A model generated the notes under the pieces. It ran no database searches and was not told where the DNA came from. It saw only the letters and a list, made by a program, of their open reading frames with translations. From positions 1-64,000 of the forward strand of contig JAHPZI010000007.1 in assembly GCA_019058295.1 (NCBI GenBank): a stretch of DNA of 64,000 nt. The letters run 5' to 3'. The translations under genes and the position numbers were made by a program. Origin of the DNA: Promethearchaeota archaeon. Its GTDB lineage: Archaea > Asgardarchaeota > Lokiarchaeia > Sigyniarchaeales > SOKP01. Shown here one piece after another: positions 1-64,000 of the stretch (positions are counted from its first letter, which is position 1; the number at the start of each line of letters is the position of its first letter).

Positions 1-1115
1 CCTGACATCCACGCCCACTTCTTTGAGGTGATGTCAAATCTCCAGAGGTCATTCAACCAACCAAGATCAGCTAATTCGGCAAAACCAAAACCTCCAAATA
101 AATAAAAATTTCCGTCTGTATCTGTCCAAGAAACAGAACCGTATCTGCCTCCTGGATAATTCGCTATATCAGGGACTCCCTTCATGCCATATACACCAGT
201 CGCATCTATGGTTTTATTCCCTGACATCCACGCCCACTTTTTTGAGGTGATGTTAAATCTCCAGAGGTCATTCAAACTCCCCCATCCACCTGATTCATCA
301 TAACCAGTTCCTCCGAATAACCATAAATTTCCGTTCATATCTATCCAAGAATCAGAACCGGCTCTCCCTCCTGGATAATTTGCCATATCAGGAATTCCCT
401 TCGTGCCATATATACCATTTTGATTTGTGGTTTTGTTCCCTGATATCCACGTCCACTCCATTGAGGTGATGTTAAATCTCCAGAGGTCATTCAACATCCC
501 ACCAACTGATTCGGCGTAACCTTGTCCTCCGAATAACCAAAAATTTCCGTCTGTATCCGTCCAAGAATCAGAATACTCTCTACCTCCCGGATAATTCGCC
601 ATATCAGAAACACCCTTCGTGCCATATACACCATATTCACCTTCGGTTTTATTCCCTGACATCCACGCCCACTCTTTTGAGGTGATGTTAAATCTCCAGA
701 GGTCATTTAATAACCCATTATTACCTAACTCGTCATAACCACCTCCTCCGAATAACCATAAATTTCCGTCCGTATCCGTCCAAGAAACAGAAACGTATCT
801 ACCTCCAGGATAATTCGCTATATCAGGTACACCCTTCGTTCCATATGTGCCATTTTGATTTAAGGTCTTATTCCCCGATACCCATGTCCACTCTTTTGTG
901 GTGATGGTAAATTTCCAGAGATCATTCAACCACCCAGAACCACCTGATTCGTTATGACCAAAACCTCCAAATAACCATAAATTTCCATCCGTATCCGTCC
1001 AAGAAACAAACCTATATCTAGCTCCTGGATGATTTGCTATATCAGGGACACCCTTCGTGCCATAAACACCATTTTCACCTATGGTATTATTCCCTGCCAT
1101 CCACACCCAACCATA
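1..1115. repeat. Tandem kelch-coding DNA repeats, block 1 (about 5 units of ~217 bp)
   Basis: A unit of about 216-219 bp recurs, anchored by the sequence ctccagaggtcattca and by tttccgtccgtatccgtcca. The units are highly similar at DNA level, not only in protein, which suggests recent duplication or gene conversion. The block continues beyond the left edge. Confidence 0.9.
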
Positions 1116-4100
1116 GTTCGTTCCAAAAATATCTTTCCTTACAGTAACTTCTGCCATTCCAATGTTGCCTAACGAATCATTGGCAAAAATTCGAATAATA
1201 ACGGTTCCATTACCCATTTGGTTCCAAACGGTCTGATCTACTTCATCATTCCATGTATAATTACCCGTGTAGTGATTGCTGTCTGTCGCATTTATTAACA
1301 TATACCATCTTGCAAGAACACCACTCCCATCTTCAAATAATACATTACATTCTGTATTATCTGGAGCATCTGTTGAAAATAGTGCATTCGAAACAGGATT
1401 AATTATGGTGATTTGAGGACCAAAAATATCTTTTCTGATGGTAGTCGAATTCATCCTCAAATTGCCGAAGGTATCATTCGCATAGAATTCGATAATAACA
1501 GTCCCATTCGGACAGTTATTCCAAGCGTTTTGATTAATTTGTCCCGTCCTTTCTGAGCCTAAACCAGGAATCGTGTAATTTATTGACCACTCGGTACCAT
1601 TCCAGAGGCGATACCATGTATCATCTAAATTCCCATCAATAAAGGTTAAGTTGTAGAAAGGAGCCGTCGCATTAAATAAGTTATTATAACTTGGCTCAAT
1701 AATCATGATATACGGAGCAATAGAATCATTAAATATCCAGAGGTCATTTAAAAAGCTATCAAGACCTGATTCGGCAAAACCATACCCTCCGAATAGCCAT
1801 AAATTTCCGTCCGTATCCGTCCAAGAAACAGATTGTCCTCTAGATCCTGGATAATTCACCACATCGGGAGCTCCCTTCGCGCCATATACACCATATTGAT
1901 TTATGATATTATTCCCTGAGATCCACACCCACTCCTTTGAGGCGATGTTAAATCTCCAGAGGTCATTCAACCGCCCAAAACCACCTGATTCGGCATAACC
2001 ATCTCCTCCGAATAACCATAAATTTCCGTCCGTATCTGTCCAAGAAACAGACGTGTCTCTACTTCCCGGATAATTCATCATATCAGGAACACCCTTCGTG
2101 CCATATACGCCATTTTGATTAATGGTTTTATTCCCTGAGATCCACACCCACTCCTTTGAGGTGATGGTAAATCTCCAGAGGTCATTCAAATACCCAGGAC
2201 CAGCTGATTCGTTATAACCAAGACCTCCGAATAACCATAAATTTCCATCCATATCTATCCAAGAAACAGATTGCAATCTAGCTCCCGGATAATTCATCCT
2301 ATCAGAAACTCCCTTCGTGCCATATACACCATATTCATCTGCAGTTTTATTCCCTGAGATCCACGCCCACTCCTTTGTGGTGATGTTAAATCTCCAGAGG
2401 TCATTCAAAGCCCCAGAAGCACCTAATTCGTCATAACCAAGACCTCCGAATAACCAAAAATTTCCATCCGTATCCGTCCAAGAAACAGATTCCACTCTAG
2501 CTCCCGGATAATTCCCCCTATCAGGAACTCCCTTCGTGCCATATACGCCATATTCATTTGTGGTTTTATTCCCTGCCATCCAAGCCCACTCTTTTGAGGT
2601 GATGTTAAATCTCCAGAGGTCATTCAGCCACCCCCAAACACCTGATTCGGCGTAACCTTGTCCTCCGAATAACCATAGATTTCCGTCCGTATCCGTCCAA
2701 GAAACAGAACCCAATCTAGCTCCAGGATAATTTGCACTATCAGGAACTCCTTTCGTACCATATGTGCCATTTTGATTTATGGTATTATTCCCTGACATCC
2801 ACGCCCACTCCTTTGAGGTGATATTAAATCTCCAGAGGTCATTCAGCTGTCCCCAAACACCTGATTCGGCAAAACCATTTCCTCCAAATATCCAAAAATT
2901 TCCGTCCATATCCGTCCAAGAAACGGAAGCACATCTAGCTCCCGGATAATTCGCTATATCAATATAAGGAACACCTTTCGTACCATATACGCCATATTCA
3001 TTTGTAGTTTTATTACCTGCCATCCATGCCCACTCCCTTGAGGTGATGTCAAATCTCCAGAGGTCATTCAAAAAACCATAATCTGATTCGGTATAACCAG
3101 ATCCTCCGAATAACCATAGATTTCCGTCCGTATCCATCCAAGAAACAGAGTGATGTCTGCCTCCCGGATAATTTGCTATATCAGAAACTCCCTTTGTGCC
3201 ATATACACCATATTGATCATAGGTTTTATCCCCTGACATCCACGCCCACTCCTTTGAGGTGATGTTAAATCTCCAGAGATCATTCAAAGACCCACCAATT
3301 GGCCCTAATTCACCTAAACCATACCCTCCGAATAACCATAAATCTCCGTTTAAATCCGTCCAAGAAACAGAAATCCATCTAGCTCCCGGATAATTCGCCC
3401 TATCAGGAACTCCTTTCGTGCCATATACACCATATTGATTTGTGGTTTTATTCCCTGCCATCCACACCCACTTCTTTGAGGTGATGTTAAATCTCCAGAG
3501 GTCATTCAATATCCCCCAACCACCTGATTCGGCAAAACCAGATCCTCCGAATAACCATAAATTTCCGTCTGTATCCATCCAAGAAACAGATTGATATCTA
3601 CCTCCCGGATAATTCGCCGTATCAGGAACTCCTTTCGTGCCATATACACCATATTCATCTGTGGTTTTATTCCCTGATATCCACGCCCACTCCTTTGAGG
3701 TGATGTTAAATCTCCAGAGGTCATTCAACATTCCAGGAGCACCTGATTCGGCAAAACCAAGACCTCCCAATAACCATAAATTTCCATCCATATCCGTCCA
3801 AGAAACAGAAATATTTCTAGCGCCTGGATAATTGGCCTTATCAGGAATTCCTTTCGTGCCATATACGCCATTTTCGTATAAGCTTTTATTCCCTGCCATC
3901 CATGTCCACTCCTTTGATGTAATGTTAAATCTCCAGAGGTCATTCAGCTGCCCCCAACCACCTGATTCGGCATAACCAGCTCCTCCGAACAACCATAAAT
4001 TTCCGTCTGTATCCGTCCAAGAAACAGAAAAGAATCTAGCTCCCGGATAATTCCCCATATTAGGAATTCCCTTAATGCCATATACACCATATTCACCTGT

Positions 4101-6509
4101 GGTGTTATTCCCTGCCATCCACGTCCACCCATTTGAGGTGATATCAAATCTCCAGAGGTCATTCAGCTGCCCCCAACCACCTGATTCGGCATAACCATAA
4201 CCTCCGAATAACCAAAAATTTCCTTTTGTATCCGTCCAAGAAACAGGATAATATCTAGCTCCCGGATAATTCCCCATATTAGGAATTCCCTGAATGCCAT
4301 ATACGCCATATTCATCTATTGTTTTATTCCCTGCCATCCACGCCCAACCATAGCTCGCTCCTAAAATACCTTTCCTTACAATAGCATCTACCTTCCTAAT
4401 ATATCCTCTCGAATCATTTACAAAGAAATGAATTAGGACATCTCCATCTCCAAAAGCATCCCATCCTGTCTGATTAATGGTATCGCTAAAGAAAATGCCT
4501 GTAAAGTTATATTTTTTTGGATTGCTCCCTAAAGTATACCACTGAGTATCGGGAATACCTTCCGATACACTACCTGAAAAGGATGGAGCAATTTTAACAT
4601 AGCGTGTATAATTCAAGGGTAAAGTTACCTTAATGACAGGAGGATCCCAAAAAATGGGCTTTTCGTCATAATCAGAACCTCCTGGTATTAAATAAGGTGA
4701 ATCGCCAAACCCATCATCATTAGCATCTTTTCCAGAATAGTCGTCCCAATAGTTTCCCGTCTGAGAATTGTTCCAGTAATTTGTAGCATAATACTCTTTG
4801 GCATTACTCAAGAGATTATTTCTGAAAGTATTATTATAAATGTAAGAATCATTCCCATCTATATATAGACCATATCTACCATTATTAGCAATAGTGTTAT
4901 TAAAAATTATATACTGCGATCCTAACCTTATTCCATTATCTTTATTATTAGAGATGTTACAATTTTTGACAATTCCGTCATACCCTGATGAGTACAATCC
5001 ATCATCGTAATTATTTACAATTTTACAGTTAGTTATAGTTATATTATTACCAGATATAACAATTCCATCTTTGCAATACATGATGGGGCAATTCTTAATA
5101 GTAATGTTAGAACAAGAATACCCTATTCTAATACCAGAATGATTATTGTAAGAAAGTGAATTGTTAAAAATAGTAATATTATTACACCAATCTAAATATA
5201 TACCACATGACCCATTTGAAAGATCAAAGTTAGATATTACTGAATGATTACAATTTATTAGAATAATTTGACCAGGACTTCCATATTTAGTAAAATTATT
5301 GGTATTTAGATAATTCTTGTCTCTATAATAATAGAGTGGCTTTCCATTAATAGTATTTGATCTGTCAATAGCATTTTCCCATCCGGCGTATTCGCTATAC
5401 ACAACTCCACACTCAACCATAATATTTTCTCTTATAGTACAATTACGGCAAGCAGCTATTTCTATTCCAATCCCTTGTCCAGTCATAGTGTTTTTCGAAA
5501 TATTACAATCTTCAGAATCAAATAAATAGACATTATGTTCATTTTTTTCGAACTGACAATTACTAATTGAAATATTCGCCCCAGCATATATTCTTATAGC
5601 ATAATTTTCGAGTGCATGATAATTATTATATGAAAAATTTGAATTAAATAGTGTAATGTTTATGCAATCCTGTAAATATATTCCCATACTAGTGTGGGAA
5701 ATATCAATATCTGAAATTACAGAATCTTTACAATTTATCAACAGTATTTGCCCTGGATTTGAGAAGTTTGCATTATTTAAATTAGAAGTATCTGCATAAT
5801 AGTATACACTGTTATTGTTGACTTTATTTGAAATATCAATACTTGTAGTGATAGCTTCATCTAACCCTATACCAATAATACGTATACCGCAATTTGTCAT
5901 ATTATTATCGATAAGGATATTATTATAACAAGGACCCATAAACCCTCCCCAGAAAGTAATTCCATCACTACAATCATAAATTTCATTATTAGTAATATTA
6001 TTATTATTGGAATTAACTAAAAATATACCTGCTTGATTGTCATATAAATGAGAGTTTATTATTTCACCATTTTGAGAATTGGCTAAGATAATACTTCCCC
6101 ATATTATAGGAGAAAAGGGTCCAGAGAGAACTCTCTCTGCCGTAGTGTTAAAAACTGTACAATTACGAATTTCAAAATAATCATTATTATCTTCAATTAA
6201 AATCCCATATATTCCCCCTTTGCCGTTTATTGTCATGTTTTCAATTACATAGGGATCCCCTGCCGATCCTGATCCTGAGACCCAGCCCAAATTTTTTGCT
6301 ATGGTCCAGTTGTTTTTAATATGGATACGGGTAAAATTATGCCATGATTTAGAGATTCTTGGGTGCTCTGGAATCTCATCTTTAATGATAGTTCCTTTAT
6401 CTGATGATTTATAAGTAAAATTATCATTCTGTTGGGAGATATTGGATCCAATACTCAAAATTACTAAGAATATCAGAAGCCCCCATAAATATACGATTTT
6501 TTTATTCAT
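1..6509 (-). CDS. Giant secreted/surface protein: NosD-like beta-helix, Ig-like domains and kelch propeller repeats (partial, C-terminus outside window)
   Basis: The frame is open from an ATG at 6509 to the left edge, giving more than 2,169 residues without a stop; I checked that the repeat at 50, 3722 and 4379 is in the same frame as the start. After a signal peptide (MNKKIVYLWGLLIFLVILS) comes a right-handed beta-helix of the NosD/periplasmic copper-binding type (about residues 50-610, with short NN/IxN-rich coils). An Ig-like domain and 12 kelch repeats of about 72 residues follow (ending near 1740), then about two Ig-like domains and at least five more kelch repeats. Each kelch unit carries PGAR..SVSWTDTDGN.WLFGG and LNDLWRFNITS. 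The probable role is cell-surface adhesion or glycan binding, which is an inference from architecture. The next gene upstream is a shorter paralogue. Confidence 0.9.
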   Translation of the reverse strand, partial: MNKKIVYLWGLLIFLVILSIGSNISQQNDNFTYKSSDKGTIIKDEIPEHPRISKSWHNFTRIHIKNNWTIAKNLGWVSGSGSAGDPYVIENMTINGKGGIYGILIEDNNDYFEIRNCTVFNTTAERVLSGPFSPIIWGSIILANSQNGEIINSHLYDNQAGIFLVNSNNNNITNNEIYDCSDGITFWGGFMGPCYNNILIDNNMTNCGIRIIGIGLDEAITTSIDISNKVNNNSVYYYADTSNLNNANFSNPGQILLINCKDSVISDIDISHTSMGIYLQDCINITLFNSNFSYNNYHALENYAIRIYAGANISISNCQFEKNEHNVYLFDSEDCNISKNTMTGQGIGIEIAACRNCTIRENIMVECGVVYSEYAGWENAIDRSNTINGKPLYYYRDKNYLNTNNFTKYGSPGQIILINCNHSVISNFDLSNGSCGIYLDWCNNITIFNNSLSYNNHSGIRIGYSCSNITIKNCPIMYCKDGIVISGNNITITNCKIVNNYDDGLYSSGYDGIVKNCNISNNKDNGIRLGSQYIIFNNTIANNGRYGLYIDGNDSYIYNNTFRNNLLSNAKEYYATNYWNNSQTGNYWDDYSGKDANDDGFGDSPYLIPGGSDYDEKPIFWDPPVIKVTLPLNYTRYVKIAPSFSGSVSEGIPDTQWYTLGSNPKKYNFTGIFFSDTINQTGWDAFGDGDVLIHFFVNDSRGYIRKVDAIVRKGILGASYGWAWMAGNKTIDEYGVYGIQGIPNMGNYPGARYYPVSWTDTKGNFWLFGGYGYAESGGWGQLNDLWRFDITSNGWTWMAGNNTTGEYGVYGIKGIPNMGNYPGARFFSVSWTDTDGNLWLFGGAGYAESGGWGQLNDLWRFNITSKEWTWMAGNKSLYENGVYGTKGIPDKANYPGARNISVSWTDMDGNLWLLGGLGFAESGAPGMLNDLWRFNITSKEWAWISGNKTTDEYGVYGTKGVPDTANYPGGRYQSVSWMDTDGNLWLFGGSGFAESGGWGILNDLWRFNITSKKWVWMAGNKTTNQYGVYGTKGVPDRANYPGARWISVSWTDLNGDLWLFGGYGLGELGPIGGSLNDLWRFNITSKEWAWMSGDKTYDQYGVYGTKGVSDIANYPGGRHHSVSWMDTDGNLWLFGGSGYTESDYGFLNDLWRFDITSREWAWMAGNKTTNEYGVYGTKGVPYIDIANYPGARCASVSWTDMDGNFWIFGGNGFAESGVWGQLNDLWRFNITSKEWAWMSGNNTINQNGTYGTKGVPDSANYPGARLGSVSWTDTDGNLWLFGGQGYAESGVWGWLNDLWRFNITSKEWAWMAGNKTTNEYGVYGTKGVPDRGNYPGARVESVSWTDTDGNFWLFGGLGYDELGASGALNDLWRFNITTKEWAWISGNKTADEYGVYGTKGVSDRMNYPGARLQSVSWIDMDGNLWLFGGLGYNESAGPGYLNDLWRFTITSKEWVWISGNKTINQNGVYGTKGVPDMMNYPGSRDTSVSWTDTDGNLWLFGGDGYAESGGFGRLNDLWRFNIASKEWVWISGNNIINQYGVYGAKGAPDVVNYPGSRGQSVSWTDTDGNLWLFGGYGFAESGLDSFLNDLWIFNDSIAPYIMIIEPSYNNLFNATAPFYNLTFIDGNLDDTWYRLWNGTEWSINYTIPGLGSERTGQINQNAWNNCPNGTVIIEFYANDTFGNLRMNSTTIRKDIFGPQITIINPVSNALFSTDAPDNTECNVLFEDGSGVLARWYMLINATDSNHYTGNYTWNDEVDQTVWNQMGNGTVIIRIFANDSLGNIGMAEVTVRKDIFGTNYGWVWMAGNNTIGENGVYGTKGVPDIANHPGARYRFVSWTDTDGNLWLFGGFGHNESGGSGWLNDLWKFTITTKEWTWVSGNKTLNQNGTYGTKGVPDIANYPGGRYVSVSWTDTDGNLWLFGGGGYDELGNNGLLNDLWRFNITSKEWAWMSGNKTEGEYGVYGTKGVSDMANYPGGREYSDSWTDTDGNFWLFGGQGYAESVGGMLNDLWRFNITSMEWTWISGNKTTNQNGIYGTKGIPDMANYPGGRAGSDSWIDMNGNLWLFGGTGYDESGGWGSLNDLWRFNITSKKWAWMSGNKTIDATGVYGMKGVPDIANYPGGRYGSVSWTDTDGNFYLFGGFGFAELADLGWLNDLWRFDITSKKWAWMS
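1735..4365. repeat. Tandem kelch-coding DNA repeats, block 2 (12 units)
   Basis: Twelve copies of the same ~217-bp unit lie head to tail, with the ctccagaggtcattca anchor spaced at about 217 bp from roughly 4150 down to 1747. Third-codon positions are conserved between many units, which points to homogenisation at DNA level. Confidence 0.9.
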
Positions 6510-6528
6510 TGCGATGGTTCAATTTTAA

Positions 6529-6538
6529 AGTATTTAAC
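6529..6538 (-). promoter_or_regulatory. TATA-like box for the giant surface protein, probably leaderless
   Basis: On the minus strand TTAAATAC is centred about 24 bases before the ATG at 6509, the distance expected if transcription starts at or next to the start codon. There is no purine-rich ribosome binding site in between. The box and its surroundings are repeated before the paralogue at 10156. Confidence 0.55.
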
Positions 6539-6697
6539 TAAAAAATCAACATAATGAAAATGATTTTTTGTCGATATTTTCTATTATTGAATTTTCTGTA
6601 TAAAAATATAACGGTTTTTGTTTTACAAAAAAATCAAATTTAAGTTTTTCTAAGGTTATAACAAATTCCTCTGAGGAAATTTAATAAAAAGGAGAAC

Positions 6698-9600
6698 CTA
6701 AGATTTCTTTTTCTTTCTGTAATATAATACTCCACCTAGGATTCCAACCACGATAAATAATAGATAAAAATTACCGAATGATATTGCTTGTTCGTCATCA
6801 TCATCGTCATCTCCAGCTGGCGGGGGTATAACTCCATCAGAGGGCGCTTGAGATTTAATCATAGTCACGTTAGCGAATCCAATATTTCCTGCTGTATCAT
6901 TACAGTAAAAGATAATCCAAATAATTTCTCCATAATCAATGGAATTCCACATTGCATCCCAATCTGTTTCATTTATCTTAGTATTTGAAATAAATGTACG
7001 ATTTTCGGTATAATCAGTTCCGTTGAACAATCTGTACCACATTGTATCGTTATTTGTTTCAACAACAATTATTGTAAATTCTGGAGGTGAATTATATACG
7101 GATTGATCCTCGATCGGCTCAATTATCGTTATATTAGGAGCTATGATATCTTTTCTCACCAAAACGTCATCAAACGCCATCAGTCCGTTTGTTCTGTTCA
7201 AGAAGAATCGAATAACAACCGTCCCATTTTCAAATTGATTCCATAAATTGTATTGAAGCGTATCTTCATATATGCCAGCAATAACTGAATCAGAATATGT
7301 TACATTGTTGGTATAATCATTACTGTTTGTTCCGTTTATTAACATATACCAAATAGTATCTAAGTTTCTGCCTGATACTGAAATTGTGAAATTCATTGTA
7401 TTAATCCCGTAAATATCATTTAAAATAGGATCATTAATATCGATATTTGGTAATTCAATATCTTTCCTTAAAGTAACTTCTGCTATTCCAATATTGCCTA
7501 ACGAATCATTCGCAAAAATTCGGATGATGACGGTACCATTATCCATATAGTTCCAGACAAATTGATCCACCTTGCCATTCCAGGTATAATTGTTAGTATA
7601 GTCCGTGGTATCCGTTCCATTTATGAGCATATACCATCGAGCATCAATACCACTCACATCACTAAATAGAACATTACAATCTGCCAAGCCTGGTGCGGTT
7701 GAGGAAAATAATTCATTCGGAGTGGGAGCATTAATAGTTATTATCGGACCTAAAATATCTTTTCTCACCAAAACATCATCAAACGACATTACACCATCTG
7801 TTCGGTTCAAGAAGAATCGAATAATGACCGTCCCATTTTCAAATTGATTCCAGAGGTTATAATTAATTAGAGCTTCATATATACCCGCAATAACTGAATC
7901 AGAATATGTTAAATTGTTGGTATAATCATTACTGTTTGTTCCGTTTATTAGCATATACCAAATGGTATCTAAGTCTTTTCCCGATACTGAAATTGTGAAA
8001 TTCATGGTATTATTCCCGAAAATATCATTTAAAGTAGGTTTAGTAATAACGATATTTGGTAATTCAATATTTTTTCTTACAGTGATTTCTGCCATTCCAA
8101 TGAAACCTGATGAATCATTCGCAAAAATACGGATGATGACAGTTCCATTTTCCATATAGTCCCAGACGAATTGATCTACCTCGTCATTCCAGGTGTAATT
8201 ATTAGTATAGTCCGTGTTATCCGTTCCATTTATGAGCATATACCATCGAGCATCAATGCCGCTCACATCACTAAAAGTTACATTGCAATCCACCAAACCT
8301 GGTGCGGTTGAGAAAAATAGATCATTTAATTGAGGATTATTTATGGTTATTGTAGGACCTAAAATATCCTTCCTAATAGTGGTAGAATTCATTCTCAAAT
8401 TGTCGGAGGTATCATTCGCATAGAATTCAATAATGACAGAACCATTCGGACAGTCATTCCATGCATCTTGATTAATTTGTCCTGTTCTTTCTGAGCCTAT
8501 TCCAGGAATTGTATAATTTATTGACCACTCAGTACCATTCCAGAGGCGATACCATGTATCATCCAAATGAGCATCAATAAAGGTTAAGTTGTATGAAGGA
8601 GCCGTCGCATTAAATAATTTATTATACTTAGGCTCAATAATCGTGATTTTTGGAGCAATAGAATCTTTAACACTCCCAAACATCCAGAGGTCATTCAGCC
8701 GCCCAGAACCACCTGATTCAGAATAACCAGCTCCTCCGAATAACCAAAAATTTCCATCAGTATCCGTCCAAGAAACCGAATAACATCTAGCTCCTGGGTA
8801 ATTTGCTGTATCAGGAACTCCCTTCGTGCCATATATACCATATTCATCTGTGGTTTTATTCCCTGAGATCCACGCCCACTCATTTGAGGTGATGTTAAAT
8901 CTCCATAGATCATTCAAATAGCCATCATCACCTGATTCGGCATAACCCCAACCTCCGAATAACCAAAAATTTCCATACGTATCCGTCCAAGAAACAGAAC
9001 TCCATCTAGCTCCCGGATAATTCGCTATATCAGGAATTCCTTTTGTGCCATATTTGCCATATTCATTTAGAGTTTTATTCCCTGAGATCCACGTCCACTC
9101 ATTTGAGGCGATGTTAAATCTCCAGAGGTCATTCAGATACCCCCAAGTACCTGATCCGGGATAACCATAACCTCCGAATAACCATAAACTTCCGTCCGTA
9201 TCCGTCCAAGAAACAGAACCTAATCTAGATCCCGGACAATTCAGAATAAAAGGCACTCCCTTCGTAAAATAAAAACCATTTTGATTTGTGGTTTTAGCCC
9301 CTGAGATCCACGCCCACTCCTTTGAGGCGATGTTAAATCTCCAGAGGTCATTCAGCCGCCCGACACCAACTGATTCGGCATAACCGTTACCTCCGAATAA
9401 CCATAAATTTCCGTTTGTATCTGTCCAAGAAGCAGAACATTCCCTCGCTCCCGGATAATTTGCTATATCAGGAACTCCCTTTGTGCCATATACACCATAT
9501 TCATCTGCGGTTTCATTCCCTGAGATCCACGCCCACTCCTTTGAGGTGATGTTAAATCTCCAGAGGTCATTCAGCAGCCCAAAATCTAATTCGGTATAAC

Positions 9601-10156
9601 CCCAACCTCCGAATAACCATAAATTTCCATCCATATCCGTCCAGGAAACAGATTCTAATCTACCTCCTGGACGATTTGCTATATCCGGAACTCCCTTCGT
9701 ACCATATACGCCATCATTATCTATGGTTTTAGCCCCTGAAATCCACGCCCATTCCTTTGAGGTGATGTTAAATCTCCAGAGGTCATTCAACCACCCAATA
9801 GCACCTAATTCGTCATAACCATAACCTCCGAATAACCAAAAATTTCCGTCCGTATCCGTCCAAGAAACAGAATCATGTCTAGCCCCCGGACAATTCGCTA
9901 TATCCGGAACTCCCTTCGTTCCATATACGCCATATTCATCTGTGGTTTTATCCCCTGACACCCACATCCAACCATAGGTCTCTCCCGCTGCTTTTTTTGG
10001 AGGCTCTAATTCGAAATAATTCTTATCTTCTTCAATTATGTCATTCTTTATTGCTGGACCCACTGAATTTCCCGAATTAGAATACTCATTAGTTATTATA
10101 CTGACTCCTATTAAAAATAGCAAAAGCCCCCATAATAATAGGATTTTTTTATTCAT
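6698..10156 (-). CDS. Membrane-anchored surface protein with kelch propeller and Ig-like domains
   Basis: The 1,152-residue protein starts with a signal peptide (MNKKILLLWGLLLFLIGVS). Six kelch repeats cover about residues 60-510 (NDLWRFN anchors), followed by six Ig-like domains of about 95 residues whose starts read like APKITIIEP and LPNIVITKP. Several Ig-like domains share WYMLINGT and NGTVIIR motifs, and NxT/S sites suitable for N-glycosylation are frequent. The C-terminus has a Pro/Gly/Asp linker with DDDDDD, one transmembrane helix (about 1128-1146) and a KKKK tail, so the bulk is outside the cell. It is a shorter paralogue of the neighbouring giant gene, lacking the NosD beta-helix. 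Ligand and role are unknown; adhesion or cell-cell contact is an inference. Confidence 0.92.
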   Translation of the reverse strand: MNKKILLLWGLLLFLIGVSIITNEYSNSGNSVGPAIKNDIIEEDKNYFELEPPKKAAGETYGWMWVSGDKTTDEYGVYGTKGVPDIANCPGARHDSVSWTDTDGNFWLFGGYGYDELGAIGWLNDLWRFNITSKEWAWISGAKTIDNDGVYGTKGVPDIANRPGGRLESVSWTDMDGNLWLFGGWGYTELDFGLLNDLWRFNITSKEWAWISGNETADEYGVYGTKGVPDIANYPGARECSASWTDTNGNLWLFGGNGYAESVGVGRLNDLWRFNIASKEWAWISGAKTTNQNGFYFTKGVPFILNCPGSRLGSVSWTDTDGSLWLFGGYGYPGSGTWGYLNDLWRFNIASNEWTWISGNKTLNEYGKYGTKGIPDIANYPGARWSSVSWTDTYGNFWLFGGWGYAESGDDGYLNDLWRFNITSNEWAWISGNKTTDEYGIYGTKGVPDTANYPGARCYSVSWTDTDGNFWLFGGAGYSESGGSGRLNDLWMFGSVKDSIAPKITIIEPKYNKLFNATAPSYNLTFIDAHLDDTWYRLWNGTEWSINYTIPGIGSERTGQINQDAWNDCPNGSVIIEFYANDTSDNLRMNSTTIRKDILGPTITINNPQLNDLFFSTAPGLVDCNVTFSDVSGIDARWYMLINGTDNTDYTNNYTWNDEVDQFVWDYMENGTVIIRIFANDSSGFIGMAEITVRKNIELPNIVITKPTLNDIFGNNTMNFTISVSGKDLDTIWYMLINGTNSNDYTNNLTYSDSVIAGIYEALINYNLWNQFENGTVIIRFFLNRTDGVMSFDDVLVRKDILGPIITINAPTPNELFSSTAPGLADCNVLFSDVSGIDARWYMLINGTDTTDYTNNYTWNGKVDQFVWNYMDNGTVIIRIFANDSLGNIGIAEVTLRKDIELPNIDINDPILNDIYGINTMNFTISVSGRNLDTIWYMLINGTNSNDYTNNVTYSDSVIAGIYEDTLQYNLWNQFENGTVVIRFFLNRTNGLMAFDDVLVRKDIIAPNITIIEPIEDQSVYNSPPEFTIIVVETNNDTMWYRLFNGTDYTENRTFISNTKINETDWDAMWNSIDYGEIIWIIFYCNDTAGNIGFANVTMIKSQAPSDGVIPPPAGDDDDDDEQAISFGNFYLLFIVVGILGGVLYYRKKKKS
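8675..9985. repeat. Tandem kelch-coding DNA repeats, block 3 (6 units)
   Basis: Six ~217-bp units carry the same ctccagaggtcattca anchor as the units in the neighbouring giant gene. Identity across the two genes is visible in long stretches, consistent with unequal crossing-over between the two paralogues. Confidence 0.88.
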
Positions 10157-10176
10157 CGCTATGGTTCAATTTTAAA

Positions 10177-10186
10177 GTATTTAAAT
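10177..10186 (-). promoter_or_regulatory. TATA box (TTTAAATA) for the kelch/Ig surface protein, probably leaderless
   Basis: Minus-strand TTTAAATA is centred about 25 bases before the ATG at 10156. The approximately 100 bases upstream of the ATG closely match those upstream of the giant paralogue (6510-6615). Confidence 0.6.
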
Positions 10187-10413
10187 AAAATATCAAAATA
10201 ATGAAAATGATCTTTTGTCTATATTATCTATCATTGATTTTTATGTATAAAAATTTGACGTTTTATAAATTTTAAATAATATTAGAATTCTTGAATTTTA
10301 CCTTATCTATTTATTATATTCGTTTACTATACAGATCAATAAGGTTTTAAAGAAATCAGTTAATAGTTTAATTACAATTAAAAATATCTTTAATCAAACA
10401 AAAAAAAAATATT

Positions 10414-12510
10414 GTGACAAATATGGAAATACCAATCTATATTTTTCTTGCTTTGATTGCGGGAATCCTTAGTATTTTAATGGCAATTCTATTTGCTAAA
10501 AAGGTAATGAAGGCAGATCCTGGCAATGAAAGAATGCAAGAAGTCTCAGGTTATATTGAATCTGGTGCCAGTACCTTCATTAGAACACAGTATAAAATAT
10601 TAGGCATATTTGTAATTGTTCTTGCCATAGCTTTATTATTTCTTCCTTCTCCACTCGAGAATAGTAGAAGAGCTATTGTATTTATGAACTGGGAGCAGAG
10701 TTTATGCTATTTAATTGGAGCAATTGCTTCAATGCTGAGTGGGTGGCTAGGAATGGAAGTGGGGGTCAAGGCTAACACAAGAGCAGCACAAGGCTGTACA
10801 GTTGGAACCAAGGAAGGGTTTAACGTAGCTTTTTTCGGTGGAGCTGTTATGGGGCTTGCTGTGGTTGGTTCAGCGTTAATCGGAGTCTCTATTATATACA
10901 TGGTTTTTCAATCTGTGTTGATTGTATTAGGATTTAGTTTTGGTGCGAGTAGTGTTGCATTGTTTATGAAGTGCGGCGGTGGTATTTATACTAAAACTGC
11001 TGATGTAGGTGCAGATTTAGTAGGCAAGGCAGAATATAAACTTCCTGAAGATGATCCTCGTAATCCAGCTACAATCGCAGATAACGTAGGAGATAATGTT
11101 GGCGATATAGCAGGAATGGGAAGTGATTTGTTTGACTCTTATGTAGCGTCTATCGTAGCGGCAATGATTTTATCGACATCAGTTCTACTAGTTGGGTCAA
11201 AAACGTTAATACCTCTTTTCATTATATTACCTATTGTAATATGCAGTGTTGGATTAATCGCCTCTTTAATTGGAATCTACATTATTAAATGGTTTGGTTC
11301 TGAGGAACCAGGAAAAGCTCTTAATACAGGGACTTATTTAGCAACGGTAATTTTTGCGGTTTTAGCTTTCCTTATGATATATATAATGGTATTAGAATAT
11401 CCTAAGTTTTTTGATAGGTTATGGGGTATCTATTTTTGTACTGTAATTGGTCTTATCAGTGGTATTGTAATAGGTTTTACAAGCGATTACTATACTAGGG
11501 AAGATAGAGCACCAACAAGAAAAATTGCTGAAGCTGCTCAAGAAGGGGATGCAGTTGTAATACTTTCTGGATTTTCATACGGTCTATTGAGTGTCATTCC
11601 AGCTGCTATAGGAATTATAGTTGCTATGACTATTGCTTACATACTATATGGTGTTTTAGGAGTGGGAATGGCTGCAGTTGGAATGTTAGCCATTGTAGGT
11701 ACGATTGTCGCAAATGATGCCTATGGTCCTATATGTGATAATGCTCGAGGTATTGCTGAACAAGGAGATTTAGGAGATGATGTCATCCGAGTTGCTGATA
11801 AAATGGATTCCGCTGGAAATACTGCCAAAGCAATCACTAAGGGATTCGCTATAGGAGCTGCTAACTTAACAGTAATAGCATTATTGTTTTCATTTGCACA
11901 AGAGGCGGGAATTTCATTAATCGATTTACTTACTATAAACGTCCTAATAGGTGCCTTCATAGGTGTCATTGTGCCGGCATTGTTTTCGGCTCTATTAATC
12001 CTTGCTGTACAAAGAAATGCTGGGAAGATGGTACATGAAATTAGAAGACAATTTGAAGAAAATCCAAAAATACTTACAGGTGAAGAACCCGCTGATTTCA
12101 ATAAATGTATTAATATCGCTACCAGGGGAGCTTTAAGAGAACTTGTTCTACCAAGTATAATATCCATTGTGATACCAATAGGAGTTGGAGTTCTTTTTGG
12201 AGTTGCAGCACTAGGAGCATTCTTAGCTGGAGCTATCTTATCTGGATTCGTATTCGCAATTTTAATGTCAAATGCCGGAGGTAGCTGGGACAACGCTAAA
12301 AAGTTCATTGAAGATGGAAACTTAGGCGGAAAGGGTACTGATACACATAAAGCTTCGATAACAGGTGACACTGTTGGAGACCCATTCAAAGATACTGCAG
12401 GTCCAAGTATAAACACGTTACTCGTAGTAATGTCCTTGACAGCCTCAATCTTTATGGGATTTCTCTTATTGTTCAGTGGCGGAAGGGGTTTACTTGCTCT
12501 TTATCTATAA
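10414..12510 (+). CDS. hppA: Membrane-bound proton-translocating pyrophosphatase, K+-independent type
   Basis: This 698-residue polytopic protein hydrolyses pyrophosphate and pumps ions (H+ is likely) across the cell membrane. The family signatures are clear: DVGADLVGKAEYKLPEDD with DNVGDNVGD just after it (about residues 195-230) holds the Mg-pyrophosphate ligands, and a second acidic site lies at DNARGIAEQ and DKMDSAGNT. A third, GSWDNAKKFIE with GDTVGDPFKDTAGPS, closes the site near the C-terminus. Lys472 in GNTAKA sits where K+-independent enzymes have Lys and K+-dependent ones have Ala. The start is GTG at 10414 or the in-frame ATG at 10423; neither has a strong ribosome binding site. 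It stands alone, with a long T-run after the stop. Confidence 0.96.
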   Translation: MTNMEIPIYIFLALIAGILSILMAILFAKKVMKADPGNERMQEVSGYIESGASTFIRTQYKILGIFVIVLAIALLFLPSPLENSRRAIVFMNWEQSLCYLIGAIASMLSGWLGMEVGVKANTRAAQGCTVGTKEGFNVAFFGGAVMGLAVVGSALIGVSIIYMVFQSVLIVLGFSFGASSVALFMKCGGGIYTKTADVGADLVGKAEYKLPEDDPRNPATIADNVGDNVGDIAGMGSDLFDSYVASIVAAMILSTSVLLVGSKTLIPLFIILPIVICSVGLIASLIGIYIIKWFGSEEPGKALNTGTYLATVIFAVLAFLMIYIMVLEYPKFFDRLWGIYFCTVIGLISGIVIGFTSDYYTREDRAPTRKIAEAAQEGDAVVILSGFSYGLLSVIPAAIGIIVAMTIAYILYGVLGVGMAAVGMLAIVGTIVANDAYGPICDNARGIAEQGDLGDDVIRVADKMDSAGNTAKAITKGFAIGAANLTVIALLFSFAQEAGISLIDLLTINVLIGAFIGVIVPALFSALLILAVQRNAGKMVHEIRRQFEENPKILTGEEPADFNKCINIATRGALRELVLPSIISIVIPIGVGVLFGVAALGAFLAGAILSGFVFAILMSNAGGSWDNAKKFIEDGNLGGKGTDTHKASITGDTVGDPFKDTAGPSINTLLVVMSLTASIFMGFLLLFSGGRGLLALYL

Positions 12511-12540
12511 TTGAACTGAGAGATTGAAGAATATCTAATA

Positions 12541-12572
12541 AAATTTTATTTTTTTTTTTTTATTTTTTTATC
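12541..12572 (+). terminator. T-rich termination region after hppA
   Basis: A nearly uninterrupted T-tract lies about 35 bases after the stop codon of the pyrophosphatase. T-tracts without a hairpin are the usual intrinsic archaeal terminator. Confidence 0.5.
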
Positions 12573-12629
12573 CTAAAAGTCTTATTCATAGAAAAAAGAT
12601 TTTTATTTCTATTTTGGTTATATAAATTT

Positions 12630-12960
12630 GACACATGAGATATGGGGCTGACGGTGGGCTAGACCCGCTGAGGAACCTCGCCTCACGTTCCAAGCAAGGA
12701 GTAGATAACTACTATGGTGAAAACCATATTTTAGCAACTGAAACGACACTGCCCTCTTACATATATTAATGATTTGGAAATAAGCCAAAGAAATTGTAAA
12801 AAGGAATGGTTGGAACGAGCTAAAACCCTGGTGCAAGGTCAAATGAAAGCTATGAGTATCTTGGAACGAGCTTTAGGTAGACCGCTTAGTTTGATGCCCC
12901 AAGTATTTATTATTCGGCGACGAAAATACTACAGAAAGGCGGGTATGTATCTCAGGTGTC
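12630..12960 (+). ncRNA. rnpB: RNase P RNA (archaeal)
   Basis: The ends form a long P1 helix: GACACATGAGATA at 12630 pairs with TATCTCAGGTGTC ending at 12960, 13 positions with one mismatch. Inside are features of the RNase P core: a GAGGAA-type 5' conserved segment (ctgaggaacctcgcc, near 12657), gcaactgaaacgacactgccc near 12733, and the 3' segment ACTACAGAAAGGCGGGTA near 12929. The length of 331 is typical of the archaeal RNA. It would cleave 5' leaders from pre-tRNAs. Short open frames across this interval are not convincing proteins. I could not fold it fully by hand; a covariance model search would settle it. Confidence 0.85.
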
Positions 12961-13052
12961 ATTCTCTAAAATTTTCAATTTCACTTTCACTTGGTACGAA
13001 CCCCTCTCGAGGATTAATTTAGGAAAATATTTTGCAAAAACACTAAAATAAG

Positions 13053-13262
13053 TTATTTTCCAAGCACTAAATTCGCAAAATATTCAAAACTTCTATTATA
13101 GGAACTCTCTGCTTCTTTTGAAATTTTAGCGAACACACAACCAGGTAATTCCCTCATTCTAAGATGATATTCTATACATTCACAACATTTTCCTAATCTA
13201 CTACAACTACTATAAGTACAAGGGCATTTTTTTTTAAGTTGTTCTTGATTGCATTCAGTCAT
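13053..13262 (-). CDS. Small Cys-rich protein, DUF6485-like
   Basis: The protein has 69 residues, with seven Cys within the first 42 in the pattern CPCTYSSCSRLGKCCECIEYH, followed by LPGCVF. This matches the small DUF6485 family, which is found in anaerobic bacteria and archaea and has no established function. The Cys spacing suggests a bound metal or Fe-S centre, an inference. It is a single gene between the RNase P RNA and a rubredoxin-like mini-gene on the same strand. Confidence 0.8.
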   Translation of the reverse strand: MTECNQEQLKKKCPCTYSSCSRLGKCCECIEYHLRMRELPGCVFAKISKEAESSYNRSFEYFANLVLGK

Positions 13263-13330
13263 ATTAATGAAAATAAAAAATAAATAAAAGAATTTTCTAA
13301 TATTTCCTGTCTTTAAATGAGTAAAAAGGA

Positions 13331-13438
13331 TTAATCAACCATACTAAATGTAGCATCCTCCGAACCACATTCAGGACATTTTTCAGGAATATCTCCCAAA
13401 TCAAATACTGCTCCACATTTATCGCATTTCCAATGCAA
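13331..13438 (-). CDS. Rubredoxin-like mini-protein (35 residues)
   Basis: A 35-residue frame begins at TTG (13438), eight bases after AAAGGA, with an in-frame stop close upstream that excludes a longer start. It reads MHWKCDKCGAVFDLGD, then CPECGSEDATF, so it has paired CxxCG knuckles 16 residues apart, as in the rubredoxin-like domain of rubrerythrin. It could bind one iron or zinc. Such short stand-alone domains occur in anaerobes, where electron transfer to peroxide-reducing enzymes is suspected. No partner gene is adjacent. Confidence 0.72.
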   Translation of the reverse strand: MHWKCDKCGAVFDLGDIPEKCPECGSEDATFSMVD

Positions 13439-13582
13439 ATTACTATCCTTTTATAAATGAGCATCTCAAATTTTTAATATAAAAGAAATAATAGATTTTT
13501 AATAAAAATCTTTTGCATAACAAAAAGCTAGAAATAGAGGTTGTAATTATTTTAAAATAGCAATTATTATTTTTTAAATGAA

Positions 13583-14725
13583 TTAAGATTGATCTTGATC
13601 TAATTCCCTATATTTTTCTAATAATTTGATTTGCTCATCGCTTAAGTTATTTGGAATAATAATATTTGCGATGACATATTGGTCTCCTTTCCCTTTCCCT
13701 CTCAAATAAGATGCTCCTCTATTTTTTATTCTAAACTCGGTTCCGAACTGAGTTCCTGGAGGTATAGTTAATTCTTTTTCTGCTATTGTTTTATTCTTGT
13801 GATCTAGTGTTGGTACATTAATTTTACCACCAAGAATAGCTGTTACAATATCAATATTTGCTTTAGTATAAAGATCATTTCCTCTTCTTATGAAATTTTT
13901 ATTTTGAATTATCCGAATCTTTAGATAAAGATCGCCTGGGATAGCTTTTGTTGACGGAATATGACCTGCTCCTTGAACTTTTAAATGAACTCCATTATCA
14001 ATACCGGCTGGGATATCCACATGAATTTTCTTTTTTTCAGGAATAGCCTTTTTACCATTGCATGTCTTGCATTTCTTAGTAATGACTTCTCCTGTTCCAT
14101 TGCAGTTATAACATTCTGTTTCTCGAATAATAGTTCCAAAACCAGAGCGAGTCATTTTCCTCATCCTTCCACTCCCCTGACAATCAGGACAGCTCTTTAC
14201 ACTTGAAGGATCTTGTGCTCCTGATCCCTCACAATCGGAACAAGGAATATATCTCTCAATATAGACGTCCTTTTTTATCCCAAACATTGCTTCTTCAAAA
14301 GTTAATTCAATTCGATCTTCAATATCTTGACCGACTTGTCTGCGTGGTGCTGCACGTCTACCCCTACTACTAGTAAATCCACCAAAAATATCATCAAATC
14401 CACCAAAACCTCCTCCTCCAAAGATTGATCTAAATAATTCATCAATTCCCGGAATACCACCACTAAAGAAATCGCTCATATCCACCTGTACTCCACTAAA
14501 ACCAAATTGGTCGTAATTTCTTCTTTTATTTGGATCGCTTAAAACTTCATAAGCTTCTTGGAGCTCAATGAATTTCTCTTTTGCCTTCGGGTCAGTCTTA
14601 TTCATATCAGGATGTAGTTTTTTTGCTAACCGACGATATGCTAATTTAATATCACTTTCAGAAGCGTCCTTTCCTAGACCTAAAACATCATAATAGTCTC
14701 GTTTATTTCTAGAACTCATATTCAC
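13583..14725 (-). CDS. dnaJ: Chaperone DnaJ (Hsp40, type I)
   Basis: A 380-residue co-chaperone that stimulates DnaK ATPase and delivers unfolded clients. The J-domain (about residues 9-75) has the HPD motif in [12 protein letters not shown] Gly/Phe-rich segment with [11 protein letters not shown] follows, then a zinc-binding domain with four CxxC motifs ([32 protein letters not shown]) and the C-terminal peptide-binding domains. The fourth zinc motif has KK where GxG is usual. Start is ATG at 14725 or the in-frame ATG at 14719. It lies 127 bases after dnaK on the same strand, so co-transcription is likely. Confidence 0.97.
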
Positions 14726-14852
14726 TTAATTTTAAGTTTTAACTGTAAAAAGTTGTTAATTAAACTATTAAAATCTATTTAGAAATATATTTTTTTAGGT
14801 TCTATGGATATTACTAAAAAAAATATGAAAAATAAAATAAATTTAAGAAGAT

Positions 14853-16865
14853 TTATTCTTCCTCTTCGTCCCAATCTACATCTACTACTTTTTTCTTTTC
14901 GTCTTTTGCTTTTTCATCTTTTGCTTTATAAGAGGCACCGCCAGCACCAGTACCACCCATGCCACCTGGAGGGACTCCTCCCATACCTCCTGGAGGTACG
15001 CCACCCATACCACTAGCAGCACGTTGAGCTTGTTCGGCAGCCTGTTGATAAACTTGATCTTGAGCTTGGGTCTGGTAAATTCTCTGAGAAAAGCTATACA
15101 TTGATTTTTGCAGATTCTCAATTCCTAATTTAATTCTCTGAGGATCATCGCTTTTAATGTCTTCTTCCAACGATTTTATTGCAGCCTCAATTTCTTGTTT
15201 TTCATTCTCTTGTATTTTATCTTTATTTTCTTCCATTAATTTCCGAACCTGATAAATCATGGATTCAGCTTGGTTTTTGGCCTCAACCTTTTCTCTTACT
15301 TTTTTATCTTCTTCTTCAAATTGTTCAGCATTCCTAATTTTTTGTTGAATCTCATCCTCTGTAAGACCTTTAGATCCTGTTACCGTAATACCAGTTTCTT
15401 TACCTGTACCTAAATCTTTTGCAGTAACGTGTACAATCCCATCGGCGTCAATTGAAAATTTAACTTCAATTTGAGGCATTCCTCTTGGAGCAGGGGGGAT
15501 ACCTGTTAGATGGAACATTCCCAACGATATATTATCTTGTGCCATGGCTCTTTCTCCTTGTAGAACATTAATTGTTACTGCTGGTTGATTATCTGCAGCA
15601 GTCGAGAATATTTGAGACTTTTCAGTAGGGATTGTAGTATTTCTTTCAATTAGTTTTGTAAAGACTCCTCCTAAAGTTTCAACCCCTAAAGATAAGGGAG
15701 TTACATCTAATAATAATAAATCATCCACATCTCCAGCAATAACACCACCCTGTATCGCTGCTCCCATAGCTACACATTCCATTGGGTCGACAGAATGCTC
15801 TGGTTCTCTTCCAAAAAATTTTTTAAATCGCTCTTGAACTGAAGGCATTCTTGTTGGTCCGCCTACTAAAATAATTTTGTCAACATCTCTTACAGATAAT
15901 TTTGCATCGGAAACGGCTCTCTGCATTATTGGGTCTAATCTTCTAAGGGTGGGTTCTATTAACTGTTCTAATTTTGCCCTTGTTAGCTCCATTTCAAGAT
16001 GAACAGGATTTCCTTCCTTCTGACTTATGTAGGGAAGATTAATCGATGTAGTTAATGCAGTTGATAATTCAATTTTAGCTTTTTCGCCGCCATCTTTAAT
16101 TCTTATCATTGCTTTAGAATCGCCTTTTAAATCAATTCCTTCTTTCTTCTTAAATTCTTCACAAGCCCACTCAATAATAGCGTTATCCATATCAGTGCCA
16201 CCTAATTGTGTATCTCCCGCAGTTGATATCACTTCTACTACACCTTCACCGTATTCCATAAGCGTAATATCGAAAGTACCTCCGCCCAAGTCTAAAACAC
16301 ATATTTTCATTAATTTGTCTTTTGTATCTTTGTCTAATCCATATGCTAAACAGGCAGCAGTTGGTTCATTAATCATTCGAACAACTTCAAGGCCTGCAAT
16401 TTCGCCTGCATTCTTTGTTGCTGTTCTTTGTGCGTCGTTAAAATATGCTGGAACTGTAATCACAGCTTTTTTAACTTCTTCTCCCAAATAAGCAGAAGCA
16501 TCGTTTTTAATTTTTTTTAATATAAAACTTGATATTTCTTCAGGAGTGAATTCTTTCCATTCTTTTCCGACTTTTATTTTTGCCTTATAAGATAATCCCA
16601 TCTTTCGTTTAATTGCGGTAATTGTTCCATCAGGATTTGAAACTGCTTGACGACGTGCTGGTTCACCAACGATTTTTCGACCATTTTCGTCAAATGCTAC
16701 ATAAGAAGGGAATGCTTTTCCTCCAAGCGTTCTTCCCTCAGCAGCTGGTATGATTTCTGGTTTACCTGTTGCACTTAAAACTGAACATGCACTATTCGAC
16801 GTACCTAAATCAATTCCAACAATTTTCTCTTTTTTTTTTGGTTTTGTGTTTTCTCCTTCACTCAT
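14853..16865 (-). CDS. dnaK: Chaperone DnaK (Hsp70)
   Basis: A 670-residue cytosolic Hsp70 that folds proteins in an ATP cycle with DnaJ and GrpE. The nucleotide-binding domain starts with GIDLGTSNS and contains [11 protein letters not shown] and [10 protein letters not shown]. The interdomain linker is [17 protein letters not shown], followed by the beta-sandwich and helical lid. The C-terminus has a Gly/Met/Pro repeat ([10 protein letters not shown], twice) and ends in an acidic DVDWDEEEE tail. The start has AAGGTGA ten bases upstream. Most archaeal Hsp70s were acquired from bacteria, and this one has the full bacterial-type set nearby. Confidence 0.98.
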
Positions 16866-17063
16866 GATTTAAATTTCACCTTAATATATAAATAAAACAT
16901 CAATATCTATTATTTAATTGTTTTTCAATTATGATTATATTATAAATTAAACAATTTTAATTTTTTTATAATGATCTATATATCATTAAATTTTTTTTTA
17001 ATTATTATTTTATTAACTCATAATATTTAGTTAGTTTTTATATTAAAAATTAACAAATAAGTA
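16866..17063. promoter_or_regulatory. Divergent dnaK / grpE promoter region
   Basis: This extremely AT-rich spacer lies between two divergent chaperone genes. A minus-strand TTTATATA lies about 22 bases before the dnaK ATG. I see no clear CIRCE-like inverted repeat, so no specific heat-shock operator is claimed. Confidence 0.45.
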
Positions 17064-17831
17064 TTGGGATCAAAAAGGATGACTAGTAAAAAGGAAAAAA
17101 ATGACAATGAAACAAATACTAAGGAAGAAATTAAAGATATCCTTAAGGAAAGAGTTGATGCAGAGCCTGAACTTCTTGAAGAAAAAGAAGGTAGTGATCA
17201 AAAACTTTTAGAATTTTATTCTAAAGAAGATTTAGTTAAGAAAGTTAAAGAACATGAAAAGAAACTTGAAGAAAAAGATAAAAAAATTAATGAATTAGAT
17301 GGATGGAAAAAGAAATTCACTCATTTACAGGCTGAATTTGAGAATGCCCAAAAGCGATGGGATAAAAGCCGTCAAGATTTAAGAACTCAATACAAAGCTT
17401 CAGTCTTGAAAGATTTTCTGCCTTTTTATGATTCTATTAAAAAAGCAATTGATAGCGATCATGAGAACGACACACTTAAGCAATTTTATAACCAGTTCTT
17501 AAATATATTAAAATCTCAGGGTGCTGAGCCCATAAATGTAAATATTAATGATTCTTTTGATTATAACATACATGATGCGTTATCTTCAATTGAAAAAGTG
17601 GATCTCCCAGAAAATAAAGTTGTAGATATTGTTCAAGATGGTTGGAAATTAGGTAAAGATGTTCTTAGATACGCAAAAGTAATAATATCTAAAAAACCCA
17701 AACCTCCTGAACCTGAACCCGAGCCTGAGCCCACTGTTGAAAGTGAATCCATAGCAGAGGAATCTAATATTGAGAAAGAAAAAACAGATACAAACCACTC
17801 TAAAATCGAGAAAGATAATACAAAAAATTAA
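17064..17831 (+). CDS. grpE: Nucleotide exchange factor GrpE
   Basis: The product of 255 residues (250 if the ATG at 17079 is used) promotes ADP release from DnaK. A long charged N-terminal helix forms the dimeric coiled coil (about 60-110). It leads into the family core FTHLQAEFENAQKRWDK and LKDFLPFYDSIKKAI, then HDALSSIEK and VVDIVQDGWKLGKDVLRYAKV, which match the GrpE signature. The C-terminal 45 residues are a Pro-Glu-repeat and acidic tail not usual in GrpE. The first start is TTG, the second ATG directly after AAAAAGG; neither is ideal. It is divergent from dnaK-dnaJ. Confidence 0.93.
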   Translation: MGSKRMTSKKEKNDNETNTKEEIKDILKERVDAEPELLEEKEGSDQKLLEFYSKEDLVKKVKEHEKKLEEKDKKINELDGWKKKFTHLQAEFENAQKRWDKSRQDLRTQYKASVLKDFLPFYDSIKKAIDSDHENDTLKQFYNQFLNILKSQGAEPINVNINDSFDYNIHDALSSIEKVDLPENKVVDIVQDGWKLGKDVLRYAKVIISKKPKPPEPEPEPEPTVESESIAEESNIEKEKTDTNHSKIEKDNTKN

Positions 17832-17937
17832 CTTTTAAAATAAACATAAAAGATTATTATTTTGAATTCTTATATAAAGTAAATAAAATAAATTTCACTT
17901 AAGCACTAATAAAGTAAAAAACCCGAGGAGAATAACG

Positions 17938-18189
17938 ATTTCAGATGAACCTATATTTCCACCCATCCCTGCAATAACAGACGAATTTAAGAGAAAAGAA
18001 AGAGTTATTGAGAGTAAATCTTCCGTTTTAAAATGCGAGGGATGTCAAGCGAAGTATTCTCGGCCCTTTAAACCAGGAGATTTTACTTTCAAGAAGCTAA
18101 CTGATGAAGAATGTCAAAAGTGTGGATTAAGAAAGTTAACAATAGTAGAAGTTTATTCAGAATGGGTTGACCCAAAGAAAAAGAAGTAA
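17938..18189 (+). CDS. Small zinc-ribbon protein with non-standard start codon
   Basis: An 83-residue frame contains no ATG, GTG or TTG upstream of its conserved part. Strong GAGGAG at 17925 points to an ATT codon at 17938 (or ATA/ACG at 17932/17935). The protein reads SDEPIFPPIPAITDEFK, then a zinc ribbon KCEGCQAKY and ECQKCGLRKL, then VEVYSEWVDPKKKK. Two CxxC pairs about 30 residues apart indicate one bound zinc. It resembles no functional family I can name with confidence. The gene lies between grpE and the convergent MeaB gene. Confidence 0.68.
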   Translation: MSDEPIFPPIPAITDEFKRKERVIESKSSVLKCEGCQAKYSRPFKPGDFTFKKLTDEECQKCGLRKLTIVEVYSEWVDPKKKK

Positions 18190-18203
18190 TTCTTTTTACA
18201 TTT

Positions 18204-19199
18204 TTAAAATTTGTTCTCAAGCATTTTAATAATTAAGTTAGCCATGGAATAAGGATCCAACGATTTTTCCATAACTTCGTTTATATATTTCTCTATAACT
18301 TCGTTAGAATTCAATAACTCCTCAATTTTTTTTGTTAATTTATGCTTTAAGATTTGCAAAGTTTCTGTTTTAATACGATTCTTCAAATAGTTTGAAATTA
18401 TACCCGTTTTTTCTAAAAATTCTTTATGTTTCGAAATTTTCTCAAGGAGTAAATCGAAATTTTCTCCGGTCCTTGAGTTGACTTTAATTATCTCTGGCGT
18501 CCAATCCTTTATTTTAGCAAAATCTAAAGGGATTTCCTCAGAATCGTATTTAAAAGTTTCATTCAATTCGAGCATTTGCATTATCTCAGCAACTTTTCGA
18601 TCGGCACTATCTAAATCCATTTTATTAACCACAAAGATATCAGTAATTTCCATGATTCCCGCTTTAATGGCTTGAATATCATCTCCTAGACCTGGAACTA
18701 ATAAAACAACAACAGTATGCGCAGATTTGAAAATATCTACGTCAGATTGCCCTACACCGACGGTTTCAACGATGATAATATCACAGCCATATGCATCCAA
18801 GATTTTAATAGCATCATCAGTAGCTCTCGCGAGCCCTCCTAGCTGACCTCTATTAGCCATACTTCTAATAAACACATTTTCAAGTGAAAAATATTCCTTC
18901 ATTCTAATCCGATCTCCGAGTAATGCTCCACCCGTAAGAGGTGAAGTCGGATCTACGCAGATTATTCCTATTTTTTTTCCCTGACCAATAAAAATTTTTA
19001 TTAAGGTTGATATGAATGTGCTTTTTCCAGTCCCAGGGGCTCCCGTAATGCCTAAAATATATGCATTACCGGTATTTTTATAAATAGAGTTTATAATTTT
19101 TTCTGCAACATCAATATTATTTTCTGCTAAAGTAATAAGTCGCGCAGCAGCTCTTGTATTTCCTTCTAATAATTTCTCTATTAAATCAGAGTAATCCAT
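18204..19199 (-). CDS. meaB: MeaB/ArgK-type G3E GTPase, chaperone of methylmalonyl-CoA mutase
   Basis: The 331-residue GTPase protects and reloads the B12 cofactor of methylmalonyl-CoA mutase. The P-loop is GAPGTGKSTF (about residue 55), with CVDPTSPLTGGALLGDRIRM and the ETVGVGQSD switch region, then VNKMDLDSADRK as the base-recognition motif; all are typical of the MeaB/LAO-AO ATPase family. It starts 6 bases after the B12-binding subunit in a three-gene operon, which confirms the partner. Confidence 0.95.
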   Translation of the reverse strand: MDYSDLIEKLLEGNTRAAARLITLAENNIDVAEKIINSIYKNTGNAYILGITGAPGTGKSTFISTLIKIFIGQGKKIGIICVDPTSPLTGGALLGDRIRMKEYFSLENVFIRSMANRGQLGGLARATDDAIKILDAYGCDIIIVETVGVGQSDVDIFKSAHTVVVLLVPGLGDDIQAIKAGIMEITDIFVVNKMDLDSADRKVAEIMQMLELNETFKYDSEEIPLDFAKIKDWTPEIIKVNSRTGENFDLLLEKISKHKEFLEKTGIISNYLKNRIKTETLQILKHKLTKKIEELLNSNEVIEKYINEVMEKSLDPYSMANLIIKMLENKF

Positions 19200-19205
19200 A
19201 TATAG

Positions 19206-19616
19206 CTATCTTTTTAAATTGTTTTTTACAAATTCCACAATGGTTTTTAACTCCGTGCCAGGTCCATAAAAACCTTTTAATCCATGCTTTTCTAAAAGAG
19301 GTTTATCCTCGTCTGGAATAATACCACCAACTGCTACAAGAACATCATCTATATTATGTTCTTTTAATTTATCCATAATAACTGGGCATAAAGCATTATG
19401 AGAACCTGATAAAATACTTAACATGACTGCGTCTGGGTCCTCTTGTATCACAGTATTCACAATATCTTCGGGAGTTTGATGAATTCCCGTGTATATAACT
19501 TCCATACCAGCGTCTCTTAAAGTACGCGCAAGTACTTTAGCACCTCTATCGTGGCCATCTAGACCTGGTTTGCAAACTAATACCTTTATTTTCCTTTCTT
19601 TAGACAATAAATTCAC
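19206..19616 (-). CDS. mcmB: Methylmalonyl-CoA mutase, cobalamin-binding (small) subunit
   Basis: A 136-residue Rossmann-like B12 domain. It has the cobalamin signature in VCKPGLDGHDRGAKV, where the His is the lower axial ligand, then SILSGS and VGGIIPDEDKPLLEKHG around the nucleotide tail. In bacteria this domain is fused to the mutase; in archaea it is commonly separate, as here. It starts 3 bases after the large subunit, so expression is probably coupled. Together they interconvert (R)-methylmalonyl-CoA and succinyl-CoA. Confidence 0.96.
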   Translation of the reverse strand: MNLLSKERKIKVLVCKPGLDGHDRGAKVLARTLRDAGMEVIYTGIHQTPEDIVNTVIQEDPDAVMLSILSGSHNALCPVIMDKLKEHNIDDVLVAVGGIIPDEDKPLLEKHGLKGFYGPGTELKTIVEFVKNNLKR

Positions 19617-19619
19617 CTC

Positions 19620-21254
19620 TTAAAAAACCGAATCCTCATGATAAGTGCCAAAAACTTCCTTTAGAGCATCAATGATTTCACCAACGGATGCATACTCTCT
19701 CACAGCATCCATAATATAAGGTATTAAATTCTCTGTGCCCTTTGCTGCGCCCTTTAATTTCTCCAATGTTTCCTTAACTTTATCATTATTCCTTTCTGCT
19801 TTAATTTTGTTTAATCTTTCTATTTGTTGCTTAGCAACTTCCTCGTCTATTTTTAATAAAGGAGTTGTACAAGGTTCTCTTAATTGAAATTGATTTACAG
19901 CAACAATAGTTCTTTCTTGGTTTTCAATCTCTTTTTGATACTTATAAGAAGCGTTGGCAATTTCTTTCTGAAAGAAATTCGCTTTTATAGCAGGGATAAC
20001 ACCGCCTAACTCTTCTATTCGTTCGAAATATTTTTCCGCTTCTTCTTCCATTTTATTCGTAAGCCATTCCACATAATAAGAACCTGCCAGAGGATCCACT
20101 GTATCCGTTACTCCGGACTCATGGGCAATTACTTGTTGAGTCCTTAAAGCAATTTTTACTGCGTTTTCTGTAGGAAGGCATAGAGCCTCATCAAACGAAT
20201 TAGTATGTAATGACTGGGTACCTCCTAAAACAGCGGCTAACGCTTGTAGTGTAACTCTTACGATGTTATTCTCGGGTTCTTGAGCCGTTAACGATACTCC
20301 CGCAGTTTGAGTATGAAAACGGAGTCGCATTGACTCAGGTTTCTTCGCGCCATATTTATTCTTCAATCGTTTAGCCCATATTCTCCTCGCCGCACGATAT
20401 TTACAAATTTCTTCAAAAAAGTTATTATGTGAATTAAAGAAAAATGATAATCTTGGGGCAAAATCATCAACATTTAAATCTCTCTCCATAGCAGCTTCAA
20501 CATAACCGAAACCATCGGCTAAAGTAAATGCCAGCTCTTGAACTGCTGTTGATCCCGCTTCCCGAATATGATAGCCACTAATAGAAATTGTATACCATTG
20601 AGGGACATATTTAGTACAATATTCTATCGTGTCGACTATTAAGCGCATTGATGGTTCTGGAGGAAATATCCACGATTTTTGCGCTATATACTCTTTTAAA
20701 ATGTCATTTTGTATAGTCCCTCTCAATTGATCTGGAGTATGACCTTGTTTTTCGCCAACAACGATATACATTGCTAGTAAAATCGACGCAGGCGCATTTA
20801 TCGTCATCGATGTTGAAATTTTTGAAAGATCGATACCATCGAATAATATCTCCATGTCCTTAAGAGTATCTATAGAGACACCCTCTTTTCCTATTTCTCC
20901 TAAAGCTCTCTCATTATCTGCCTCAATTCCATAAATCGTGTGAAGACTAAAAGCAACACTTAGACCTGTTTGACCATGATTTAGGAGGAATTTGTAGCGG
21001 TTATTAGTTTGTTCTGCTGAACCAAATCCTGAAAATTGTCTCATAGTCCAGAGTTGTCCCCTATACATCGTTGGATATGCTCCACGAGTAAAAGGATAGT
21101 GTCCAGGAGAACCTAAATCCTGAGCGTAATTAAAATTTTCTATATCATTTTCTGTATAAATTTCTTTTATTTCAATATCGGATAGATTAGTAAACTTTTT
21201 ACGTCTTTTTATTCGAGATTCTTTTTCAACTTCTTTTTCTTTGCTTTCAGTCAT
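19620..21254 (-). CDS. mcmA: Methylmalonyl-CoA mutase, large (catalytic) subunit
   Basis: A 544-residue TIM-barrel subunit of the B12-dependent mutase. Visible family motifs are GSPGHYPFTRGAYPTMYRG (with the active-site Tyr), WTMRQFSGFGSAEQTN, SISGYHIREAGS and RFHTQTAGVSLTAQEPENN. The AYPTMY segment fits methylmalonyl-CoA rather than isobutyryl-CoA mutase. The length matches the archaeal split form, without B12 domain. It leads the mcmA-mcmB-meaB operon. The acyl-CoA genes near 50-57 kb could feed the same pathway, which is inference. Confidence 0.96.
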   Translation of the reverse strand: MTESKEKEVEKESRIKRRKKFTNLSDIEIKEIYTENDIENFNYAQDLGSPGHYPFTRGAYPTMYRGQLWTMRQFSGFGSAEQTNNRYKFLLNHGQTGLSVAFSLHTIYGIEADNERALGEIGKEGVSIDTLKDMEILFDGIDLSKISTSMTINAPASILLAMYIVVGEKQGHTPDQLRGTIQNDILKEYIAQKSWIFPPEPSMRLIVDTIEYCTKYVPQWYTISISGYHIREAGSTAVQELAFTLADGFGYVEAAMERDLNVDDFAPRLSFFFNSHNNFFEEICKYRAARRIWAKRLKNKYGAKKPESMRLRFHTQTAGVSLTAQEPENNIVRVTLQALAAVLGGTQSLHTNSFDEALCLPTENAVKIALRTQQVIAHESGVTDTVDPLAGSYYVEWLTNKMEEEAEKYFERIEELGGVIPAIKANFFQKEIANASYKYQKEIENQERTIVAVNQFQLREPCTTPLLKIDEEVAKQQIERLNKIKAERNNDKVKETLEKLKGAAKGTENLIPYIMDAVREYASVGEIIDALKEVFGTYHEDSVF

Positions 21255-21679
21255 TTATAGACACCTTTTTTTAAAAATGGATTCAATTCTATTATTTTAA
21301 TAATTGTTTTATTTCATATAGATTTTTTGTTCTTACATTTTAGTTTTTGAATTATTATAAAACTATTTTAAAGCAACCAACAAAAAACAGGGTGAAAAGG
21401 TTTTATTGGTTGCACTTTGTTATAATACTACTAATAAAAGCACTAATAAGGATAATATAAAGTTTAGAAGATATTTTGCTCGATTTCTTTTTTCATTAAG
21501 CAACTCTATTCAACCTTATATTATCTTTCTAAATGTAAATTGATACAGTATTATTATCGAAAAAATGAGATGCTATTAAAAATTTACGAATACCTATATC
21601 TTCAGACATATGTTTTTATAGTTGTTTATTATAAGTATATACTATATTATAAAATTAAATTAAAAACATTCAAAAAAAA
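21255..21679. other. Gene-free spacer with two inverted repeats
   Basis: No protein or RNA gene is seen. GCAACCAA at 21373 is inverted as TTGGTTGC at 21406, with extra A/T pairing inside, so it could form a hairpin with a loop of about 11-15 bases. A second pair, GATAATATAA at 21451 and TTATATTATC at 21516, is 55 bases apart. TATA-like sequence at 21636-21652 precedes the plus-strand surface protein. The hairpins may be terminators or regulatory; no mobile element is evident. Confidence 0.45.
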
Positions 21680-23071
21680 ATGTCTAAAAAACCAAATATT
21701 TTATTGAGTTTAATTATACTATCATTTCTTGTTTCAGTCTGTTCTATTAGTGTTGTTCAAGAAAATCCCTCAACAGTGATTAAAAAACAAGATGATGAGA
21801 AAATAACTGGAATATCGGCACCAACAACAAGTGGATACGCAGTAACGGAAAAGTGGAGATGGAAAAATTCATTTAATTTTAACCCAGATGCTGTACAAGT
21901 AGAAATATCTTTAGATGGAAAATATATTGTCGCAAGATACGAGGATAACCCTAATGTGACATTATTTAAAAATGACAATAATGAGACCGTCTGGATATAT
22001 GAAAATGTAGCAATTATTCAGGACGTCGCAATATCACGTAATGGAGAATATATTGTAGTATGTAATGGTAGTCATGTAATTTGTTTAGATAATTCACCTG
22101 AATTTCCAAAAACAGAATTATGGAGATATGCTGTTGTTGGTGGTGTGAATGATGTTGATATTTCTCTCGATGGAGATTATATATGTGCTATTAATAATAC
22201 AGCTGTTTTTTTACTTAATAAGTCTGGAGGAGTGGAATGGATCCATGATGTTGGGACTTTTCTTTGGGATATAGCAATTTCCGGAGATGAAATATTGGGG
22301 TTTAAACATCATGTAATCGTAGGAGAGGACAATGGCTGGGTCTTTTTATTTAATACTACAGAGTATGATCAAGACATTCCAATGTGGGCCGATAAATTGG
22401 GGGGTTTGATTGATAAGGTTGCTATTTCTGATGATGGAAACTATGGTGTAGCAAAAGATCAAGCAAATGACGTATATTTTTTTAATACGACAGATCACGA
22501 CATAGGGATTCCTATGTGGACATGGAGTACTGGGAATACTATTCGAGATATATCTATCTCCTCTGATGGAAAATATATTATAGTCTCTGATACAGATAAA
22601 GTATATTACTTTAATAATTCATTTTATTCAGGGCAGAAACTACCCATGTGGTCCTACGATCCTGTTGATGATACTGTTTATTCTGATATTAACGCAGATG
22701 GTACATATGTAATCGCTGGAACACCTGCTGGACCTAGTGCTTATCTTCTTAAGAATAATCTAACAAATCCAATACAAGAGTGGACTTTAGGATTGAGTAT
22801 TGCGGATGTAGCAATTTCAGGGTGGGGAGATTATTTTGTACTATCAATGGATAATCAAATAGCACCACAAGGTACAAATCTTATTCTATTCCATCATGCA
22901 AGACCAATACCACCCATACTTCGGCCTTTATTAGGTGGTGATGATGATGATGATGATGATGACGAAGGACTAGCAATTCCAATTGGAAATTATTATTTGG
23001 TATTTGCTTTCGCAGCTATAATTTCGCTGATAGTAATAATCAAACGAAAAGCAATTCTTTCAAAAGATTAA
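21680..23071 (+). CDS. Membrane-anchored beta-propeller surface protein (WD40/PQQ-like)
   Basis: The 463-residue protein has an N-terminal signal peptide (ILLSLIILSFLVSVCSISV). About seven propeller blades of roughly 45 residues follow, each with DVAIS..G.YIV and a following aromatic strand (YFFNTTDHDIGIPMWTWS and similar). A GGDDDDDDDDEG linker leads into a transmembrane helix (about residues 435-455) and a short basic tail. The blade pattern is like the PQQ/WD40-like repeats common in Asgard extracellular proteins. The Asp-run-plus-helix anchor is shared with the kelch protein ending at 6698. Ligand and function are unknown. It is probably transcribed alone. Confidence 0.85.
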   Translation: MSKKPNILLSLIILSFLVSVCSISVVQENPSTVIKKQDDEKITGISAPTTSGYAVTEKWRWKNSFNFNPDAVQVEISLDGKYIVARYEDNPNVTLFKNDNNETVWIYENVAIIQDVAISRNGEYIVVCNGSHVICLDNSPEFPKTELWRYAVVGGVNDVDISLDGDYICAINNTAVFLLNKSGGVEWIHDVGTFLWDIAISGDEILGFKHHVIVGEDNGWVFLFNTTEYDQDIPMWADKLGGLIDKVAISDDGNYGVAKDQANDVYFFNTTDHDIGIPMWTWSTGNTIRDISISSDGKYIIVSDTDKVYYFNNSFYSGQKLPMWSYDPVDDTVYSDINADGTYVIAGTPAGPSAYLLKNNLTNPIQEWTLGLSIADVAISGWGDYFVLSMDNQIAPQGTNLILFHHARPIPPILRPLLGGDDDDDDDDEGLAIPIGNYYLVFAFAAIISLIVIIKRKAILSKD

Positions 23072-23252
23072 ATCTTTAATTAACTTTTTTTTCTTTTTTA
23101 GGAATAAGTATTTGAATAAATTTATTCAAATTGAGATAAAATAAAAATCTTAAAGAAAAGTAGTTAAGAATCTCATTATTTAGCAAAATTTTTTAATTAT
23201 CATACATGAGAGTAAATATCTGAGTTAACATAAACTTTAAACATCAATTTTA

Positions 23253-23888
23253 GTGAATAAATTGGCTCATCGAAGACCTTGGCGTTGCTATAGTAAGTGG
23301 TCAAGAAGACCATTCCAATATAAACGGAGTGCAAATAGAAGGCGGGAATATGCCCGTGGGGGTTCTCAATCAAAAATCGTTCGTTATTGGGGAGGAAATA
23401 AAGAAGTTCCATGGAAAGAATGGGATATAGTTGTAGGGTTAAAAGTTGATAAACAAATTCAAATTTCATCAAACGCTTTAGAAGCAATCCGCATTACTAT
23501 TAATGGAGCTCTTCAGAAAAAACTGGGAAGAAATAATTTTCGCCTTCGAGTAAGGTCTAAACCATTTCAAAAATACCGAGAAAATAGGATGCTTGCCTTT
23601 GCTGGAGCAGATCGCGTACAGTCAGGAATGCGTAACTCATTTGGAAGATCAACAGGAGTATGCGCACGAGTTAAAGCAGGTTCGGTAATTTGTGAAGTTG
23701 GATGTGCATTAAGAAATTTACCTTTAGTCAGAGACCGTTTAAGAGTTGCTGGTATGAAAGTTCCCTCCTCTTGTCAAATTGTCGTTTTGAAGTACAAATC
23801 ACCAGAAATTTTCAAAAGATCTGGGTTACCCCTATACGATGATAAAAAGCGGAGAGAGATTCCGATATATGAATTGGCTTTTACATAA
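23253..23888 (+). CDS. rpl10e: Large ribosomal subunit protein L10e (uL16)
   Basis: The 211-residue protein is the archaeal/eukaryotic counterpart of bacterial L16 and lies near the peptidyl-transferase centre. The family opening is present (HRRPWRCYSKWSRRPF), then SANRRREYARGGSQSK, and later AGADRVQSGMRNSFGRSTG, which holds the tRNA-contacting loop. Length is usual for L10e. The start is GTG at 23253, which gives only MNKLAHRRP before the conserved part. It is not in a ribosomal operon here; a CoA-ligase-like gene follows 41 bases later. Confidence 0.97.
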   Translation: MNKLAHRRPWRCYSKWSRRPFQYKRSANRRREYARGGSQSKIVRYWGGNKEVPWKEWDIVVGLKVDKQIQISSNALEAIRITINGALQKKLGRNNFRLRVRSKPFQKYRENRMLAFAGADRVQSGMRNSFGRSTGVCARVKAGSVICEVGCALRNLPLVRDRLRVAGMKVPSSCQIVVLKYKSPEIFKRSGLPLYDDKKRREIPIYELAFT

Positions 23889-23929
23889 TTCCACGTTGGA
23901 AATTTTTTGATTAAAAAATTTAAAAATAT

Positions 23930-25297
23930 GTGCCTTTATTGAAAAATCTAGACCCTTTCTTTAATCCGAAAAGCATTTTAATCGTAGGAGTTTCTCGGAA
24001 AGCCTATACTTTTAGTTATACTACCTTAAAAAATTTATTAGAAATATTTTATAGTAATAAAATTTATTTATTAAATCCAAATGCCAATGAAATACTTGGA
24101 GTTAAATCTTATCATGCTTTAGAAGAATTACCAGAAGTTCCTGAATTAGCTGTTATTGTTGTTGCATTTGATGATAAAATAATAGATATTGTAGAAAAAT
24201 TGGGTCAATTTGGAGTAAAATTCATTACGATTCAATCAGAATTAAAGGAAGGTAGAAATAATATGGATTTTATTTTGAAATTGAATCAAATTTGCGATAA
24301 ATATGGAATTACTTATTTAGGACCTTCTATGATTGGAATTATAAATTTTATTGATAATTTCACAACCTCAATAATTCCAGTTAGGCAATACATTATGCGA
24401 GAAAATAAAAATATAGAACATGGTATTAGTTTTATAGCTCAATCAGGAGGATTAGCTGGTGCATTAGGGTGGTGGAGACCATCCCAGAAATTGCCCATTT
24501 CAAAAGTAGTCCATTTAGGTAAAGGATTTCACATTAACGAGGCTGATTTACTTGAATATTTTCTAACCGATACTTCAACTAAAGTAATTTCATTATTTTT
24601 AAGAGATATCTCAGAAGAATTAATTAATGCTGTTAAAAATATAACCCCCTATAAACCTGTTCTTTTCTTTTATGTGGGTAAAGATGAATTAAAAGAAAAA
24701 GAATTGCAGGACGCAGGTGGTATACGCGTATTAAATTATATTGAACTTTTTGAAATTGCAAAAATATTTTTATGGTGTCCGGAACCCCACGGGATGAAAT
24801 TAGGGATAATTGGTCCATCTTCGGGGGCAATTCATTTAATTGTTAAAGAAATGAGAAATCAAAAATTATCTTTAGCAAAACCTTCTCAAAAATCCCAAGA
24901 AATAATTTTGGATAAAATAGGTGGCTCCACTTGTGCTTATGGAAATCCTGTAGATTATTGGCCACCTGATAAATTAATAGGTATTAAAATTTGTGGGATA
25001 TATAATACATCAGCAAATACTTTATTAAGGGACGATAACGTAGATGGTTTAATTCTTGCGCTTGAGTTTTTCATTGAAATTGAATTTGATTTTAATATTT
25101 TTGAAAAAATAAAGAAAGATTTTCCAAATAAACCCATAATAGCAATATTAATTCAAGCTGAAAGAGAAGGTGCGAAAAGAGTGTTTAATTCTGCTTCTGA
25201 ATTGAGAATTCCCGTTTTTGAAAACGAAATAGAACGTGCTGTACGTGGTTATAAATTATTGTACGACTATTATTCAAAAATAAAAAATAAAAAATAG
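23930..25297 (+). CDS. ADP-forming acyl-CoA synthetase alpha-like protein (CoA-binding and ligase domains)
   Basis: This 455-residue protein has an N-terminal CoA-binding Rossmann domain (ILIVGVSRK, then LNPNANEILGVKSY and YLGPSMIGIIN). Two succinyl-CoA-ligase-like flavodoxin domains follow (SFIAQSGGLAGALG, IGPSSGAIHLIVKEM). This is the alpha part of ADP-forming acetyl/acyl-CoA synthetases. I do not see the usual SHTG segment with the phosphorylated His; the region reads VLFFYVGKDELKEKE instead. There is also no ATP-grasp beta subunit in the window. It may therefore be a divergent or regulatory homologue. Start is GTG at 23930. Confidence 0.78.
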   Translation: MPLLKNLDPFFNPKSILIVGVSRKAYTFSYTTLKNLLEIFYSNKIYLLNPNANEILGVKSYHALEELPEVPELAVIVVAFDDKIIDIVEKLGQFGVKFITIQSELKEGRNNMDFILKLNQICDKYGITYLGPSMIGIINFIDNFTTSIIPVRQYIMRENKNIEHGISFIAQSGGLAGALGWWRPSQKLPISKVVHLGKGFHINEADLLEYFLTDTSTKVISLFLRDISEELINAVKNITPYKPVLFFYVGKDELKEKELQDAGGIRVLNYIELFEIAKIFLWCPEPHGMKLGIIGPSSGAIHLIVKEMRNQKLSLAKPSQKSQEIILDKIGGSTCAYGNPVDYWPPDKLIGIKICGIYNTSANTLLRDDNVDGLILALEFFIEIEFDFNIFEKIKKDFPNKPIIAILIQAEREGAKRVFNSASELRIPVFENEIERAVRGYKLLYDYYSKIKNKK

Positions 25298-25302
25298 ACA
25301 AA

Positions 25303-26556
25303 TTAGCTTGAAAAAATATCTTTAAGTTCTTCTGGTATGTCAACATCTTCGTCCATTAAGGAAAGTATATAGATTTTTTCTCCGCATTTGCATTCTTGTC
25401 CTTCAAACAAATAAAATTTGAATTGATTTTTCCAATTGCAAATTTGAATGCTATTAAATTCTGCCACCTCACCACATACACAAAATATTGGGGTATTCTC
25501 TAAATTTGGCATAATTTCATTTAAATTCTTAGGAGCTTCCGCAAAATCGCAGCTATTCAATAGATTGTTAATTTTATCTGCTAATGCGCTTTTTAAACTA
25601 GGTACGAAATTAGAAAGAACACCATTCTTACCAATTAATTCTGTTAAAACTATAAAATTTTTTTCTGGTTTTGTTTTCTTCTTTATTTCAGAAGGGAGTT
25701 GCTTAAATTGCTGAAGTAATAATTCAGGTATTGGAAAGGGTTCCATACCCTCTGGATATTCAAAAGAAAAGAAATATTGCGCTGACCCCCTCACAGTTCT
25801 CTGATTGATTAATTTTAAATTCTCATAATCTCTGCTATGAAGAACAAATTTTATTAACTGAAGCGGAACCTTCATATCTAGGAGTCCTGATCGAATATTA
25901 TTTAGAACTTCACCAGTGAAAGTCTTTAAGATCATAATTTCTTCACGATTTTCTGAATAAAATGAGTTTTTATTTTCTTCCTTAAAAGCATACCATTTTC
26001 TTAATATGGCGCCTCTAACTAATTGAGGGACCATGCAAAGAACACATGATAAAGGGATAAATACCCATATTAACTCAGCCATAGCTCCCATAAAAACGGT
26101 CATTAAAACTAGTAATATAACAAACATGGGTAATGTGGTTATTAAGCTTAATTTTCTTAATCGTTTATCTACAGGTTGTTTAAATCCTTGCATTAAAGCA
26201 ATATCTTCGCCCTTTTTTTTTAATTGATAAATAGTCTCAATGATTTGTTTATCTTCGAAATTTCTTTTTAACAGTTTATCTTCTTCCTTATCAACGGTAG
26301 CAAGAAAATTTTGTATCTCGTTTTTATACTGTTCAATAGAACGATCTTTATATATGAAATCAAGGGTTTCCTCGGAAAAATAATCCAAAAAACGTGAGAT
26401 AAAGAGTTTTTTCTCAATCTCTTGAATATCTTTGGGCTTAAGACCTAATGCTTCTTGTAGCAATTGTCCTTGAGTTTTCTTAACCGGTTCGGCTTCCTTA
26501 TCTTTTTTTTCCGAGGGCTCCGTTTTTAAATCTTTACTTTTAGTGTTTTCAGTCAT
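25303..26556 (-). CDS. Uncharacterised membrane protein with C-terminal Cys-rich domain
   Basis: The 417-residue protein is not recognised. A Lys/Glu-rich N-terminus (1-35) and a helical region (35-130) come first. Two adjacent hydrophobic helices (about 135-180) include ITTLPMFVILLVLMTVFMG and WVFIPLSCVLCMVPQLV. A soluble C-terminal half follows. Near the end, CVCGEVAEF and CKCGEKIYIL form a pair of CxC(G) knuckles that could bind zinc. Both ends are likely cytosolic. It overlaps nothing and converges with the CoA-synthetase-like gene. Confidence 0.75.
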   Translation of the reverse strand: MTENTKSKDLKTEPSEKKDKEAEPVKKTQGQLLQEALGLKPKDIQEIEKKLFISRFLDYFSEETLDFIYKDRSIEQYKNEIQNFLATVDKEEDKLLKRNFEDKQIIETIYQLKKKGEDIALMQGFKQPVDKRLRKLSLITTLPMFVILLVLMTVFMGAMAELIWVFIPLSCVLCMVPQLVRGAILRKWYAFKEENKNSFYSENREEIMILKTFTGEVLNNIRSGLLDMKVPLQLIKFVLHSRDYENLKLINQRTVRGSAQYFFSFEYPEGMEPFPIPELLLQQFKQLPSEIKKKTKPEKNFIVLTELIGKNGVLSNFVPSLKSALADKINNLLNSCDFAEAPKNLNEIMPNLENTPIFCVCGEVAEFNSIQICNWKNQFKFYLFEGQECKCGEKIYILSLMDEDVDIPEELKDIFSS

Positions 26557-26727
26557 ATTCTATTCAAAATCGCTAATAATTTATGGCTAAAAAAACAAAA
26601 TTAATTAAAGTAAATAACTCTTTCGATATGAAATAAAAGGAATCTCTAAATTGATTTAAGTAAAATTTTAAAAATCTTCTCATTTACTTTAAAAAAAAGA
26701 TTAAAAAAAATAACCCTTTAAATTGAA

Positions 26728-26958
26728 TTAGGCAACATTTACAACTGATTTTACTTCTGGGATGAATTGTTTTATTGCTCGTTCGATTCCAAACTGGAGT
26801 GTTTGTTGAGCATGCATACAACCCGCACAATGTCCCATTAATCTCACTTTAACTATGCCATCATCACTAACTTCGATAAATTCAACGTCTCCCCCATCCA
26901 TTTGGAGTTGAGGTCTAATTTTATCAATTATTTGCTTAACTTTCTCTTTATCTATCAA
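26728..26958 (-). CDS. nfu: NifU-like C-terminal (Nfu) iron-sulfur scaffold protein
   Basis: A 76-residue stand-alone Nfu domain that carries a transient [4Fe-4S] cluster between subunits and passes it to apo-proteins. Typical features are IRPQLQMDGGDVEFIEV and the cluster motif CAGCMHAQQT, with GIERAIKQFIPEVKSV at the end. The start is TTG at 26958. An Fe-S scaffold suits a genome rich in ferredoxin-type proteins such as the Hdr cluster at 36-49 kb. It is a single gene. Confidence 0.93.
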   Translation of the reverse strand: MIDKEKVKQIIDKIRPQLQMDGGDVEFIEVSDDGIVKVRLMGHCAGCMHAQQTLQFGIERAIKQFIPEVKSVVNVA

Positions 26959-27115
26959 ACTTTTTCACAATTCATATTTTTATTATTTATAATAAATAAG
27001 ATAATTATTTTAAAACTTTCAATTATAAAACATAAAAGAATTTGTTAGTAACTTTTGTATGAATAATAAAAATATAGAGAAAATTTATGTATAAAAATAA
27101 TTGAGGGATAAATAA

Positions 27116-27493
27116 TTGAATACTGAAGAATTTATGGAGCAACTAAATGAAGCGCAAAATTTAATGTCCCAAGAAAAATATAAAGAAGCAATCGTCTTAC
27201 TTGAAGAATTGAAAGAGATTGATAGAGAAACCAACTTAAATTATAATTTAACTCACAGATTGTATCAGCTCTTTTCTAATTGTCAATCTCTTTATAACCA
27301 AAAAATAATTCTAATGCATATCAATGAAATCTCAAAGAATTCTACTTCTTTAACGCTTCAGAAATTAAAACAAATATTAAAAGAAGAATTTAAAATCAAT
27401 TTAGAAGAAAAAATCTTAGTGCGAGAGATCGAATTGCTAATTCTAAGAGGCTTATTATCTTGCAGAATAGAAGATAATAAAATAATATTTTAG
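27116..27493 (+). CDS. Small helical protein with winged-helix (PCI-like) C-terminus
   Basis: The 125-residue protein starts at TTG with GAGGGA upstream. The N-terminal half is a TPR-like helical pair (QEKYKEAIVLLEELKEI). The C-terminal half, LTLQKLKQILKEEF followed by REIELLILRGLLSCRIED, resembles the winged helix that closes PCI domains of eukaryotic proteasome-lid/COP9/eIF3 subunits. This resemblance is by eye only. It lies 70 bases before an MglA-like GTPase on the same strand, so they may be one transcript. Confidence 0.6.
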   Translation: MNTEEFMEQLNEAQNLMSQEKYKEAIVLLEELKEIDRETNLNYNLTHRLYQLFSNCQSLYNQKIILMHINEISKNSTSLTLQKLKQILKEEFKINLEEKILVREIELLILRGLLSCRIEDNKIIF

Positions 27494-27564
27494 GCTCTTT
27501 TAAAAAAATCGTCTTTTTTAAATGCTAATTTAGAATTATTGAAAAAAGCATAGCATTCAAAATT

Positions 27565-28158
27565 ATGATTATCGATTCTCTAGATAAAATTATTCAGCTA
27601 AAAATTGTGTATTTTGGACCAGCTTTATCTGGAAAAACAACTTCCTTAAAGTCTCTTTTTAATCACTTTGGAAAGAAAGATAAAGTCAAAAGTATTGAAA
27701 GCACCGTAAATAGAACTCTTTTTTTTGATTACGGAACTATTTCATTTCAAAATGAAAAATGGAAACTGAAACTTCACATATATTCGACTACTGGCCAGGA
27801 TTTCTATATTGTAACGCGGCCAATAACACTCAAAGCAGTTGATGGAATTATTTTTGTAGCAGATTCTCAAATAAGCGCTTATGAGCGAAATCTTATTTCT
27901 TGGAACGAATTAGATACTTATTTTGATAATGCTTTAAAAATTCTTCCAAAGATTATTGCATTTAATAAACAAGATTTACCAGACAAATTTAGTCATGCTA
28001 CCTTTTTGGAAACGATTGACTACAACAAATATGACAATGTCGACATTGGATTCACAATAGCGTTAAATGGAGAAGGAATTTTGAGTTCTTTTGAGAATAT
28101 TTTAAGATTAATTTTTAAGGATTTATATAAAAGCAAATTAATTTCATCATTATGTTAG
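27565..28158 (+). CDS. MglA-like small GTPase
   Basis: A 197-residue Ras-superfamily GTPase. The P-loop is FGPALSGKTTS and the second motif is YSTTGQDFY, with FNKQDLPDK for guanine recognition; these match the MglA/Rup family of prokaryotic polarity GTPases. The G3 motif has TTGQ rather than DxxGQ, as in MglA-like proteins (TVPGQ), so the catalytic water may be positioned differently and a roadblock-type partner may be needed. No lipid-modified C-terminal Cys motif is clear, although the last residue is Cys. The partner may be the small helical protein just upstream. Confidence 0.85.
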   Translation: MIIDSLDKIIQLKIVYFGPALSGKTTSLKSLFNHFGKKDKVKSIESTVNRTLFFDYGTISFQNEKWKLKLHIYSTTGQDFYIVTRPITLKAVDGIIFVADSQISAYERNLISWNELDTYFDNALKILPKIIAFNKQDLPDKFSHATFLETIDYNKYDNVDIGFTIALNGEGILSSFENILRLIFKDLYKSKLISSLC

Positions 28159-28212
28159 GCCTTCTCATATTTAGATGGTAATTCCCCTTTTTTTCATTTA
28201 ACCCAGATAATT

Positions 28213-29412
28213 CTAGAAAAAATCGGATGATACTTGAGTTTGTATCCTAATACTCTTTTGACTATTATCTTCAATGACAGAAACTAAAGCGGAAATATCT
28301 TGCTTAGTTTTATAAGAAATTTCTTTTTCTTCCCCTTTCTGCCATTTATTAAAACCAGTCAAACTCGGGGCTGTTTCAAAAAGGCCTTTCTGGAGACCAC
28401 TAAGCTTAATGGTTACACCATATAAATCTTCATTTGAAGTGTTTTTAATCTTTATTCTATATTTTTCTAAATCAGAGTCTACAGAAAGTACTTTATATCT
28501 TTTTTGAAATTTAGATGACACATCAAATAAAGTAGATGCTTCAGAACTCCTGCGACCAAACCAATCTATTCCTTCTTTTGTCTCAGAAAAAGGCTTAGCT
28601 ATAATAGTAAGTGGGACTTCAAATTTAATAATATCTCGTCCTACTTTTTGTTTTCCCAAGATTAATAGGGAATATTTTGTATAATCTCCATAGCGAAATC
28701 CCCAGAATTCTTTTTCTGTTGGCTCCCAGAGATAATCATGCGATGGTTCTGCTATGTCGGGTACTTTTAATAACATGAATCCTGACTCCGTATTGTTAGT
28801 TTTTACATCACCCGCAATTGCGGGAGGTAGTTCCTCTACTTTACCACAGTTATGACCATAAGCTTCACAATAACAAACAAGATTGGCTTTTTGTAAAAGC
28901 CTTAATTCAATTTGTTTAAGATCATGAGAGTTATAATTAACTTTAATTGTCTCCCCTGGTCTAAATATATCTTTTGAAAGGCTTATGTCTAAACCCGAAA
29001 TAGATAATGCAATGGGATTCTGTATGATTTTCTTTTGCGAGGAATTTTGTTCTCTAATCACAATTTCGTGATCTTTTTTAATTATTAAATCATCATCAAG
29101 ATTAATTGGATTCACTTGTCTTAGAATCATCTGAACCGTGTAATCCAGATTGCGTTTTTTATTTGTAGGCACCACATTATTTTTAATTAATAATGCCCTG
29201 TCTCTTATATATTCTCCTGCCTCAAAAATGCCTTTGGAAAAAATCTCCTCCTTTGCTATTTGAAGTTCTTTTAAGCATGGTGGTGATGTAATTAATCTAA
29301 TTCCCGACCATAAAATAGATGACTCTTCTTCGAAGTTATATTTAGCACGAATCGCTAATTTTTCCCCTATGAAACAAATTCCTTGATTTAAATCGCTTAG
29401 CTCTAATTTCAT
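28213..29412 (-). CDS. Arrestin-like double beta-sandwich protein
   Basis: The 399-residue, beta-rich, soluble protein lacks a signal peptide. The N-terminal half begins LELSDLNQGICFIGEKLAIRA. The second half starts near residue 140 (SISGLDISLSKDIFRPGETI), and FRPGETIKVNYN is the kind of opening strand found in arrestin C-domains and SpoOM. A Cys-containing loop, CYCEAYGHNC, interrupts the second sandwich. A third beta domain begins about residue 300. The arrestin assignment is by architecture only. It could equally be another Ig-like fold family. Confidence 0.5.
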   Translation of the reverse strand: MKLELSDLNQGICFIGEKLAIRAKYNFEEESSILWSGIRLITSPPCLKELQIAKEEIFSKGIFEAGEYIRDRALLIKNNVVPTNKKRNLDYTVQMILRQVNPINLDDDLIIKKDHEIVIREQNSSQKKIIQNPIALSISGLDISLSKDIFRPGETIKVNYNSHDLKQIELRLLQKANLVCYCEAYGHNCGKVEELPPAIAGDVKTNNTESGFMLLKVPDIAEPSHDYLWEPTEKEFWGFRYGDYTKYSLLILGKQKVGRDIIKFEVPLTIIAKPFSETKEGIDWFGRRSSEASTLFDVSSKFQKRYKVLSVDSDLEKYRIKIKNTSNEDLYGVTIKLSGLQKGLFETAPSLTGFNKWQKGEEKEISYKTKQDISALVSVIEDNSQKSIRIQTQVSSDFF

Positions 29413-29592
29413 TTCGATAATTCATCAAATAGAATAAATCTAAATATAAAAACGATTTGAGTTATATTAAATTTTTTTATTAATTCTCTGAATTTAAGTA
29501 TTTACAAAAATTTACAAAACGCCTTAATTGATAATATTTTAAAGTTTATTTTTTAAATACTATTTAATCAATAAAAAATCTCTAATATTCTA

Positions 29593-30303
29593 ATGAAAAA
29601 GAGTTTAAAAGATCAAATTAAAGCAATTCTTTTTGATTTGGATGGAACATTGTTGGATATTGAACTTGATCTTTTTATTAGAGAATATTTAACAGGATTA
29701 GCCACAAGTATCGCTCATATCATTCCCCAAAAAAAGCTTATCCCAAAGCTTATTAAAGTTTCTAGGATTATGGAAAATAATGATGGAAAGGAAACTAATG
29801 AAATTATTTTTAAGAAATCATTCTTTCCAATGATCGGTTATTCACAAGAAGATATTGAACCCATATTCATGAATTATTATGAACAAGAATTTTCAAAATT
29901 AAAGCACCATGCAAAAAAGAAACCTGAAGCTCGTTCTCTTATGACTTATATTTTTGATGAAGGATATGATGTGGTTATAGCGACAACTCCTCTTCTTCCA
30001 AGAACAGCTATAGAGCAAAGACTAGAATGGGCGGGAGTAGACGACTTTCCTTATAAATTAATTACATCTTATGAAATCATGAAAGCTACAAAACCAAATT
30101 TACTCTATTATAAACAAATATTAGAGATAATTGGACATCCAGTAGAGAAATGCTTAATGGTTGGTGATGAAGATAAAGATATGGTCGCAGCCCATCTTGG
30201 TATTCATACATTTCTCATTCCAAGTCCTGAAACAAAATTAAAACCTTCTACACCAAAACCTAATTTTCAAGGAAATCTCAACGATTTGAAAAGTATAATT
30301 TAA
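29593..30303 (+). CDS. HAD-superfamily hydrolase (phosphatase, subfamily IA)
   Basis: A 236-residue phosphatase-type enzyme. Motif I is FDLDGTLLD (Asp nucleophile and acid/base Asp), motif II is IATTP, motif III includes the Lys of TKPNLL, and motif IV is VGDEDKDMVAA. A helical cap sits between motifs I and II. The substrate cannot be told from sequence; candidates are phosphoglycolate-like small phosphates. It is a single gene flanked by genes on the other strand. Confidence 0.88.
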   Translation: MKKSLKDQIKAILFDLDGTLLDIELDLFIREYLTGLATSIAHIIPQKKLIPKLIKVSRIMENNDGKETNEIIFKKSFFPMIGYSQEDIEPIFMNYYEQEFSKLKHHAKKKPEARSLMTYIFDEGYDVVIATTPLLPRTAIEQRLEWAGVDDFPYKLITSYEIMKATKPNLLYYKQILEIIGHPVEKCLMVGDEDKDMVAAHLGIHTFLIPSPETKLKPSTPKPNFQGNLNDLKSII

Positions 30304-30358
30304 GAGGTTTATTATACTATAAAAAAGGTTTATTAAAAAGAGAGAAAATTAAAAAAAA

Positions 30359-31267
30359 TTAATCCGTATGTGCCTTAATTATTAAATCAGCGAATAGTTT
30401 CATATCCTTTATTAAAGTATTCAGCTTATCTTGTGAATTTACGTCAATTTCTCCTGATTTCATTATAAGAATTGAAATGATATATTTTAAGATATGTAGT
30501 TCAACTTCTTTTCCATCATCACTACGCCCTTTAAATATACCGGAATCCGACATGAATAAATTCTCTCTTACTGTGTTACAAGCATTAATAAAATCTCTTA
30601 GATCACCTCTTAAAGTTAAACCACTACTAACCCCAGGAACATTATGTACAATTACGTTTCCAGATATATCTGTGACAATTATTTTTGCATTAATCTCTTC
30701 AAGTTGTTTTTCTGCTTTCTCAACATGAGATTTTAAATCAGCATAAGAAGACATTAGGATATCTCTAAATACTTTTGCCAACTCGTCTTGAAGATAAATG
30801 CTAGTTAGCATGTGATCAAAATCATAGTCTTTAAATAAGTCTAAAAATATTTCTTTTGCCCGCTTCACGTTCGTATCGAGTAACTCTTTCTGATACTGTT
30901 CAGTGTCGTATTTATGCAAGAATAAAAAAATCTTTGGTTTTTCATTATTCTGACGATACAAATCCAATAATCCTATAAAATATTCTTTTGCTTGATTAAA
31001 ATTGTCAGGATCATGTAGGTCAACAATTGGAATTAAAATATCTGTTCCTCTAAATACCTCGGGTTTATCCATATATTCCTTTCTATACTGTTCTTGACCC
31101 CCAAAATCAAAAATCCCGACCTGTAGACCTAGGAACGGATGTCGTCTAGTTTCATATAATATCGTAGGACTTAATGACTTAGTTTCCTCTGGTCTTTTTT
31201 CAGCAAAGGCAACACTATAGAGGGAGGTTTTTCCACATCCACCTAATCCTACTAAACTAATTTTCAT
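30359..31267 (-). CDS. Rag/Gtr-like GTPase with C-terminal roadblock-like domain
   Basis: The 302-residue protein has a GTPase domain first: P-loop VGLGGCGKTSL, switch II FDFGGQEQYRKEYM and guanine motif LFLHKYDTE, as in the RagA/Gtr1 family that signals nutrient state in eukaryotes. From about residue 190 comes a second alpha/beta domain (NAKIIVTDISGNVIVHNVPG) that resembles the roadblock domain of RagA C-termini. Rag-like GTPases are known in Asgard genomes. This arrangement in one chain fits that group. It is transcribed alone or with nothing visible in common. Confidence 0.86.
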   Translation of the reverse strand: MKISLVGLGGCGKTSLYSVAFAEKRPEETKSLSPTILYETRRHPFLGLQVGIFDFGGQEQYRKEYMDKPEVFRGTDILIPIVDLHDPDNFNQAKEYFIGLLDLYRQNNEKPKIFLFLHKYDTEQYQKELLDTNVKRAKEIFLDLFKDYDFDHMLTSIYLQDELAKVFRDILMSSYADLKSHVEKAEKQLEEINAKIIVTDISGNVIVHNVPGVSSGLTLRGDLRDFINACNTVRENLFMSDSGIFKGRSDDGKEVELHILKYIISILIMKSGEIDVNSQDKLNTLIKDMKLFADLIIKAHTD

Positions 31268-31344
31268 ACAAATTTTTCCTCTATTGTTTTATTATTTTTG
31301 TTTTATAATAATTCATTAAATTTAACTTTAACATTTAAAATGAC

Positions 31345-32820
31345 CTATTTTTTAGGTTCGTATTTCAGAGTTTTTGAGTAGATTTTACCATAAGTATCTG
31401 TACTCGCTTCGACTAATACAGAACCTTCTAAGCTTTCTATTGGATAGCTAATATCTATTGATTCATATGGAAATAATTCTCTTATTGTTGTTAGCCATGG
31501 TTTACTCTCGAAAACATCATCGATATTAGCAATACGCACATGTATGTTGTCTAATGAAAAGCCCGCCGTGTTAGTTAACGTAAGTTCTAATTTTTTATTA
31601 CTTTCATTTAGTGCCTTGGATACGGATATAGCGCGTCTGCTACTTATAAGCGATTTGGCATCATCACTGACGGGTTCTGTTTTAATCTTAGGTTCTTCCC
31701 TGTCATGAGCATCACGAACGATAAAAACCTTCCTTTTTTGTACAGTATATTGACTAACTTTCTTAAGTTTAGCTAAAAATAAAACCGCATTTAAATTAAT
31801 TGCATTATACGGCTCTATTGTTAAATATCCTTTTTCAGCAGCATCTTCAATAATTTCAGCCCCAATACCCGTTCTCGCAAAAACAGTGTTTTTATTTGGT
31901 CCTGAACCTACTGAACCAACAGAAATATCTGCATTTTCAGCAGTTAAATCTGTACAGAAATTACAACTTGAAGATTTATACTTATGTAATGAACTAATTG
32001 TATAAGATTTTACTGGCTCTTCTTGATTCTCATAATACAAATGAAACTTACCTTTATGAATATTCATTTTAGTTACTTTAGCCAAATCTATACCATCCTT
32101 CTCAAACATGGGGTATAAAGTTTCTGGACTAAATGAGTCCATACAGAACAAGCCTATTGTAATAACATTGCTTCTAAGGAACCATCTAAGCATACCTGCC
32201 GGAGAATCCATCATTTTTTTAACAGCGTCGATATTACAAGGTGTCCCAACAAAAGCGATTGATCTATAATCAGCTCTAATTGCCTCCATTAATGAATCAA
32301 CCGTTTGACTATGACAATAAATAGAACCAGAAGCTTTTATAACATCGTCTTTTGTTGTAATTATTTGTGCAACAGGGTGCCATGGATTAGCAGGATCTCG
32401 CATAGTAACAATAGCAGCATCAATGAGATGTTCATCGAATAAATAACATAATAAAGAAGTTACTGTACCACCATCTTGCCCTCCGATTACTTCAGGAATA
32501 TTTGTATTAGCTACATATCCTGTTTTAAATTCTCCCATAAGTTGAATAGGATCTGTAATTGTCCGAGGACATTGATTGTAGCAAATACCGCAACCCGTGC
32601 ATTTACCTATGAGTTTCGGTTGCGAGACTACAGGATCCCATTCGAGTACTGGACACACAGCAGCACACGTTCCACATTCAGTACAAATCCCCGAACGGAC
32701 AATTTCTTTCATAAGCATGCCGTATGAATCTTTTTTCCCTTCTAACTTCTTTTGAATAAAATCAAATGAATATTTATATTTCTCTTCAGCTTGTTCATCT
32801 TTGGTCTCTTCTTGTGTCAT
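31345..32820 (-). CDS. FrhB-like F420/flavin oxidoreductase beta subunit with extra C-terminal domain
   Basis: A 491-residue member of the F420-reducing hydrogenase/dehydrogenase beta-subunit (FrhB/FpoF) family, which links F420H2 or NAD(P)H oxidation to Fe-S partners via FAD. Two [4Fe-4S] motifs come first: CTECGTCAAVCPV (about 46) and CTGCGICYNQCPR (about 74). The flavin region has GGQDGGTVTSLL, GTPCNIDAVKK and the C-terminal FrhB motif CNFCTDLTAENADISVGS. After about residue 390 an Ig-like beta domain of 100 residues is added, which is not typical. No hydrogenase genes are next to it. Confidence 0.9.
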   Translation of the reverse strand: MTQEETKDEQAEEKYKYSFDFIQKKLEGKKDSYGMLMKEIVRSGICTECGTCAAVCPVLEWDPVVSQPKLIGKCTGCGICYNQCPRTITDPIQLMGEFKTGYVANTNIPEVIGGQDGGTVTSLLCYLFDEHLIDAAIVTMRDPANPWHPVAQIITTKDDVIKASGSIYCHSQTVDSLMEAIRADYRSIAFVGTPCNIDAVKKMMDSPAGMLRWFLRSNVITIGLFCMDSFSPETLYPMFEKDGIDLAKVTKMNIHKGKFHLYYENQEEPVKSYTISSLHKYKSSSCNFCTDLTAENADISVGSVGSGPNKNTVFARTGIGAEIIEDAAEKGYLTIEPYNAINLNAVLFLAKLKKVSQYTVQKRKVFIVRDAHDREEPKIKTEPVSDDAKSLISSRRAISVSKALNESNKKLELTLTNTAGFSLDNIHVRIANIDDVFESKPWLTTIRELFPYESIDISYPIESLEGSVLVEASTDTYGKIYSKTLKYEPKK

Positions 32821-32986
32821 TTTAACTCCTTAGAAAACTATGATTGTTTTATTTTAATTAATTGTTTGTTGTTTAATTTAATTGACAAGGGAAAAAAAAG
32901 ATTATTAAATTAATTAAAAAAAAAATTGACTATTCATATTACAATTTATAAGGAAAAAAATGGATAATAAGATTGAATCATAATAA

Positions 32987-34039
32987 TTAAATTGAAAAGA
33001 TTTGATTTAGTCTAAAACTTCCTACTACAGCAATCAATAGTCCAAATAAAATTGATATTAAAAATAGAGAAAACGCCCATGATGAGATCTTTCTATGATA
33101 AATTCTTCCTTTCTTTGTTTTACGATATTTTGGTAGCCCTAAAATTGAGCCAATAATCAATAGCACTATTGTTATTAATCCAATTATTCCATGTAAGGAG
33201 TAGAATAATGCTCCTCTTGATATAATTGTTGAAATACTCCAATATATAAAAGATATACAAGAAAAAATAACAAATAATATTGAGAATATTATATGAAATC
33301 GTATCGAGACGAATTGAGGTAATTCTTTAAATCTGTTTGGTTTTTGGGAAAATTTATATCCTGAAATGATTGATAATCCTCCAAAAATGAAAGCTATTGA
33401 AAATAAGTAAGCATGTATTATCCAATTGGAAAAATTAGTCCTCGATGCATTGTCACTCCATCCTCTTTTTTCCCAATACCCTAGATGATCATAATCTACA
33501 ACTTTTATTTTCACAATCCATTTAACCCACTTATAGCCATAATGATCGGGACATACTAATCTGACTGGAAATCCCTGTTCTTTTGGGAGGGTCTCTCGGT
33601 TCATTTTGAATGCTAATATTATATTCTCTTCGGACGCTTCTTCCATATTTAAAGAATCACTGTAATCATCTTCCGCATAAAAAACAATATCATATGCGTC
33701 ATCTCTAATACCTGCAATGCCTAATATATCTACTAATGGAATGCCTTCCCATTCTGCTGTTCCAGAAGGCCCATCTACACATTCCAAAGTAGCAGTAAGC
33801 TTAATAGATTCCAGACTAGTAAAATTATCATAATCAAATCTTATGGGGTTATCAACTTTGCCCTCGATTTCTAATGTCCAGTTTTCTTTTTTTATATCAG
33901 GAATTCCACCCTTCTGAAGTTCGAAAAATTGGTCATTAGGTGTAATTTGAGTTCTTGAAAATTGTATTAATCCTATAAAAAGAAGTGGTATTGAAAACAA
34001 TAGTAACATACTTAAAAAAAAAAGTATTGGACGTCTCAT
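32987..34039 (-). CDS. Membrane molybdopterin oxidoreductase (sulfite oxidase-like domain with transmembrane helices)
   Basis: The 350-residue protein opens with a hydrophobic segment (about 5-26), so the enzyme domain is outside. The molybdopterin domain spans about 45-190 and contains ATLECVDGPSG, whose Cys is the Mo ligand in the sulfite oxidase/MsrP group, and GFPVRLVCPDHYGYKWVKW. Four or so transmembrane helices follow (about 205-345), with His residues spaced as in cytochrome-b-like membrane domains (HAYLF, RFHIIF, LHGIIG), which may hold heme and pass electrons. Substrate is unknown. The enzyme-plus-membrane fusion in one chain is worth noting. Confidence 0.85.
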   Translation of the reverse strand: MRRPILFFLSMLLLFSIPLLFIGLIQFSRTQITPNDQFFELQKGGIPDIKKENWTLEIEGKVDNPIRFDYDNFTSLESIKLTATLECVDGPSGTAEWEGIPLVDILGIAGIRDDAYDIVFYAEDDYSDSLNMEEASEENIILAFKMNRETLPKEQGFPVRLVCPDHYGYKWVKWIVKIKVVDYDHLGYWEKRGWSDNASRTNFSNWIIHAYLFSIAFIFGGLSIISGYKFSQKPNRFKELPQFVSIRFHIIFSILFVIFSCISFIYWSISTIISRGALFYSLHGIIGLITIVLLIIGSILGLPKYRKTKKGRIYHRKISSWAFSLFLISILFGLLIAVVGSFRLNQIFSI

Positions 34040-34138
34040 AGAACGAAAATTATTACTTTGTTAAATTAACTTTCAAAAGTTTTAATTTAAATTTAAAATC
34101 AACTCTTATATTTAAAAAGTAAGTGAGTAATCAAAAGA

Positions 34139-35722
34139 TTACTTTTCATTTTCAAGATTTTTTTCAATTTTTTTAATAGCTTTAGAAGCAGATATTCTAA
34201 CAATTCTATGAAAATCATTCACTTGTTTTAATAATGCAGGTAATGCCATTTTACCACCAAATTCTTCTAATAGTTTAATTAAGCTTAATTTTACTTTGGC
34301 ATTCTCGTCTAAATTATATTTTAGATGATCTATTAATCGTTCTGTATGCATAACAAAAAATCTTTCAGATTTAGAGCTCTTACCTTCTATACTTAAATTC
34401 TTAAGATAAATGTTATAGGTAGCGTCAGCTGCGACTTTCTTAAGAAGCCAATAATTATTCTCATCCTCAATTAAAGATATAAGAGAATCAATAGCATCTA
34501 TATTGCCGATTTTTCCTAAAGCTATTGCTGCGTTTTTTCGCACATCCAAATTTCTTTTCTTTAACAACTCAATTAACGGCTCTAAAAATTTCTCATACCC
34601 AATTTCTCCAAATAAAAACGCGACGCTTTCTAATAATATATCATTTGTAGTTTTAAGAATTGAATATAAGTAGTCAAAAGAGGCATCCTTATTTTTTAAA
34701 TATATATTCTTAATAGCATCAAGTACAAACCATTTCATATCTAAATCGATGTATTCAAATCGGATGTCCTCAATATTTAAAATATTTAATAGTTCAGGGA
34801 CCACAGATACATCTCCAATTTCGCCTAAGGATTTAATAGACGCCTTACTAACCTCGTCATATAAGTTATCTAAATTTTCTAATAACGCATCTAAACCTTC
34901 TTTAACCTCTAATTTTCCTATTAATTTTATTGCGTTTGTCTTTATAATGAAATCCTCATGATGAATATATTCTATTAGCTCGCTATTTATCTCGCGACCT
35001 AGTGCCTCTAAAATTTTTAAAGCGCTATCTAAAAAGTCATCTTTTAAAACAGTAATTATTATTTTCAATAATATATTTTTATATTGGATTAAATGTGACA
35101 AAATTTCAGGATAATTTATTTTATAAAATTTTGCCTCACCAGAAAAAGCATTTACGGTTGATAGCTCATATCCAATCAATTTTATTATCTCAATCTTGTG
35201 TTTTTCTGAATAACTCTCTTCTTTCAACGATTTTAATAAGAATCTTATTAATTTTTTTGGTTTCAGCTTTATCAATTGATGTGTAACACATTCTTTAATT
35301 GGTTGATATTTGTTACCTAATTCTTTAATAAAAAGCGGAATCTCATGCTCAGAAAATCTTACATTTGCAATTGCTTTTAACGTAGATATTTTAACTTGAT
35401 TATCGGTTGATTCTTGCTCTAATATCCAATTCAAAGGTTTCAAGACCTTTTCAAGCCCTAAAAACGATAAAGAATTAGCAGCTTCACATTTTAAATCTAT
35501 ATTTTCGTCAGAAATTAATACATTTTCTAAAATTTCAAAACATTCGTTTTTTAATATGGTCGAATTATGACTAATTAATCCTAAATATTTAATCGCTCCT
35601 TTTCGCCGCCCCTCGTTTTTATCTTTTTCTATTATTTCAAATAACATATTAATTGAATTCTGCAATCCTAATTCTTCTCGTTTTTGAAATATATCACGGG
35701 GAAGCAATTTTGAGTTTAGCAT
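34139..35722 (-). CDS. HEAT-repeat protein
   Basis: A 527-residue all-helical solenoid. Repeats of about 30-37 residues recur from end to end, with typical HEAT/PBS-lyase wording: ALGKIGNIDAIDSLISLIED, IKSLGEIGDVSVVPELL, ALLKQVNDFHRIVRISASKAI. No catalytic residues or membrane segment are seen. Such proteins are scaffolds or bind partner proteins, and the partner cannot be told. It is divergent from the Sec-containing HdrA gene downstream. Confidence 0.88.
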   Translation of the reverse strand: MLNSKLLPRDIFQKREELGLQNSINMLFEIIEKDKNEGRRKGAIKYLGLISHNSTILKNECFEILENVLISDENIDLKCEAANSLSFLGLEKVLKPLNWILEQESTDNQVKISTLKAIANVRFSEHEIPLFIKELGNKYQPIKECVTHQLIKLKPKKLIRFLLKSLKEESYSEKHKIEIIKLIGYELSTVNAFSGEAKFYKINYPEILSHLIQYKNILLKIIITVLKDDFLDSALKILEALGREINSELIEYIHHEDFIIKTNAIKLIGKLEVKEGLDALLENLDNLYDEVSKASIKSLGEIGDVSVVPELLNILNIEDIRFEYIDLDMKWFVLDAIKNIYLKNKDASFDYLYSILKTTNDILLESVAFLFGEIGYEKFLEPLIELLKKRNLDVRKNAAIALGKIGNIDAIDSLISLIEDENNYWLLKKVAADATYNIYLKNLSIEGKSSKSERFFVMHTERLIDHLKYNLDENAKVKLSLIKLLEEFGGKMALPALLKQVNDFHRIVRISASKAIKKIEKNLENEK

Positions 35723-36040
35723 TATTTTAATTTACTTTTTTTTCATAAAAACAATTTCTTTAATTATTATCATATAAAATCATTTAATTTATAAAAATTA
35801 TCGAAATAGATCATTACCAACAAAACTTTATCAACTTGGATCATAAAGCCTTTCAAAAATCAACGGATCAATGAGAAATGATCCTATCTGATCCTTTCTT
35901 TCGAAAAATTGATTATATTGATAAATAGAAAGAAATAAAAATATTAATAACGAATAGTATTTAAAAAAGAAATATAATATTATGATAATTTAATAATCCA
36001 ACGATTTATCTAAAAATTAAGAGGTGGTGTAAAAAACAAA
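35723..36040. promoter_or_regulatory. Leader/promoter region before the Sec hdrA gene, with GATC-rich hairpin
   Basis: No gene is seen in this AT-rich 318-base spacer. GGATCA at 35865-35870 and TGATCC at 35879-35884 form a perfect 6-bp hairpin around ATGAGAAA. GGATCA also occurs at 35838 and CTGATCC at 35889, so there are several related half sites. This may be an operator or an RNA leader structure. GAGGTGGTG at 36021 is the ribosome binding site for the ATG at 36041. Confidence 0.5.
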
Positions 36041-38020
36041 ATGAAAAAGGATCAAACTCAATGGAATGATACAAAGAATAACGAAGAATTAGATAAACTA
36101 AGAATAGGATATTATTGTTGCGAATGAGGAATAAATATAAGAGGAAAAATTGACTGCGATAAATTAGCGGAGTATATTAAAAACCTTGATGACGATATAA
36201 TAATATCTAAGAAGAATGCGTTTCTATGAACTGATGCAGCGCAAAATGAAATAATCGAAGATATTAACGAAAAGAACTTAAATCGTATCGTGGCTAGTTC
36301 TTGAACTCCAAGAACGCACGAGCCAATTTATCGCGATTCAATTTCAAAAACAGATTTAAATCCTTACTACTTTCAGATGGTAAATATTCGTGAACATTGC
36401 TCTTGGGTTACAGAAAAAAAAGAGGACGCATTTGAAAAGGCAAAAATTCTAGTAAAGAGTGGTATTGCAAGGGCAAAATGTTTAGAAGTAGTTCCGATCA
36501 GAACTGTACCCGTCGAAAAAGCAACTCTAATAGTAGGGGGTGGAATCGCGGGTATGAATGCTGCGCTCGATTTGGCTAATCAGGGAATTAAAGTTTATCT
36601 TGTTGAAAAAAAGACAACAATAGGTGGTCGCATGGCTCAGCTCGATAGAACATTCCCGACTGATGACTGTGCAATATGAATTTGCGGTCCAAAAATGTTA
36701 GAAGTTAATAGAAATCCTAATATAGAAATAATTAGTTATGCTGAAGTAAAAAAAGTTGAAGGTTATGTTGGGAATTATACTGTAACTGTCGAAAAGAAGC
36801 CTCGATATACAAATAATGATTGTAATGGATGCGGGGCTTGTTCTGAAGTATGTCCCATATACACGATAAATTATTTTGATGAAAATTTAAGCGCTCGAAA
36901 AGCGATTGATATATCATTTGGCCAAGCAGTTCCTTTTCTATATGATATTGATCGAACAGTATGCGTAGAATGCTTTTCTTGAGTGGATGCTTGTGAATTA
37001 GATGCGATTGTATTTAGTCAGGTACCAGAAGAAGTCACCTTTCAAGTCGGTACAATAATTATCGCAACAGGTTGGGATATTCACGAACCCTATGGTGAAT
37101 ACGGTTATGGTGAAATTGAAAATGTTATTACACAAGCACAGCTTGAACGCATGTTGGCTCCAAATGGACCACTTGAAGGGCATGTGCGTAGAATATCGGA
37201 TGACAAAAAACCCAAGGAAATTGTATTTATTCAGTGTGTTGGAAGTCGCGAAACTGATAGAACATATTGTAGTGGAGTTTGCTGCATGCTTGCACTTAAA
37301 AATGGTCGATTGCTTTTAGAAGAATTTCCTGATGCTAATATTACAATATGTTATATTGACATCAGAACAAACGAGAAGGGATTCGAGGAATATTATCAAC
37401 GAGCCAAAGATGCTGGAATGAAAATGATTCGAGGGAAAGTAGGGGAATTCTCAGAAGATCCCGAAACAAAAGATGTTAAAGTACGTGTATATTCCTCTCT
37501 AACTGATGAAATAATTAACATCGATGCAGATTTAGTTGTTCTATCAAGTGCAGCACTGCCTTCACGAGGTACTGAACAAATTGCTAAGGTTCTAAACTTA
37601 GATACGGATAGGAATGGATTTCTTACGGAATCTCATTTTGGTTTGATGCCGCAAGAAACGAAAACAAAGGGAATTTTTATCGCAGGATTCGCTCAGGGTC
37701 CCAAAGACATCGCATATTCCGTATCTCAAGCACGAGCAGCGGCGAGTAAAGTTGCTGAAATGACTTCTGCAGGAGAAATAGAACTTGAACTTATAATAGC
37801 TGAAGTAGATAAAGAATTATGCATTTCATGTAGAAGATGCGAAAAGGAATGTCCAAAATCAGCTATAAAAATTACCGACGCTGAAGGGGCTGTTGTAGAT
37901 GAGATAAATTGTGATGGGTGTGGAATATGTGCGACGTGCTGTCCTACACAAGCAATTGATATACGATATTATAGAGAGAAACAATTATATTCTGAAATTT
38001 CGGCTATTTTAGAATCTTAG
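36041..38020 (+). CDS. hdrA: HdrA with five in-frame TGA (selenocysteine) codons
   Basis: The 659-residue flavin subunit of heterodisulfide reductase is encoded in one frame from ATG 36041 to TAG 38020, interrupted by TGA at 36125, 36227, 36302, 36677 and 36980 (residues 29, 63, 88, 213, 314). Written with U for Sec the contexts are CCEUGIN, AFLUTDAAQ, ASSUTPRTHEP, DDCAIUICGPKM and CVECFSUVDACE. The double HdrA at 42520 has Cys at all five equivalents (CHCGIN, LYSCSSD, VASCTPRTHE, DCSLCILAPKM, GVCGVCEKVC). Order: N-terminal HdrA domain, FAD domain from GGGIAGM (about 165), ferredoxin insert CNGCGACSEVC (about 262), and C-terminal ferredoxins CISCRRCEKEC and CDGCGICATCC. It forms a unit with the Sec MvhD 23 bases downstream. 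Confidence 0.93.
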
Positions 38021-38042
38021 ATAACATGGAGGTCTAATAAAA

Positions 38043-38483
38043 GTGGAAAATAATTATTCAATTCTTATGTTTGCGTGTTTAAAATGAGGTTATGGTGCGG
38101 CAGATTTAGCAGGTGTTTCACGATTTAAATACAGTCCTACAGTTAAAATCATCAAATTAAGGTGTACAGGAAGAATTGATGTTAAACATCTCTTGTTTGC
38201 TATAAAATCTGGTGCGGATGGTGTGATGATTGTAGGCTGACGTCCTAATGAGTGCCAATTTAAAGATGGAAACTTTAAAGCCCAAACCCACGTTGATCTT
38301 GCAAATAGAATATTAGATCGTAGAGGTTTTGGGAACCAAAGAATAAATCAGTATTGGTTAAGCTCAGCTGAATCAGAGAAATTAGTAAAAAGTGTTGAAG
38401 ATACAATTGAAAAAATTCAAAGATTAGGGCCTAATCCTCTTAAATCTATCGCAAAAAAAGTCTTAACTACCCCAGCTGAATGA
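38043..38483 (+). CDS. vhuD: MvhD/VhuD (hydrogenase-Hdr linker subunit) with two in-frame TGA (selenocysteine) codons
   Basis: A [2Fe-2S] linker protein that passes electrons to HdrA. Reading starts at GTG 38043, with GGAGGT at 38028, and continues through TGA at 38085 and 38238 to TGA at 38481, giving 146 residues. If the last TGA were also recoded, the frame would run two codons further to TAA at 38490. The protein reads FACLKUGYGAADLAGVSRF, CTGRID and IVGURPNECQF. In the Cys-type copy at 45634 these read FCCNWCSYAGADLAGVSRF, CSGRVD and ITGCHIGDCHY, so both TGA positions align with Cys. A standard open-reading-frame search misses the gene. Confidence 0.9.
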
Positions 38484-38589
38484 ATCTTGTAAATAAATTC
38501 TAGTTACAAGCTAACAATCCTTGCAATGGATGGGGTATTAATGAATAAAATATATATTTTTAAAAATAGGATAAAAATATTGTAGGAAT

Positions 38590-40098
38590 ATGGTTCAAGT
38601 AATAAATAACAAGACTTTTAAGGGCATCTCTCCAAATAAATTAATGGAAGCTACATATAGAGCTGCTGAAAATTTTCAGGTAAGGGCTTTCTATGAAGCT
38701 AAGAATGAAATCTTGAAAGTAGGGAAGTACACAGAAGAAGAATTTTTTAAAATTTTAGATGCGATGATTGATGCTGAGACTGAGCGAAAATTAATATTAG
38801 AGAGATTAAAAAGTAAAGAACCACTGTTTTTGGAAGAGATTGTTAAGATTATCAAGGAATTTTCCCCTGATAATGTTATTCGAGATATAATATATCTTAA
38901 GGAACAAGGTTATATTGATGAAAAAATTGAAGTTAAAACTAAAAAGGTCATAAAAAAGATCAAAGGAGAAGAAAAGGAAGTAGAAGAAAAAGAATATTTT
39001 TATAGATATCAAGTAAAAGATCTTCCAGATGATTTTATTGAACATTATTTTGAACCTGTTTCAATTGTTTTTGAGGCTGAAGTATGTTGTCATTGTGGTT
39101 GGTGTTCATCTATATGCCCTGTGAACGCAATTACAGTCACAGCAGATATATTAGAAATTGATGATAATGCTTGTATGAAATGTGGATTATGCTATACTAT
39201 TTGTCCTCGTTCATTTTCAATCGATCAAGCATATAAAAGTATTAAAAATTTAGATAAATCCTTAAAGTGGTCAGATAAAATTGGGGCTTATTATAACACT
39301 TATTCTGGATCAACTACGAAAGATAAAATTAAAAAAGTCAGGCAAGATGGAGGTGTTGTAACAACTCTACTTGAATATTTATTGAAAAATAAATTGGTTG
39401 ATGCAATTGTTGCGGTTCAACATTCAGTGGATTTATGGAGACCTGAACCTGTGATTGTGGATAATATTAAAGATTTATATAAAACTGGAGGAACGAAATA
39501 TGCAAATTCGCCTTCATTAGAAATCATTGATAAAGCAAAACAATATAACCGTTTAGCAGTAGTGGGCGTTCCATGTATGATGAAAGCTATTGAAAAAGCA
39601 ACATTATTTCCCAGTGGTCTGCCATTTTTTAACAATATTAAATATAAAATAGGGCTCTTTTGTATGGAATCATTTTCATATGCAAAAATAATCAATTTAG
39701 TTAAAGATAAATTTGATAAAGAAATTAATGAGTTAACTAAAATGAATATTGATAAAGGGAAATTTATAATTAACTTAACTTCTGGTGAGGAAATGGCAGT
39801 TGATTTGAAAGAAGTTCAATCTTATGCTCGCCATACTTGTCATTTTTGCGAGGATTTAACATCTGATTATGCTGATATCTCAGTGGGTTCAATAGGATCA
39901 CAGGCTGGCTGGTCTTCAGTAATAACAAGATCAAAAGAAATTGATGAAATTTATAAAGGCGCTGTTAAAGATGGCCTTATTGAATCACAAAACTTAAAAG
40001 AGGTAAAACCAGGGCAATTTTTAGTTGAGCGAATTGCGGGAGTGAAAAGAACAAAGTGTAAAGATCCTTTTTTAGAATTGAAAAAAAAAAGCCAATAA
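38590..40098 (+). CDS. FrhB-like F420/flavin oxidoreductase with N-terminal helical/winged-helix region
   Basis: The 502-residue protein has an unusual N-terminal 150 residues that look like a winged-helix segment with a Lys/Glu-rich hairpin (KKVIKKIKGEEKEVEEKEY). Two ferredoxin motifs, CCHCGWCSSICPV (about 165) and CMKCGLCYTICPR (about 195), precede the FrhB domain with QDGGVVTTLL, VGVPCMMKAI and CHFCEDLTSDYADISVGS. It probably passes electrons between F420 or a flavin and the HdrA proteins around it. It follows the Sec genes by 106 bases and begins a run of plus-strand genes ending in the double HdrA. Confidence 0.9.
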   Translation: MVQVINNKTFKGISPNKLMEATYRAAENFQVRAFYEAKNEILKVGKYTEEEFFKILDAMIDAETERKLILERLKSKEPLFLEEIVKIIKEFSPDNVIRDIIYLKEQGYIDEKIEVKTKKVIKKIKGEEKEVEEKEYFYRYQVKDLPDDFIEHYFEPVSIVFEAEVCCHCGWCSSICPVNAITVTADILEIDDNACMKCGLCYTICPRSFSIDQAYKSIKNLDKSLKWSDKIGAYYNTYSGSTTKDKIKKVRQDGGVVTTLLEYLLKNKLVDAIVAVQHSVDLWRPEPVIVDNIKDLYKTGGTKYANSPSLEIIDKAKQYNRLAVVGVPCMMKAIEKATLFPSGLPFFNNIKYKIGLFCMESFSYAKIINLVKDKFDKEINELTKMNIDKGKFIINLTSGEEMAVDLKEVQSYARHTCHFCEDLTSDYADISVGSIGSQAGWSSVITRSKEIDEIYKGAVKDGLIESQNLKEVKPGQFLVERIAGVKRTKCKDPFLELKKKSQ

Positions 40099-40113
40099 AA
40101 AATTGATAATTCA

Positions 40114-41223
40114 ATGCAAAAAACATTCAAGAATTTAATTGAAGAGGTTCATAATAAAGGCATTTGTCAAGAATGTGGTGGGTGTGTAAGTTTTTGTAGT
40201 TCTGCGGAATATGATGTAATAGGTCAAAAAGATCCATATAGTCCACCAGAATATATAAATGAAGATAGATGTCTCGAATGTGGGATATGTTATTATATAT
40301 GTCCACAAACGCATATATTAGATGATGAGCTTAATAAAACGTATAATTTCACAGATTTTTCATCAAAACCTATTGGTAATTATGCTGATATCTTTTCTTG
40401 CCAAGCCACAGATAAGGAATTTTTAGAAAATGGAACTGATGGAGGCGTTGTGAATTCAATAATTAATTTTTTAATGGAGAAAAAATTAATTGATGGTGCT
40501 GTGGTTTCTAGAACAGATGCTCCTTTTTCTAGAGAAGCTACATATGCTGATAGTAAATATGACCTGTTAAAGGCTTCAGGAGCAAAATTAGATATTTCAC
40601 CGCAATTAGATGAAATTCAAAAGTTTTGTACTTATACTCATTCAATCCCTAAATTAAATCATTATAAATTTAAAAAATTGGCAGTAGTGGGAACACCTTG
40701 TCAACTATACACAATTAGATGTATGCAAGATTTAGGAGTTACTCCTTCAGAAAATATTGAAATTTGCCTTGGTTTATTTTGTTATGAGAACTTTTTCTTT
40801 GAAAAATTTCAGATTCAAAAATTTGAGAAAGATTTTAATATAAAATTTTCAGATATAGTGAAAATTAATATTAAAGAAGATGTGATTTTTAAAATAAAAG
40901 ATGAAGGATCTGGAGAAAAAATTATTCATATCCCTTTTAACCATTTAAACGATTATATGCGTCCCGCTTGTAATGCTTGTAATGATTTTACAAATATTTA
41001 TGCTGATATTTCTTTTGGAGGCTTAAGTTCTAATGATAAATATACTACTGTTATACCCAGAACTGAAAAAGGAAAAGAAATTTTATCTAAAGTTATTAAT
41101 GCGGGAGTAATTAATTGTATGGAATTAGATTCGGAAAAAAAAAATAAGATGATTAATTTAATTACTCAATTTTCTAAATCAAAAATTAAACGTAAAGAAA
41201 ATTTTATGAAAAATTTAAAATAG
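40114..41223 (+). CDS. FrhB-like F420/flavin oxidoreductase
   Basis: A 369-residue FrhB-family protein with two ferredoxin motifs at the N-terminus (CQECGGCVSFCSS, CLECGICYYICPQ). The FrhB core follows: GTDGGVVNSIINFL, VGTPCQLYTIR and CNACNDFTNIYADISFGG. In the first motif the fourth Cys is followed by Ser rather than Pro. It lies 15 bases after the longer FrhB-like gene and 4 bases before the HdrBC-like gene, so these are one operon. The two FrhB paralogues may be alternative flavin entry points to one Hdr complex. Confidence 0.9.
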   Translation: MQKTFKNLIEEVHNKGICQECGGCVSFCSSAEYDVIGQKDPYSPPEYINEDRCLECGICYYICPQTHILDDELNKTYNFTDFSSKPIGNYADIFSCQATDKEFLENGTDGGVVNSIINFLMEKKLIDGAVVSRTDAPFSREATYADSKYDLLKASGAKLDISPQLDEIQKFCTYTHSIPKLNHYKFKKLAVVGTPCQLYTIRCMQDLGVTPSENIEICLGLFCYENFFFEKFQIQKFEKDFNIKFSDIVKINIKEDVIFKIKDEGSGEKIIHIPFNHLNDYMRPACNACNDFTNIYADISFGGLSSNDKYTTVIPRTEKGKEILSKVINAGVINCMELDSEKKNKMINLITQFSKSKIKRKENFMKNLK

Positions 41224-41227
41224 GGAT

Positions 41228-42520
41228 GTGAAAAATATAACTGAATCAAAGTCAGGATCAAAAAAAGAATTAGAACGTAAAAAATTATTTTCTGATGCAT
41301 TTAAATATTTAGACAAAGTTTATGAACCAAATTTAAGAAATATTTTGAAAAGATGTTATCAGTGTGGCCGCTGTAGCGGTGTTTGTCAAGTAAGTAAAGT
41401 TCAAAAATTTACTCCAAGTAAAATTATTCAATTAATATTAGAAGGTTTTGAAGATAGAGTAATTGAAAGTGGTGTCTTATGGGATTGTTTAACTTGTAAT
41501 CAATGTCTGAAAGATTGTCCAGAACAAATAAATTTTGCAGATCTTGTACGAATGGCCAGATACAAAATGAGACATGAAGCAGATCAAAATCCTAGTGAGA
41601 TGGTTGCTCATAAAGGGATCTACACTACAATATCTGAACTAATGAGTCGCCCTTATATCGAGCCAGATAGAAATCTTGATTGGATACCTAAAGAATGTAA
41701 AATCACAGATAAGGGAGATACTTTATATTATGTTGGATGTATACCCTATTTTAATTTTGAATTTGAGAATTTAGATAATATCGCATCAAGTACATTAAAA
41801 ATAATGTGTCAATTAGAAGAAGAACCTATTGTAGTTTTTAAAGAAGAAAGTTGTTGTGGACATGATTTATATTGGGGTCAAGGGAAAATAAAAACATTTA
41901 TTAAACTAGCAATGAAAAATATTGAAATGTTCGAAAAAGCAGGAATATCTACAATTGTGACTGCATGTGCTGAGTGTTATAGAACATTTAAAATAGATTA
42001 TCCTAATATATTTGACGATTTTAATGAAAAATTTAAAGTAAAGCATTTAATTGAATATGTGTATGAAAAATGGAAACAGAATAAAATTGCTTTTAAAAAT
42101 CCTAATGAAGATGATAAAGTAATACCTTTTACTTATCATGATCCATGTAGATTAAGCAGATTCTTACCAAATGATAATAATATAACAGAAAAGGTTCGAG
42201 AAATTTTTAAAGAATTTAAAAAATTAGGCTATGAATTTAATGAAATGTTGCATAATAAAGAAAATTCTCTATGTTGCGGAGTTAGTTCTTGGATGAATTG
42301 CAATGAGAAAACTAAAGCGCTGCGATATAAACGTATGTTAGAAGCAAAAGAAGCTGGTGAGATTATGGTTACATCTTGTCCAAAATGCAATATACATCTA
42401 AGTTGCATTCAAAATGATTTTGAGAATATCGCTTCAATTAAAATTATGGATTTTTCTGAATTTTTAGTTGATCATATCGAAGTAATAAAAGACGAAGATA
42501 ATTTGGAGGGAAAGGTGTAG
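41228..42520 (+). CDS. HdrC-HdrB-like (HdrD-type) CCG-domain iron-sulfur protein
   Basis: The 430-residue protein has an N-terminal HdrC-like part with two [4Fe-4S] motifs, CYQCGRCSGVCQV (about 39) and CLTCNQCLKDCPE (about 80). Two CCG domains follow, containing ESCCGHD with CAECYRTFK, and NSLCCGVSS with CPKCNIHLSC. CCG domains bind the noncubane [4Fe-4S] clusters that reduce heterodisulfide in HdrB/HdrD; other families use them for lactate, glycolate or quinone-related substrates. Cys residues of both domains are complete. Its stop overlaps the GTG start of the double HdrA by one base, which implies translational coupling and a shared complex. Confidence 0.88.
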   Translation: MKNITESKSGSKKELERKKLFSDAFKYLDKVYEPNLRNILKRCYQCGRCSGVCQVSKVQKFTPSKIIQLILEGFEDRVIESGVLWDCLTCNQCLKDCPEQINFADLVRMARYKMRHEADQNPSEMVAHKGIYTTISELMSRPYIEPDRNLDWIPKECKITDKGDTLYYVGCIPYFNFEFENLDNIASSTLKIMCQLEEEPIVVFKEESCCGHDLYWGQGKIKTFIKLAMKNIEMFEKAGISTIVTACAECYRTFKIDYPNIFDDFNEKFKVKHLIEYVYEKWKQNKIAFKNPNEDDKVIPFTYHDPCRLSRFLPNDNNITEKVREIFKEFKKLGYEFNEMLHNKENSLCCGVSSWMNCNEKTKALRYKRMLEAKEAGEIMVTSCPKCNIHLSCIQNDFENIASIKIMDFSEFLVDHIEVIKDEDNLEGKV

Positions 42521-45500
42521 TGGAAGGCTCTGTTTTAGTAATTGGGGGTGGTATTGCTGGCATACAAACTTCATTAGATCTCACCGAATTGGGTTTTAAA
42601 GTTTATTTAGTAGAAAGATCACCCTCAATAGGAGGACGTATGTCACAGTTAGATAAGACATTTCCCACTAATGATTGCAGTTTATGTATTCTTGCTCCTA
42701 AAATGGTTGAAGTCTTCAGAAATCCAAATATTGAATTAATGACATATCACGAAGTAAAAAAGGTTACTGGTAAAACTGGTAATTTTCAAGTGACAGTTCT
42801 TAAAAAACCTCGATATATTGATGAGACAAAATGCAAGGGATGTGGTGATTGTGCATCTAAATGCCCAAAAATCGAAGTTCCTAATGCTTTCGATATGAAT
42901 TTAGGAAAAAGAAAATCAGTATATATACCATTTCCTCAAGCTGTACCCCCTATTTATTTAATAGATCCTGAATTATGTCTAAAGCTTACTAAAGGGGTTT
43001 GTGGTGTTTGTGAAAAAGTTTGTCAAGCTGAAGCAATTGTTTATGACCAAAAACCAAAAGAAATTTCAATAAATGTTGGAGCAATTGTTGTAGCTACTGG
43101 ATTTGATATGCCTGCTGAAGAATTATCTTCAAGATGGGGCTATAAATATAAAAATGTTGTAAGTGCTCTTGAATATGAAAGAATCCTATGTGCATCGGGG
43201 CCATTTGAAGGCCATGTTTTAAGGCCGAGTGATGAATCAGAACCAGAAAAAATAGCTTTCATCCAATGTGCCGGTTCTAGGGATTTACATGAAAATGTCC
43301 CATATTGTTCAAGTGTATGTTGTATGTATACTGCAAAAGAAGCAATAATTACTAAGGAACACTCAGATAATTCAAATTGTTTTGTATTTAGGCATGATAT
43401 TAGAGCTTATGGTAAAAATTTTTATGAATTTACTCAAAGGGCTCAAGATGAATATGGGGTTAAATATTTTCAAACAAAAATTAGTAAAATCGAAGAAGAT
43501 AAGGAAACTAATGATTTAATTATCCATTATGAGGATTTAAAATCAGGAAAATTCAATGATTTTCGAGCAAATTTAGTAGTATTAGCTACACCATTAGTTC
43601 CTTCGAAAGGTACAATAGATTTGGCTGAAATTTTGGATATAGAATTAGATCATTACGATTTCTTTAAAGAAAACTCATATTTTAATAAATCTTTATCATC
43701 AAGCGAGGGTATTTTCTTGTGTGGTTTTTGTCAGGGACCAATGGACATACCCGAAACTGTAGCTGATGCAAGTGGAGTTGCTTCTCAAATAGCTGCTTTA
43801 TTAAATTCAGTAAAATATACTGAAACAAAAGAAAAAGTTTTAGAAATACCTGAAATGGAAGTTAAAATATCAGATGAGCCACGAATAGGAGTATTAGTAT
43901 GTCATTGCGGTATTAATATAGGTAAATACGTTGATGTTTCTGAAGTTGTAAATTATCTTAAAACATTACCTTATGTTATTCACAGTGAAGCTAATTTATA
44001 TTCATGTTCCAGTGATTCTCAAGCAAGGATAAAGGAATTAATTAAGGAACATAATTTAAACAGATTTATTGTAGCATCATGTACACCAAGAACTCATGAA
44101 GCATTATTTCAAGAAACATGTCAAGAAGCTGGATTAAATAAATACTTATTTGAAATGGTTAATATCAGAGATCAATGCTCATGGGTTCATATGGGAGATA
44201 ACAAAGCTGCTACTGAGAAAGCTAAGGATTTAATTAGGATGGCAGTTGCGAAAGCACGCTTATTAAAACCATTACCAGAAGCGAAATTGGATATTATACC
44301 CACTACTCTTATTATTGGAGGAGGTGTCTCTGGAATGACTGCTGCATTAAATATAGCTTCTCAGGGATTTAAAGCATATATTATTGAAAAAGAAAATAAG
44401 CTAGGAGGAAATTTAAACAATCTTAATATTTTATATCCAATTCAAGAAGAGGCTTCATTATTTTTGAATGATATCAAGGATAAGGTTAATAACAATAAAA
44501 ATATCCAAATTTTCTTCAATTCTAAAATCAAGAATATTAAAGGTTATATCGGTAATTATGATGTTTCAATTATCGATTCAGAAAATAAAACTTATGATCT
44601 AAAAATTGGAACTATAATTGTCGCCACAGGAGCTCAAGAATTAAAGCCTGATGGAATTTTTCTATATGATAGAAAAAATAGAAATATTATAACTCAATTA
44701 GATTTAGAACAAAAACTAAAAGATAAAGATAAATCATGGTTAGATAATATAAACCGCATAACAACAATTCTATGTGTTAACGCAAGACAAAAAGAAGGAA
44801 TTACTTATTGCTCTAACGTCTGTTGTGGTGTTAGCATTAAAAATATTAATATATTAAAAGAATTGAAACCTGAGCTCGAAATTATTGTTCTTTATAGAGA
44901 TTTCCAAATGGCCAAAAAAGATTTTGAAGAATATTATCGTGAACGTAGAAAAGATGCTGTGTTTTTAAGATATGATTTGGATAATTTACCTAAAATTAAT
45001 AAAACAAATGATAAAATTGAAAAATATAATATAAAGGTATTTGATACTAACTTACAGGACGAGATTGAATTCGAAACAGATTTAATAATTTTATCTACTC
45101 CAATGATCCCAGCGGATAACTTGGAGGAATTGGCAAAAATGCTTAAAGTTCCATTAGATAAAAACGGTTTCTTTTTAGAGGCTCACGTTAAATTAAGACC
45201 TTTAGATTTTGCAACAGATGGAATCTTTTTAGCAGGATGCGCACAATGGCCAAAAAATATTCAAGATTCGATTTCTCAAGCTAATGGTGCTGCGGGGAGA
45301 GCAAGTAGGTTTTTAAGTGCTAAAACAATAACAACCTCAGGTTTAATCGCTGAAGTGAATCCCGAAAGATGTATTGGATGTGGAAAATGTGAATCCGTTT
45401 GCCCTTATAATGCAATAGAAATTAAAGAAGCATCAATGGACTTTGAGGATGTCAGTTTAGTTTTGAAAAAGTCATTCATAAATTCAGCATTATGTAAAGG

Positions 45501-45606
45501 ATGTGGAACTTGTGCTGCTACTTGCCCGAATGGAGCAATTTCAGTGAAACATTACGATTTTGATCAAATTTATGCAATGATTGAATCATATTTATTGGAA
45601 AGATAA
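42520..45606 (+). CDS. Fused double HdrA-like flavoprotein (1,028 residues)
   Basis: Two HdrA-type units lie in one chain. The first starts with its FAD fold, GGGIAGIQTSLDL, then DCSLCILAPKM and a ferredoxin insert CKGCGDCASKCPK. The second begins about residue 455 with the HdrA N-terminal domain CHCGIN..., ASCTPRTHEALF, then a second FAD fold GGGVSGMTAALNI. The second unit lacks the DC..C motif at its equivalent site (GGNLNNLN instead). Two ferredoxin motifs close the protein, CIGCGKCESVCPY and CKGCGTCAATCPN. Start GTG at 42520 has GGAGGG 9 bases before. With two flavins it may bifurcate electrons, as proposed for other HdrA2-like enzymes. Confidence 0.9.
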   Translation: MEGSVLVIGGGIAGIQTSLDLTELGFKVYLVERSPSIGGRMSQLDKTFPTNDCSLCILAPKMVEVFRNPNIELMTYHEVKKVTGKTGNFQVTVLKKPRYIDETKCKGCGDCASKCPKIEVPNAFDMNLGKRKSVYIPFPQAVPPIYLIDPELCLKLTKGVCGVCEKVCQAEAIVYDQKPKEISINVGAIVVATGFDMPAEELSSRWGYKYKNVVSALEYERILCASGPFEGHVLRPSDESEPEKIAFIQCAGSRDLHENVPYCSSVCCMYTAKEAIITKEHSDNSNCFVFRHDIRAYGKNFYEFTQRAQDEYGVKYFQTKISKIEEDKETNDLIIHYEDLKSGKFNDFRANLVVLATPLVPSKGTIDLAEILDIELDHYDFFKENSYFNKSLSSSEGIFLCGFCQGPMDIPETVADASGVASQIAALLNSVKYTETKEKVLEIPEMEVKISDEPRIGVLVCHCGINIGKYVDVSEVVNYLKTLPYVIHSEANLYSCSSDSQARIKELIKEHNLNRFIVASCTPRTHEALFQETCQEAGLNKYLFEMVNIRDQCSWVHMGDNKAATEKAKDLIRMAVAKARLLKPLPEAKLDIIPTTLIIGGGVSGMTAALNIASQGFKAYIIEKENKLGGNLNNLNILYPIQEEASLFLNDIKDKVNNNKNIQIFFNSKIKNIKGYIGNYDVSIIDSENKTYDLKIGTIIVATGAQELKPDGIFLYDRKNRNIITQLDLEQKLKDKDKSWLDNINRITTILCVNARQKEGITYCSNVCCGVSIKNINILKELKPELEIIVLYRDFQMAKKDFEEYYRERRKDAVFLRYDLDNLPKINKTNDKIEKYNIKVFDTNLQDEIEFETDLIILSTPMIPADNLEELAKMLKVPLDKNGFFLEAHVKLRPLDFATDGIFLAGCAQWPKNIQDSISQANGAAGRASRFLSAKTITTSGLIAEVNPERCIGCGKCESVCPYNAIEIKEASMDFEDVSLVLKKSFINSALCKGCGTCAATCPNGAISVKHYDFDQIYAMIESYLLER

Positions 45607-45633
45607 ACATTAAATTAGAATATATAATTAAAA

Positions 45634-46071
45634 ATGTCAAAAACAAAAAGAAAAGTTAAGAAAAAAGATTTTAATCCGGAAATTTTAGTTTTTTGTTGTA
45701 ATTGGTGCTCTTATGCAGGAGCAGATCTAGCAGGAGTTTCAAGATTCCAATATCCTCCTAATATGAGAATTGTTCGTGTTATGTGTTCAGGAAGAGTTGA
45801 TCCCTCATTTGTATTAAAAGCTTTAAAAGAAGGAGCTGATGGTGTTCTTATTACTGGATGCCATATAGGTGATTGTCATTATATCAGTGGTAATGAATAC
45901 ACTCGAGATAGATTTCAAAAACTTCATCAATTTATTATAAAACAACTGGGAATAAATGGAAAACGTGTAAGATTAGAATGGGTAAGTGCCTCTGAGGGAA
46001 AGCGATTTGCTGAATTAATCACTGAATTTACTAATCAAATAAAAGAATTAGGCCCATTTAAAGTTCTTTAA
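45634..46071 (+). CDS. mvhD: MvhD (hydrogenase-Hdr linker, Cys-type)
   Basis: A 145-residue [2Fe-2S] linker of the MvhD/HdrA-associated family. Key Cys lie in FCCNWCSYAGADLAG, MCSGRVDP and GCHIGDCHY. A Lys-rich N-terminal extension (MSKTKRKVKKKDF) is not in the Sec copy. It directly follows the double HdrA and should bind it. It is the Cys counterpart of the Sec VhuD at 38043, about 7.6 kb apart. No hydrogenase large subunit is in the window, so the electron source is not seen here. Confidence 0.95.
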   Translation: MSKTKRKVKKKDFNPEILVFCCNWCSYAGADLAGVSRFQYPPNMRIVRVMCSGRVDPSFVLKALKEGADGVLITGCHIGDCHYISGNEYTRDRFQKLHQFIIKQLGINGKRVRLEWVSASEGKRFAELITEFTNQIKELGPFKVL

Positions 46072-46308
46072 AGAAATTTATATAGTATTTTGTACAAATT
46101 AGTTTTCAGATGATATAAGAAAAAAACTTGTGTTTTCTTCGTTTTCTTCTTTCAACCTTGACAAAAATTAATTGATCATTTACTATCCTTTTTATTTGAG
46201 AAACTTCATTCTTATATGATCCATATTAATAACTCAAAAAATTGATTTTGACTGATCTCGATAAAGGTTTTTCACTCAAATGATGGATATGCAAAAAATA
46301 TTTAGAGG

Positions 46309-46330
46309 TTTTGATCGATTCTGATCAAAA
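46309..46330. promoter_or_regulatory. Palindrome TTTTGATC-N6-GATCAAAA before second double HdrA
   Basis: An eight-base perfect inverted repeat with a 6-base spacer lies 2 bases before a TTTATATA box at 46333. It sits where a regulator could block or assist transcription. The surrounding 379-base spacer (46072-46450) has no gene; it contains further tgat/gatc motifs. GGAGG at 46436 is the ribosome binding site for the TTG at 46451. Confidence 0.5.
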
Positions 46331-46450
46331 TATTTATATACATTATTTTACTTATTTATTGATTATAAAATAGAGTCTTGACCAATGTGTCTTATATATC
46401 ATTTGACATAGGTTTAAAATTTCTATTCTTTATTAGGAGGTTAATTAAAA

Positions 46451-49216
46451 TTGGAAGGTTCCGTATTAGTTATTGGTGGTGGGATTGCTGGCATTCAGAC
46501 CTCATTGGATCTAACTGAACTAGGATTTAAAGTATATTTAGTTGAAAGAGAACCATCACTTGGAGGTCATATGGCGCAACTAGATAAATTATATCCTCAA
46601 GATGATTGTAGTTTATGTATGCTTGCTCCTAAAATGGTCGCTGTATATAAAAATCCCAATATTGAAATATTGACATTATCTAATGTGCAAAAAGTTTCTG
46701 GAAAAGCTGGAAATTTCACTGTAAGTATTATTAAAAATCCACGCTACATTGATGAAACAAAATGTAGAGGATGTGGAGATTGTGCCGCTAAATGTCCTAA
46801 AATTGAAGCTCCTAATGCTTTTGATATGAATTTCGGTAAACGTAAATCGATATATATTCCATTTCCTCAAGCAACTCCTCCTGTATATTTAATTGATCCT
46901 AAATTATGTCTTTATTTAAATAGAGACATATGTGGTGTATGTAATAAAGTTTGTAAAGCTGGAGCGATTGAATTTGAACAAAAGTCTCAGGAAATTACAT
47001 TAAATGTTGGAGCGATTGTAGTTGCTACTGGATTTGATATTTTAGGTGATAAATTAGCACCGATTTGGGGTTATCAATATAAGAATGTAATTAATGCTTT
47101 AGAGTATGAAAGAATTTTATGCCCCACTGGACCATTTGGTGGGTTTGTTTTGCGACCAAGTGATGAACAAGAACCTGAAAAAATTGCTTTTATTCAATGT
47201 GCTGGTTCCGGTTATTTGAAGGGAAATGTACCATATTGTTCCCATGTATGTTGTTTATATACTGCAAAACAAGCAAAGCTGACAAAAATTTACGCTGAGA
47301 ATTCTCAAGTTTTTGTATTTAGGCATAATATTAGAGTTTATGGAAGAGAATTTTATGAATATACTAAAAAGATTCAGAAAGATTATGATATTAAGTATTT
47401 TCATTCCAAAATAAACAATATTGAAGAAGATTCTGAAACCAATGATTTAATTATCCACTATGTTGATTTAAAAGATGAAAAATTAATCGATAAAGATTTT
47501 CGAGCAAATATGGTTGTTTTAGCCTCTCCAGTTGTTCCTGCTAAAGGCACAGAAAAATTAGCAAAATTATTAGGAATAAAATTAGGGAGATATAGTTTTT
47601 TTAAATCAAATTCCTATTTTAACACCTCTCAATCTACACGAGAAGGAGTTTATTTATGTGGAGCAAATCATGGACCAATTAATATCTCCCAAAGTGTTTC
47701 TGAAGCTAGCGCTGTGGCCTCTCAGGTTGCTATCCTCTTAAATTCAGCTAAATACTCTAAGATTACTGAAAAAGAAGTCGATATATTACCCGATGAGAGT
47801 ATTATCAAGATGACGCCTCATGCGTTGATAATTGGTGGTGGGGTCTCTGGTATGACTGCTGCCTTGAATATTAGCGAGCAAGGTTTTGAAACAAGCATTA
47901 TAGAAAAAGAAGAAAGATTAGGAGGGAATTTAAATGATATAAATATTTTATATCCATCTCATCAAGAAGCCTCAGAATTTTTAAATGAAATAGAAAATAA
48001 GGTCAGAAATAATAAAAACATTCAAGTTTTCTTAAATTCTAAAGTAAAAGAGATAAATGGTTCCCTCGGTAATTATAGAGTTTTAATTTTCGATTCTAAA
48101 AATAATACTCATGAATTAAAAGTTGGAACCATTATTGTTGCAACTGGAAGTCAAGAATTTAAACCACATGGATTATTTCAATATGAGAAAAAAAATAAGA
48201 ACGTTATAATACAAAAAGATTTAGAAAAATTGCTTAAAAGTAAAGATACATCTTGGCTTGATAAAATAAATCATGTAACTACGATTTTATGTGTGAATGC
48301 TCGACAAAAAGGTGGGTATTCATATTGCTCAAATATTTGTTGTGGTACTTCAATAAAAAATATCAATATTTTGAATAAAGTAAAACCAAATCTAGATTTT
48401 GTTGTACTCTTCCGAGATCTTCATGTCGCGAAAAAAGAATTTGAAGAATTTTTTAGTAAGAGAAAAGAAATTGCAAATTATTTAAGATATGATCCAGAAA
48501 ATATCCCTGAAATTACTAAAATTCAGGATAATCCAGAAAGATACGAAATAAAATTATACAACGAGAGAAACACAAATGAATACATAAAATTCAAAACTGA
48601 CCTCATTGTGTTATCAACTCCTATGATACCTAATGATGATAATGAAGAATTAGCCCAAATGCTTAAGATTCCTTTAGATGATAATAGTTTTTTTATCGAA
48701 GCGCATGCTAAATTAAGACCCTTGGATTTTTCCGCACATGGAGTTTTCATATGTGGTAGTGCATTATGGCCTAAAAATGTACAAGAATCTATAGCAGAAG
48801 CAAATGGAGCAGCGGGAAGGGCAAGTAGATTCTTAAGTTTAAAGGAGATTTCAACTACAAAATTAGAATTACTCTCATTTCTGCTTTCTATCCAATGTTT
48901 TTTTAAGGATATGATTGTAAACAATGAAAGATGTAATGGATGCGGAAGATGTGTGGAAGTCTGTCAATTTAAAGCGATAACATTAACAGATTTAAAACAA
49001 GAATTCGAGGATGTAACAGTGCCGGCTAAAAAGGCATATATTAATCCTGCCTTATGTAAAGGGTGTGGAAGATGTGCTGCCACGTGTAGGATAAAAGCGA
49101 TTGATCCCCTACATTATGACTTTAATCAAATCAAATCTATAATTGATCCTTACTTCTTAGAAAAAGTGAAAAGTGAGGAAATGGAAGAAAAAACTGAATT
49201 ACTGATGATTGATTAA
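46451..49216 (+). CDS. Second fused double HdrA-like flavoprotein (921 residues)
   Basis: The protein closely resembles the 42520 protein but lacks the middle HdrA N-terminal domain (no CHCGIN/SCTPRTH segment), so the two FAD units are joined directly near residue 455. Unit 1 has GGGIAGIQTSLDL, DCSLCMLAPKM and CRGCGDCAAKCPK. Unit 2 has GGGVSGMTAALNI and GGNLNDIN. The final ferredoxin motifs are CNGCGRCVEVCQF and CKGCGRCAATCRI, each with a non-Pro residue after the last Cys (Q and R). The start TTG at 46451 has GGAGG upstream. It has its own promoter region, separate from the earlier operon, and is probably a duplicate. Confidence 0.9.
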   Translation: MEGSVLVIGGGIAGIQTSLDLTELGFKVYLVEREPSLGGHMAQLDKLYPQDDCSLCMLAPKMVAVYKNPNIEILTLSNVQKVSGKAGNFTVSIIKNPRYIDETKCRGCGDCAAKCPKIEAPNAFDMNFGKRKSIYIPFPQATPPVYLIDPKLCLYLNRDICGVCNKVCKAGAIEFEQKSQEITLNVGAIVVATGFDILGDKLAPIWGYQYKNVINALEYERILCPTGPFGGFVLRPSDEQEPEKIAFIQCAGSGYLKGNVPYCSHVCCLYTAKQAKLTKIYAENSQVFVFRHNIRVYGREFYEYTKKIQKDYDIKYFHSKINNIEEDSETNDLIIHYVDLKDEKLIDKDFRANMVVLASPVVPAKGTEKLAKLLGIKLGRYSFFKSNSYFNTSQSTREGVYLCGANHGPINISQSVSEASAVASQVAILLNSAKYSKITEKEVDILPDESIIKMTPHALIIGGGVSGMTAALNISEQGFETSIIEKEERLGGNLNDINILYPSHQEASEFLNEIENKVRNNKNIQVFLNSKVKEINGSLGNYRVLIFDSKNNTHELKVGTIIVATGSQEFKPHGLFQYEKKNKNVIIQKDLEKLLKSKDTSWLDKINHVTTILCVNARQKGGYSYCSNICCGTSIKNINILNKVKPNLDFVVLFRDLHVAKKEFEEFFSKRKEIANYLRYDPENIPEITKIQDNPERYEIKLYNERNTNEYIKFKTDLIVLSTPMIPNDDNEELAQMLKIPLDDNSFFIEAHAKLRPLDFSAHGVFICGSALWPKNVQESIAEANGAAGRASRFLSLKEISTTKLELLSFLLSIQCFFKDMIVNNERCNGCGRCVEVCQFKAITLTDLKQEFEDVTVPAKKAYINPALCKGCGRCAATCRIKAIDPLHYDFNQIKSIIDPYFLEKVKSEEMEEKTELLMID

Positions 49217-49391
49217 AATTTAATTTATTTTCTTTAAATCAGTTTTTCTTCTGATATTTTTTTTCTTTGGCTATCTAACAATAAGTTTGAGTAATATTCG
49301 ATGGTCTTTTAACATCAAAATTTATTATTGTTTTATTATTTAAAACACTAATTCAAATTAATTTAATAACCTCATAAAAAAATGAAAAAAG

Positions 49392-50228
49392 GTGATTAAA
49401 ATCTCTGAAGTAAAAAAATTCGAGCATATTAAAATAGATTGGGTTGAAGATGGAAATTACGCTGTAATAAGTATAAACCGTCCTGATAAATTGAACGCAC
49501 TTCAAAATATGACGCTCAAGGAAATTGCAGAAGCTTTAGAAACATTAGCAGTGGATCCAAAAGCTCGGTGTGTAGTTTTACGGGGCACTAAGGATTTTAC
49601 TAAAAAACCTGCTTTCTCAGCTGGCGCTGATCTCTCTTCTCGTAGCGGCTCTGACTTGGACCAACGTAATTTAAGGCATCAAAGTCATGCAATGTATAGG
49701 AGACATAAATATTACGATTTAATTGAAGAATTTCCAAAACCTTTAATAGCTGCTGTTGATGGATATGCCTTAGGGGGAGGGTTTGAATTAGTATTAGTAT
49801 GTGATATCGTTATTGCATCGAAACGATCAACATTCGGATTTCCTGAAATTCAAAGAGGTATTTTTGCTGCGAATGGAGGCACACAACGATTAATTAGACA
49901 TATTGGCAAATATAGAACAAAGAAATTGATGTTTTTTGGGGCGCATTTTACTGCAAAAGAAATCTATGATTGGGGTATTGTCGCTTTTTTAGTAGATGAC
50001 GATAAATTTGAGGATATTTTACACGAAAAAGCATCTTGGTTAGGAAATGCTGCTACAAATAGTTTATTTGTAATTAAAAAGTGTGTCGATTATGGAACTC
50101 AAGTACCATTAAATGTCGGACTTCAATTCGAACAATTTGGTTATGCTGTAAATTCCCAGTCAAAGGATGTCATTGAAGGAGTAACTGCCTTTCTCCAAAA
50201 GAGGACTCCTAAATTTAAAGGTAAATAA
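49392..50228 (+). CDS. Enoyl-CoA hydratase/isomerase (crotonase family)
   Basis: The 278-residue crotonase-fold enzyme hydrates trans-2-enoyl-CoA in beta-oxidation or related routes. The oxyanion-hole segments are FSAGADLSS (about 75-85) and GYALGGGFELVLVCDI (about 125-140). One catalytic Glu is expected around FPEIQRGIFAANGG; the second Glu of classical hydratases sits in the position read here as ANGG, so substrate type is not certain. The start is GTG at 49392. With the thiolases at 54-57 kb it fits acyl-CoA breakdown feeding methylmalonyl-CoA or acetyl-CoA. Confidence 0.88.
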   Translation: MIKISEVKKFEHIKIDWVEDGNYAVISINRPDKLNALQNMTLKEIAEALETLAVDPKARCVVLRGTKDFTKKPAFSAGADLSSRSGSDLDQRNLRHQSHAMYRRHKYYDLIEEFPKPLIAAVDGYALGGGFELVLVCDIVIASKRSTFGFPEIQRGIFAANGGTQRLIRHIGKYRTKKLMFFGAHFTAKEIYDWGIVAFLVDDDKFEDILHEKASWLGNAATNSLFVIKKCVDYGTQVPLNVGLQFEQFGYAVNSQSKDVIEGVTAFLQKRTPKFKGK

Positions 50229-50300
50229 GATTAAATACTCAATCTATAATTTACTTTTTTTTTATTATTATTTTCTAATGAAATCTTTTTAGTATGTATA

Positions 50301-51398
50301 TTAAGTCAATAAAGTCCATGCAATTTTATTTTCTTCAAACATTTGTTTGTTAATTTCAACACCTAATCCAGGTTTTTCTAAGGCTGAAACGAATCCCTTT
50401 TCAACCTTTATAGGTTCTTCGAGAAATTGAAATTGTTCTGGGTAATATGGGAATTCGCATATTTCGCATCTTGAAGCCATAATGAAATGTAAATTTGCAG
50501 CTATAGTATGGCCATAACCAAAAATATGAGGTATGCATCGAACGCCTTTCACTTCTGACATAGCATCAATTTTTTTGAGTTCGATAAAGCCTCCGCTACG
50601 TGTTACATCTGGTTGAATAATATCATAGCACCCTCTCGTTAATATATCTTCGAATCGGAAAATTCCCATGTCATTTTCTCCACCTGCAATTTCAATTGGA
50701 GATTTCTCTCTTAATCGAGCAAGACCATTTAGATTATCACTAGGTAAAGGTTCTTCCAGCCAAGTAAGGTCGTATTTATCGCAAATTCTTGCTACTTTTA
50801 GTGCATCGCTTACTGAAGTATATCCCGAATTAACATCAACCATTATTTCTATGTCTGGAAATGTATCTCTTACGGCTTTTATAAGCATTTCATCCTTTTT
50901 GATTCCTTGTCCTATTCTTAACTTAACAGCAGTAAATCCTCCTGTTTGAACTGCACTTTGTACAGCTCCAACTGCAGCCTTAGGTTTATAAACTTTAAAT
51001 AACGAAGCGTAAGCGCGAACTTTTTGTTTTCGAGCCCCTAATAGTTTATATATTGGTTGTTTTGTAATCTTGCCTATAATATCCCATAATGCAACTTGCA
51101 CAGCACTAGTTGATTGCGGTATTCCAAACATAATTCTATTTGACATATGATATATATCATTATAGATATCGTCTGTCAAAAAAGGATCTCTATTTATTAA
51201 AAATTTCTTCAATGCTTCATCTATAAATTGCTTTTGAGCCATATTTGATAAATTCCAATGAGATAGAGCCCAACCATCAATACCCTCGTCTGTTATGATT
51301 TGAATATATAAGCCAGATGCTTTGAAACGTGGCATTGATCCAATTTTTATCTTAAAGTCAGGTTGAATCACATGTGTTTTAACATCTGTAATTATCAT
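50301..51398 (-). CDS. Enolase-superfamily enzyme (mandelate racemase/muconate lactonizing group)
   Basis: A 365-residue enzyme with the usual N-terminal capping domain and TIM barrel. Metal ligands appear to be MVDVNSGY (Asp), WLEEPLPSDN (Glu) and IAGGENDMG (Glu). The base KLRIGQG (Lys, about 160) faces a His in PHIFGYGHT (about 300), as in the mandelate-racemase subgroup of acid-sugar dehydratases and racemases. The substrate is probably a sugar acid, but cannot be read from sequence. It is alone on the minus strand with nothing else of sugar metabolism nearby. Confidence 0.88.
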   Translation of the reverse strand: MIITDVKTHVIQPDFKIKIGSMPRFKASGLYIQIITDEGIDGWALSHWNLSNMAQKQFIDEALKKFLINRDPFLTDDIYNDIYHMSNRIMFGIPQSTSAVQVALWDIIGKITKQPIYKLLGARKQKVRAYASLFKVYKPKAAVGAVQSAVQTGGFTAVKLRIGQGIKKDEMLIKAVRDTFPDIEIMVDVNSGYTSVSDALKVARICDKYDLTWLEEPLPSDNLNGLARLREKSPIEIAGGENDMGIFRFEDILTRGCYDIIQPDVTRSGGFIELKKIDAMSEVKGVRCIPHIFGYGHTIAANLHFIMASRCEICEFPYYPEQFQFLEEPIKVEKGFVSALEKPGLGVEINKQMFEENKIAWTLLT

Positions 51399-51690
51399 AA
51401 TTTATATCCTCTATCATTTTTTATTAATTTAATTCTTTTAATTATAAAATCTTATAATTGTACGATATCTTAATTTTATTAAAACTTGGATCCGGCAGAA
51501 TTACTACCTTCTAAAGAGTTTATAGCACCAACTTCGAATTTAAAATCAAGCTTTCATTTGTATTTTTTGAATTCTATAATTTTCATAAAAATCAAATTAG
51601 AAGTGTTTAAATTAATCATCTTTATTATTAGTATAGCTGTTTAGAAAAAAAATATTTCAATCTCTTTTTAAAATCACTGTATATAAGCGT
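51399..51690. other. AT-rich intergenic spacer
   Basis: This spacer sits between divergent genes. I see no gene, RNA structure or repeat in it beyond general A/T runs. Confidence 0.4.
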
Positions 51691-52641
51691 ATGAGATTAG
51701 TAGGACCATCAGAGAAAAAACCATTCGAAGATCTATTCGAGGTATATTTATTATTCCTTGATGAGACTCGAGGAAACATGCCCTTCTTAATTCATCCTGA
51801 TGAATCCATTAAAAACAATAAAGAAAAGATGCGTCCAATAAAGATTCATAGTGTTTGGTGGACAGATATGGAGGATCAAGCTGTAATGGATCACATTGAT
51901 CTAGAATATAGTAATAGAACGTATTTAGCAAGGAAGTTCTTAACATTATCAAAAAGGAGTCAACATCGGATTGGAACAACCTTTGATAATATTGAAACTA
52001 TTACAATTATATTTGTTTTGCCTTCTAATCTATATATTTTTGGTGTAGATCTTCTAAATAAACTGACAACAAATATTATAACAAATTTCGAGGGACAATT
52101 ATATAAAGTGATTGAATCAGAAATTGCAAAAGAAGAGATAATTAAATCTGATAAAATTATAGAGACTATTAAAATAGGAGAAAAGGTTAAACAAAAATTA
52201 AAAAATCTTATTGTAAATACTTGTAAAGATTTTTTTTCTTCAGTTATTAAAGAAGATAATAAGAATTCAATTGAACTGCAGAAAGCAATTTCTTATTTTT
52301 CTCTTAAAGGGATAGATTCTAGTGATGAAAGGAATTCCTTTTCAAAAATTAAAGTTTTTGAACCAAAAATAGGGGACAACAACAATGAATTTGAAATTAT
52401 TGTTCAAAACAATTCTCAAAAGGAATATAATAATCTTTCTATAAAAATAACCTATTTAAAGGAATTTCTCGAAACAGAAATAATGAATTATCCTATAGAT
52501 AATTGGTTCCCAGAAGAGGAATTATTGTTTATTTCTCCAATTATTCCTAATGTTAACGAGTATCATTTATTTATTGAACACAATAAGAATCAATGTTTTT
52601 CAAAAAAAATAGATTTAAATGCATTCATTAAATATAATTAG
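51691..52641 (+). CDS. Longin-like domain protein, tandem paralogue 1
   Basis: The 316-residue protein is not a named family. The N-terminal ~150 residues have an alternating strand pattern starting VYLLFLDETRGNMPFLIHP, then MRPIKIHSVWW and DHIDLEY..RTYLARKFL, and ITIIFVLPSNLYIFGVDLL. This recalls a longin or roadblock-like fold. A central helical part and a C-terminal beta domain (EFEIIVQNNSQKEYNNLSI) follow, ending in FISPIIPNVNEYHLF. The paralogue 20 bases downstream has the same plan. Longin proteins in Asgard are proposed regulators of GTPases; that role is inferred only. Confidence 0.6.
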   Translation: MRLVGPSEKKPFEDLFEVYLLFLDETRGNMPFLIHPDESIKNNKEKMRPIKIHSVWWTDMEDQAVMDHIDLEYSNRTYLARKFLTLSKRSQHRIGTTFDNIETITIIFVLPSNLYIFGVDLLNKLTTNIITNFEGQLYKVIESEIAKEEIIKSDKIIETIKIGEKVKQKLKNLIVNTCKDFFSSVIKEDNKNSIELQKAISYFSLKGIDSSDERNSFSKIKVFEPKIGDNNNEFEIIVQNNSQKEYNNLSIKITYLKEFLETEIMNYPIDNWFPEEELLFISPIIPNVNEYHLFIEHNKNQCFSKKIDLNAFIKYN

Positions 52642-52660
52642 AAATTAATATTTATTTCTC

Positions 52661-53704
52661 TTGATGGCTGACTTATTTAATTCTAAATCACCAGAAAAAG
52701 CATTAAAAGAAGAAATCTGTGTGGTTTATATTCTTTATTTTGACGAAGCTAAAGGTCATGTTCCACTCCTAATTTTTCCATTTGAAGAAGGATATAAACT
52801 TAAAGATGATAAGCGATTTATGCGACCTATCAAATATCATCCTGTATGGTTTTTATCTATTGAAGAACAAGAACCATTGGATCATATCGACCTCGAATTT
52901 AAAGGTTATACTTTTTTCGGTAAAAAATTTCTAACTAAATCTAAGAGAAAAAAAAGACGAGCTGGTCTTAAGGAGGAATCTCCTGAGATAATTGTTGTAA
53001 TTGCATCGGTGTCAAATGATATAGCAATCTTCGGGGATGAACTTATTCATTTAATAACAGACGAAATCAAAGAGAAATTTGATGACAAATTGTTTAAAAT
53101 TATTGAATGTGAGATTGCTAAAAATGAAATTATTAAAACTCCAGAGATCAAGAAAATCATTGAAGAAGGCATGAAAATAAAGGAAGATCTTAATAAGTTG
53201 ATTCGTAAAATTACTGACAACTATTTTCTCAATGCAATAAAGCAAAAAGATTTACATTCAATGAACCAACAAAAAGCACTTTCATATTTAGCTTTAAAAG
53301 GAATTGATGTATCATCCATAAGTGATAAAAAAAAACCTGATTATTTTTTAAATATTAAATTATTTGATCCCTCTATAAAATCCGCAAATGAATTAGCGCT
53401 AAAAGCACCATTTATTATAACTAGTGTAACTTTAATCGAAGATAGTCAAGAATTAGAAATTACGGTTCAAAATAATACGGGAAAAGAAATTAAGGATGTG
53501 ATCATAAATATTACCCATTTAAAAGAATTTTTTGAAAAAGAAATTATGGAACAAGATATTGATCTATGGTTTCCTGAAGAAGAATTGTTATTTATCTCAC
53601 CTATTATTCCTAATATTAACGAATATCTCTTTTTCATCACCAAGAAAGAAAATAAAGAAAAAATCCTCTCAAAAAAAATTGATTTAAAATCTTTAAAAAA
53701 TTAA
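52661..53704 (+). CDS. Longin-like domain protein, tandem paralogue 2
   Basis: The 347-residue paralogue of the preceding protein shares VVYILYFDEAKGHVPLLIFP, MRPIKYHPVW, DHIDLEFKGYTFFGKKFL, LSYLALKGID, LKEFFEKEIM and LWFPEEELLFISPIIPN. It has extra sequence before the beta domain (PFIITSVTLIEDSQELEI). Both are soluble, without signal peptide. Their spacing indicates one operon, possibly with the acetyltransferase that begins 6 bases after it. The start could be ATG at 52661 or at 52664. Confidence 0.6.
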   Translation: MMADLFNSKSPEKALKEEICVVYILYFDEAKGHVPLLIFPFEEGYKLKDDKRFMRPIKYHPVWFLSIEEQEPLDHIDLEFKGYTFFGKKFLTKSKRKKRRAGLKEESPEIIVVIASVSNDIAIFGDELIHLITDEIKEKFDDKLFKIIECEIAKNEIIKTPEIKKIIEEGMKIKEDLNKLIRKITDNYFLNAIKQKDLHSMNQQKALSYLALKGIDVSSISDKKKPDYFLNIKLFDPSIKSANELALKAPFIITSVTLIEDSQELEITVQNNTGKEIKDVIINITHLKEFFEKEIMEQDIDLWFPEEELLFISPIIPNINEYLFFITKKENKEKILSKKIDLKSLKN

Positions 53705-53709
53705 TTAAT

Positions 53710-54210
53710 TTGATTAGAAAAATGTCAAATAATATTCTTAAAGAAGATGAAATCATAATAAGAAACTATCGGACCTCTGATTATGAAGCAACACTTGAAA
53801 TATTAAAGCAACTTGATAAAGAATTAGATATTGGATTTAAAGAGGAACAGTGGAAACAATCCTCTGGTCTACGACAATTTAAACCTAATTTAAAACGTAT
53901 AACTCTTATAGCTGAATTAAAATCGACTGGTGAAGTTGTAAGTATGGGGATGCTTGAAGCAGTAAAAAATAGTTTAGGCCAATATGTTGGTTATCTGGAT
54001 AACTGGTCTACAAAAAAAGAATTTATTGGTAAAGGCGTTGGAAAAATACTGGCGGACAGAGCCATTCAAATACTTAAATCATGGGGTTGTACTTCAGTAA
54101 GAATTAATATGGGTTATAATGTAAGTAAAAAAATAATCGATGTTATTTGTAAAGGACAAGGATTTTCTCCCGTTTTTATAGTTTTAGAAAAGAAATTTGA
54201 TGAAACATAA
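53710..54210 (+). CDS. GNAT-family acetyltransferase
   Basis: The 166-residue protein (162 if the ATG at 53722 is used instead of TTG at 53710) transfers acetyl groups from acetyl-CoA. The N-terminal strand IIIRNYRTSDYEATLEIL is typical. The acetyl-CoA-binding motif A is KKEFIGKGVGKILADRAI (about 112-129), including the xGxGxG/A-like loop. The target could be a protein or small molecule and is unknown. It follows the two longin-like genes closely. Confidence 0.85.
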   Translation: MIRKMSNNILKEDEIIIRNYRTSDYEATLEILKQLDKELDIGFKEEQWKQSSGLRQFKPNLKRITLIAELKSTGEVVSMGMLEAVKNSLGQYVGYLDNWSTKKEFIGKGVGKILADRAIQILKSWGCTSVRINMGYNVSKKIIDVICKGQGFSPVFIVLEKKFDET

Positions 54211-54380
54211 ATTTAACTTCTTTTCTTTATTAGCATTAGCATTTATGTTATTCCCTTTTAAACATTTTATACTTGTTTTTCACCTAAAAATCAAAATAAA
54301 TATTTTTAATCTTTACTTCTTTAAAATTATAAATTAAAATTAAAAAAAAAATAAAACAAATAAAAGGGTTGATTTTAAAC

Positions 54381-55847
54381 GTGATTGGAATAAAAACGTT
54401 TGGTGCATATTTGCCAAAGTATTTAATGCCCCGGGAGTTAGTTGCTAAAGCTTAGTTTAGTTCAAATTAAGCGGAAAAAGCATGGGATTTTCCATCTATG
54501 CCAGGGACTAAAGCTTTGGCTAATTCTGACGAAGATAGTATTACAATGGGAGTAGAAGCTGGTCTTGACTGTATAACTGGAATAGATCCTAAAACAATTG
54601 ATGGACTTTTTTTTGCAACAACCACTCAAGTTTATACAGAAAAAAATTCAGCAGCATTTATAGCAAATATATTAGATTTAAGGGATGAGATTATTACTGC
54701 AGACTTCACAGATTCCTTAAGGGCAGGAACCACTGCTGTATGTAGGGCAGTCGAAGCTATAAAAGCAAATAAGGATATTAAAAGTATCCTTGTTATCGCT
54801 GCTGATACTAGAGAACCTGAACCAGGTACATTTTGGGAATATGGTTTGTCTGATGGGGCTGCTGCCTTACTTATTGCGGAAGAAGATTTATTACCACTTT
54901 CAATTGAAGATTATTATTCAGTTTCGGCAAATGTTACTGGTCCTTGGAAAAAACCTACAGATAAATTCATTAAAACATTTCAAGATAAAATGGATAATAA
55001 ATTCTATTTTGAAAGCTTAACAAAAGCTATGAGTGGACTTTTAGAGAAAAATAATTTAAAACCTGAAGAAATTGCTAGTGCTGCGTACCATTATCATGAT
55101 CCTAGGGTACTTGGGATAGTTTCTAAAATGATGAAATTTCCTCAAGGTGTTGCTCAAAATGGATTATTTCTTCAAATAGGGTGTGTTGGAACTCCAATGG
55201 CATTCTTGTTATTGATGTCTGCTTTAAGAAGACCCAAACCTGATACTAAAATAATTTTTGCGGGATATGGAGATGGTGCTGATGCAATTTTATTACAAGT
55301 AAAAGATAAAGATCTTTTAAAAGCTTCAAATAAGGGAAGAATGGGCTTGTTAAAACACCAAAAATCTATGGCACAATTAAAAAATTATAATACGTTAATC
55401 GAAAATAAGAAACTTATCGATAGACATAGATATTCAAGAAGGAGTTCAGCTGTTACACTCTGGCGGGATACTAAATCTTTATATCAGATGTATGGGATTA
55501 AATGTAAAAACTGCGGAACTATTCAATATCCAGCGATGTTTAAAGGTTGCTATAACTGCAGAACAGATGATCAATTTGAATTTGTAAAACTCTCTTTAAA
55601 AGGGACTGTTTTTACTTATACTTTGGATCATTTGTATGGAGGGAGTTATTTAAATACTCCTGTACCGAGATGTATAATTGACTTAGAAGGCGGTGGGCGT
55701 ATAATGCTTGATATGACTGAAATTGAAAATCCAACTGAAAATGTCAAAATTGATATGCCGGTTGAATTAACTTTCCGATTAATGCATGAAGGCGGAGAAT
55801 TCCGCAATTATTATTGGAAATGTCGCCCTGTAAGGGGGAGACCATAA
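54381..55847 (+). CDS. HMG-CoA synthase-like/thiolase-fold protein fused to DUF35 (OB-fold) domain, with two in-frame stops near the N-terminus
   Basis: From GTG 54381 the frame reads IKTFGAYLPKYLMPRELVAKA, then TAG (54453), FSSN, TAA (54468), AEKA, then WDFPSMPGTKALANSDEDS and on to 55847 (449 residues from ATG 54498). The later part carries thiolase-fold features (GLDCITGIDPKTIDGLFFAT, LRAGTTAVCRAVEA) and from about residue 320 a zinc-ribbon CKNCGTIQYP..CYNC and OB-fold typical of DUF35. Removing the 30 bases between the AAAGC repeats would restore RELVAKAWDF, as in homologues. It precedes a thiolase by 14 bases and is probably its partner. Whether the N-terminus is made is uncertain. Confidence 0.7.
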
Positions 55848-55861
55848 GAGAGGTGAAAAGA

Positions 55862-57040
55862 ATGGTTAGAAAAGGAATTGCAGATAAAATTGCGATAATA
55901 GGATGTGACGCCACAAAATTTGGTGAAAGATGGGATAAAAATCAATATGATTTATTATACGATGCAGTTAAAGGTGCCAGAGATGATGCTGGAATAACTA
56001 AGGATGAGATTGATGCGGTTTGGGTTGGGATATTTTATTTCTTTACAGGGCTTTCAGGGGCAGTAGTAGAAGATATTTTAAGATTGGATGGGAAACCAGT
56101 TACTAGAACGGAGAATTACTGTGCATCGGGAATGGATGCTTTCAGAAATGCTTGTTTTGCTCTTGCTGGTAATGCATATGATGTTGTTCTAGCATGTGGT
56201 GTAGAAAAATTAATGGATGAGGCCTCTAGTGGATTACCTGGCTTTGAATTGTTTGGTCATCCCACATTACCTATACCTTCTGCTCCAGCAATGTTTAGCT
56301 TGGCAGCAACAAGATCATTTCACACATGGGGGTGGACTAAGGAGGATTTAGCTCGGGTTGCTGTTAAAAACCATGAAAATGGCTCTCATCATCCAAAAGC
56401 ACATTTTCGGAGACCAACTACAATTGAAAAAGTAATGAGAGATGTTATGATTGCAGACCCCTTAGGGAGATCTGATTGTTGTGCAATGAGTGATGGAGCA
56501 GCAGCTTTAATCTTAACAAGAATAGAAGATGCTCCAAGTTATTCTTCGCACAAGGATGATTATATAGTTGTAAAAGCGAATGCGATATCTTGTCAAACAA
56601 ATACTCCTTGGTATAATCCAAATCACACCTTCACAAGTTTTCCAGCAACAGTAAAAGCTGCGAAAATGGCTTACAAAGAGGCAGGTATTACAGATCCTAG
56701 AAAACAAATCGATTGTGCTGAAGTTCACGATTGTTTCACGATTACTGAACTTTTAAATTGCCAAGATTTACAATTCTGTGAGATGGGAAAAGCAGCTGAA
56801 GAATTAAAAAACGGAACTTTTAATTGGGATGGTGAAACTGCAGTTAATCCATCCGGTGGTTTAAAATCCTTCGGTCATCCAATAGGTGCTACAGGATGTA
56901 GAATGCTACAAGAAATAACCAAACAACTTCAAGGAAGAGCCGAAGGCAGACAAGTTCCTGACGCAAAAATTGGTTTGGCTCATAATCTTGGCGGAGCATT
57001 TTGTGTCTGTAGTACTAGTATTTTAGGACAAGCAGATTGA
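55862..57040 (+). CDS. Thiolase (acetyl-CoA C-acyltransferase, SCP-x/archaeal type)
   Basis: The 392-residue thiolase joins or cleaves acyl-CoA units. I chose ATG 55862 because GAGAGGTG lies just before it; an upstream in-frame ATG at 55814 overlaps the previous gene. The nucleophilic Cys is in TENYCASGMDAF (about residue 85). The second site has EVHDCFTI and the C-terminal GGLKSFGHPIGATG, and the loop near the end (NLGGAFCVC) follows. This SCP-x type is typical of archaea, where it works with the DUF35/HMG-CoA synthase-like protein, as the neighbouring gene suggests; the archaeal mevalonate route is one possibility. Confidence 0.93.
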   Translation: MVRKGIADKIAIIGCDATKFGERWDKNQYDLLYDAVKGARDDAGITKDEIDAVWVGIFYFFTGLSGAVVEDILRLDGKPVTRTENYCASGMDAFRNACFALAGNAYDVVLACGVEKLMDEASSGLPGFELFGHPTLPIPSAPAMFSLAATRSFHTWGWTKEDLARVAVKNHENGSHHPKAHFRRPTTIEKVMRDVMIADPLGRSDCCAMSDGAAALILTRIEDAPSYSSHKDDYIVVKANAISCQTNTPWYNPNHTFTSFPATVKAAKMAYKEAGITDPRKQIDCAEVHDCFTITELLNCQDLQFCEMGKAAEELKNGTFNWDGETAVNPSGGLKSFGHPIGATGCRMLQEITKQLQGRAEGRQVPDAKIGLAHNLGGAFCVCSTSILGQAD

Positions 57041-57057
57041 AAATTATAAATCCTAAT

Positions 57058-57080
57058 AATTTTTTTTCTTTTTTTTATTT
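57058..57080 (+). terminator. T-rich terminator after the thiolase
   Basis: A T-tract with few interruptions lies about 20 bases downstream of the stop codon. Confidence 0.45.
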
Positions 57081-57186
57081 GTGAATGATAATCTTCAAAA
57101 ATAAGGAATTTTATCGTAATTTATCATATAAAAAAATATAAAATTATACAATTATTTAAAATTAATTTCTTAGGAGGTAGAAAATT

Positions 57187-57477
57187 ATGACTGAAAAAGC
57201 AAGAATTGGTTACAGAATTGTAGGGACTATAAAGGATGTAAAGGGAGTTTGTAATGCTGGTCACAAAAAAGGAGATAAAATAGAGATAAGTGGATATGAC
57301 AGTGGAGGCTTGTGTGGTTTTTTTTATCACGATATTTTCCCATATATTATCATGCTTCAATTCGGAGGGGGTTTTCCAGCTAAGTGGGTTGAAGATCCAG
57401 ATGTAGTTGAGCTTGAATGTATGGATAAATTTAATGCAGTTAAAATAGAATTAAGAAGGATAAAAAGTGAAGACTGA
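57187..57477 (+). CDS. TIGR04076-family small protein
   Basis: The 96-residue protein has the family pattern VKGVCNAGHKKGDKIEI..SGGLCGFFYHDIFPYIIMLQFGGGFP and a later ECMDKFNAVKIELRRI. The Cys and His residues (CNAGH, LCG, YHD) are conserved in this small family of anaerobes, whose role is not established. A good ribosome binding site, GGAGGT at 57173, fixes the ATG at 57187. It is probably a single gene. Confidence 0.85.
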   Translation: MTEKARIGYRIVGTIKDVKGVCNAGHKKGDKIEISGYDSGGLCGFFYHDIFPYIIMLQFGGGFPAKWVEDPDVVELECMDKFNAVKIELRRIKSED

Positions 57478-57543
57478 ATTAAATATTAATTCTATATTGG
57501 AAAAGTCAATAATCTTTTAATTTCTAATTAATTCTATTTAATT

Positions 57544-58398
57544 ATGAGTAATGCTAGTTTTAATCAATTCAAGGGGAATGTTAACACTGAACGAGTTCAA
57601 TATATCGCAGATCCTCAGCTGAGAAATATTGTAAACGTCTCAATTGCTTTAGAGCGTCCATTACTAGTGAAGGGAGAACCAGGTACAGGAAAGACATTAT
57701 TGTCCCACGCGATCGCCGAGGCACTTGGAAAGCGTTTAATTATTTGGAATATAAAAAGCACAACCGAAGCGATTGATGGGTGCTATATGTATGACACAGT
57801 ACAAAGACTAAACGATAGTCGATTTGGAAGCGACGATCGCAATGTGAATAATATTAAAGATTATATAACCCTTGGACCGCTAGGAGATGCATTTGTTTCT
57901 GAGGAACAAGTTGTTCTCCTTATTGACGAAATTGATAAGGCTGATATAGAATTTCCAAATGATTTATTACAAGAGCTTGATGTAATGGAGTTTTACATTA
58001 AGGAAACCAAAGAGTTTATAAAAGCAAAAACGCGTCCTATAGTAATTATTACCTCAAATAACGAAAAAGAACTCCCGGATGCATTTCTTAGGAGATGTGT
58101 ATTTCACTGGATAGAATTTCCCTCTAAGGAATTTATGGCTGAAATTTGCAATTTACATTATCCTAATTTGAAGAAGAATCTACTTGATCAATGTCTTAAA
58201 CATTTTTATTGGTTAAGGACTATAACTAAAATCAGAAAAATGCCGTCTACTTCTGAACTCTTGGATTGGATAGGAGTCTTATTAAAAAGTGGCATTTCGA
58301 TTGATGAATTAATGAAAGGAATACCTTTTCTCGGAGTCCTTATAAAGAAAGAAAAGGATCTTGAAGCTGTATTGGCAAAAGCACAATTTCCAACCTAA
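57544..58398 (+). CDS. MoxR-type AAA+ ATPase
   Basis: The 284-residue ATPase is of the MoxR family, which helps assemble or insert metal cofactors, usually with a VWA partner. Walker A is GEPGTGKTLLSH, Walker B is VVLLIDEIDKAD, and sensor 1 is ITSNNEKELPDAFLRRC, with the arginine finger in this segment. It is 15 bases before the first of two CoxE-like VWA genes, the usual partner order; CoxD/CoxE-type pairs mature molybdenum enzymes in other organisms. Confidence 0.93.
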   Translation: MSNASFNQFKGNVNTERVQYIADPQLRNIVNVSIALERPLLVKGEPGTGKTLLSHAIAEALGKRLIIWNIKSTTEAIDGCYMYDTVQRLNDSRFGSDDRNVNNIKDYITLGPLGDAFVSEEQVVLLIDEIDKADIEFPNDLLQELDVMEFYIKETKEFIKAKTRPIVIITSNNEKELPDAFLRRCVFHWIEFPSKEFMAEICNLHYPNLKKNLLDQCLKHFYWLRTITKIRKMPSTSELLDWIGVLLKSGISIDELMKGIPFLGVLIKKEKDLEAVLAKAQFPT

Positions 58399-58413
58399 TT
58401 ATTTTTTCTTAGG

Positions 58414-59652
58414 ATGTTTGTAGAATATTTTTATTATCTAAAAGAAATACTTCCCTCGGTAAGTATTACCGAATATATGACTCTACTGCAAGCCTTAAAT
58501 AAAGGACTAATCCATAATATGATGGATTTTTATTACATCTCACGGAGTATCTTATGTAAGAACGAGCATCATTATGATCTTTATGATATTGCTTTTGCTA
58601 ATTTTTTCAAAGACGCTTCAATTAAACTTACTGATGATATAAATCAAGAAATCTGGAAGTGGTTGCAGAAAAATACAGAAGTATTAAATTTTCCATTTAG
58701 TATCAGAGAATTTCAAAATGTTAATTTAGAAGAATTAGAAAGAAGGTTTGAACAATTATTAAAAGAACAAAATGAACGACATGATTACGGTAACAAATGG
58801 ATTGGGACTCAAGGACAATCACAATTCGGAAATTCAGGGCTAAATACAATGGGAATAAAAGTCGCTGGGGGAGTTGGCTTGCGTAGAGCAGTTATAATTG
58901 CTCAAAAAAGAATATTCAAGGATTATAGGAAAGATATTATCATCGGGACCAGGCAAATTAAAGTAGCTTTAAAGCGTCTTCGTAAATTAGGCGATATTGG
59001 CAAACCTAACGAATTAAATTTAGATAAAACTATTGATTTGACGGCTAAGAATGGAGGAGATATTGATTTATTCTTCGAAAAAAGGAAGAAAAATAATGTA
59101 AAACTAATACTTCTGATGGATGTTGGAGGTACTATGGATCCTTATATTCATCAAGTTAATTTATTATTCTCTGCAGCGAATCATATGTCGCATTGGAAAG
59201 ATTTTAAGTATTACTATTTCCACAATTGTATTTACGATAAATTATATAAAAATGCCGCAAGAACTCCACAGAGGGCAATTGATTTCGACGATTTTTTAAG
59301 AAAATATAAAAACTCATATCGAATAATTATTGTAGGAGACCAATGTATGCATCGCAGTGAATTAAAAAATCCTCGAGGTGCCATATATGACGGAGCCACA
59401 AATAAAAAGCCTGGAATTTATTACATAGAAGAAATTGCACAACACTTTAAAAATAATGTTGTATGGTTAAATCCTGAACCCAATACTGTTGAATGGATGT
59501 CATGGACGCGATTAGTTATCTCAAAAATTATTCCAACGTACCCATTTACAATTGAAGGCGTTGAAAAAGCCATGGATTATTTAAGAACCAATGGTAAAAA
59601 CTCATATACTACAGTACAACAGCTTAAAGGAGTCCCATTAGCTTTTTATTAA
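58414..59652 (+). CDS. CoxE-like VWA-domain protein, paralogue 1
   Basis: The 412-residue partner of the MoxR ATPase. The N-terminus FVEYFYYLKEILPSVSITEYMTLLQAL and the C-terminal von Willebrand A domain are CoxE-like. The metal-ion-dependent adhesion motif is LMDVGGTMDPY, followed by FHNCIYDKLY. A Gly/Gln-rich segment (KWIGTQGQSQFGN) sits between. A close paralogue lies at 60262. Such pairs act as chaperones for Mo- or other metalloenzymes; the target is unknown, although a molybdopterin enzyme occurs at 33 kb. Confidence 0.85.
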   Translation: MFVEYFYYLKEILPSVSITEYMTLLQALNKGLIHNMMDFYYISRSILCKNEHHYDLYDIAFANFFKDASIKLTDDINQEIWKWLQKNTEVLNFPFSIREFQNVNLEELERRFEQLLKEQNERHDYGNKWIGTQGQSQFGNSGLNTMGIKVAGGVGLRRAVIIAQKRIFKDYRKDIIIGTRQIKVALKRLRKLGDIGKPNELNLDKTIDLTAKNGGDIDLFFEKRKKNNVKLILLMDVGGTMDPYIHQVNLLFSAANHMSHWKDFKYYYFHNCIYDKLYKNAARTPQRAIDFDDFLRKYKNSYRIIIVGDQCMHRSELKNPRGAIYDGATNKKPGIYYIEEIAQHFKNNVVWLNPEPNTVEWMSWTRLVISKIIPTYPFTIEGVEKAMDYLRTNGKNSYTTVQQLKGVPLAFY

Positions 59653-59696
59653 AAAACAATCAAAAATTAATATGTTATTAGAGAATTTCTAATATT

Positions 59697-60173
59697 TTAT
59701 GATCTAAGAGTTGCTATCATAATTTTTTCATCTAATAGAAAATCTAATGCATTTAAAGGATCTGGGAGAACTACATCACTATTCATAATGCTTTTGATAG
59801 ATGCCCCTTCATTACCTAATATCACTATTCCCACAATTGCGTTTTTAAGCATTAAAGCATCATTATTTCCATTACCTATTGCTACTGTGATGTCTTTTCC
59901 TAATCGTATTAATTCGTTGTTTTTAGCTTTTGCCTCTGTAATTCCCCTTGGATTGATTTTAATATACTTTACATCTAACATTTCAGCAATATTTTTCAAA
60001 TTTCCTCTAGTATCCGCTGATAATAAATAAATTTTGTATATTTTTTTCAATTCCTTAAACTTACGAATTAAAATTTGTGAAATCTTCCCTTGAAATTGTA
60101 ATGTTCCATTTACATCAAATATTATATTCTCAATTGTAATTATACCATAGTTAGGAATTTCTATTTTTCTCAT
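59697..60173 (-). CDS. HAD-like phosphatase (soluble P-type ATPase-like, COG4087 type)
   Basis: The 158-residue protein resembles the soluble P-type-ATPase-like HAD group. Motif I is FDVNGTLQF (Asp nucleophile; the second Asp is replaced by Asn, as in this subgroup). Motif II is LLSADTRG, motif III Lys lies in GITEAKAKNNEL, and motif IV is IGNGNNDALML. It has no membrane helices. It is inserted on the opposite strand between the two CoxE-like paralogues, so its own expression signal is separate. The physiological substrate is unknown. Confidence 0.85.
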   Translation of the reverse strand: MRKIEIPNYGIITIENIIFDVNGTLQFQGKISQILIRKFKELKKIYKIYLLSADTRGNLKNIAEMLDVKYIKINPRGITEAKAKNNELIRLGKDITVAIGNGNNDALMLKNAIVGIVILGNEGASIKSIMNSDVVLPDPLNALDFLLDEKIMIATLRS

Positions 60174-60261
60174 CTTTAAATCACTTTTTTTTTTTAAAAA
60201 CCAAAAATCTAAATTTTGAAATTTTTTATTTTAAGATAGAATAAATGTTTTTTTTATTTCT

Positions 60262-61680
60262 ATGTTTGTTGAGTATTTTTATTATCTAAAGGAAAGATTA
60301 CCCGTTAGTATTACGGAATATATGACTTTATTACAAGCCTTAGAAAAAGGTTTAATCCGTAACATGGTAGAATTCTATTACGTTTCGAGATCTATATTAT
60401 GTAAAAACGAGCACCATTTCGATATCTATGACATTGCCTTTGCAAATTTTTTCAAGGAAGCGTTAATTAAATTTCCGGAAGAATTAAAAAAAGAGATCTG
60501 GGATTGGCTTAATAAAGAAATAACCTTTCAGGAGTTAATAGAAGGTTTACAAATTTTATTAAGTGAATATGGACAATTTATGAATGTCGAGGATTTTCAG
60601 CAGTTAATTGAAGAGTTATTAAAAAAGGCAGAATCGGGGGAGTTAAAATTAATTAACGCTCCTAGTGAGATAAAGGATGAGATCTGGGAATGGCTACAAA
60701 GAAATTTTGATTTATCAAAAATAAATTCTGTAACTCAAGAATTTTTAAGCAAATTCTCTAATATCGAAGAATTGCAAAAATATTTTGAAGAATTGATGGC
60801 AAAACAAGATGCGGAACATAATTTCGGAAATCAATGGATCGGAACCCAAGGTACCTCACAATTTGGAAACGCAGGGCAAAATCCAATGGGAATGCTGGTT
60901 GGCGGTGGTGCGGGAATGCGTACGGCTGTTCAAATCGCACAAAAAAGAATTTTTCAAGATTATAGAAAAGATGTAGTCTTGGACACTAGACAAATTAAAG
61001 TAGCGTTAAAACGGCTTCGAAAATTGGAAGAAATTGGTAAACAAGATGAATTAAATATTGACAAAACAATTGATAAAACTGCTAAAAATGGTGGCGATAT
61101 TGAAATAATATTTGAAAAAAGAAGAAAAAATAATGTAAAACTCCTTCTTTTAATGGATGTTGGAGGTTCCATGACTCCTTACGCTCACCTGGTTAATCTC
61201 TTGTTTTCTGCCGCAAACAATATGTCTCATTGGAAGGATTTTAAATATTATTACTTCCATAATTGCATCTATGAGAGTTTGTATTTTAACGCGCAACGCA
61301 ATCCTGATGAAGCAATTTTATTTGACGACTTCTTAAGAAAATACGATAGTAGCTATCGAGTAGTCGCCGTAGGTGATGCTGCAATGGCATCATGGGAGCT
61401 TACCGAACGCTATGGTTCGATATATTATTATCACAGAAATGAGATGCCTGGAATTTATTATATCAGAGAGTTAGCCAATCATTTCAAAAATCATATTGTA
61501 TGGCTGAATCCCGAAATCATCAAATTTAATTGGCAACCTTGGACGCGTAAAATCATTTCTAGTATTATTCCTATGTTTGATTTAACTGTAGAAGGCATTG
61601 AGGAAGCGATGAATTATCTAAGAGAAAGCGGAAGACACATATACACAACCGTCCATCTCCTTAAAGGTTTTGCTTTTTAA
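60262..61680 (+). CDS. CoxE-like VWA-domain protein, paralogue 2
   Basis: The 472-residue protein has the same plan as the 58414 gene: N-terminal FVEYFYYLKERLPVSITEYMTLLQALE, GNQWIGTQGTSQFGNAG, and VWA motif LMDVGGSMTPY then FHNCIYESLY. This copy has a canonical Ser in the metal-binding motif, where paralogue 1 has Thr, and about 60 extra residues in the middle (LIEGLQILLSEYGQFMN and following). Nearest neighbours are the HAD gene and the MoxR-VWA pair, so it may use the same MoxR. Confidence 0.85.
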   Translation: MFVEYFYYLKERLPVSITEYMTLLQALEKGLIRNMVEFYYVSRSILCKNEHHFDIYDIAFANFFKEALIKFPEELKKEIWDWLNKEITFQELIEGLQILLSEYGQFMNVEDFQQLIEELLKKAESGELKLINAPSEIKDEIWEWLQRNFDLSKINSVTQEFLSKFSNIEELQKYFEELMAKQDAEHNFGNQWIGTQGTSQFGNAGQNPMGMLVGGGAGMRTAVQIAQKRIFQDYRKDVVLDTRQIKVALKRLRKLEEIGKQDELNIDKTIDKTAKNGGDIEIIFEKRRKNNVKLLLLMDVGGSMTPYAHLVNLLFSAANNMSHWKDFKYYYFHNCIYESLYFNAQRNPDEAILFDDFLRKYDSSYRVVAVGDAAMASWELTERYGSIYYYHRNEMPGIYYIRELANHFKNHIVWLNPEIIKFNWQPWTRKIISSIIPMFDLTVEGIEEAMNYLRESGRHIYTTVHLLKGFAF

Positions 61681-61687
61681 GCAACAT

Positions 61688-62065
61688 TTATGTATTTAAG
61701 AAAAATCCTAAGCCAAATGCTAAAAGTAGATTTGCTATAAATGCCCGTTTCTTCTTTTTTTCTCCGAATTCTTTGAAATATTTTTTTCCCAACTTAACTT
61801 GCGCATCATTCAAATCTTCATAGATATATCCTTCCCTAATTAGAAAATAATAAATCTCTTCGCTTTTCTCTATTACAGCATATTCTGTAAAATTTTCTAT
61901 AAGAGTCGATCTCATTCGAATTATGTACTTCAGCTCGTCTTTTATCGCTGAAGGACGAAATATCATTTCTCCTTGATATAATTCCATCCTTTCCAGCAAT
62001 GCGATAATATCTTCCATAAAGACATAGTACCGATTCAAATCAACTTTATCTTTTGCAACGGGCAT
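61688..62065 (-). CDS. Uncharacterised small protein with C-terminal membrane helix
   Basis: The 125-residue protein is mostly helical and charged. One hydrophobic segment at the very C-terminus, FIANLLLAFGLGFFL, follows a KKKKR stretch, as in a tail-anchored protein with the bulk in the cytosol. No family is recognised. It is convergent with the second CoxE-like gene and divergent from the PhoU-like gene, with 81 bases between their start codons. Confidence 0.7.
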   Translation of the reverse strand: MPVAKDKVDLNRYYVFMEDIIALLERMELYQGEMIFRPSAIKDELKYIIRMRSTLIENFTEYAVIEKSEEIYYFLIREGYIYEDLNDAQVKLGKKYFKEFGEKKKKRAFIANLLLAFGLGFFLNT

Positions 62066-62146
62066 CTTAATTTTAATATAATATTAAGAAAATATAAACT
62101 TAAGGTGTAAAGTTTATATATTGGTTTAAACTTTTTTATATTAATT

Positions 62147-63055
62147 ATGAATGGTCTAAAGAAGCATTACACGAGAAAATTACAAAATATTAGTAGGTCA
62201 TATTTAGTAAGTTTGCCAAGCGAATTTTTAAAGAAACATGGATTAAAAGATAAAAAAAATGCATCAGTAATTATAAAAATCAATGAAGATTGGTCCTTGA
62301 CTATAATTCCTGAGAAATTAGCAGAACAAATTTCAGATGAGATAATAATTGAAGTATATAGAGAAGTCGCTCGTGAGGTTGTTGAGAAAGTACTGTCGGG
62401 TACAGAAAAAATTACTATTCTTTCTGATAAGAAAATTGATGAAGATATAAGAAAAGAAATACGATTTTTTGTTGATGGATTGCCTCAAGCTGAAATACTT
62501 GAAGATGAGGCTCAGAGAATTGTTGTATACAATATTGGTTTTAAGAATATTCCAAATAGAAAGATTTTACATCGATTATTATCAATCGTCTCTGATATAT
62601 TTGAAAATATTAAAAAAGAAAAAACATTAGAGTTAGAGCTGAATTTTAAAGATCTAAAAAAATTCTATATAATTTTAAATGGAAATATTCGGACATATCA
62701 TAATTCCGGATTTCTTGAGTATGGCGATGAAGAATTAACGCAAAAAAAAGCTTCAGACTATCGTATTTTCTCATACCAACTTAAAATAATAGGATATATT
62801 TTAAGGGATATCGAAATTGACGATTCTATTTTAGAGTTGTTCACTAAAATTGAAACTTATTTCAATGCGATTTTTGATGCCTTTTTGAAAAAGAACGAAC
62901 GATTAGCACACGAATTATGGTTTCAAAATCAACCTCTTGAACGAGAAGGTAGAAAACTTATGGATGGTGTGTCAAGTGAGTTTAAATATAAGATAAACCT
63001 TCTATTAATGATTGTTAAGATTTGTAGAAGTATGACGGCTCTATTGTATTCATGA
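62147..63055 (+). CDS. AbrB-type DNA-binding plus PhoU-like regulator
   Basis: The 302-residue protein has an N-terminal SpoVT/AbrB-like swapped-hairpin domain (YTRKLQNISRSYLVSLPSEFLKKHGLKDK..ASVIIKINEDWSLTIIPE). A long helical PhoU-like region follows (about 60-300). Fusions of this kind are archaeal phosphate-uptake regulators. No phosphate transporter gene is in the window, so the regulated genes are not seen. Upstream there is a TATA-like TTTATATA (about 62113), about 35 bases before the ATG. Confidence 0.88.
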   Translation: MNGLKKHYTRKLQNISRSYLVSLPSEFLKKHGLKDKKNASVIIKINEDWSLTIIPEKLAEQISDEIIIEVYREVAREVVEKVLSGTEKITILSDKKIDEDIRKEIRFFVDGLPQAEILEDEAQRIVVYNIGFKNIPNRKILHRLLSIVSDIFENIKKEKTLELELNFKDLKKFYIILNGNIRTYHNSGFLEYGDEELTQKKASDYRIFSYQLKIIGYILRDIEIDDSILELFTKIETYFNAIFDAFLKKNERLAHELWFQNQPLEREGRKLMDGVSSEFKYKINLLLMIVKICRSMTALLYS

Positions 63056-63111
63056 AAATATATTTTATTGACATTTTATAAAATATAGGCTTTTCAATTA
63101 AATTATTACAG

Positions 63112-63654
63112 CTATATTTCCTCGTGAGTTAATAATTTCCTAATTATTGTTTTGAAGGCTTCTCCTACATTTTCTCCAGTTTTCGCTGATGTTTTATAAA
63201 ATCCGAGAAATCCACGCTTATCAACTATTTTTTGAACTTCTGCATCTTTTGAGTTTTTATCAGCTACTAAATCGAGTTTATTTCCTAATATTACAATAGG
63301 GATATCACCACAAAACTTTTTTATATCACCGTGCCAAGCAGGTATTCGTTTTAAACTTTCCTTACCGTGATCAGAATCTTCTAAAGAAAAAACTATAATT
63401 CCACAGCTCGTACCCTTGTAAAAAACAGGTCGAAGAAAAAAATGGTCATCTTGTCCAGCTATATCCCATAAGGATAAATGACACTTTAGATTATCGACCT
63501 CGTCGGAATAAGATGAAAATTGAGCACCGATGGTTTTAGTATATTGCGTTTGAAACGAGGCTTGTGTGTATCTCCGAATTAAAGATGATTTTCCTACTTG
63601 CCCATCTCCAATAACTGTTACCTTAAAAACAAAGTCAGCCTCACTGTCACTCAT
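63112..63654 (-). CDS. Rab-like small GTPase
   Basis: The 180-residue GTPase has the full Ras/Rab set: P-loop VIGDGQVGKSSLIRRY, switch I TKTIGAQF, switch II LWDIAGQDDHFF, guanine motifs LGNKLD and TSAKTGEN. The catalytic Gln is present. There is no C-terminal Cys for prenylation, so if it goes to the membrane it uses another way. Rab-like proteins are abundant in Asgard archaea. It is the third GTPase type in the window. It is expressed alone. Confidence 0.93.
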   Translation of the reverse strand: MSDSEADFVFKVTVIGDGQVGKSSLIRRYTQASFQTQYTKTIGAQFSSYSDEVDNLKCHLSLWDIAGQDDHFFLRPVFYKGTSCGIIVFSLEDSDHGKESLKRIPAWHGDIKKFCGDIPIVILGNKLDLVADKNSKDAEVQKIVDKRGFLGFYKTSAKTGENVGEAFKTIIRKLLTHEEI

Positions 63655-63818
63655 AATAAAATCTTGTTTTTATTATTCTATGACATATAATATTCATTAA
63701 ATTTTAACATCTATTATTAAGAAATAACTTCATTATAAAGTAGAGATAAAAATATTAAAATGAAGTTAATAATATTTGCATTTAAACAGTGTGAATAATA
63801 ATAATTACGTGCTGATTT

Positions 63819-64000
63819 TTGACAGAACTGGATAGAAATTTAGAATGTATATTTGTAATGGTAGGGGCAATTTTTGTTGCATCTATTGTCATTATTGCAG
63901 CAATTTTATCGTATTTTGAGATGGGATATAATCCGATTGAATATACTATTAGCGAACTAGCACTTTATAGATATAGAACATTATTTAGTATTGGTTTAGT
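63819..64000 (+). CDS. Start of a membrane protein, DUF998-like (partial)
   Basis: A frame that begins at TTG 63819 runs off the right edge. It reads MTELDRNLECIFVMVGAIFV, a first membrane helix (about residues 10-33), then GYNPIEYTISELALYRYR and LFSIGL. The ISEL segment is like the start of DUF998 integral-membrane proteins. The start codon is a choice by position, not by a strong ribosome binding site. Only about 60 residues are visible. Confidence 0.55.
   Translation, partial: MTELDRNLECIFVMVGAIFVASIVIIAAILSYFEMGYNPIEYTISELALYRYRTLFSIGL

Follow-up and report, generated by a model that had tools for sequence, protein, structure and literature searches.

Five selenocysteine codons in an HdrA gene of Lokiarchaeia, with an N-terminal iron-sulfur cluster probably ligated by selenocysteine

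In a stretch of 64,000 nucleotides from a Lokiarchaeial genome (hereafter the window), one hdrA gene is interrupted by five in-frame TGA codons, and the HdrA that it encodes is very probably a real selenoprotein. We consider it probable that all five UGAs, which stand at Fe-S ligand positions, are decoded as selenocysteine (Sec) with the help of a single SECIS element located after the following gene, vhuD, and that the N-terminal cluster of the enzyme is probably ligated by Sec. The reading frame of hdrA, its conservation, the SECIS element and the Sec machinery of the genome are shown, and the assignment of cysteines to one cluster and the role of selenium in it are inferred.

An earlier note on this DNA had described TGA at residues 29, 63, 88, 213 and 314 of one frame with intact ends and a length of 659, and direct reading bears this out: frame 1 of 36041-38020 on the plus strand runs from ATG to TAG over 659 aa, and TGA is the only kind of interruption. 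Standard ORF calling breaks the same region into three fragments of 100, 95 and 345 aa, just as had been foreseen for ordinary gene callers. The gene and its recoded codons are as follows.

36041..38020, plus strand: hdrA (type I HdrA), 659 aa, five Sec codons
36125..36127, plus strand: UGA codon 29 (Sec), in the C-x-U-G motif that follows strand b1 of the N-terminal Fe-S domain
36227..36229, plus strand: UGA codon 63 (Sec), following strand b2 of the N-terminal domain
36302..36304, plus strand: UGA codon 88 (Sec), in the (S/A)-U-T-P-R motif that follows strand b3 of the N-terminal domain
36677..36679, plus strand: UGA codon 213 (Sec), equivalent to Cys197 of the structurally solved HdrA (aligned to 5ODC residue 197)
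36980..36982, plus strand: UGA codon 314 (Sec), in the inserted ferredoxin domain, where it is the third ligand of C308-x2-C311-x2-U314-x3-C318

The product is a complete type I HdrA, with the N-terminal Fe-S domain, the FAD/thioredoxin-reductase domain, and the inserted as well as the C-terminal dicluster ferredoxin domain. It aligns with 5ODC over 639 residues (E 7e-192), its Fer4 and FAD domains are detected by profile search, and Foldseek on an AF2 model with a mean pLDDT of 80.8 returns solved HdrA chains as the top matches. Cys or Sec is present at all 27 of its Cys columns.

The alignment to HdrA proteins which the earlier note had proposed was made with 109 sequences of the same Lokiarchaeia class, a non-random set of orthologues and paralogues partly picked for high TGA counts, and there the TGAs keep to the Cys columns. 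A total of 334 TGAs fall within these 27 columns and, leaving aside the frame-shifted partial row L091, five lie off them, three upstream of the start and two isolated in coding sequence (position 125 in L124 and position 176 in L079). TGA is found at column 213 in 107 sequences, at 29 in 104, at 88 in 71 and at 63 in 38, and more rarely at 314 (7), 311 (4), 604 (1) and 627 (1); at columns 63 and 88, the homologues lacking TGA have TGT or TGC. Counted per gene, the TGAs at Cys columns number two in 23 sequences, three in 47, four in 34 and five in only two, the window gene and L042. The expectation that HdrA usually carries far fewer Sec residues therefore fails within this class, where 81 of the 109 have three or four. 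As to the description of five Sec as very unusual, the number itself is indeed rare (2/109), but because three or four are usual it is one step beyond the norm rather than an isolated oddity.

Relatives of HdrA occur in 83/83 genomes of the class, and close orthologues (66-84% identity) in about 45 of the 83, nearly all with 3-5 TGAs. Four genus mates of the window's genome (G026-G029), two of them more than 90% complete, show no close orthologue of this hdrA, their best matches among those listed being paralogues at about 51%; loss or transfer is a possible background of these missing orthologues. On a tree obtained by quick search, where state changes pool gain and loss, column 213 changes once, 29 twice, 63 and 88 eight times each, 311 once and 314 three times. 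Among 80 broader loci, bacterial Sec-HdrA have Sec at 213, in one case also at 210, other Asgards have it mostly at 29 and 213, and 63 together with 88 is found as Sec only in the Lokiarchaeial type; this pattern suggests that Sec may have accumulated stepwise in HdrA, beginning at 213. The HdrA of Candidatus Stahlbacteria (L197) has TGA at columns 210 and 213, a possible UxxU pair. In one clade of genus g2 (L070 and L092-L094), Sec occurs at 311, the second ligand of the inserted ferredoxin motif and not the third.

HdrBC-like and FrhB-like genes lie downstream of hdrA in the same orientation:

38590..40098, plus strand: F420 hydrogenase/dehydrogenase beta subunit of FrhB/FdhB-like type, which contains a ferredoxin domain and is a probable partner (PF04432, 134.7 bits)
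40114..41223, plus strand: second FrhB/FdhB-like F420 subunit (PF04432, 126 bits)
41228..42520, plus strand: HdrBC/HdrD-like Fe-S subunit with CCG and dicluster domains (PF02754, 73.2 bits)
42520..45606, plus strand: double HdrA fusion of 1028 aa, Cys-only; its N-domain Cys lie in the second half and the Cys197 equivalent is confined to the first
45634..46071, plus strand: Cys-type MvhD/FlpD (PF02662, 189.5 bits)

Because FrhB-like, HdrBC-like, fused HdrA and MvhD genes come after hdrA, a putative F420-linked or hydrogenase-linked bifurcating complex is likely. Elsewhere in the window, positions 1-4346 and 8683-9970 hold tandem repeats of a 219-bp (73-codon) unit, present 5 to 12 times and in part contained in an ORF of 1152 aa, and an archaeal RNase P RNA is located at 12632-12958 (131 bits).

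Regarding the cluster concerned, residue 213 aligns with Cys197 of 5ODC, and Cys197 of methanogen HdrA ligates the N-terminal cluster of the partner protomer (PMC9012536). The other ligands of this cluster must be supplied by the N-terminal domain, in which positions 27, 29, 63 and 88 are invariant as Cys or Sec. In the AF2 model, residues 29, 63 and 88 come after strands 22-27, 53-59 and 82-87 at one sheet edge, with a helix at 30-33 after the first of these strands, and local pLDDT in this region is about 80-93. The conserved Cys27, Cys120 and Cys210 are never Sec in the class, save for the out-of-frame L091 at 27; that apparent Sec at Cys27 arose from the frame-shifted partial sequence and was discarded. 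Since 213 is a cross-protomer ligand and 29, 63 and 88 lie at one domain edge, and since Sec occurs at these three sites and not genuinely at 27, the common Sec sites probably make up all ligands of a single inter-subunit [4Fe-4S] cluster, with 29, 63 and 88 coming from one protomer and 213 from the other, as we infer from the strand layout of the AF2 model. Cys27, which is also invariant, could serve as ligand in place of Cys29.

The fused double HdrA that begins at 42520 divides these residues, with the N-domain Cys in one half and the equivalent of Cys197 in the other, a pattern read as one cross-protomer cluster (PMC9012536): sites 29, 63 and 88 match C463, C496 and C521 in the second half, and sites 213 and 314 match C56 and C164 in the first. 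The earlier claim that the five TGAs align with Cys of this protein thus holds, with the nuance that the protein is a fusion of two HdrA. As a ligand, U314 is part of the C308/C311/U314/C318 motif that the inserted ferredoxin domain carries. That Sec lies near the clusters, as first noted, can be sharpened: four sites probably supply every ligand of one cluster and the fifth provides a ligand in the inserted ferredoxin domain, and thus Sec would line the low-potential branch. A [4Fe-4S] cluster held by four selenocysteinates from two protomers, together with, in this genome, a further Sec ligand in the ferredoxin exit domain, would amount to a stepwise replacement of sulfur by selenium ligands along one branch of an electron-bifurcating enzyme, to which we give somewhat better than an even chance.

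An alternative is that Sec-HdrA is real and its Sec residues act as redox-active selenols in CxxU or CxU pairs, mainly not as cluster ligands. HdrA has been listed as a selenoprotein with a CxxU redox motif (PMC9312934), CXXU/UXXC motifs are described in an Asgard paper (PMC11291895), and the spacing of C210-x2-U213 and C27-x-U29 fits; against it, the solved homologue uses residue 213 to ligate a cluster, no Cys that could pair with U63 or U88 lies close to them, and the rarer Sec gains also fall at ferredoxin ligand Cys (311, 314, 604 and 627). We regard this alternative as unlikely. Slightly less likely still is an HdrA with four Sec residues, in which TGA314 is an assembly error or a rare variant and the true residue is Cys. 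This codon comes from one MAG, the nearest homologues have Cys at 314, and isolated non-Cys TGAs, which are possible errors, amount to about 2 per some 70,000 homologue codons. On the other hand, L042, L154 and a paralogue clade of five genomes also have TGA in this column, which makes 314 a used Sec site, and only 28 of the 90 hdrA codons one step from TGA are at Cys.

Returning to the decoding of all five UGAs as Sec, the signal for it is found behind the next gene:

38043..38483, plus strand: vhuD/mvhD/frhD (FlpD family), GTG start, Sec codons 15 and 66 (PF02662, 141.6 bits)
38467..38540, plus strand: SECIS, eukaryote-like type I (AUGA at 38480-38483, apical loop AUAAA..., lower stem ACCCC/GGGGU)

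Both Sec codons of vhuD match conserved sites in homologues. A third vhuD TGA was rejected as Sec and is better taken as the stop, since in homologues a TAG directly precedes it or a TAA comes earlier in another frame. This stop TGA (38481-38483) overlaps the AUGA core of the SECIS, and hence the UGA read as stop lies inside the element that recodes the upstream UGAs. The element combines an AUGA_AA core, a 7-bp stem plus A-U and an A-rich AUAAA loop, that is, the AUGA_GA/AA core, upper stem and A-rich loop of the Asgard eSECIS-like type I. Compensatory changes occur at 7 of 9 upper-stem pairs over 26 related elements, and the three-helix structure beats 500 of 500 shuffles and all slid controls. 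A covariance model built on 18 elements of other genomes, with the window sequence excluded, gives one match in the 64-kb window, at 38467-38540 (75.4 bits, E 6.5e-17); Rfam at the gathering threshold gives no SECIS in the window. This SECIS is probably common to hdrA and vhuD: it lies downstream of hdrA in the presumed hdrA-vhuD transcript unit, co-transcription being assumed, at about 2.35 kb from the first UGA of hdrA, and as the single SECIS after vhuD it would serve all 7 UGAs of the pair. Archaeal genes have been described with one or two Sec each and a SECIS distance of 70-1,500 nt (PMC9499178), and the hdrA-vhuD pair departs from this norm in both respects.

Elsewhere in the genome, the model scores next best behind selD, behind a small ORF, behind a further hdrA-vhuD pair, and within a VhuU-like reading, RCFDCULSCAAH... 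(L230, G000:C5, minus strand). L228 (G000:C14:94087-94311, minus strand), L232, L233 and L235 each encode a small protein that spans the membrane once and has a linker rich in Gly and Asp; each carries an in-frame UGA, in the context GGGGUGC in L228 and L232 and CFUH in L233 and L235, followed by a SECIS match of 43-52 bits; the two pairs are only 31-35% alike. These proteins are a candidate small membrane selenoprotein with a layout like that of eukaryotic SelK/SelS.

The Sec machinery, for which the earlier note had suggested a search, is encoded in the same genome, a 3.2-Mb MAG of 79% completeness. A tRNA-Sec with UCA anticodon is located at C30:102616-102699 (44.2 bits, just under the gathering threshold of 47), directly adjoined by SepSecS (480 bits in TIGR03531), and an archaeal SelB lies about 3 kb away. 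This SelB was found via TIGR00475 and PF21440, scoring above the cut-off in PF21440 (aSelB_III) and just under it in TIGR00475 (238 vs 242 bits); PF21208, the eukaryotic SelB domain III, had zero matches anywhere, controls included, and is hence uninformative. The SelD of the assembly carries an in-frame TGA of its own (Sec-SelD), and no convincing match to PSTK was found in the assembly of this 79%-complete MAG. With tRNA-Sec, SepSecS, SelB and SelD all present, the Sec reading of the hdrA TGAs is supported, and it withstands the objection that the earlier note had named as fatal to it, a genome lacking Sec machinery.

Two further explanations of the interrupted frame are rejected as having hardly any chance. 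A pseudogene with nonsense mutations would account for five in-frame stop codons, but every segment between the TGAs is under purifying selection (against four homologues, differences at third positions far exceed those at first, and first generally exceed second, with 43/21/172 for first, second and third positions in codons 315-659 against L030), the stops are TGA only and at Cys only, the same TGAs recur in dozens of genomes, and an intact vhuD and a SECIS adjoin hdrA. A genome-wide reassignment of UGA to sense, without Sec recoding, would likewise open the frame, but hdrA and vhuD are the only known-gene frames in the window with internal TGA, the other TGA-interrupted frames being either unannotated, most of these shadows of other genes, or end extensions of ORFs, while TGA falls on Cys sites and both a SECIS and a tRNA-Sec exist.

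The proposed mechanism would then run as follows. tRNA-Sec and SelB would decode UGA at the five Fe-S ligand positions of HdrA, under the direction of the one SECIS past vhuD. The N-terminal [4Fe-4S] cluster, which joins the HdrA dimer and is located on the FAD-to-ferredoxin branch, would be ligated by Sec29, Sec63 and Sec88 from one protomer and by Sec213 from its partner, and Sec314 would contribute a selenolate ligand to a cluster in the inserted ferredoxin domain, along the same exit route. Selenium would likely tune the potential, the transfer rate, or the robustness to oxidants or in assembly of this low-potential branch. Because the genome also has Cys-only HdrA paralogues, the Sec form may be conditional.

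Reportedly, Mariotti et al. described Sec-HdrA of Lokiarchaeota, its pairing with VhuD and a eukaryote-like SECIS in 2016, and their abstract is said to give multiple Sec for three of five Lokiarchaeal selenoprotein families; because of this, a multi-Sec HdrA as such is probably not new. In Lokiarchaeia, Sec-HdrA, the hdrA-frhD pair and a shared eSECIS-like type I element with the AUGA_AA core as a described variant are known from Huang et al. 2024 (PMC11227280), and the window locus is alike in family, gene pair, element type, core and host. A 2026 review mentions multiple Sec for FrhD/VhuD only. The parts of PMC11227280 covered here and the reviews give no numbers of Sec for individual HdrA proteins, no HdrA with five Sec and no assignment of Sec sites to the ligands of one cluster, and, within the literature thus covered, the five-Sec HdrA, the pattern over 109 sequences and the one-cluster reading appear to be new. 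Compared with methanogen HdrA of HdrABC-MvhAGD (5ODC/5ODI, 8RVU, 7BKB), fold, domain order and ligand Cys positions are the same, with 45-46% identity to 5ODC and 8RVU; methanogen HdrA, however, has one Sec or none (in 9SFI the site corresponding to 213 is occupied by a non-standard residue, presumably Sec), whereas the window HdrA has five, four of them in or towards the N-terminal cluster region. Many UGAs in one message with a 3' SECIS are also known from animal Selenoprotein P, an unrelated protein, in which Sec carries selenium while the Sec of HdrA appear to be cofactor ligands.

Discussions of selenocysteine mostly treat it as a catalytic residue or as a lone ligand. If the present reading is true, a cluster held wholly by selenium may exist in nature, and the repeated independent change from Cys to Sec at Fe-S ligands of one enzyme, up to four of them on one cluster, would mean that nature tunes electron-transfer clusters by selenium, for which the HdrA set with 0 to 5 Sec would be a natural comparison series. 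At the same time, 7 UGAs and about 2.35 kb to the SECIS would stretch the known range of archaeal decoding, and standard annotation, which breaks such genes, conceals an enzyme at the core of energy metabolism in a lineage near the eukaryotes.

Follow-up and report, generated by a model that had tools for sequence, protein, structure and literature searches.

A vhuD gene with two predicted selenocysteine codons whose apparent UGA stop lies in the core of a eukaryote-like SECIS element in a Promethearchaeota archaeon

The window, that is, the whole stretch of 64,000 nucleotides that was analysed, belongs to a genome with 58 matches to PF00071 (Ras-type small GTPase), as expected for an Asgard archaeon, and it carries an hdrA gene followed after 22 nt by the frame under study (Table 1). 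SECIS type and gene set, rather than a species tree, point to Lokiarchaeia. This frame runs from 38043 to 38492 and contains TGA at codons 15 (38085), 66 (38238) and 147 (38481), the last of which is followed by ATC, TTG and a TAA at 38490; a preliminary description of this DNA had given the coordinates of the frame, of its three TGA and of the TAA correctly. With TGA read as selenocysteine (Sec), the FlpD domain (PF02662) spans the whole product (E = 1.6e-41, residues 7-129, profile positions 1-123). The NCBIfam model for VhuD (NF045873) scored 163.8 bits on the window protein, below its curated cut-off of 215 bits, and the name VhuD is used here for the product only as that of the closest model. 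Two more long HdrA-like frames, with Cys for Sec, are found just downstream at 42520-45606 and 46451-49216, which brings the hdrA-type genes to three in a span of 13 kb.

Table 1. Positions and supporting observations for the genes, codons and RNA features discussed in the text.
Feature	Position	Strand	Remarks
hdrA	36041..38020	+	Five in-frame TGA (36125, 36227, 36302, 36677, 36980); stop TAG; NCBIfam HdrA2, E 2.6e-228
vhuD/mvhD coding sequence	38043..38483	+	146 residues; GTG start; end at TGA 38481; from Pfam FlpD, frame and codons
Predicted Sec codon 1 (residue 15)	38085..38087	+	Opposite invariant Cys; TGA in 48/48 orthologs
Predicted Sec codon 2 (residue 66)	38238..38240	+	Opposite invariant Cys; TGA in 48/48 orthologs
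Whole SECIS	38468..38537 (model match 38460-38545)	+	Covariation, model search, fold
Lower stem, 5' strand ACCCC	38469..38473	+	Partner GGGGU 38532-38536; compensatory changes in 4/5 pairs (vhuD) and 5/5 pairs (other genes)
AUGA core strand	38480..38483	+	UGA 38481-38483 is the inferred vhuD stop; invariant in 44 aligned type I elements, in any frame
Upper stem, 5' strand	38484..38492	+	Partner 38504-38512; includes TAA 38490; compensatory changes in 8/9 pairs
Apical loop with conserved AAA	38493..38503	+	Alignment; agrees with published loop feature
AA facing AUGA (AUGA_AA core variant)	38513..38514	+	Alignment; variant listed for Lokiarchaeia hdrA/frhD
Second (side) hairpin AUCC-UUGCAAU-GGAU	38517..38531	+	Fold; covariation mainly from other SECIS, weak in vhuD alone
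Cys-containing MvhD copy (comparison sequence)	45634..46071	+	No internal stop; Cys at both Sec positions
Small single-span frame	G000:C14:94159-94323	-	Outside the window

Codons 15 and 66 of vhuD align with Cys residues of the MvhD copy at 45634 (38% identity, E = 1e-34), in agreement with the preliminary description, and Cys-only copies without an internal stop occur in the same genome as the Sec-encoding vhuD. Each of the 48 orthologs in our match list, which had not demanded a second TGA, has at least two TGA, and a family-level search checked the second position as VGU in all 48 close orthologs. Because this conservation is accompanied by Cys homologs, by a SECIS further downstream and by Sec machinery encoded in the genome, residues 15 and 66 are well supported as predicted selenocysteines, and the earlier proposal of a VhuD with two Sec codons is upheld. 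Such a VhuD is already present in the literature (PMC9622424, PMC11881835). If UGA 38085 ended the gene, with only a pseudogene or a fortuitous open frame behind it, both UGAs would have had to keep their codon positions across 48 species, within a frame that is otherwise open and conserved and in the presence of a SECIS and of Sec machinery; no supporting point was found for this reading, which we regard as vanishingly improbable.

As for the Sec machinery, a tRNA-Sec candidate with a UCA anticodon lies approximately 220 nt upstream of SepSecS; it was read from an Rfam match below the family cut-off, and ARAGORN did not report a tRNA-Sec. An EFSec-like factor is encoded on the same contig, and the three genes fall within 6 kb (G000:C30:98363-104080). 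The selD gene of this genome carries a TGA codon itself, as expected for a Sec-containing SelD, and the Pfam model employed for PSTK had no match in this assembly, which is 79% complete. The tRNA-Sec candidate gene apparently encodes its CCA end (GCCA); archaeal tRNA-Sec genes do not encode CCA, according to a review.

The preliminary description saw no RNA element at the third TGA, but our analysis places this triplet inside a SECIS. Since Rfam gave no match in the region at E values up to 5, a covariance model was built from the vhuD orthologs, and this model recovered five additional elements of this genome from outside the training set (E = 1e-7 to 1e-12), as well as matches in all 65 genomes of the family. 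The further elements that were inspected lie at the ends of selD, a vhuU-like gene, other Sec vhuD copies, a peroxiredoxin-like gene and small open frames. The window element shares with the eSECIS-like type I of Asgard archaea (PMC11227280) its place at the 3' end of an hdrA-vhuD pair, with the UGA stop overlapping AUGA, and each part of its structure: the core (5'-GA_[G/A]A-3', mainly AUGA_GA or AUGA_AA) is AUGA at 38480-38483 with AA opposite at 38513-38514, the upper stem (7-15 bp with at most 2 mismatches in type I) has 9 positions and 1 mismatch in the window, and the A-rich apical loop (8-20 nt, unpaired adenines first) is the 11 nt AUAAAUUCUAG, in which AAA is invariant. AUGA, stem and A-rich loop were found in 48 of the 48 vhuD orthologs, and 96% of the upper-stem cells are paired and covarying across them. 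Counted on a sequence-only alignment of 44 of these 48 orthologs, the upper stem has 35 compensatory cells, compared with 9.5 in shuffled alignments (0 of 500 shuffles were as high), and the signal was lost once the partner strand was slid along. Folding of 38478-38600, where the 5' strand of the lower stem is omitted, gave no significant structure (z = -0.16), and the 24 nt after the core had only a mild stability excess over shuffled sequence (mean z = -0.9). On this sequence evidence, the element at 38468-38537 is a eukaryote-like, type I Asgard SECIS, predicted to direct Sec insertion. Eukaryote-like SECIS elements of the Asgard hdrA and frhD (vhuD) genes were reportedly first described by Mariotti et al. 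in 2016.

A second hairpin lies between the SECIS core and the lower-stem 3' strand; it directly abuts the lower stem in the junction obtained by folding 38466-38540, with only a modest z-score (-1.4). Across 62 elements from other genes and from paralogs, the helix of this hairpin shows 35 compensatory cells versus 12.7 after shuffling (a count reached in 0 of 500 shuffles), and one C-G pair does not vary; the result is biased towards the helix since these elements were selected by a model that includes it. The vhuD orthologs alone, represented by 44 elements selected by protein similarity and aligned without structure, gave 6 compensatory cells versus 2.3 (5 of 500 shuffles as high). The lower stem and the side hairpin were picked out manually before their changes were counted, a weaker form of evidence than blind prediction, and RNAalifold returned the upper stem alone from the vhuD alignment. 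By folding, the same junction type was obtained for vhuD 3' ends with unrelated sequences from other families of the class (L242, L243 and L244), and L241 has a second hairpin beside the lower stem; two elements of this genome (C9 and C14) have different minimum-energy folds. The Sec vhuD 3' ends of L242 and L244 show the three-way junction fold without a clear AUGA core. Lokiarchaeota SECIS have one apical loop according to a review, and the Asgard type I model of Huang et al. (PMC11227280) consists of core, upper stem and loop only, whereas the window element adds a covarying second hairpin. The arguments seem to us evenly balanced on whether the lokiarchaeal SECIS is a three-way junction and not a single hairpin, with a eukaryote-like AUGA arm and a short hairpin with a GC-containing loop abutting the lower stem, common to the SECIS of this genome and to vhuD SECIS from other families in the class. 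If so, the second hairpin would be a recognition part absent from eukaryotic SECIS, perhaps a methanogen-type remnant and, if confirmed, it would change the drawn structure of an element thought to link archaeal and eukaryotic Sec insertion.

For the third TGA the preliminary description left two meanings, a true stop or a third recoded codon, and it named a comparison of orthologous VhuD genes as a way to tell whether the resulting tail is kept. That comparison favours the stop. The first candidate stop is the core UGA, in frame, in 33 of the 48 orthologs; it is another UGA four bases earlier in 5, where the SECIS core is out of frame, and a TAA or TAG upstream in 10. These stop classes need at least 9 changes on the protein tree of the vhuD orthologs. 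The two nearest relatives of the window vhuD have a TAA stop 17 nt before the core UGA, and in two other Sec vhuD copies of this genome a TAG stop is found five bases before it. The element, its conservation and this shifting of the stop against the core can be read from the nucleotides themselves. Behind the core UGA, the hypothetical tail is absent in 10 orthologs, different in 5 and longer in 6 (21 of 48), and the tails that a Sec reading would allow are UIL, UFL, UVL, UNL, ULL, UILK, UILUEKY or stretches of more than 20 residues that span the entire SECIS (L013, L029 and L036). A third Sec codon should appear as a conserved UGA with conserved flanks, or as Cys in its place; in 15 of 48 orthologs the core UGA is either missing or not in frame, and none of the aligned Cys homologs extends to the 38481 position.

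Pairing within the RNA also bears on these triplets, as the first tail codon covaries with its pairing partner and the upper stem of the SECIS has the TAA at 38490 as its inner end. Most species with an in-frame core UGA have a TAA no more than 12 nt behind it. This would fit a short read-through tail too, but the closeness of the TAA is explained here by its being part of the upper stem. Since UGA 38481 is the AUGA core and the TAA lies in the stem, neither triplet need persist for protein reasons; the majority of the 33 in-frame cases group together on the tree and are therefore not independent. A VhuD that ends in Sec-Ile-Leu, with its stop at TAA 38490, would agree with the in-frame UGA and the nearby TAA, both in this gene and in the majority of the 33 in-frame orthologs, and with the presence of a SECIS. 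However, besides the tail counts given above, this ending is missing in the nearest relatives, the RNA structure accounts for both UGA and TAA, and decoding would be required inside the SECIS core whereas the known archaeal spacing is at least 70 nt, so that we consider it highly improbable. It is also very unlikely, in our view, that 38481 is a leaky stop with mainly release and some Sec or near-cognate read-through to 38490, perhaps with terminating ribosomes exerting a regulatory effect on the SECIS: although a terminating ribosome would physically overlap the element, the arrangement is not conserved, as 15 of 48 orthologs lack a core-UGA stop, and points to no fixed role. Given the lack of conservation in the tail, a true stop is favoured over a third recoded codon, and the UGA at 38481 is best read as the normal stop of vhuD, where we infer that termination takes place. 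Vertebrate deiodinase 2 has a second in-frame UGA near its C-terminus with another stop soon after, the meaning of which is ambiguous from sequence; that late UGA lies outside the SECIS, whereas the vhuD UGA at 38481 is inside the core. A separate short vhuU-like frame of this genome (L063:1552-1734, G000:C5; ~53 aa, FDCULSCAAH) is closed by the UGA of the AUGA core in its own SECIS, with a TAA 12 nt further on, and presents the same ambiguity.

Each of the five TGAs in hdrA aligns with a conserved Cys in the HdrA from the frame at 42520. The SECIS lies 242 and 395 nt from the Sec codons of vhuD and 1,500 to 2,355 nt from those of hdrA, and the window holds no other match to the SECIS model, although an hdrA signal of another type is possible. 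Since hdrA and vhuD are so close together, sharing is most likely, and the SECIS at the vhuD 3' end probably serves seven predicted Sec codons in the two genes, the farthest at a distance of 2.36 kb. Huang et al. propose one SECIS common to hdrA and frhD/vhuD (PMC11227280). The SECIS-to-UGA spacing in archaeal genes is 70-1,500 nt (PMC9499178), a range that 2,355 nt would exceed if hdrA relies on the vhuD SECIS. The preliminary description had valued this gene as a test of the recoding rule, and this value is retained in altered form: judged by conservation, seven upstream UGAs look recoded and the core UGA apparently is not.

The overlap of UGA stop and AUGA, the shared hdrA-frhD element and the presence of two Sec in VhuD are all previously known; the overlap is frequent among the selenoprotein genes of Lokiarchaeia (PMC11227280). 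In Methanococcales, vhuD has two Sec codons and one 3' SECIS, as here (PMC9622424, PMC11881835), but that SECIS is of the GAA_A type and the window SECIS is of another type. When genome contigs were scanned with a VhuD alignment, none of the VhuD expected from Methanococcales came up, because the patterns of the alignment read Cys. One lokiarchaeal SECIS proved non-functional in M. maripaludis (PMC11881835).

Small open frames with a single membrane span precede 22 of the 62 sampled SECIS matches. Their layout is a basic N-terminus, one hydrophobic helix and an acidic/Gly linker, followed mostly by GG-UGA-x-C. Relatives of the small frame of G000:C14 include L101-L104, L106, L108, L109, L112, L117, L120, L124, L126, L127, L131, L136, L138, L145-L147, L151 and L153. 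In a coding test, the candidate small selenoproteins had a third-base excess before the UGA and none after it, and therefore their tails are not claimed. It is possible that these frames, as predicted, form an undescribed family of small membrane selenoproteins; Huang et al. found no eukaryote-specific selenoprotein family in Asgard archaea (PMC11227280). Other SECIS matches (L128, L134, L137, L144 and L110, L116, L118, L154) lie behind frames of two other kinds, those with CFU, CDIFU or CDLPIU after an acidic stretch and two-helix membrane frames with an internal UGA.

The mechanism that we propose is that vhuD would encode an electron-transfer subunit of 146 residues with Sec at residues 15 and 66, and that the 3' SECIS would recode the two upstream UGAs of vhuD and most likely the five of hdrA as well. 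The UGA at 38481 would be kept since the SECIS core requires AUGA and the reading frame leads into this sequence. With 38481 in the A site, the ribosome would sit on the 5' strand of the upper stem, and the SECIS, opened or occluded, would probably not act on this UGA, so that release would win. The explanation as a whole, with a two-Sec VhuD, a SECIS shared with hdrA and the core UGA at 38481 as a normal stop, is in our judgement very probably correct. Within approximately 2.4 kb, seven UGAs are apparently read as Sec and one as a stop; one SECIS is within reach of all these UGAs, and the stop UGA is part of it. This locus may therefore serve as a natural case for the reach of a SECIS and for why a UGA within it is spared, and the orthologs with an upstream TAA or TAG and the core out of frame would be ready-made controls.
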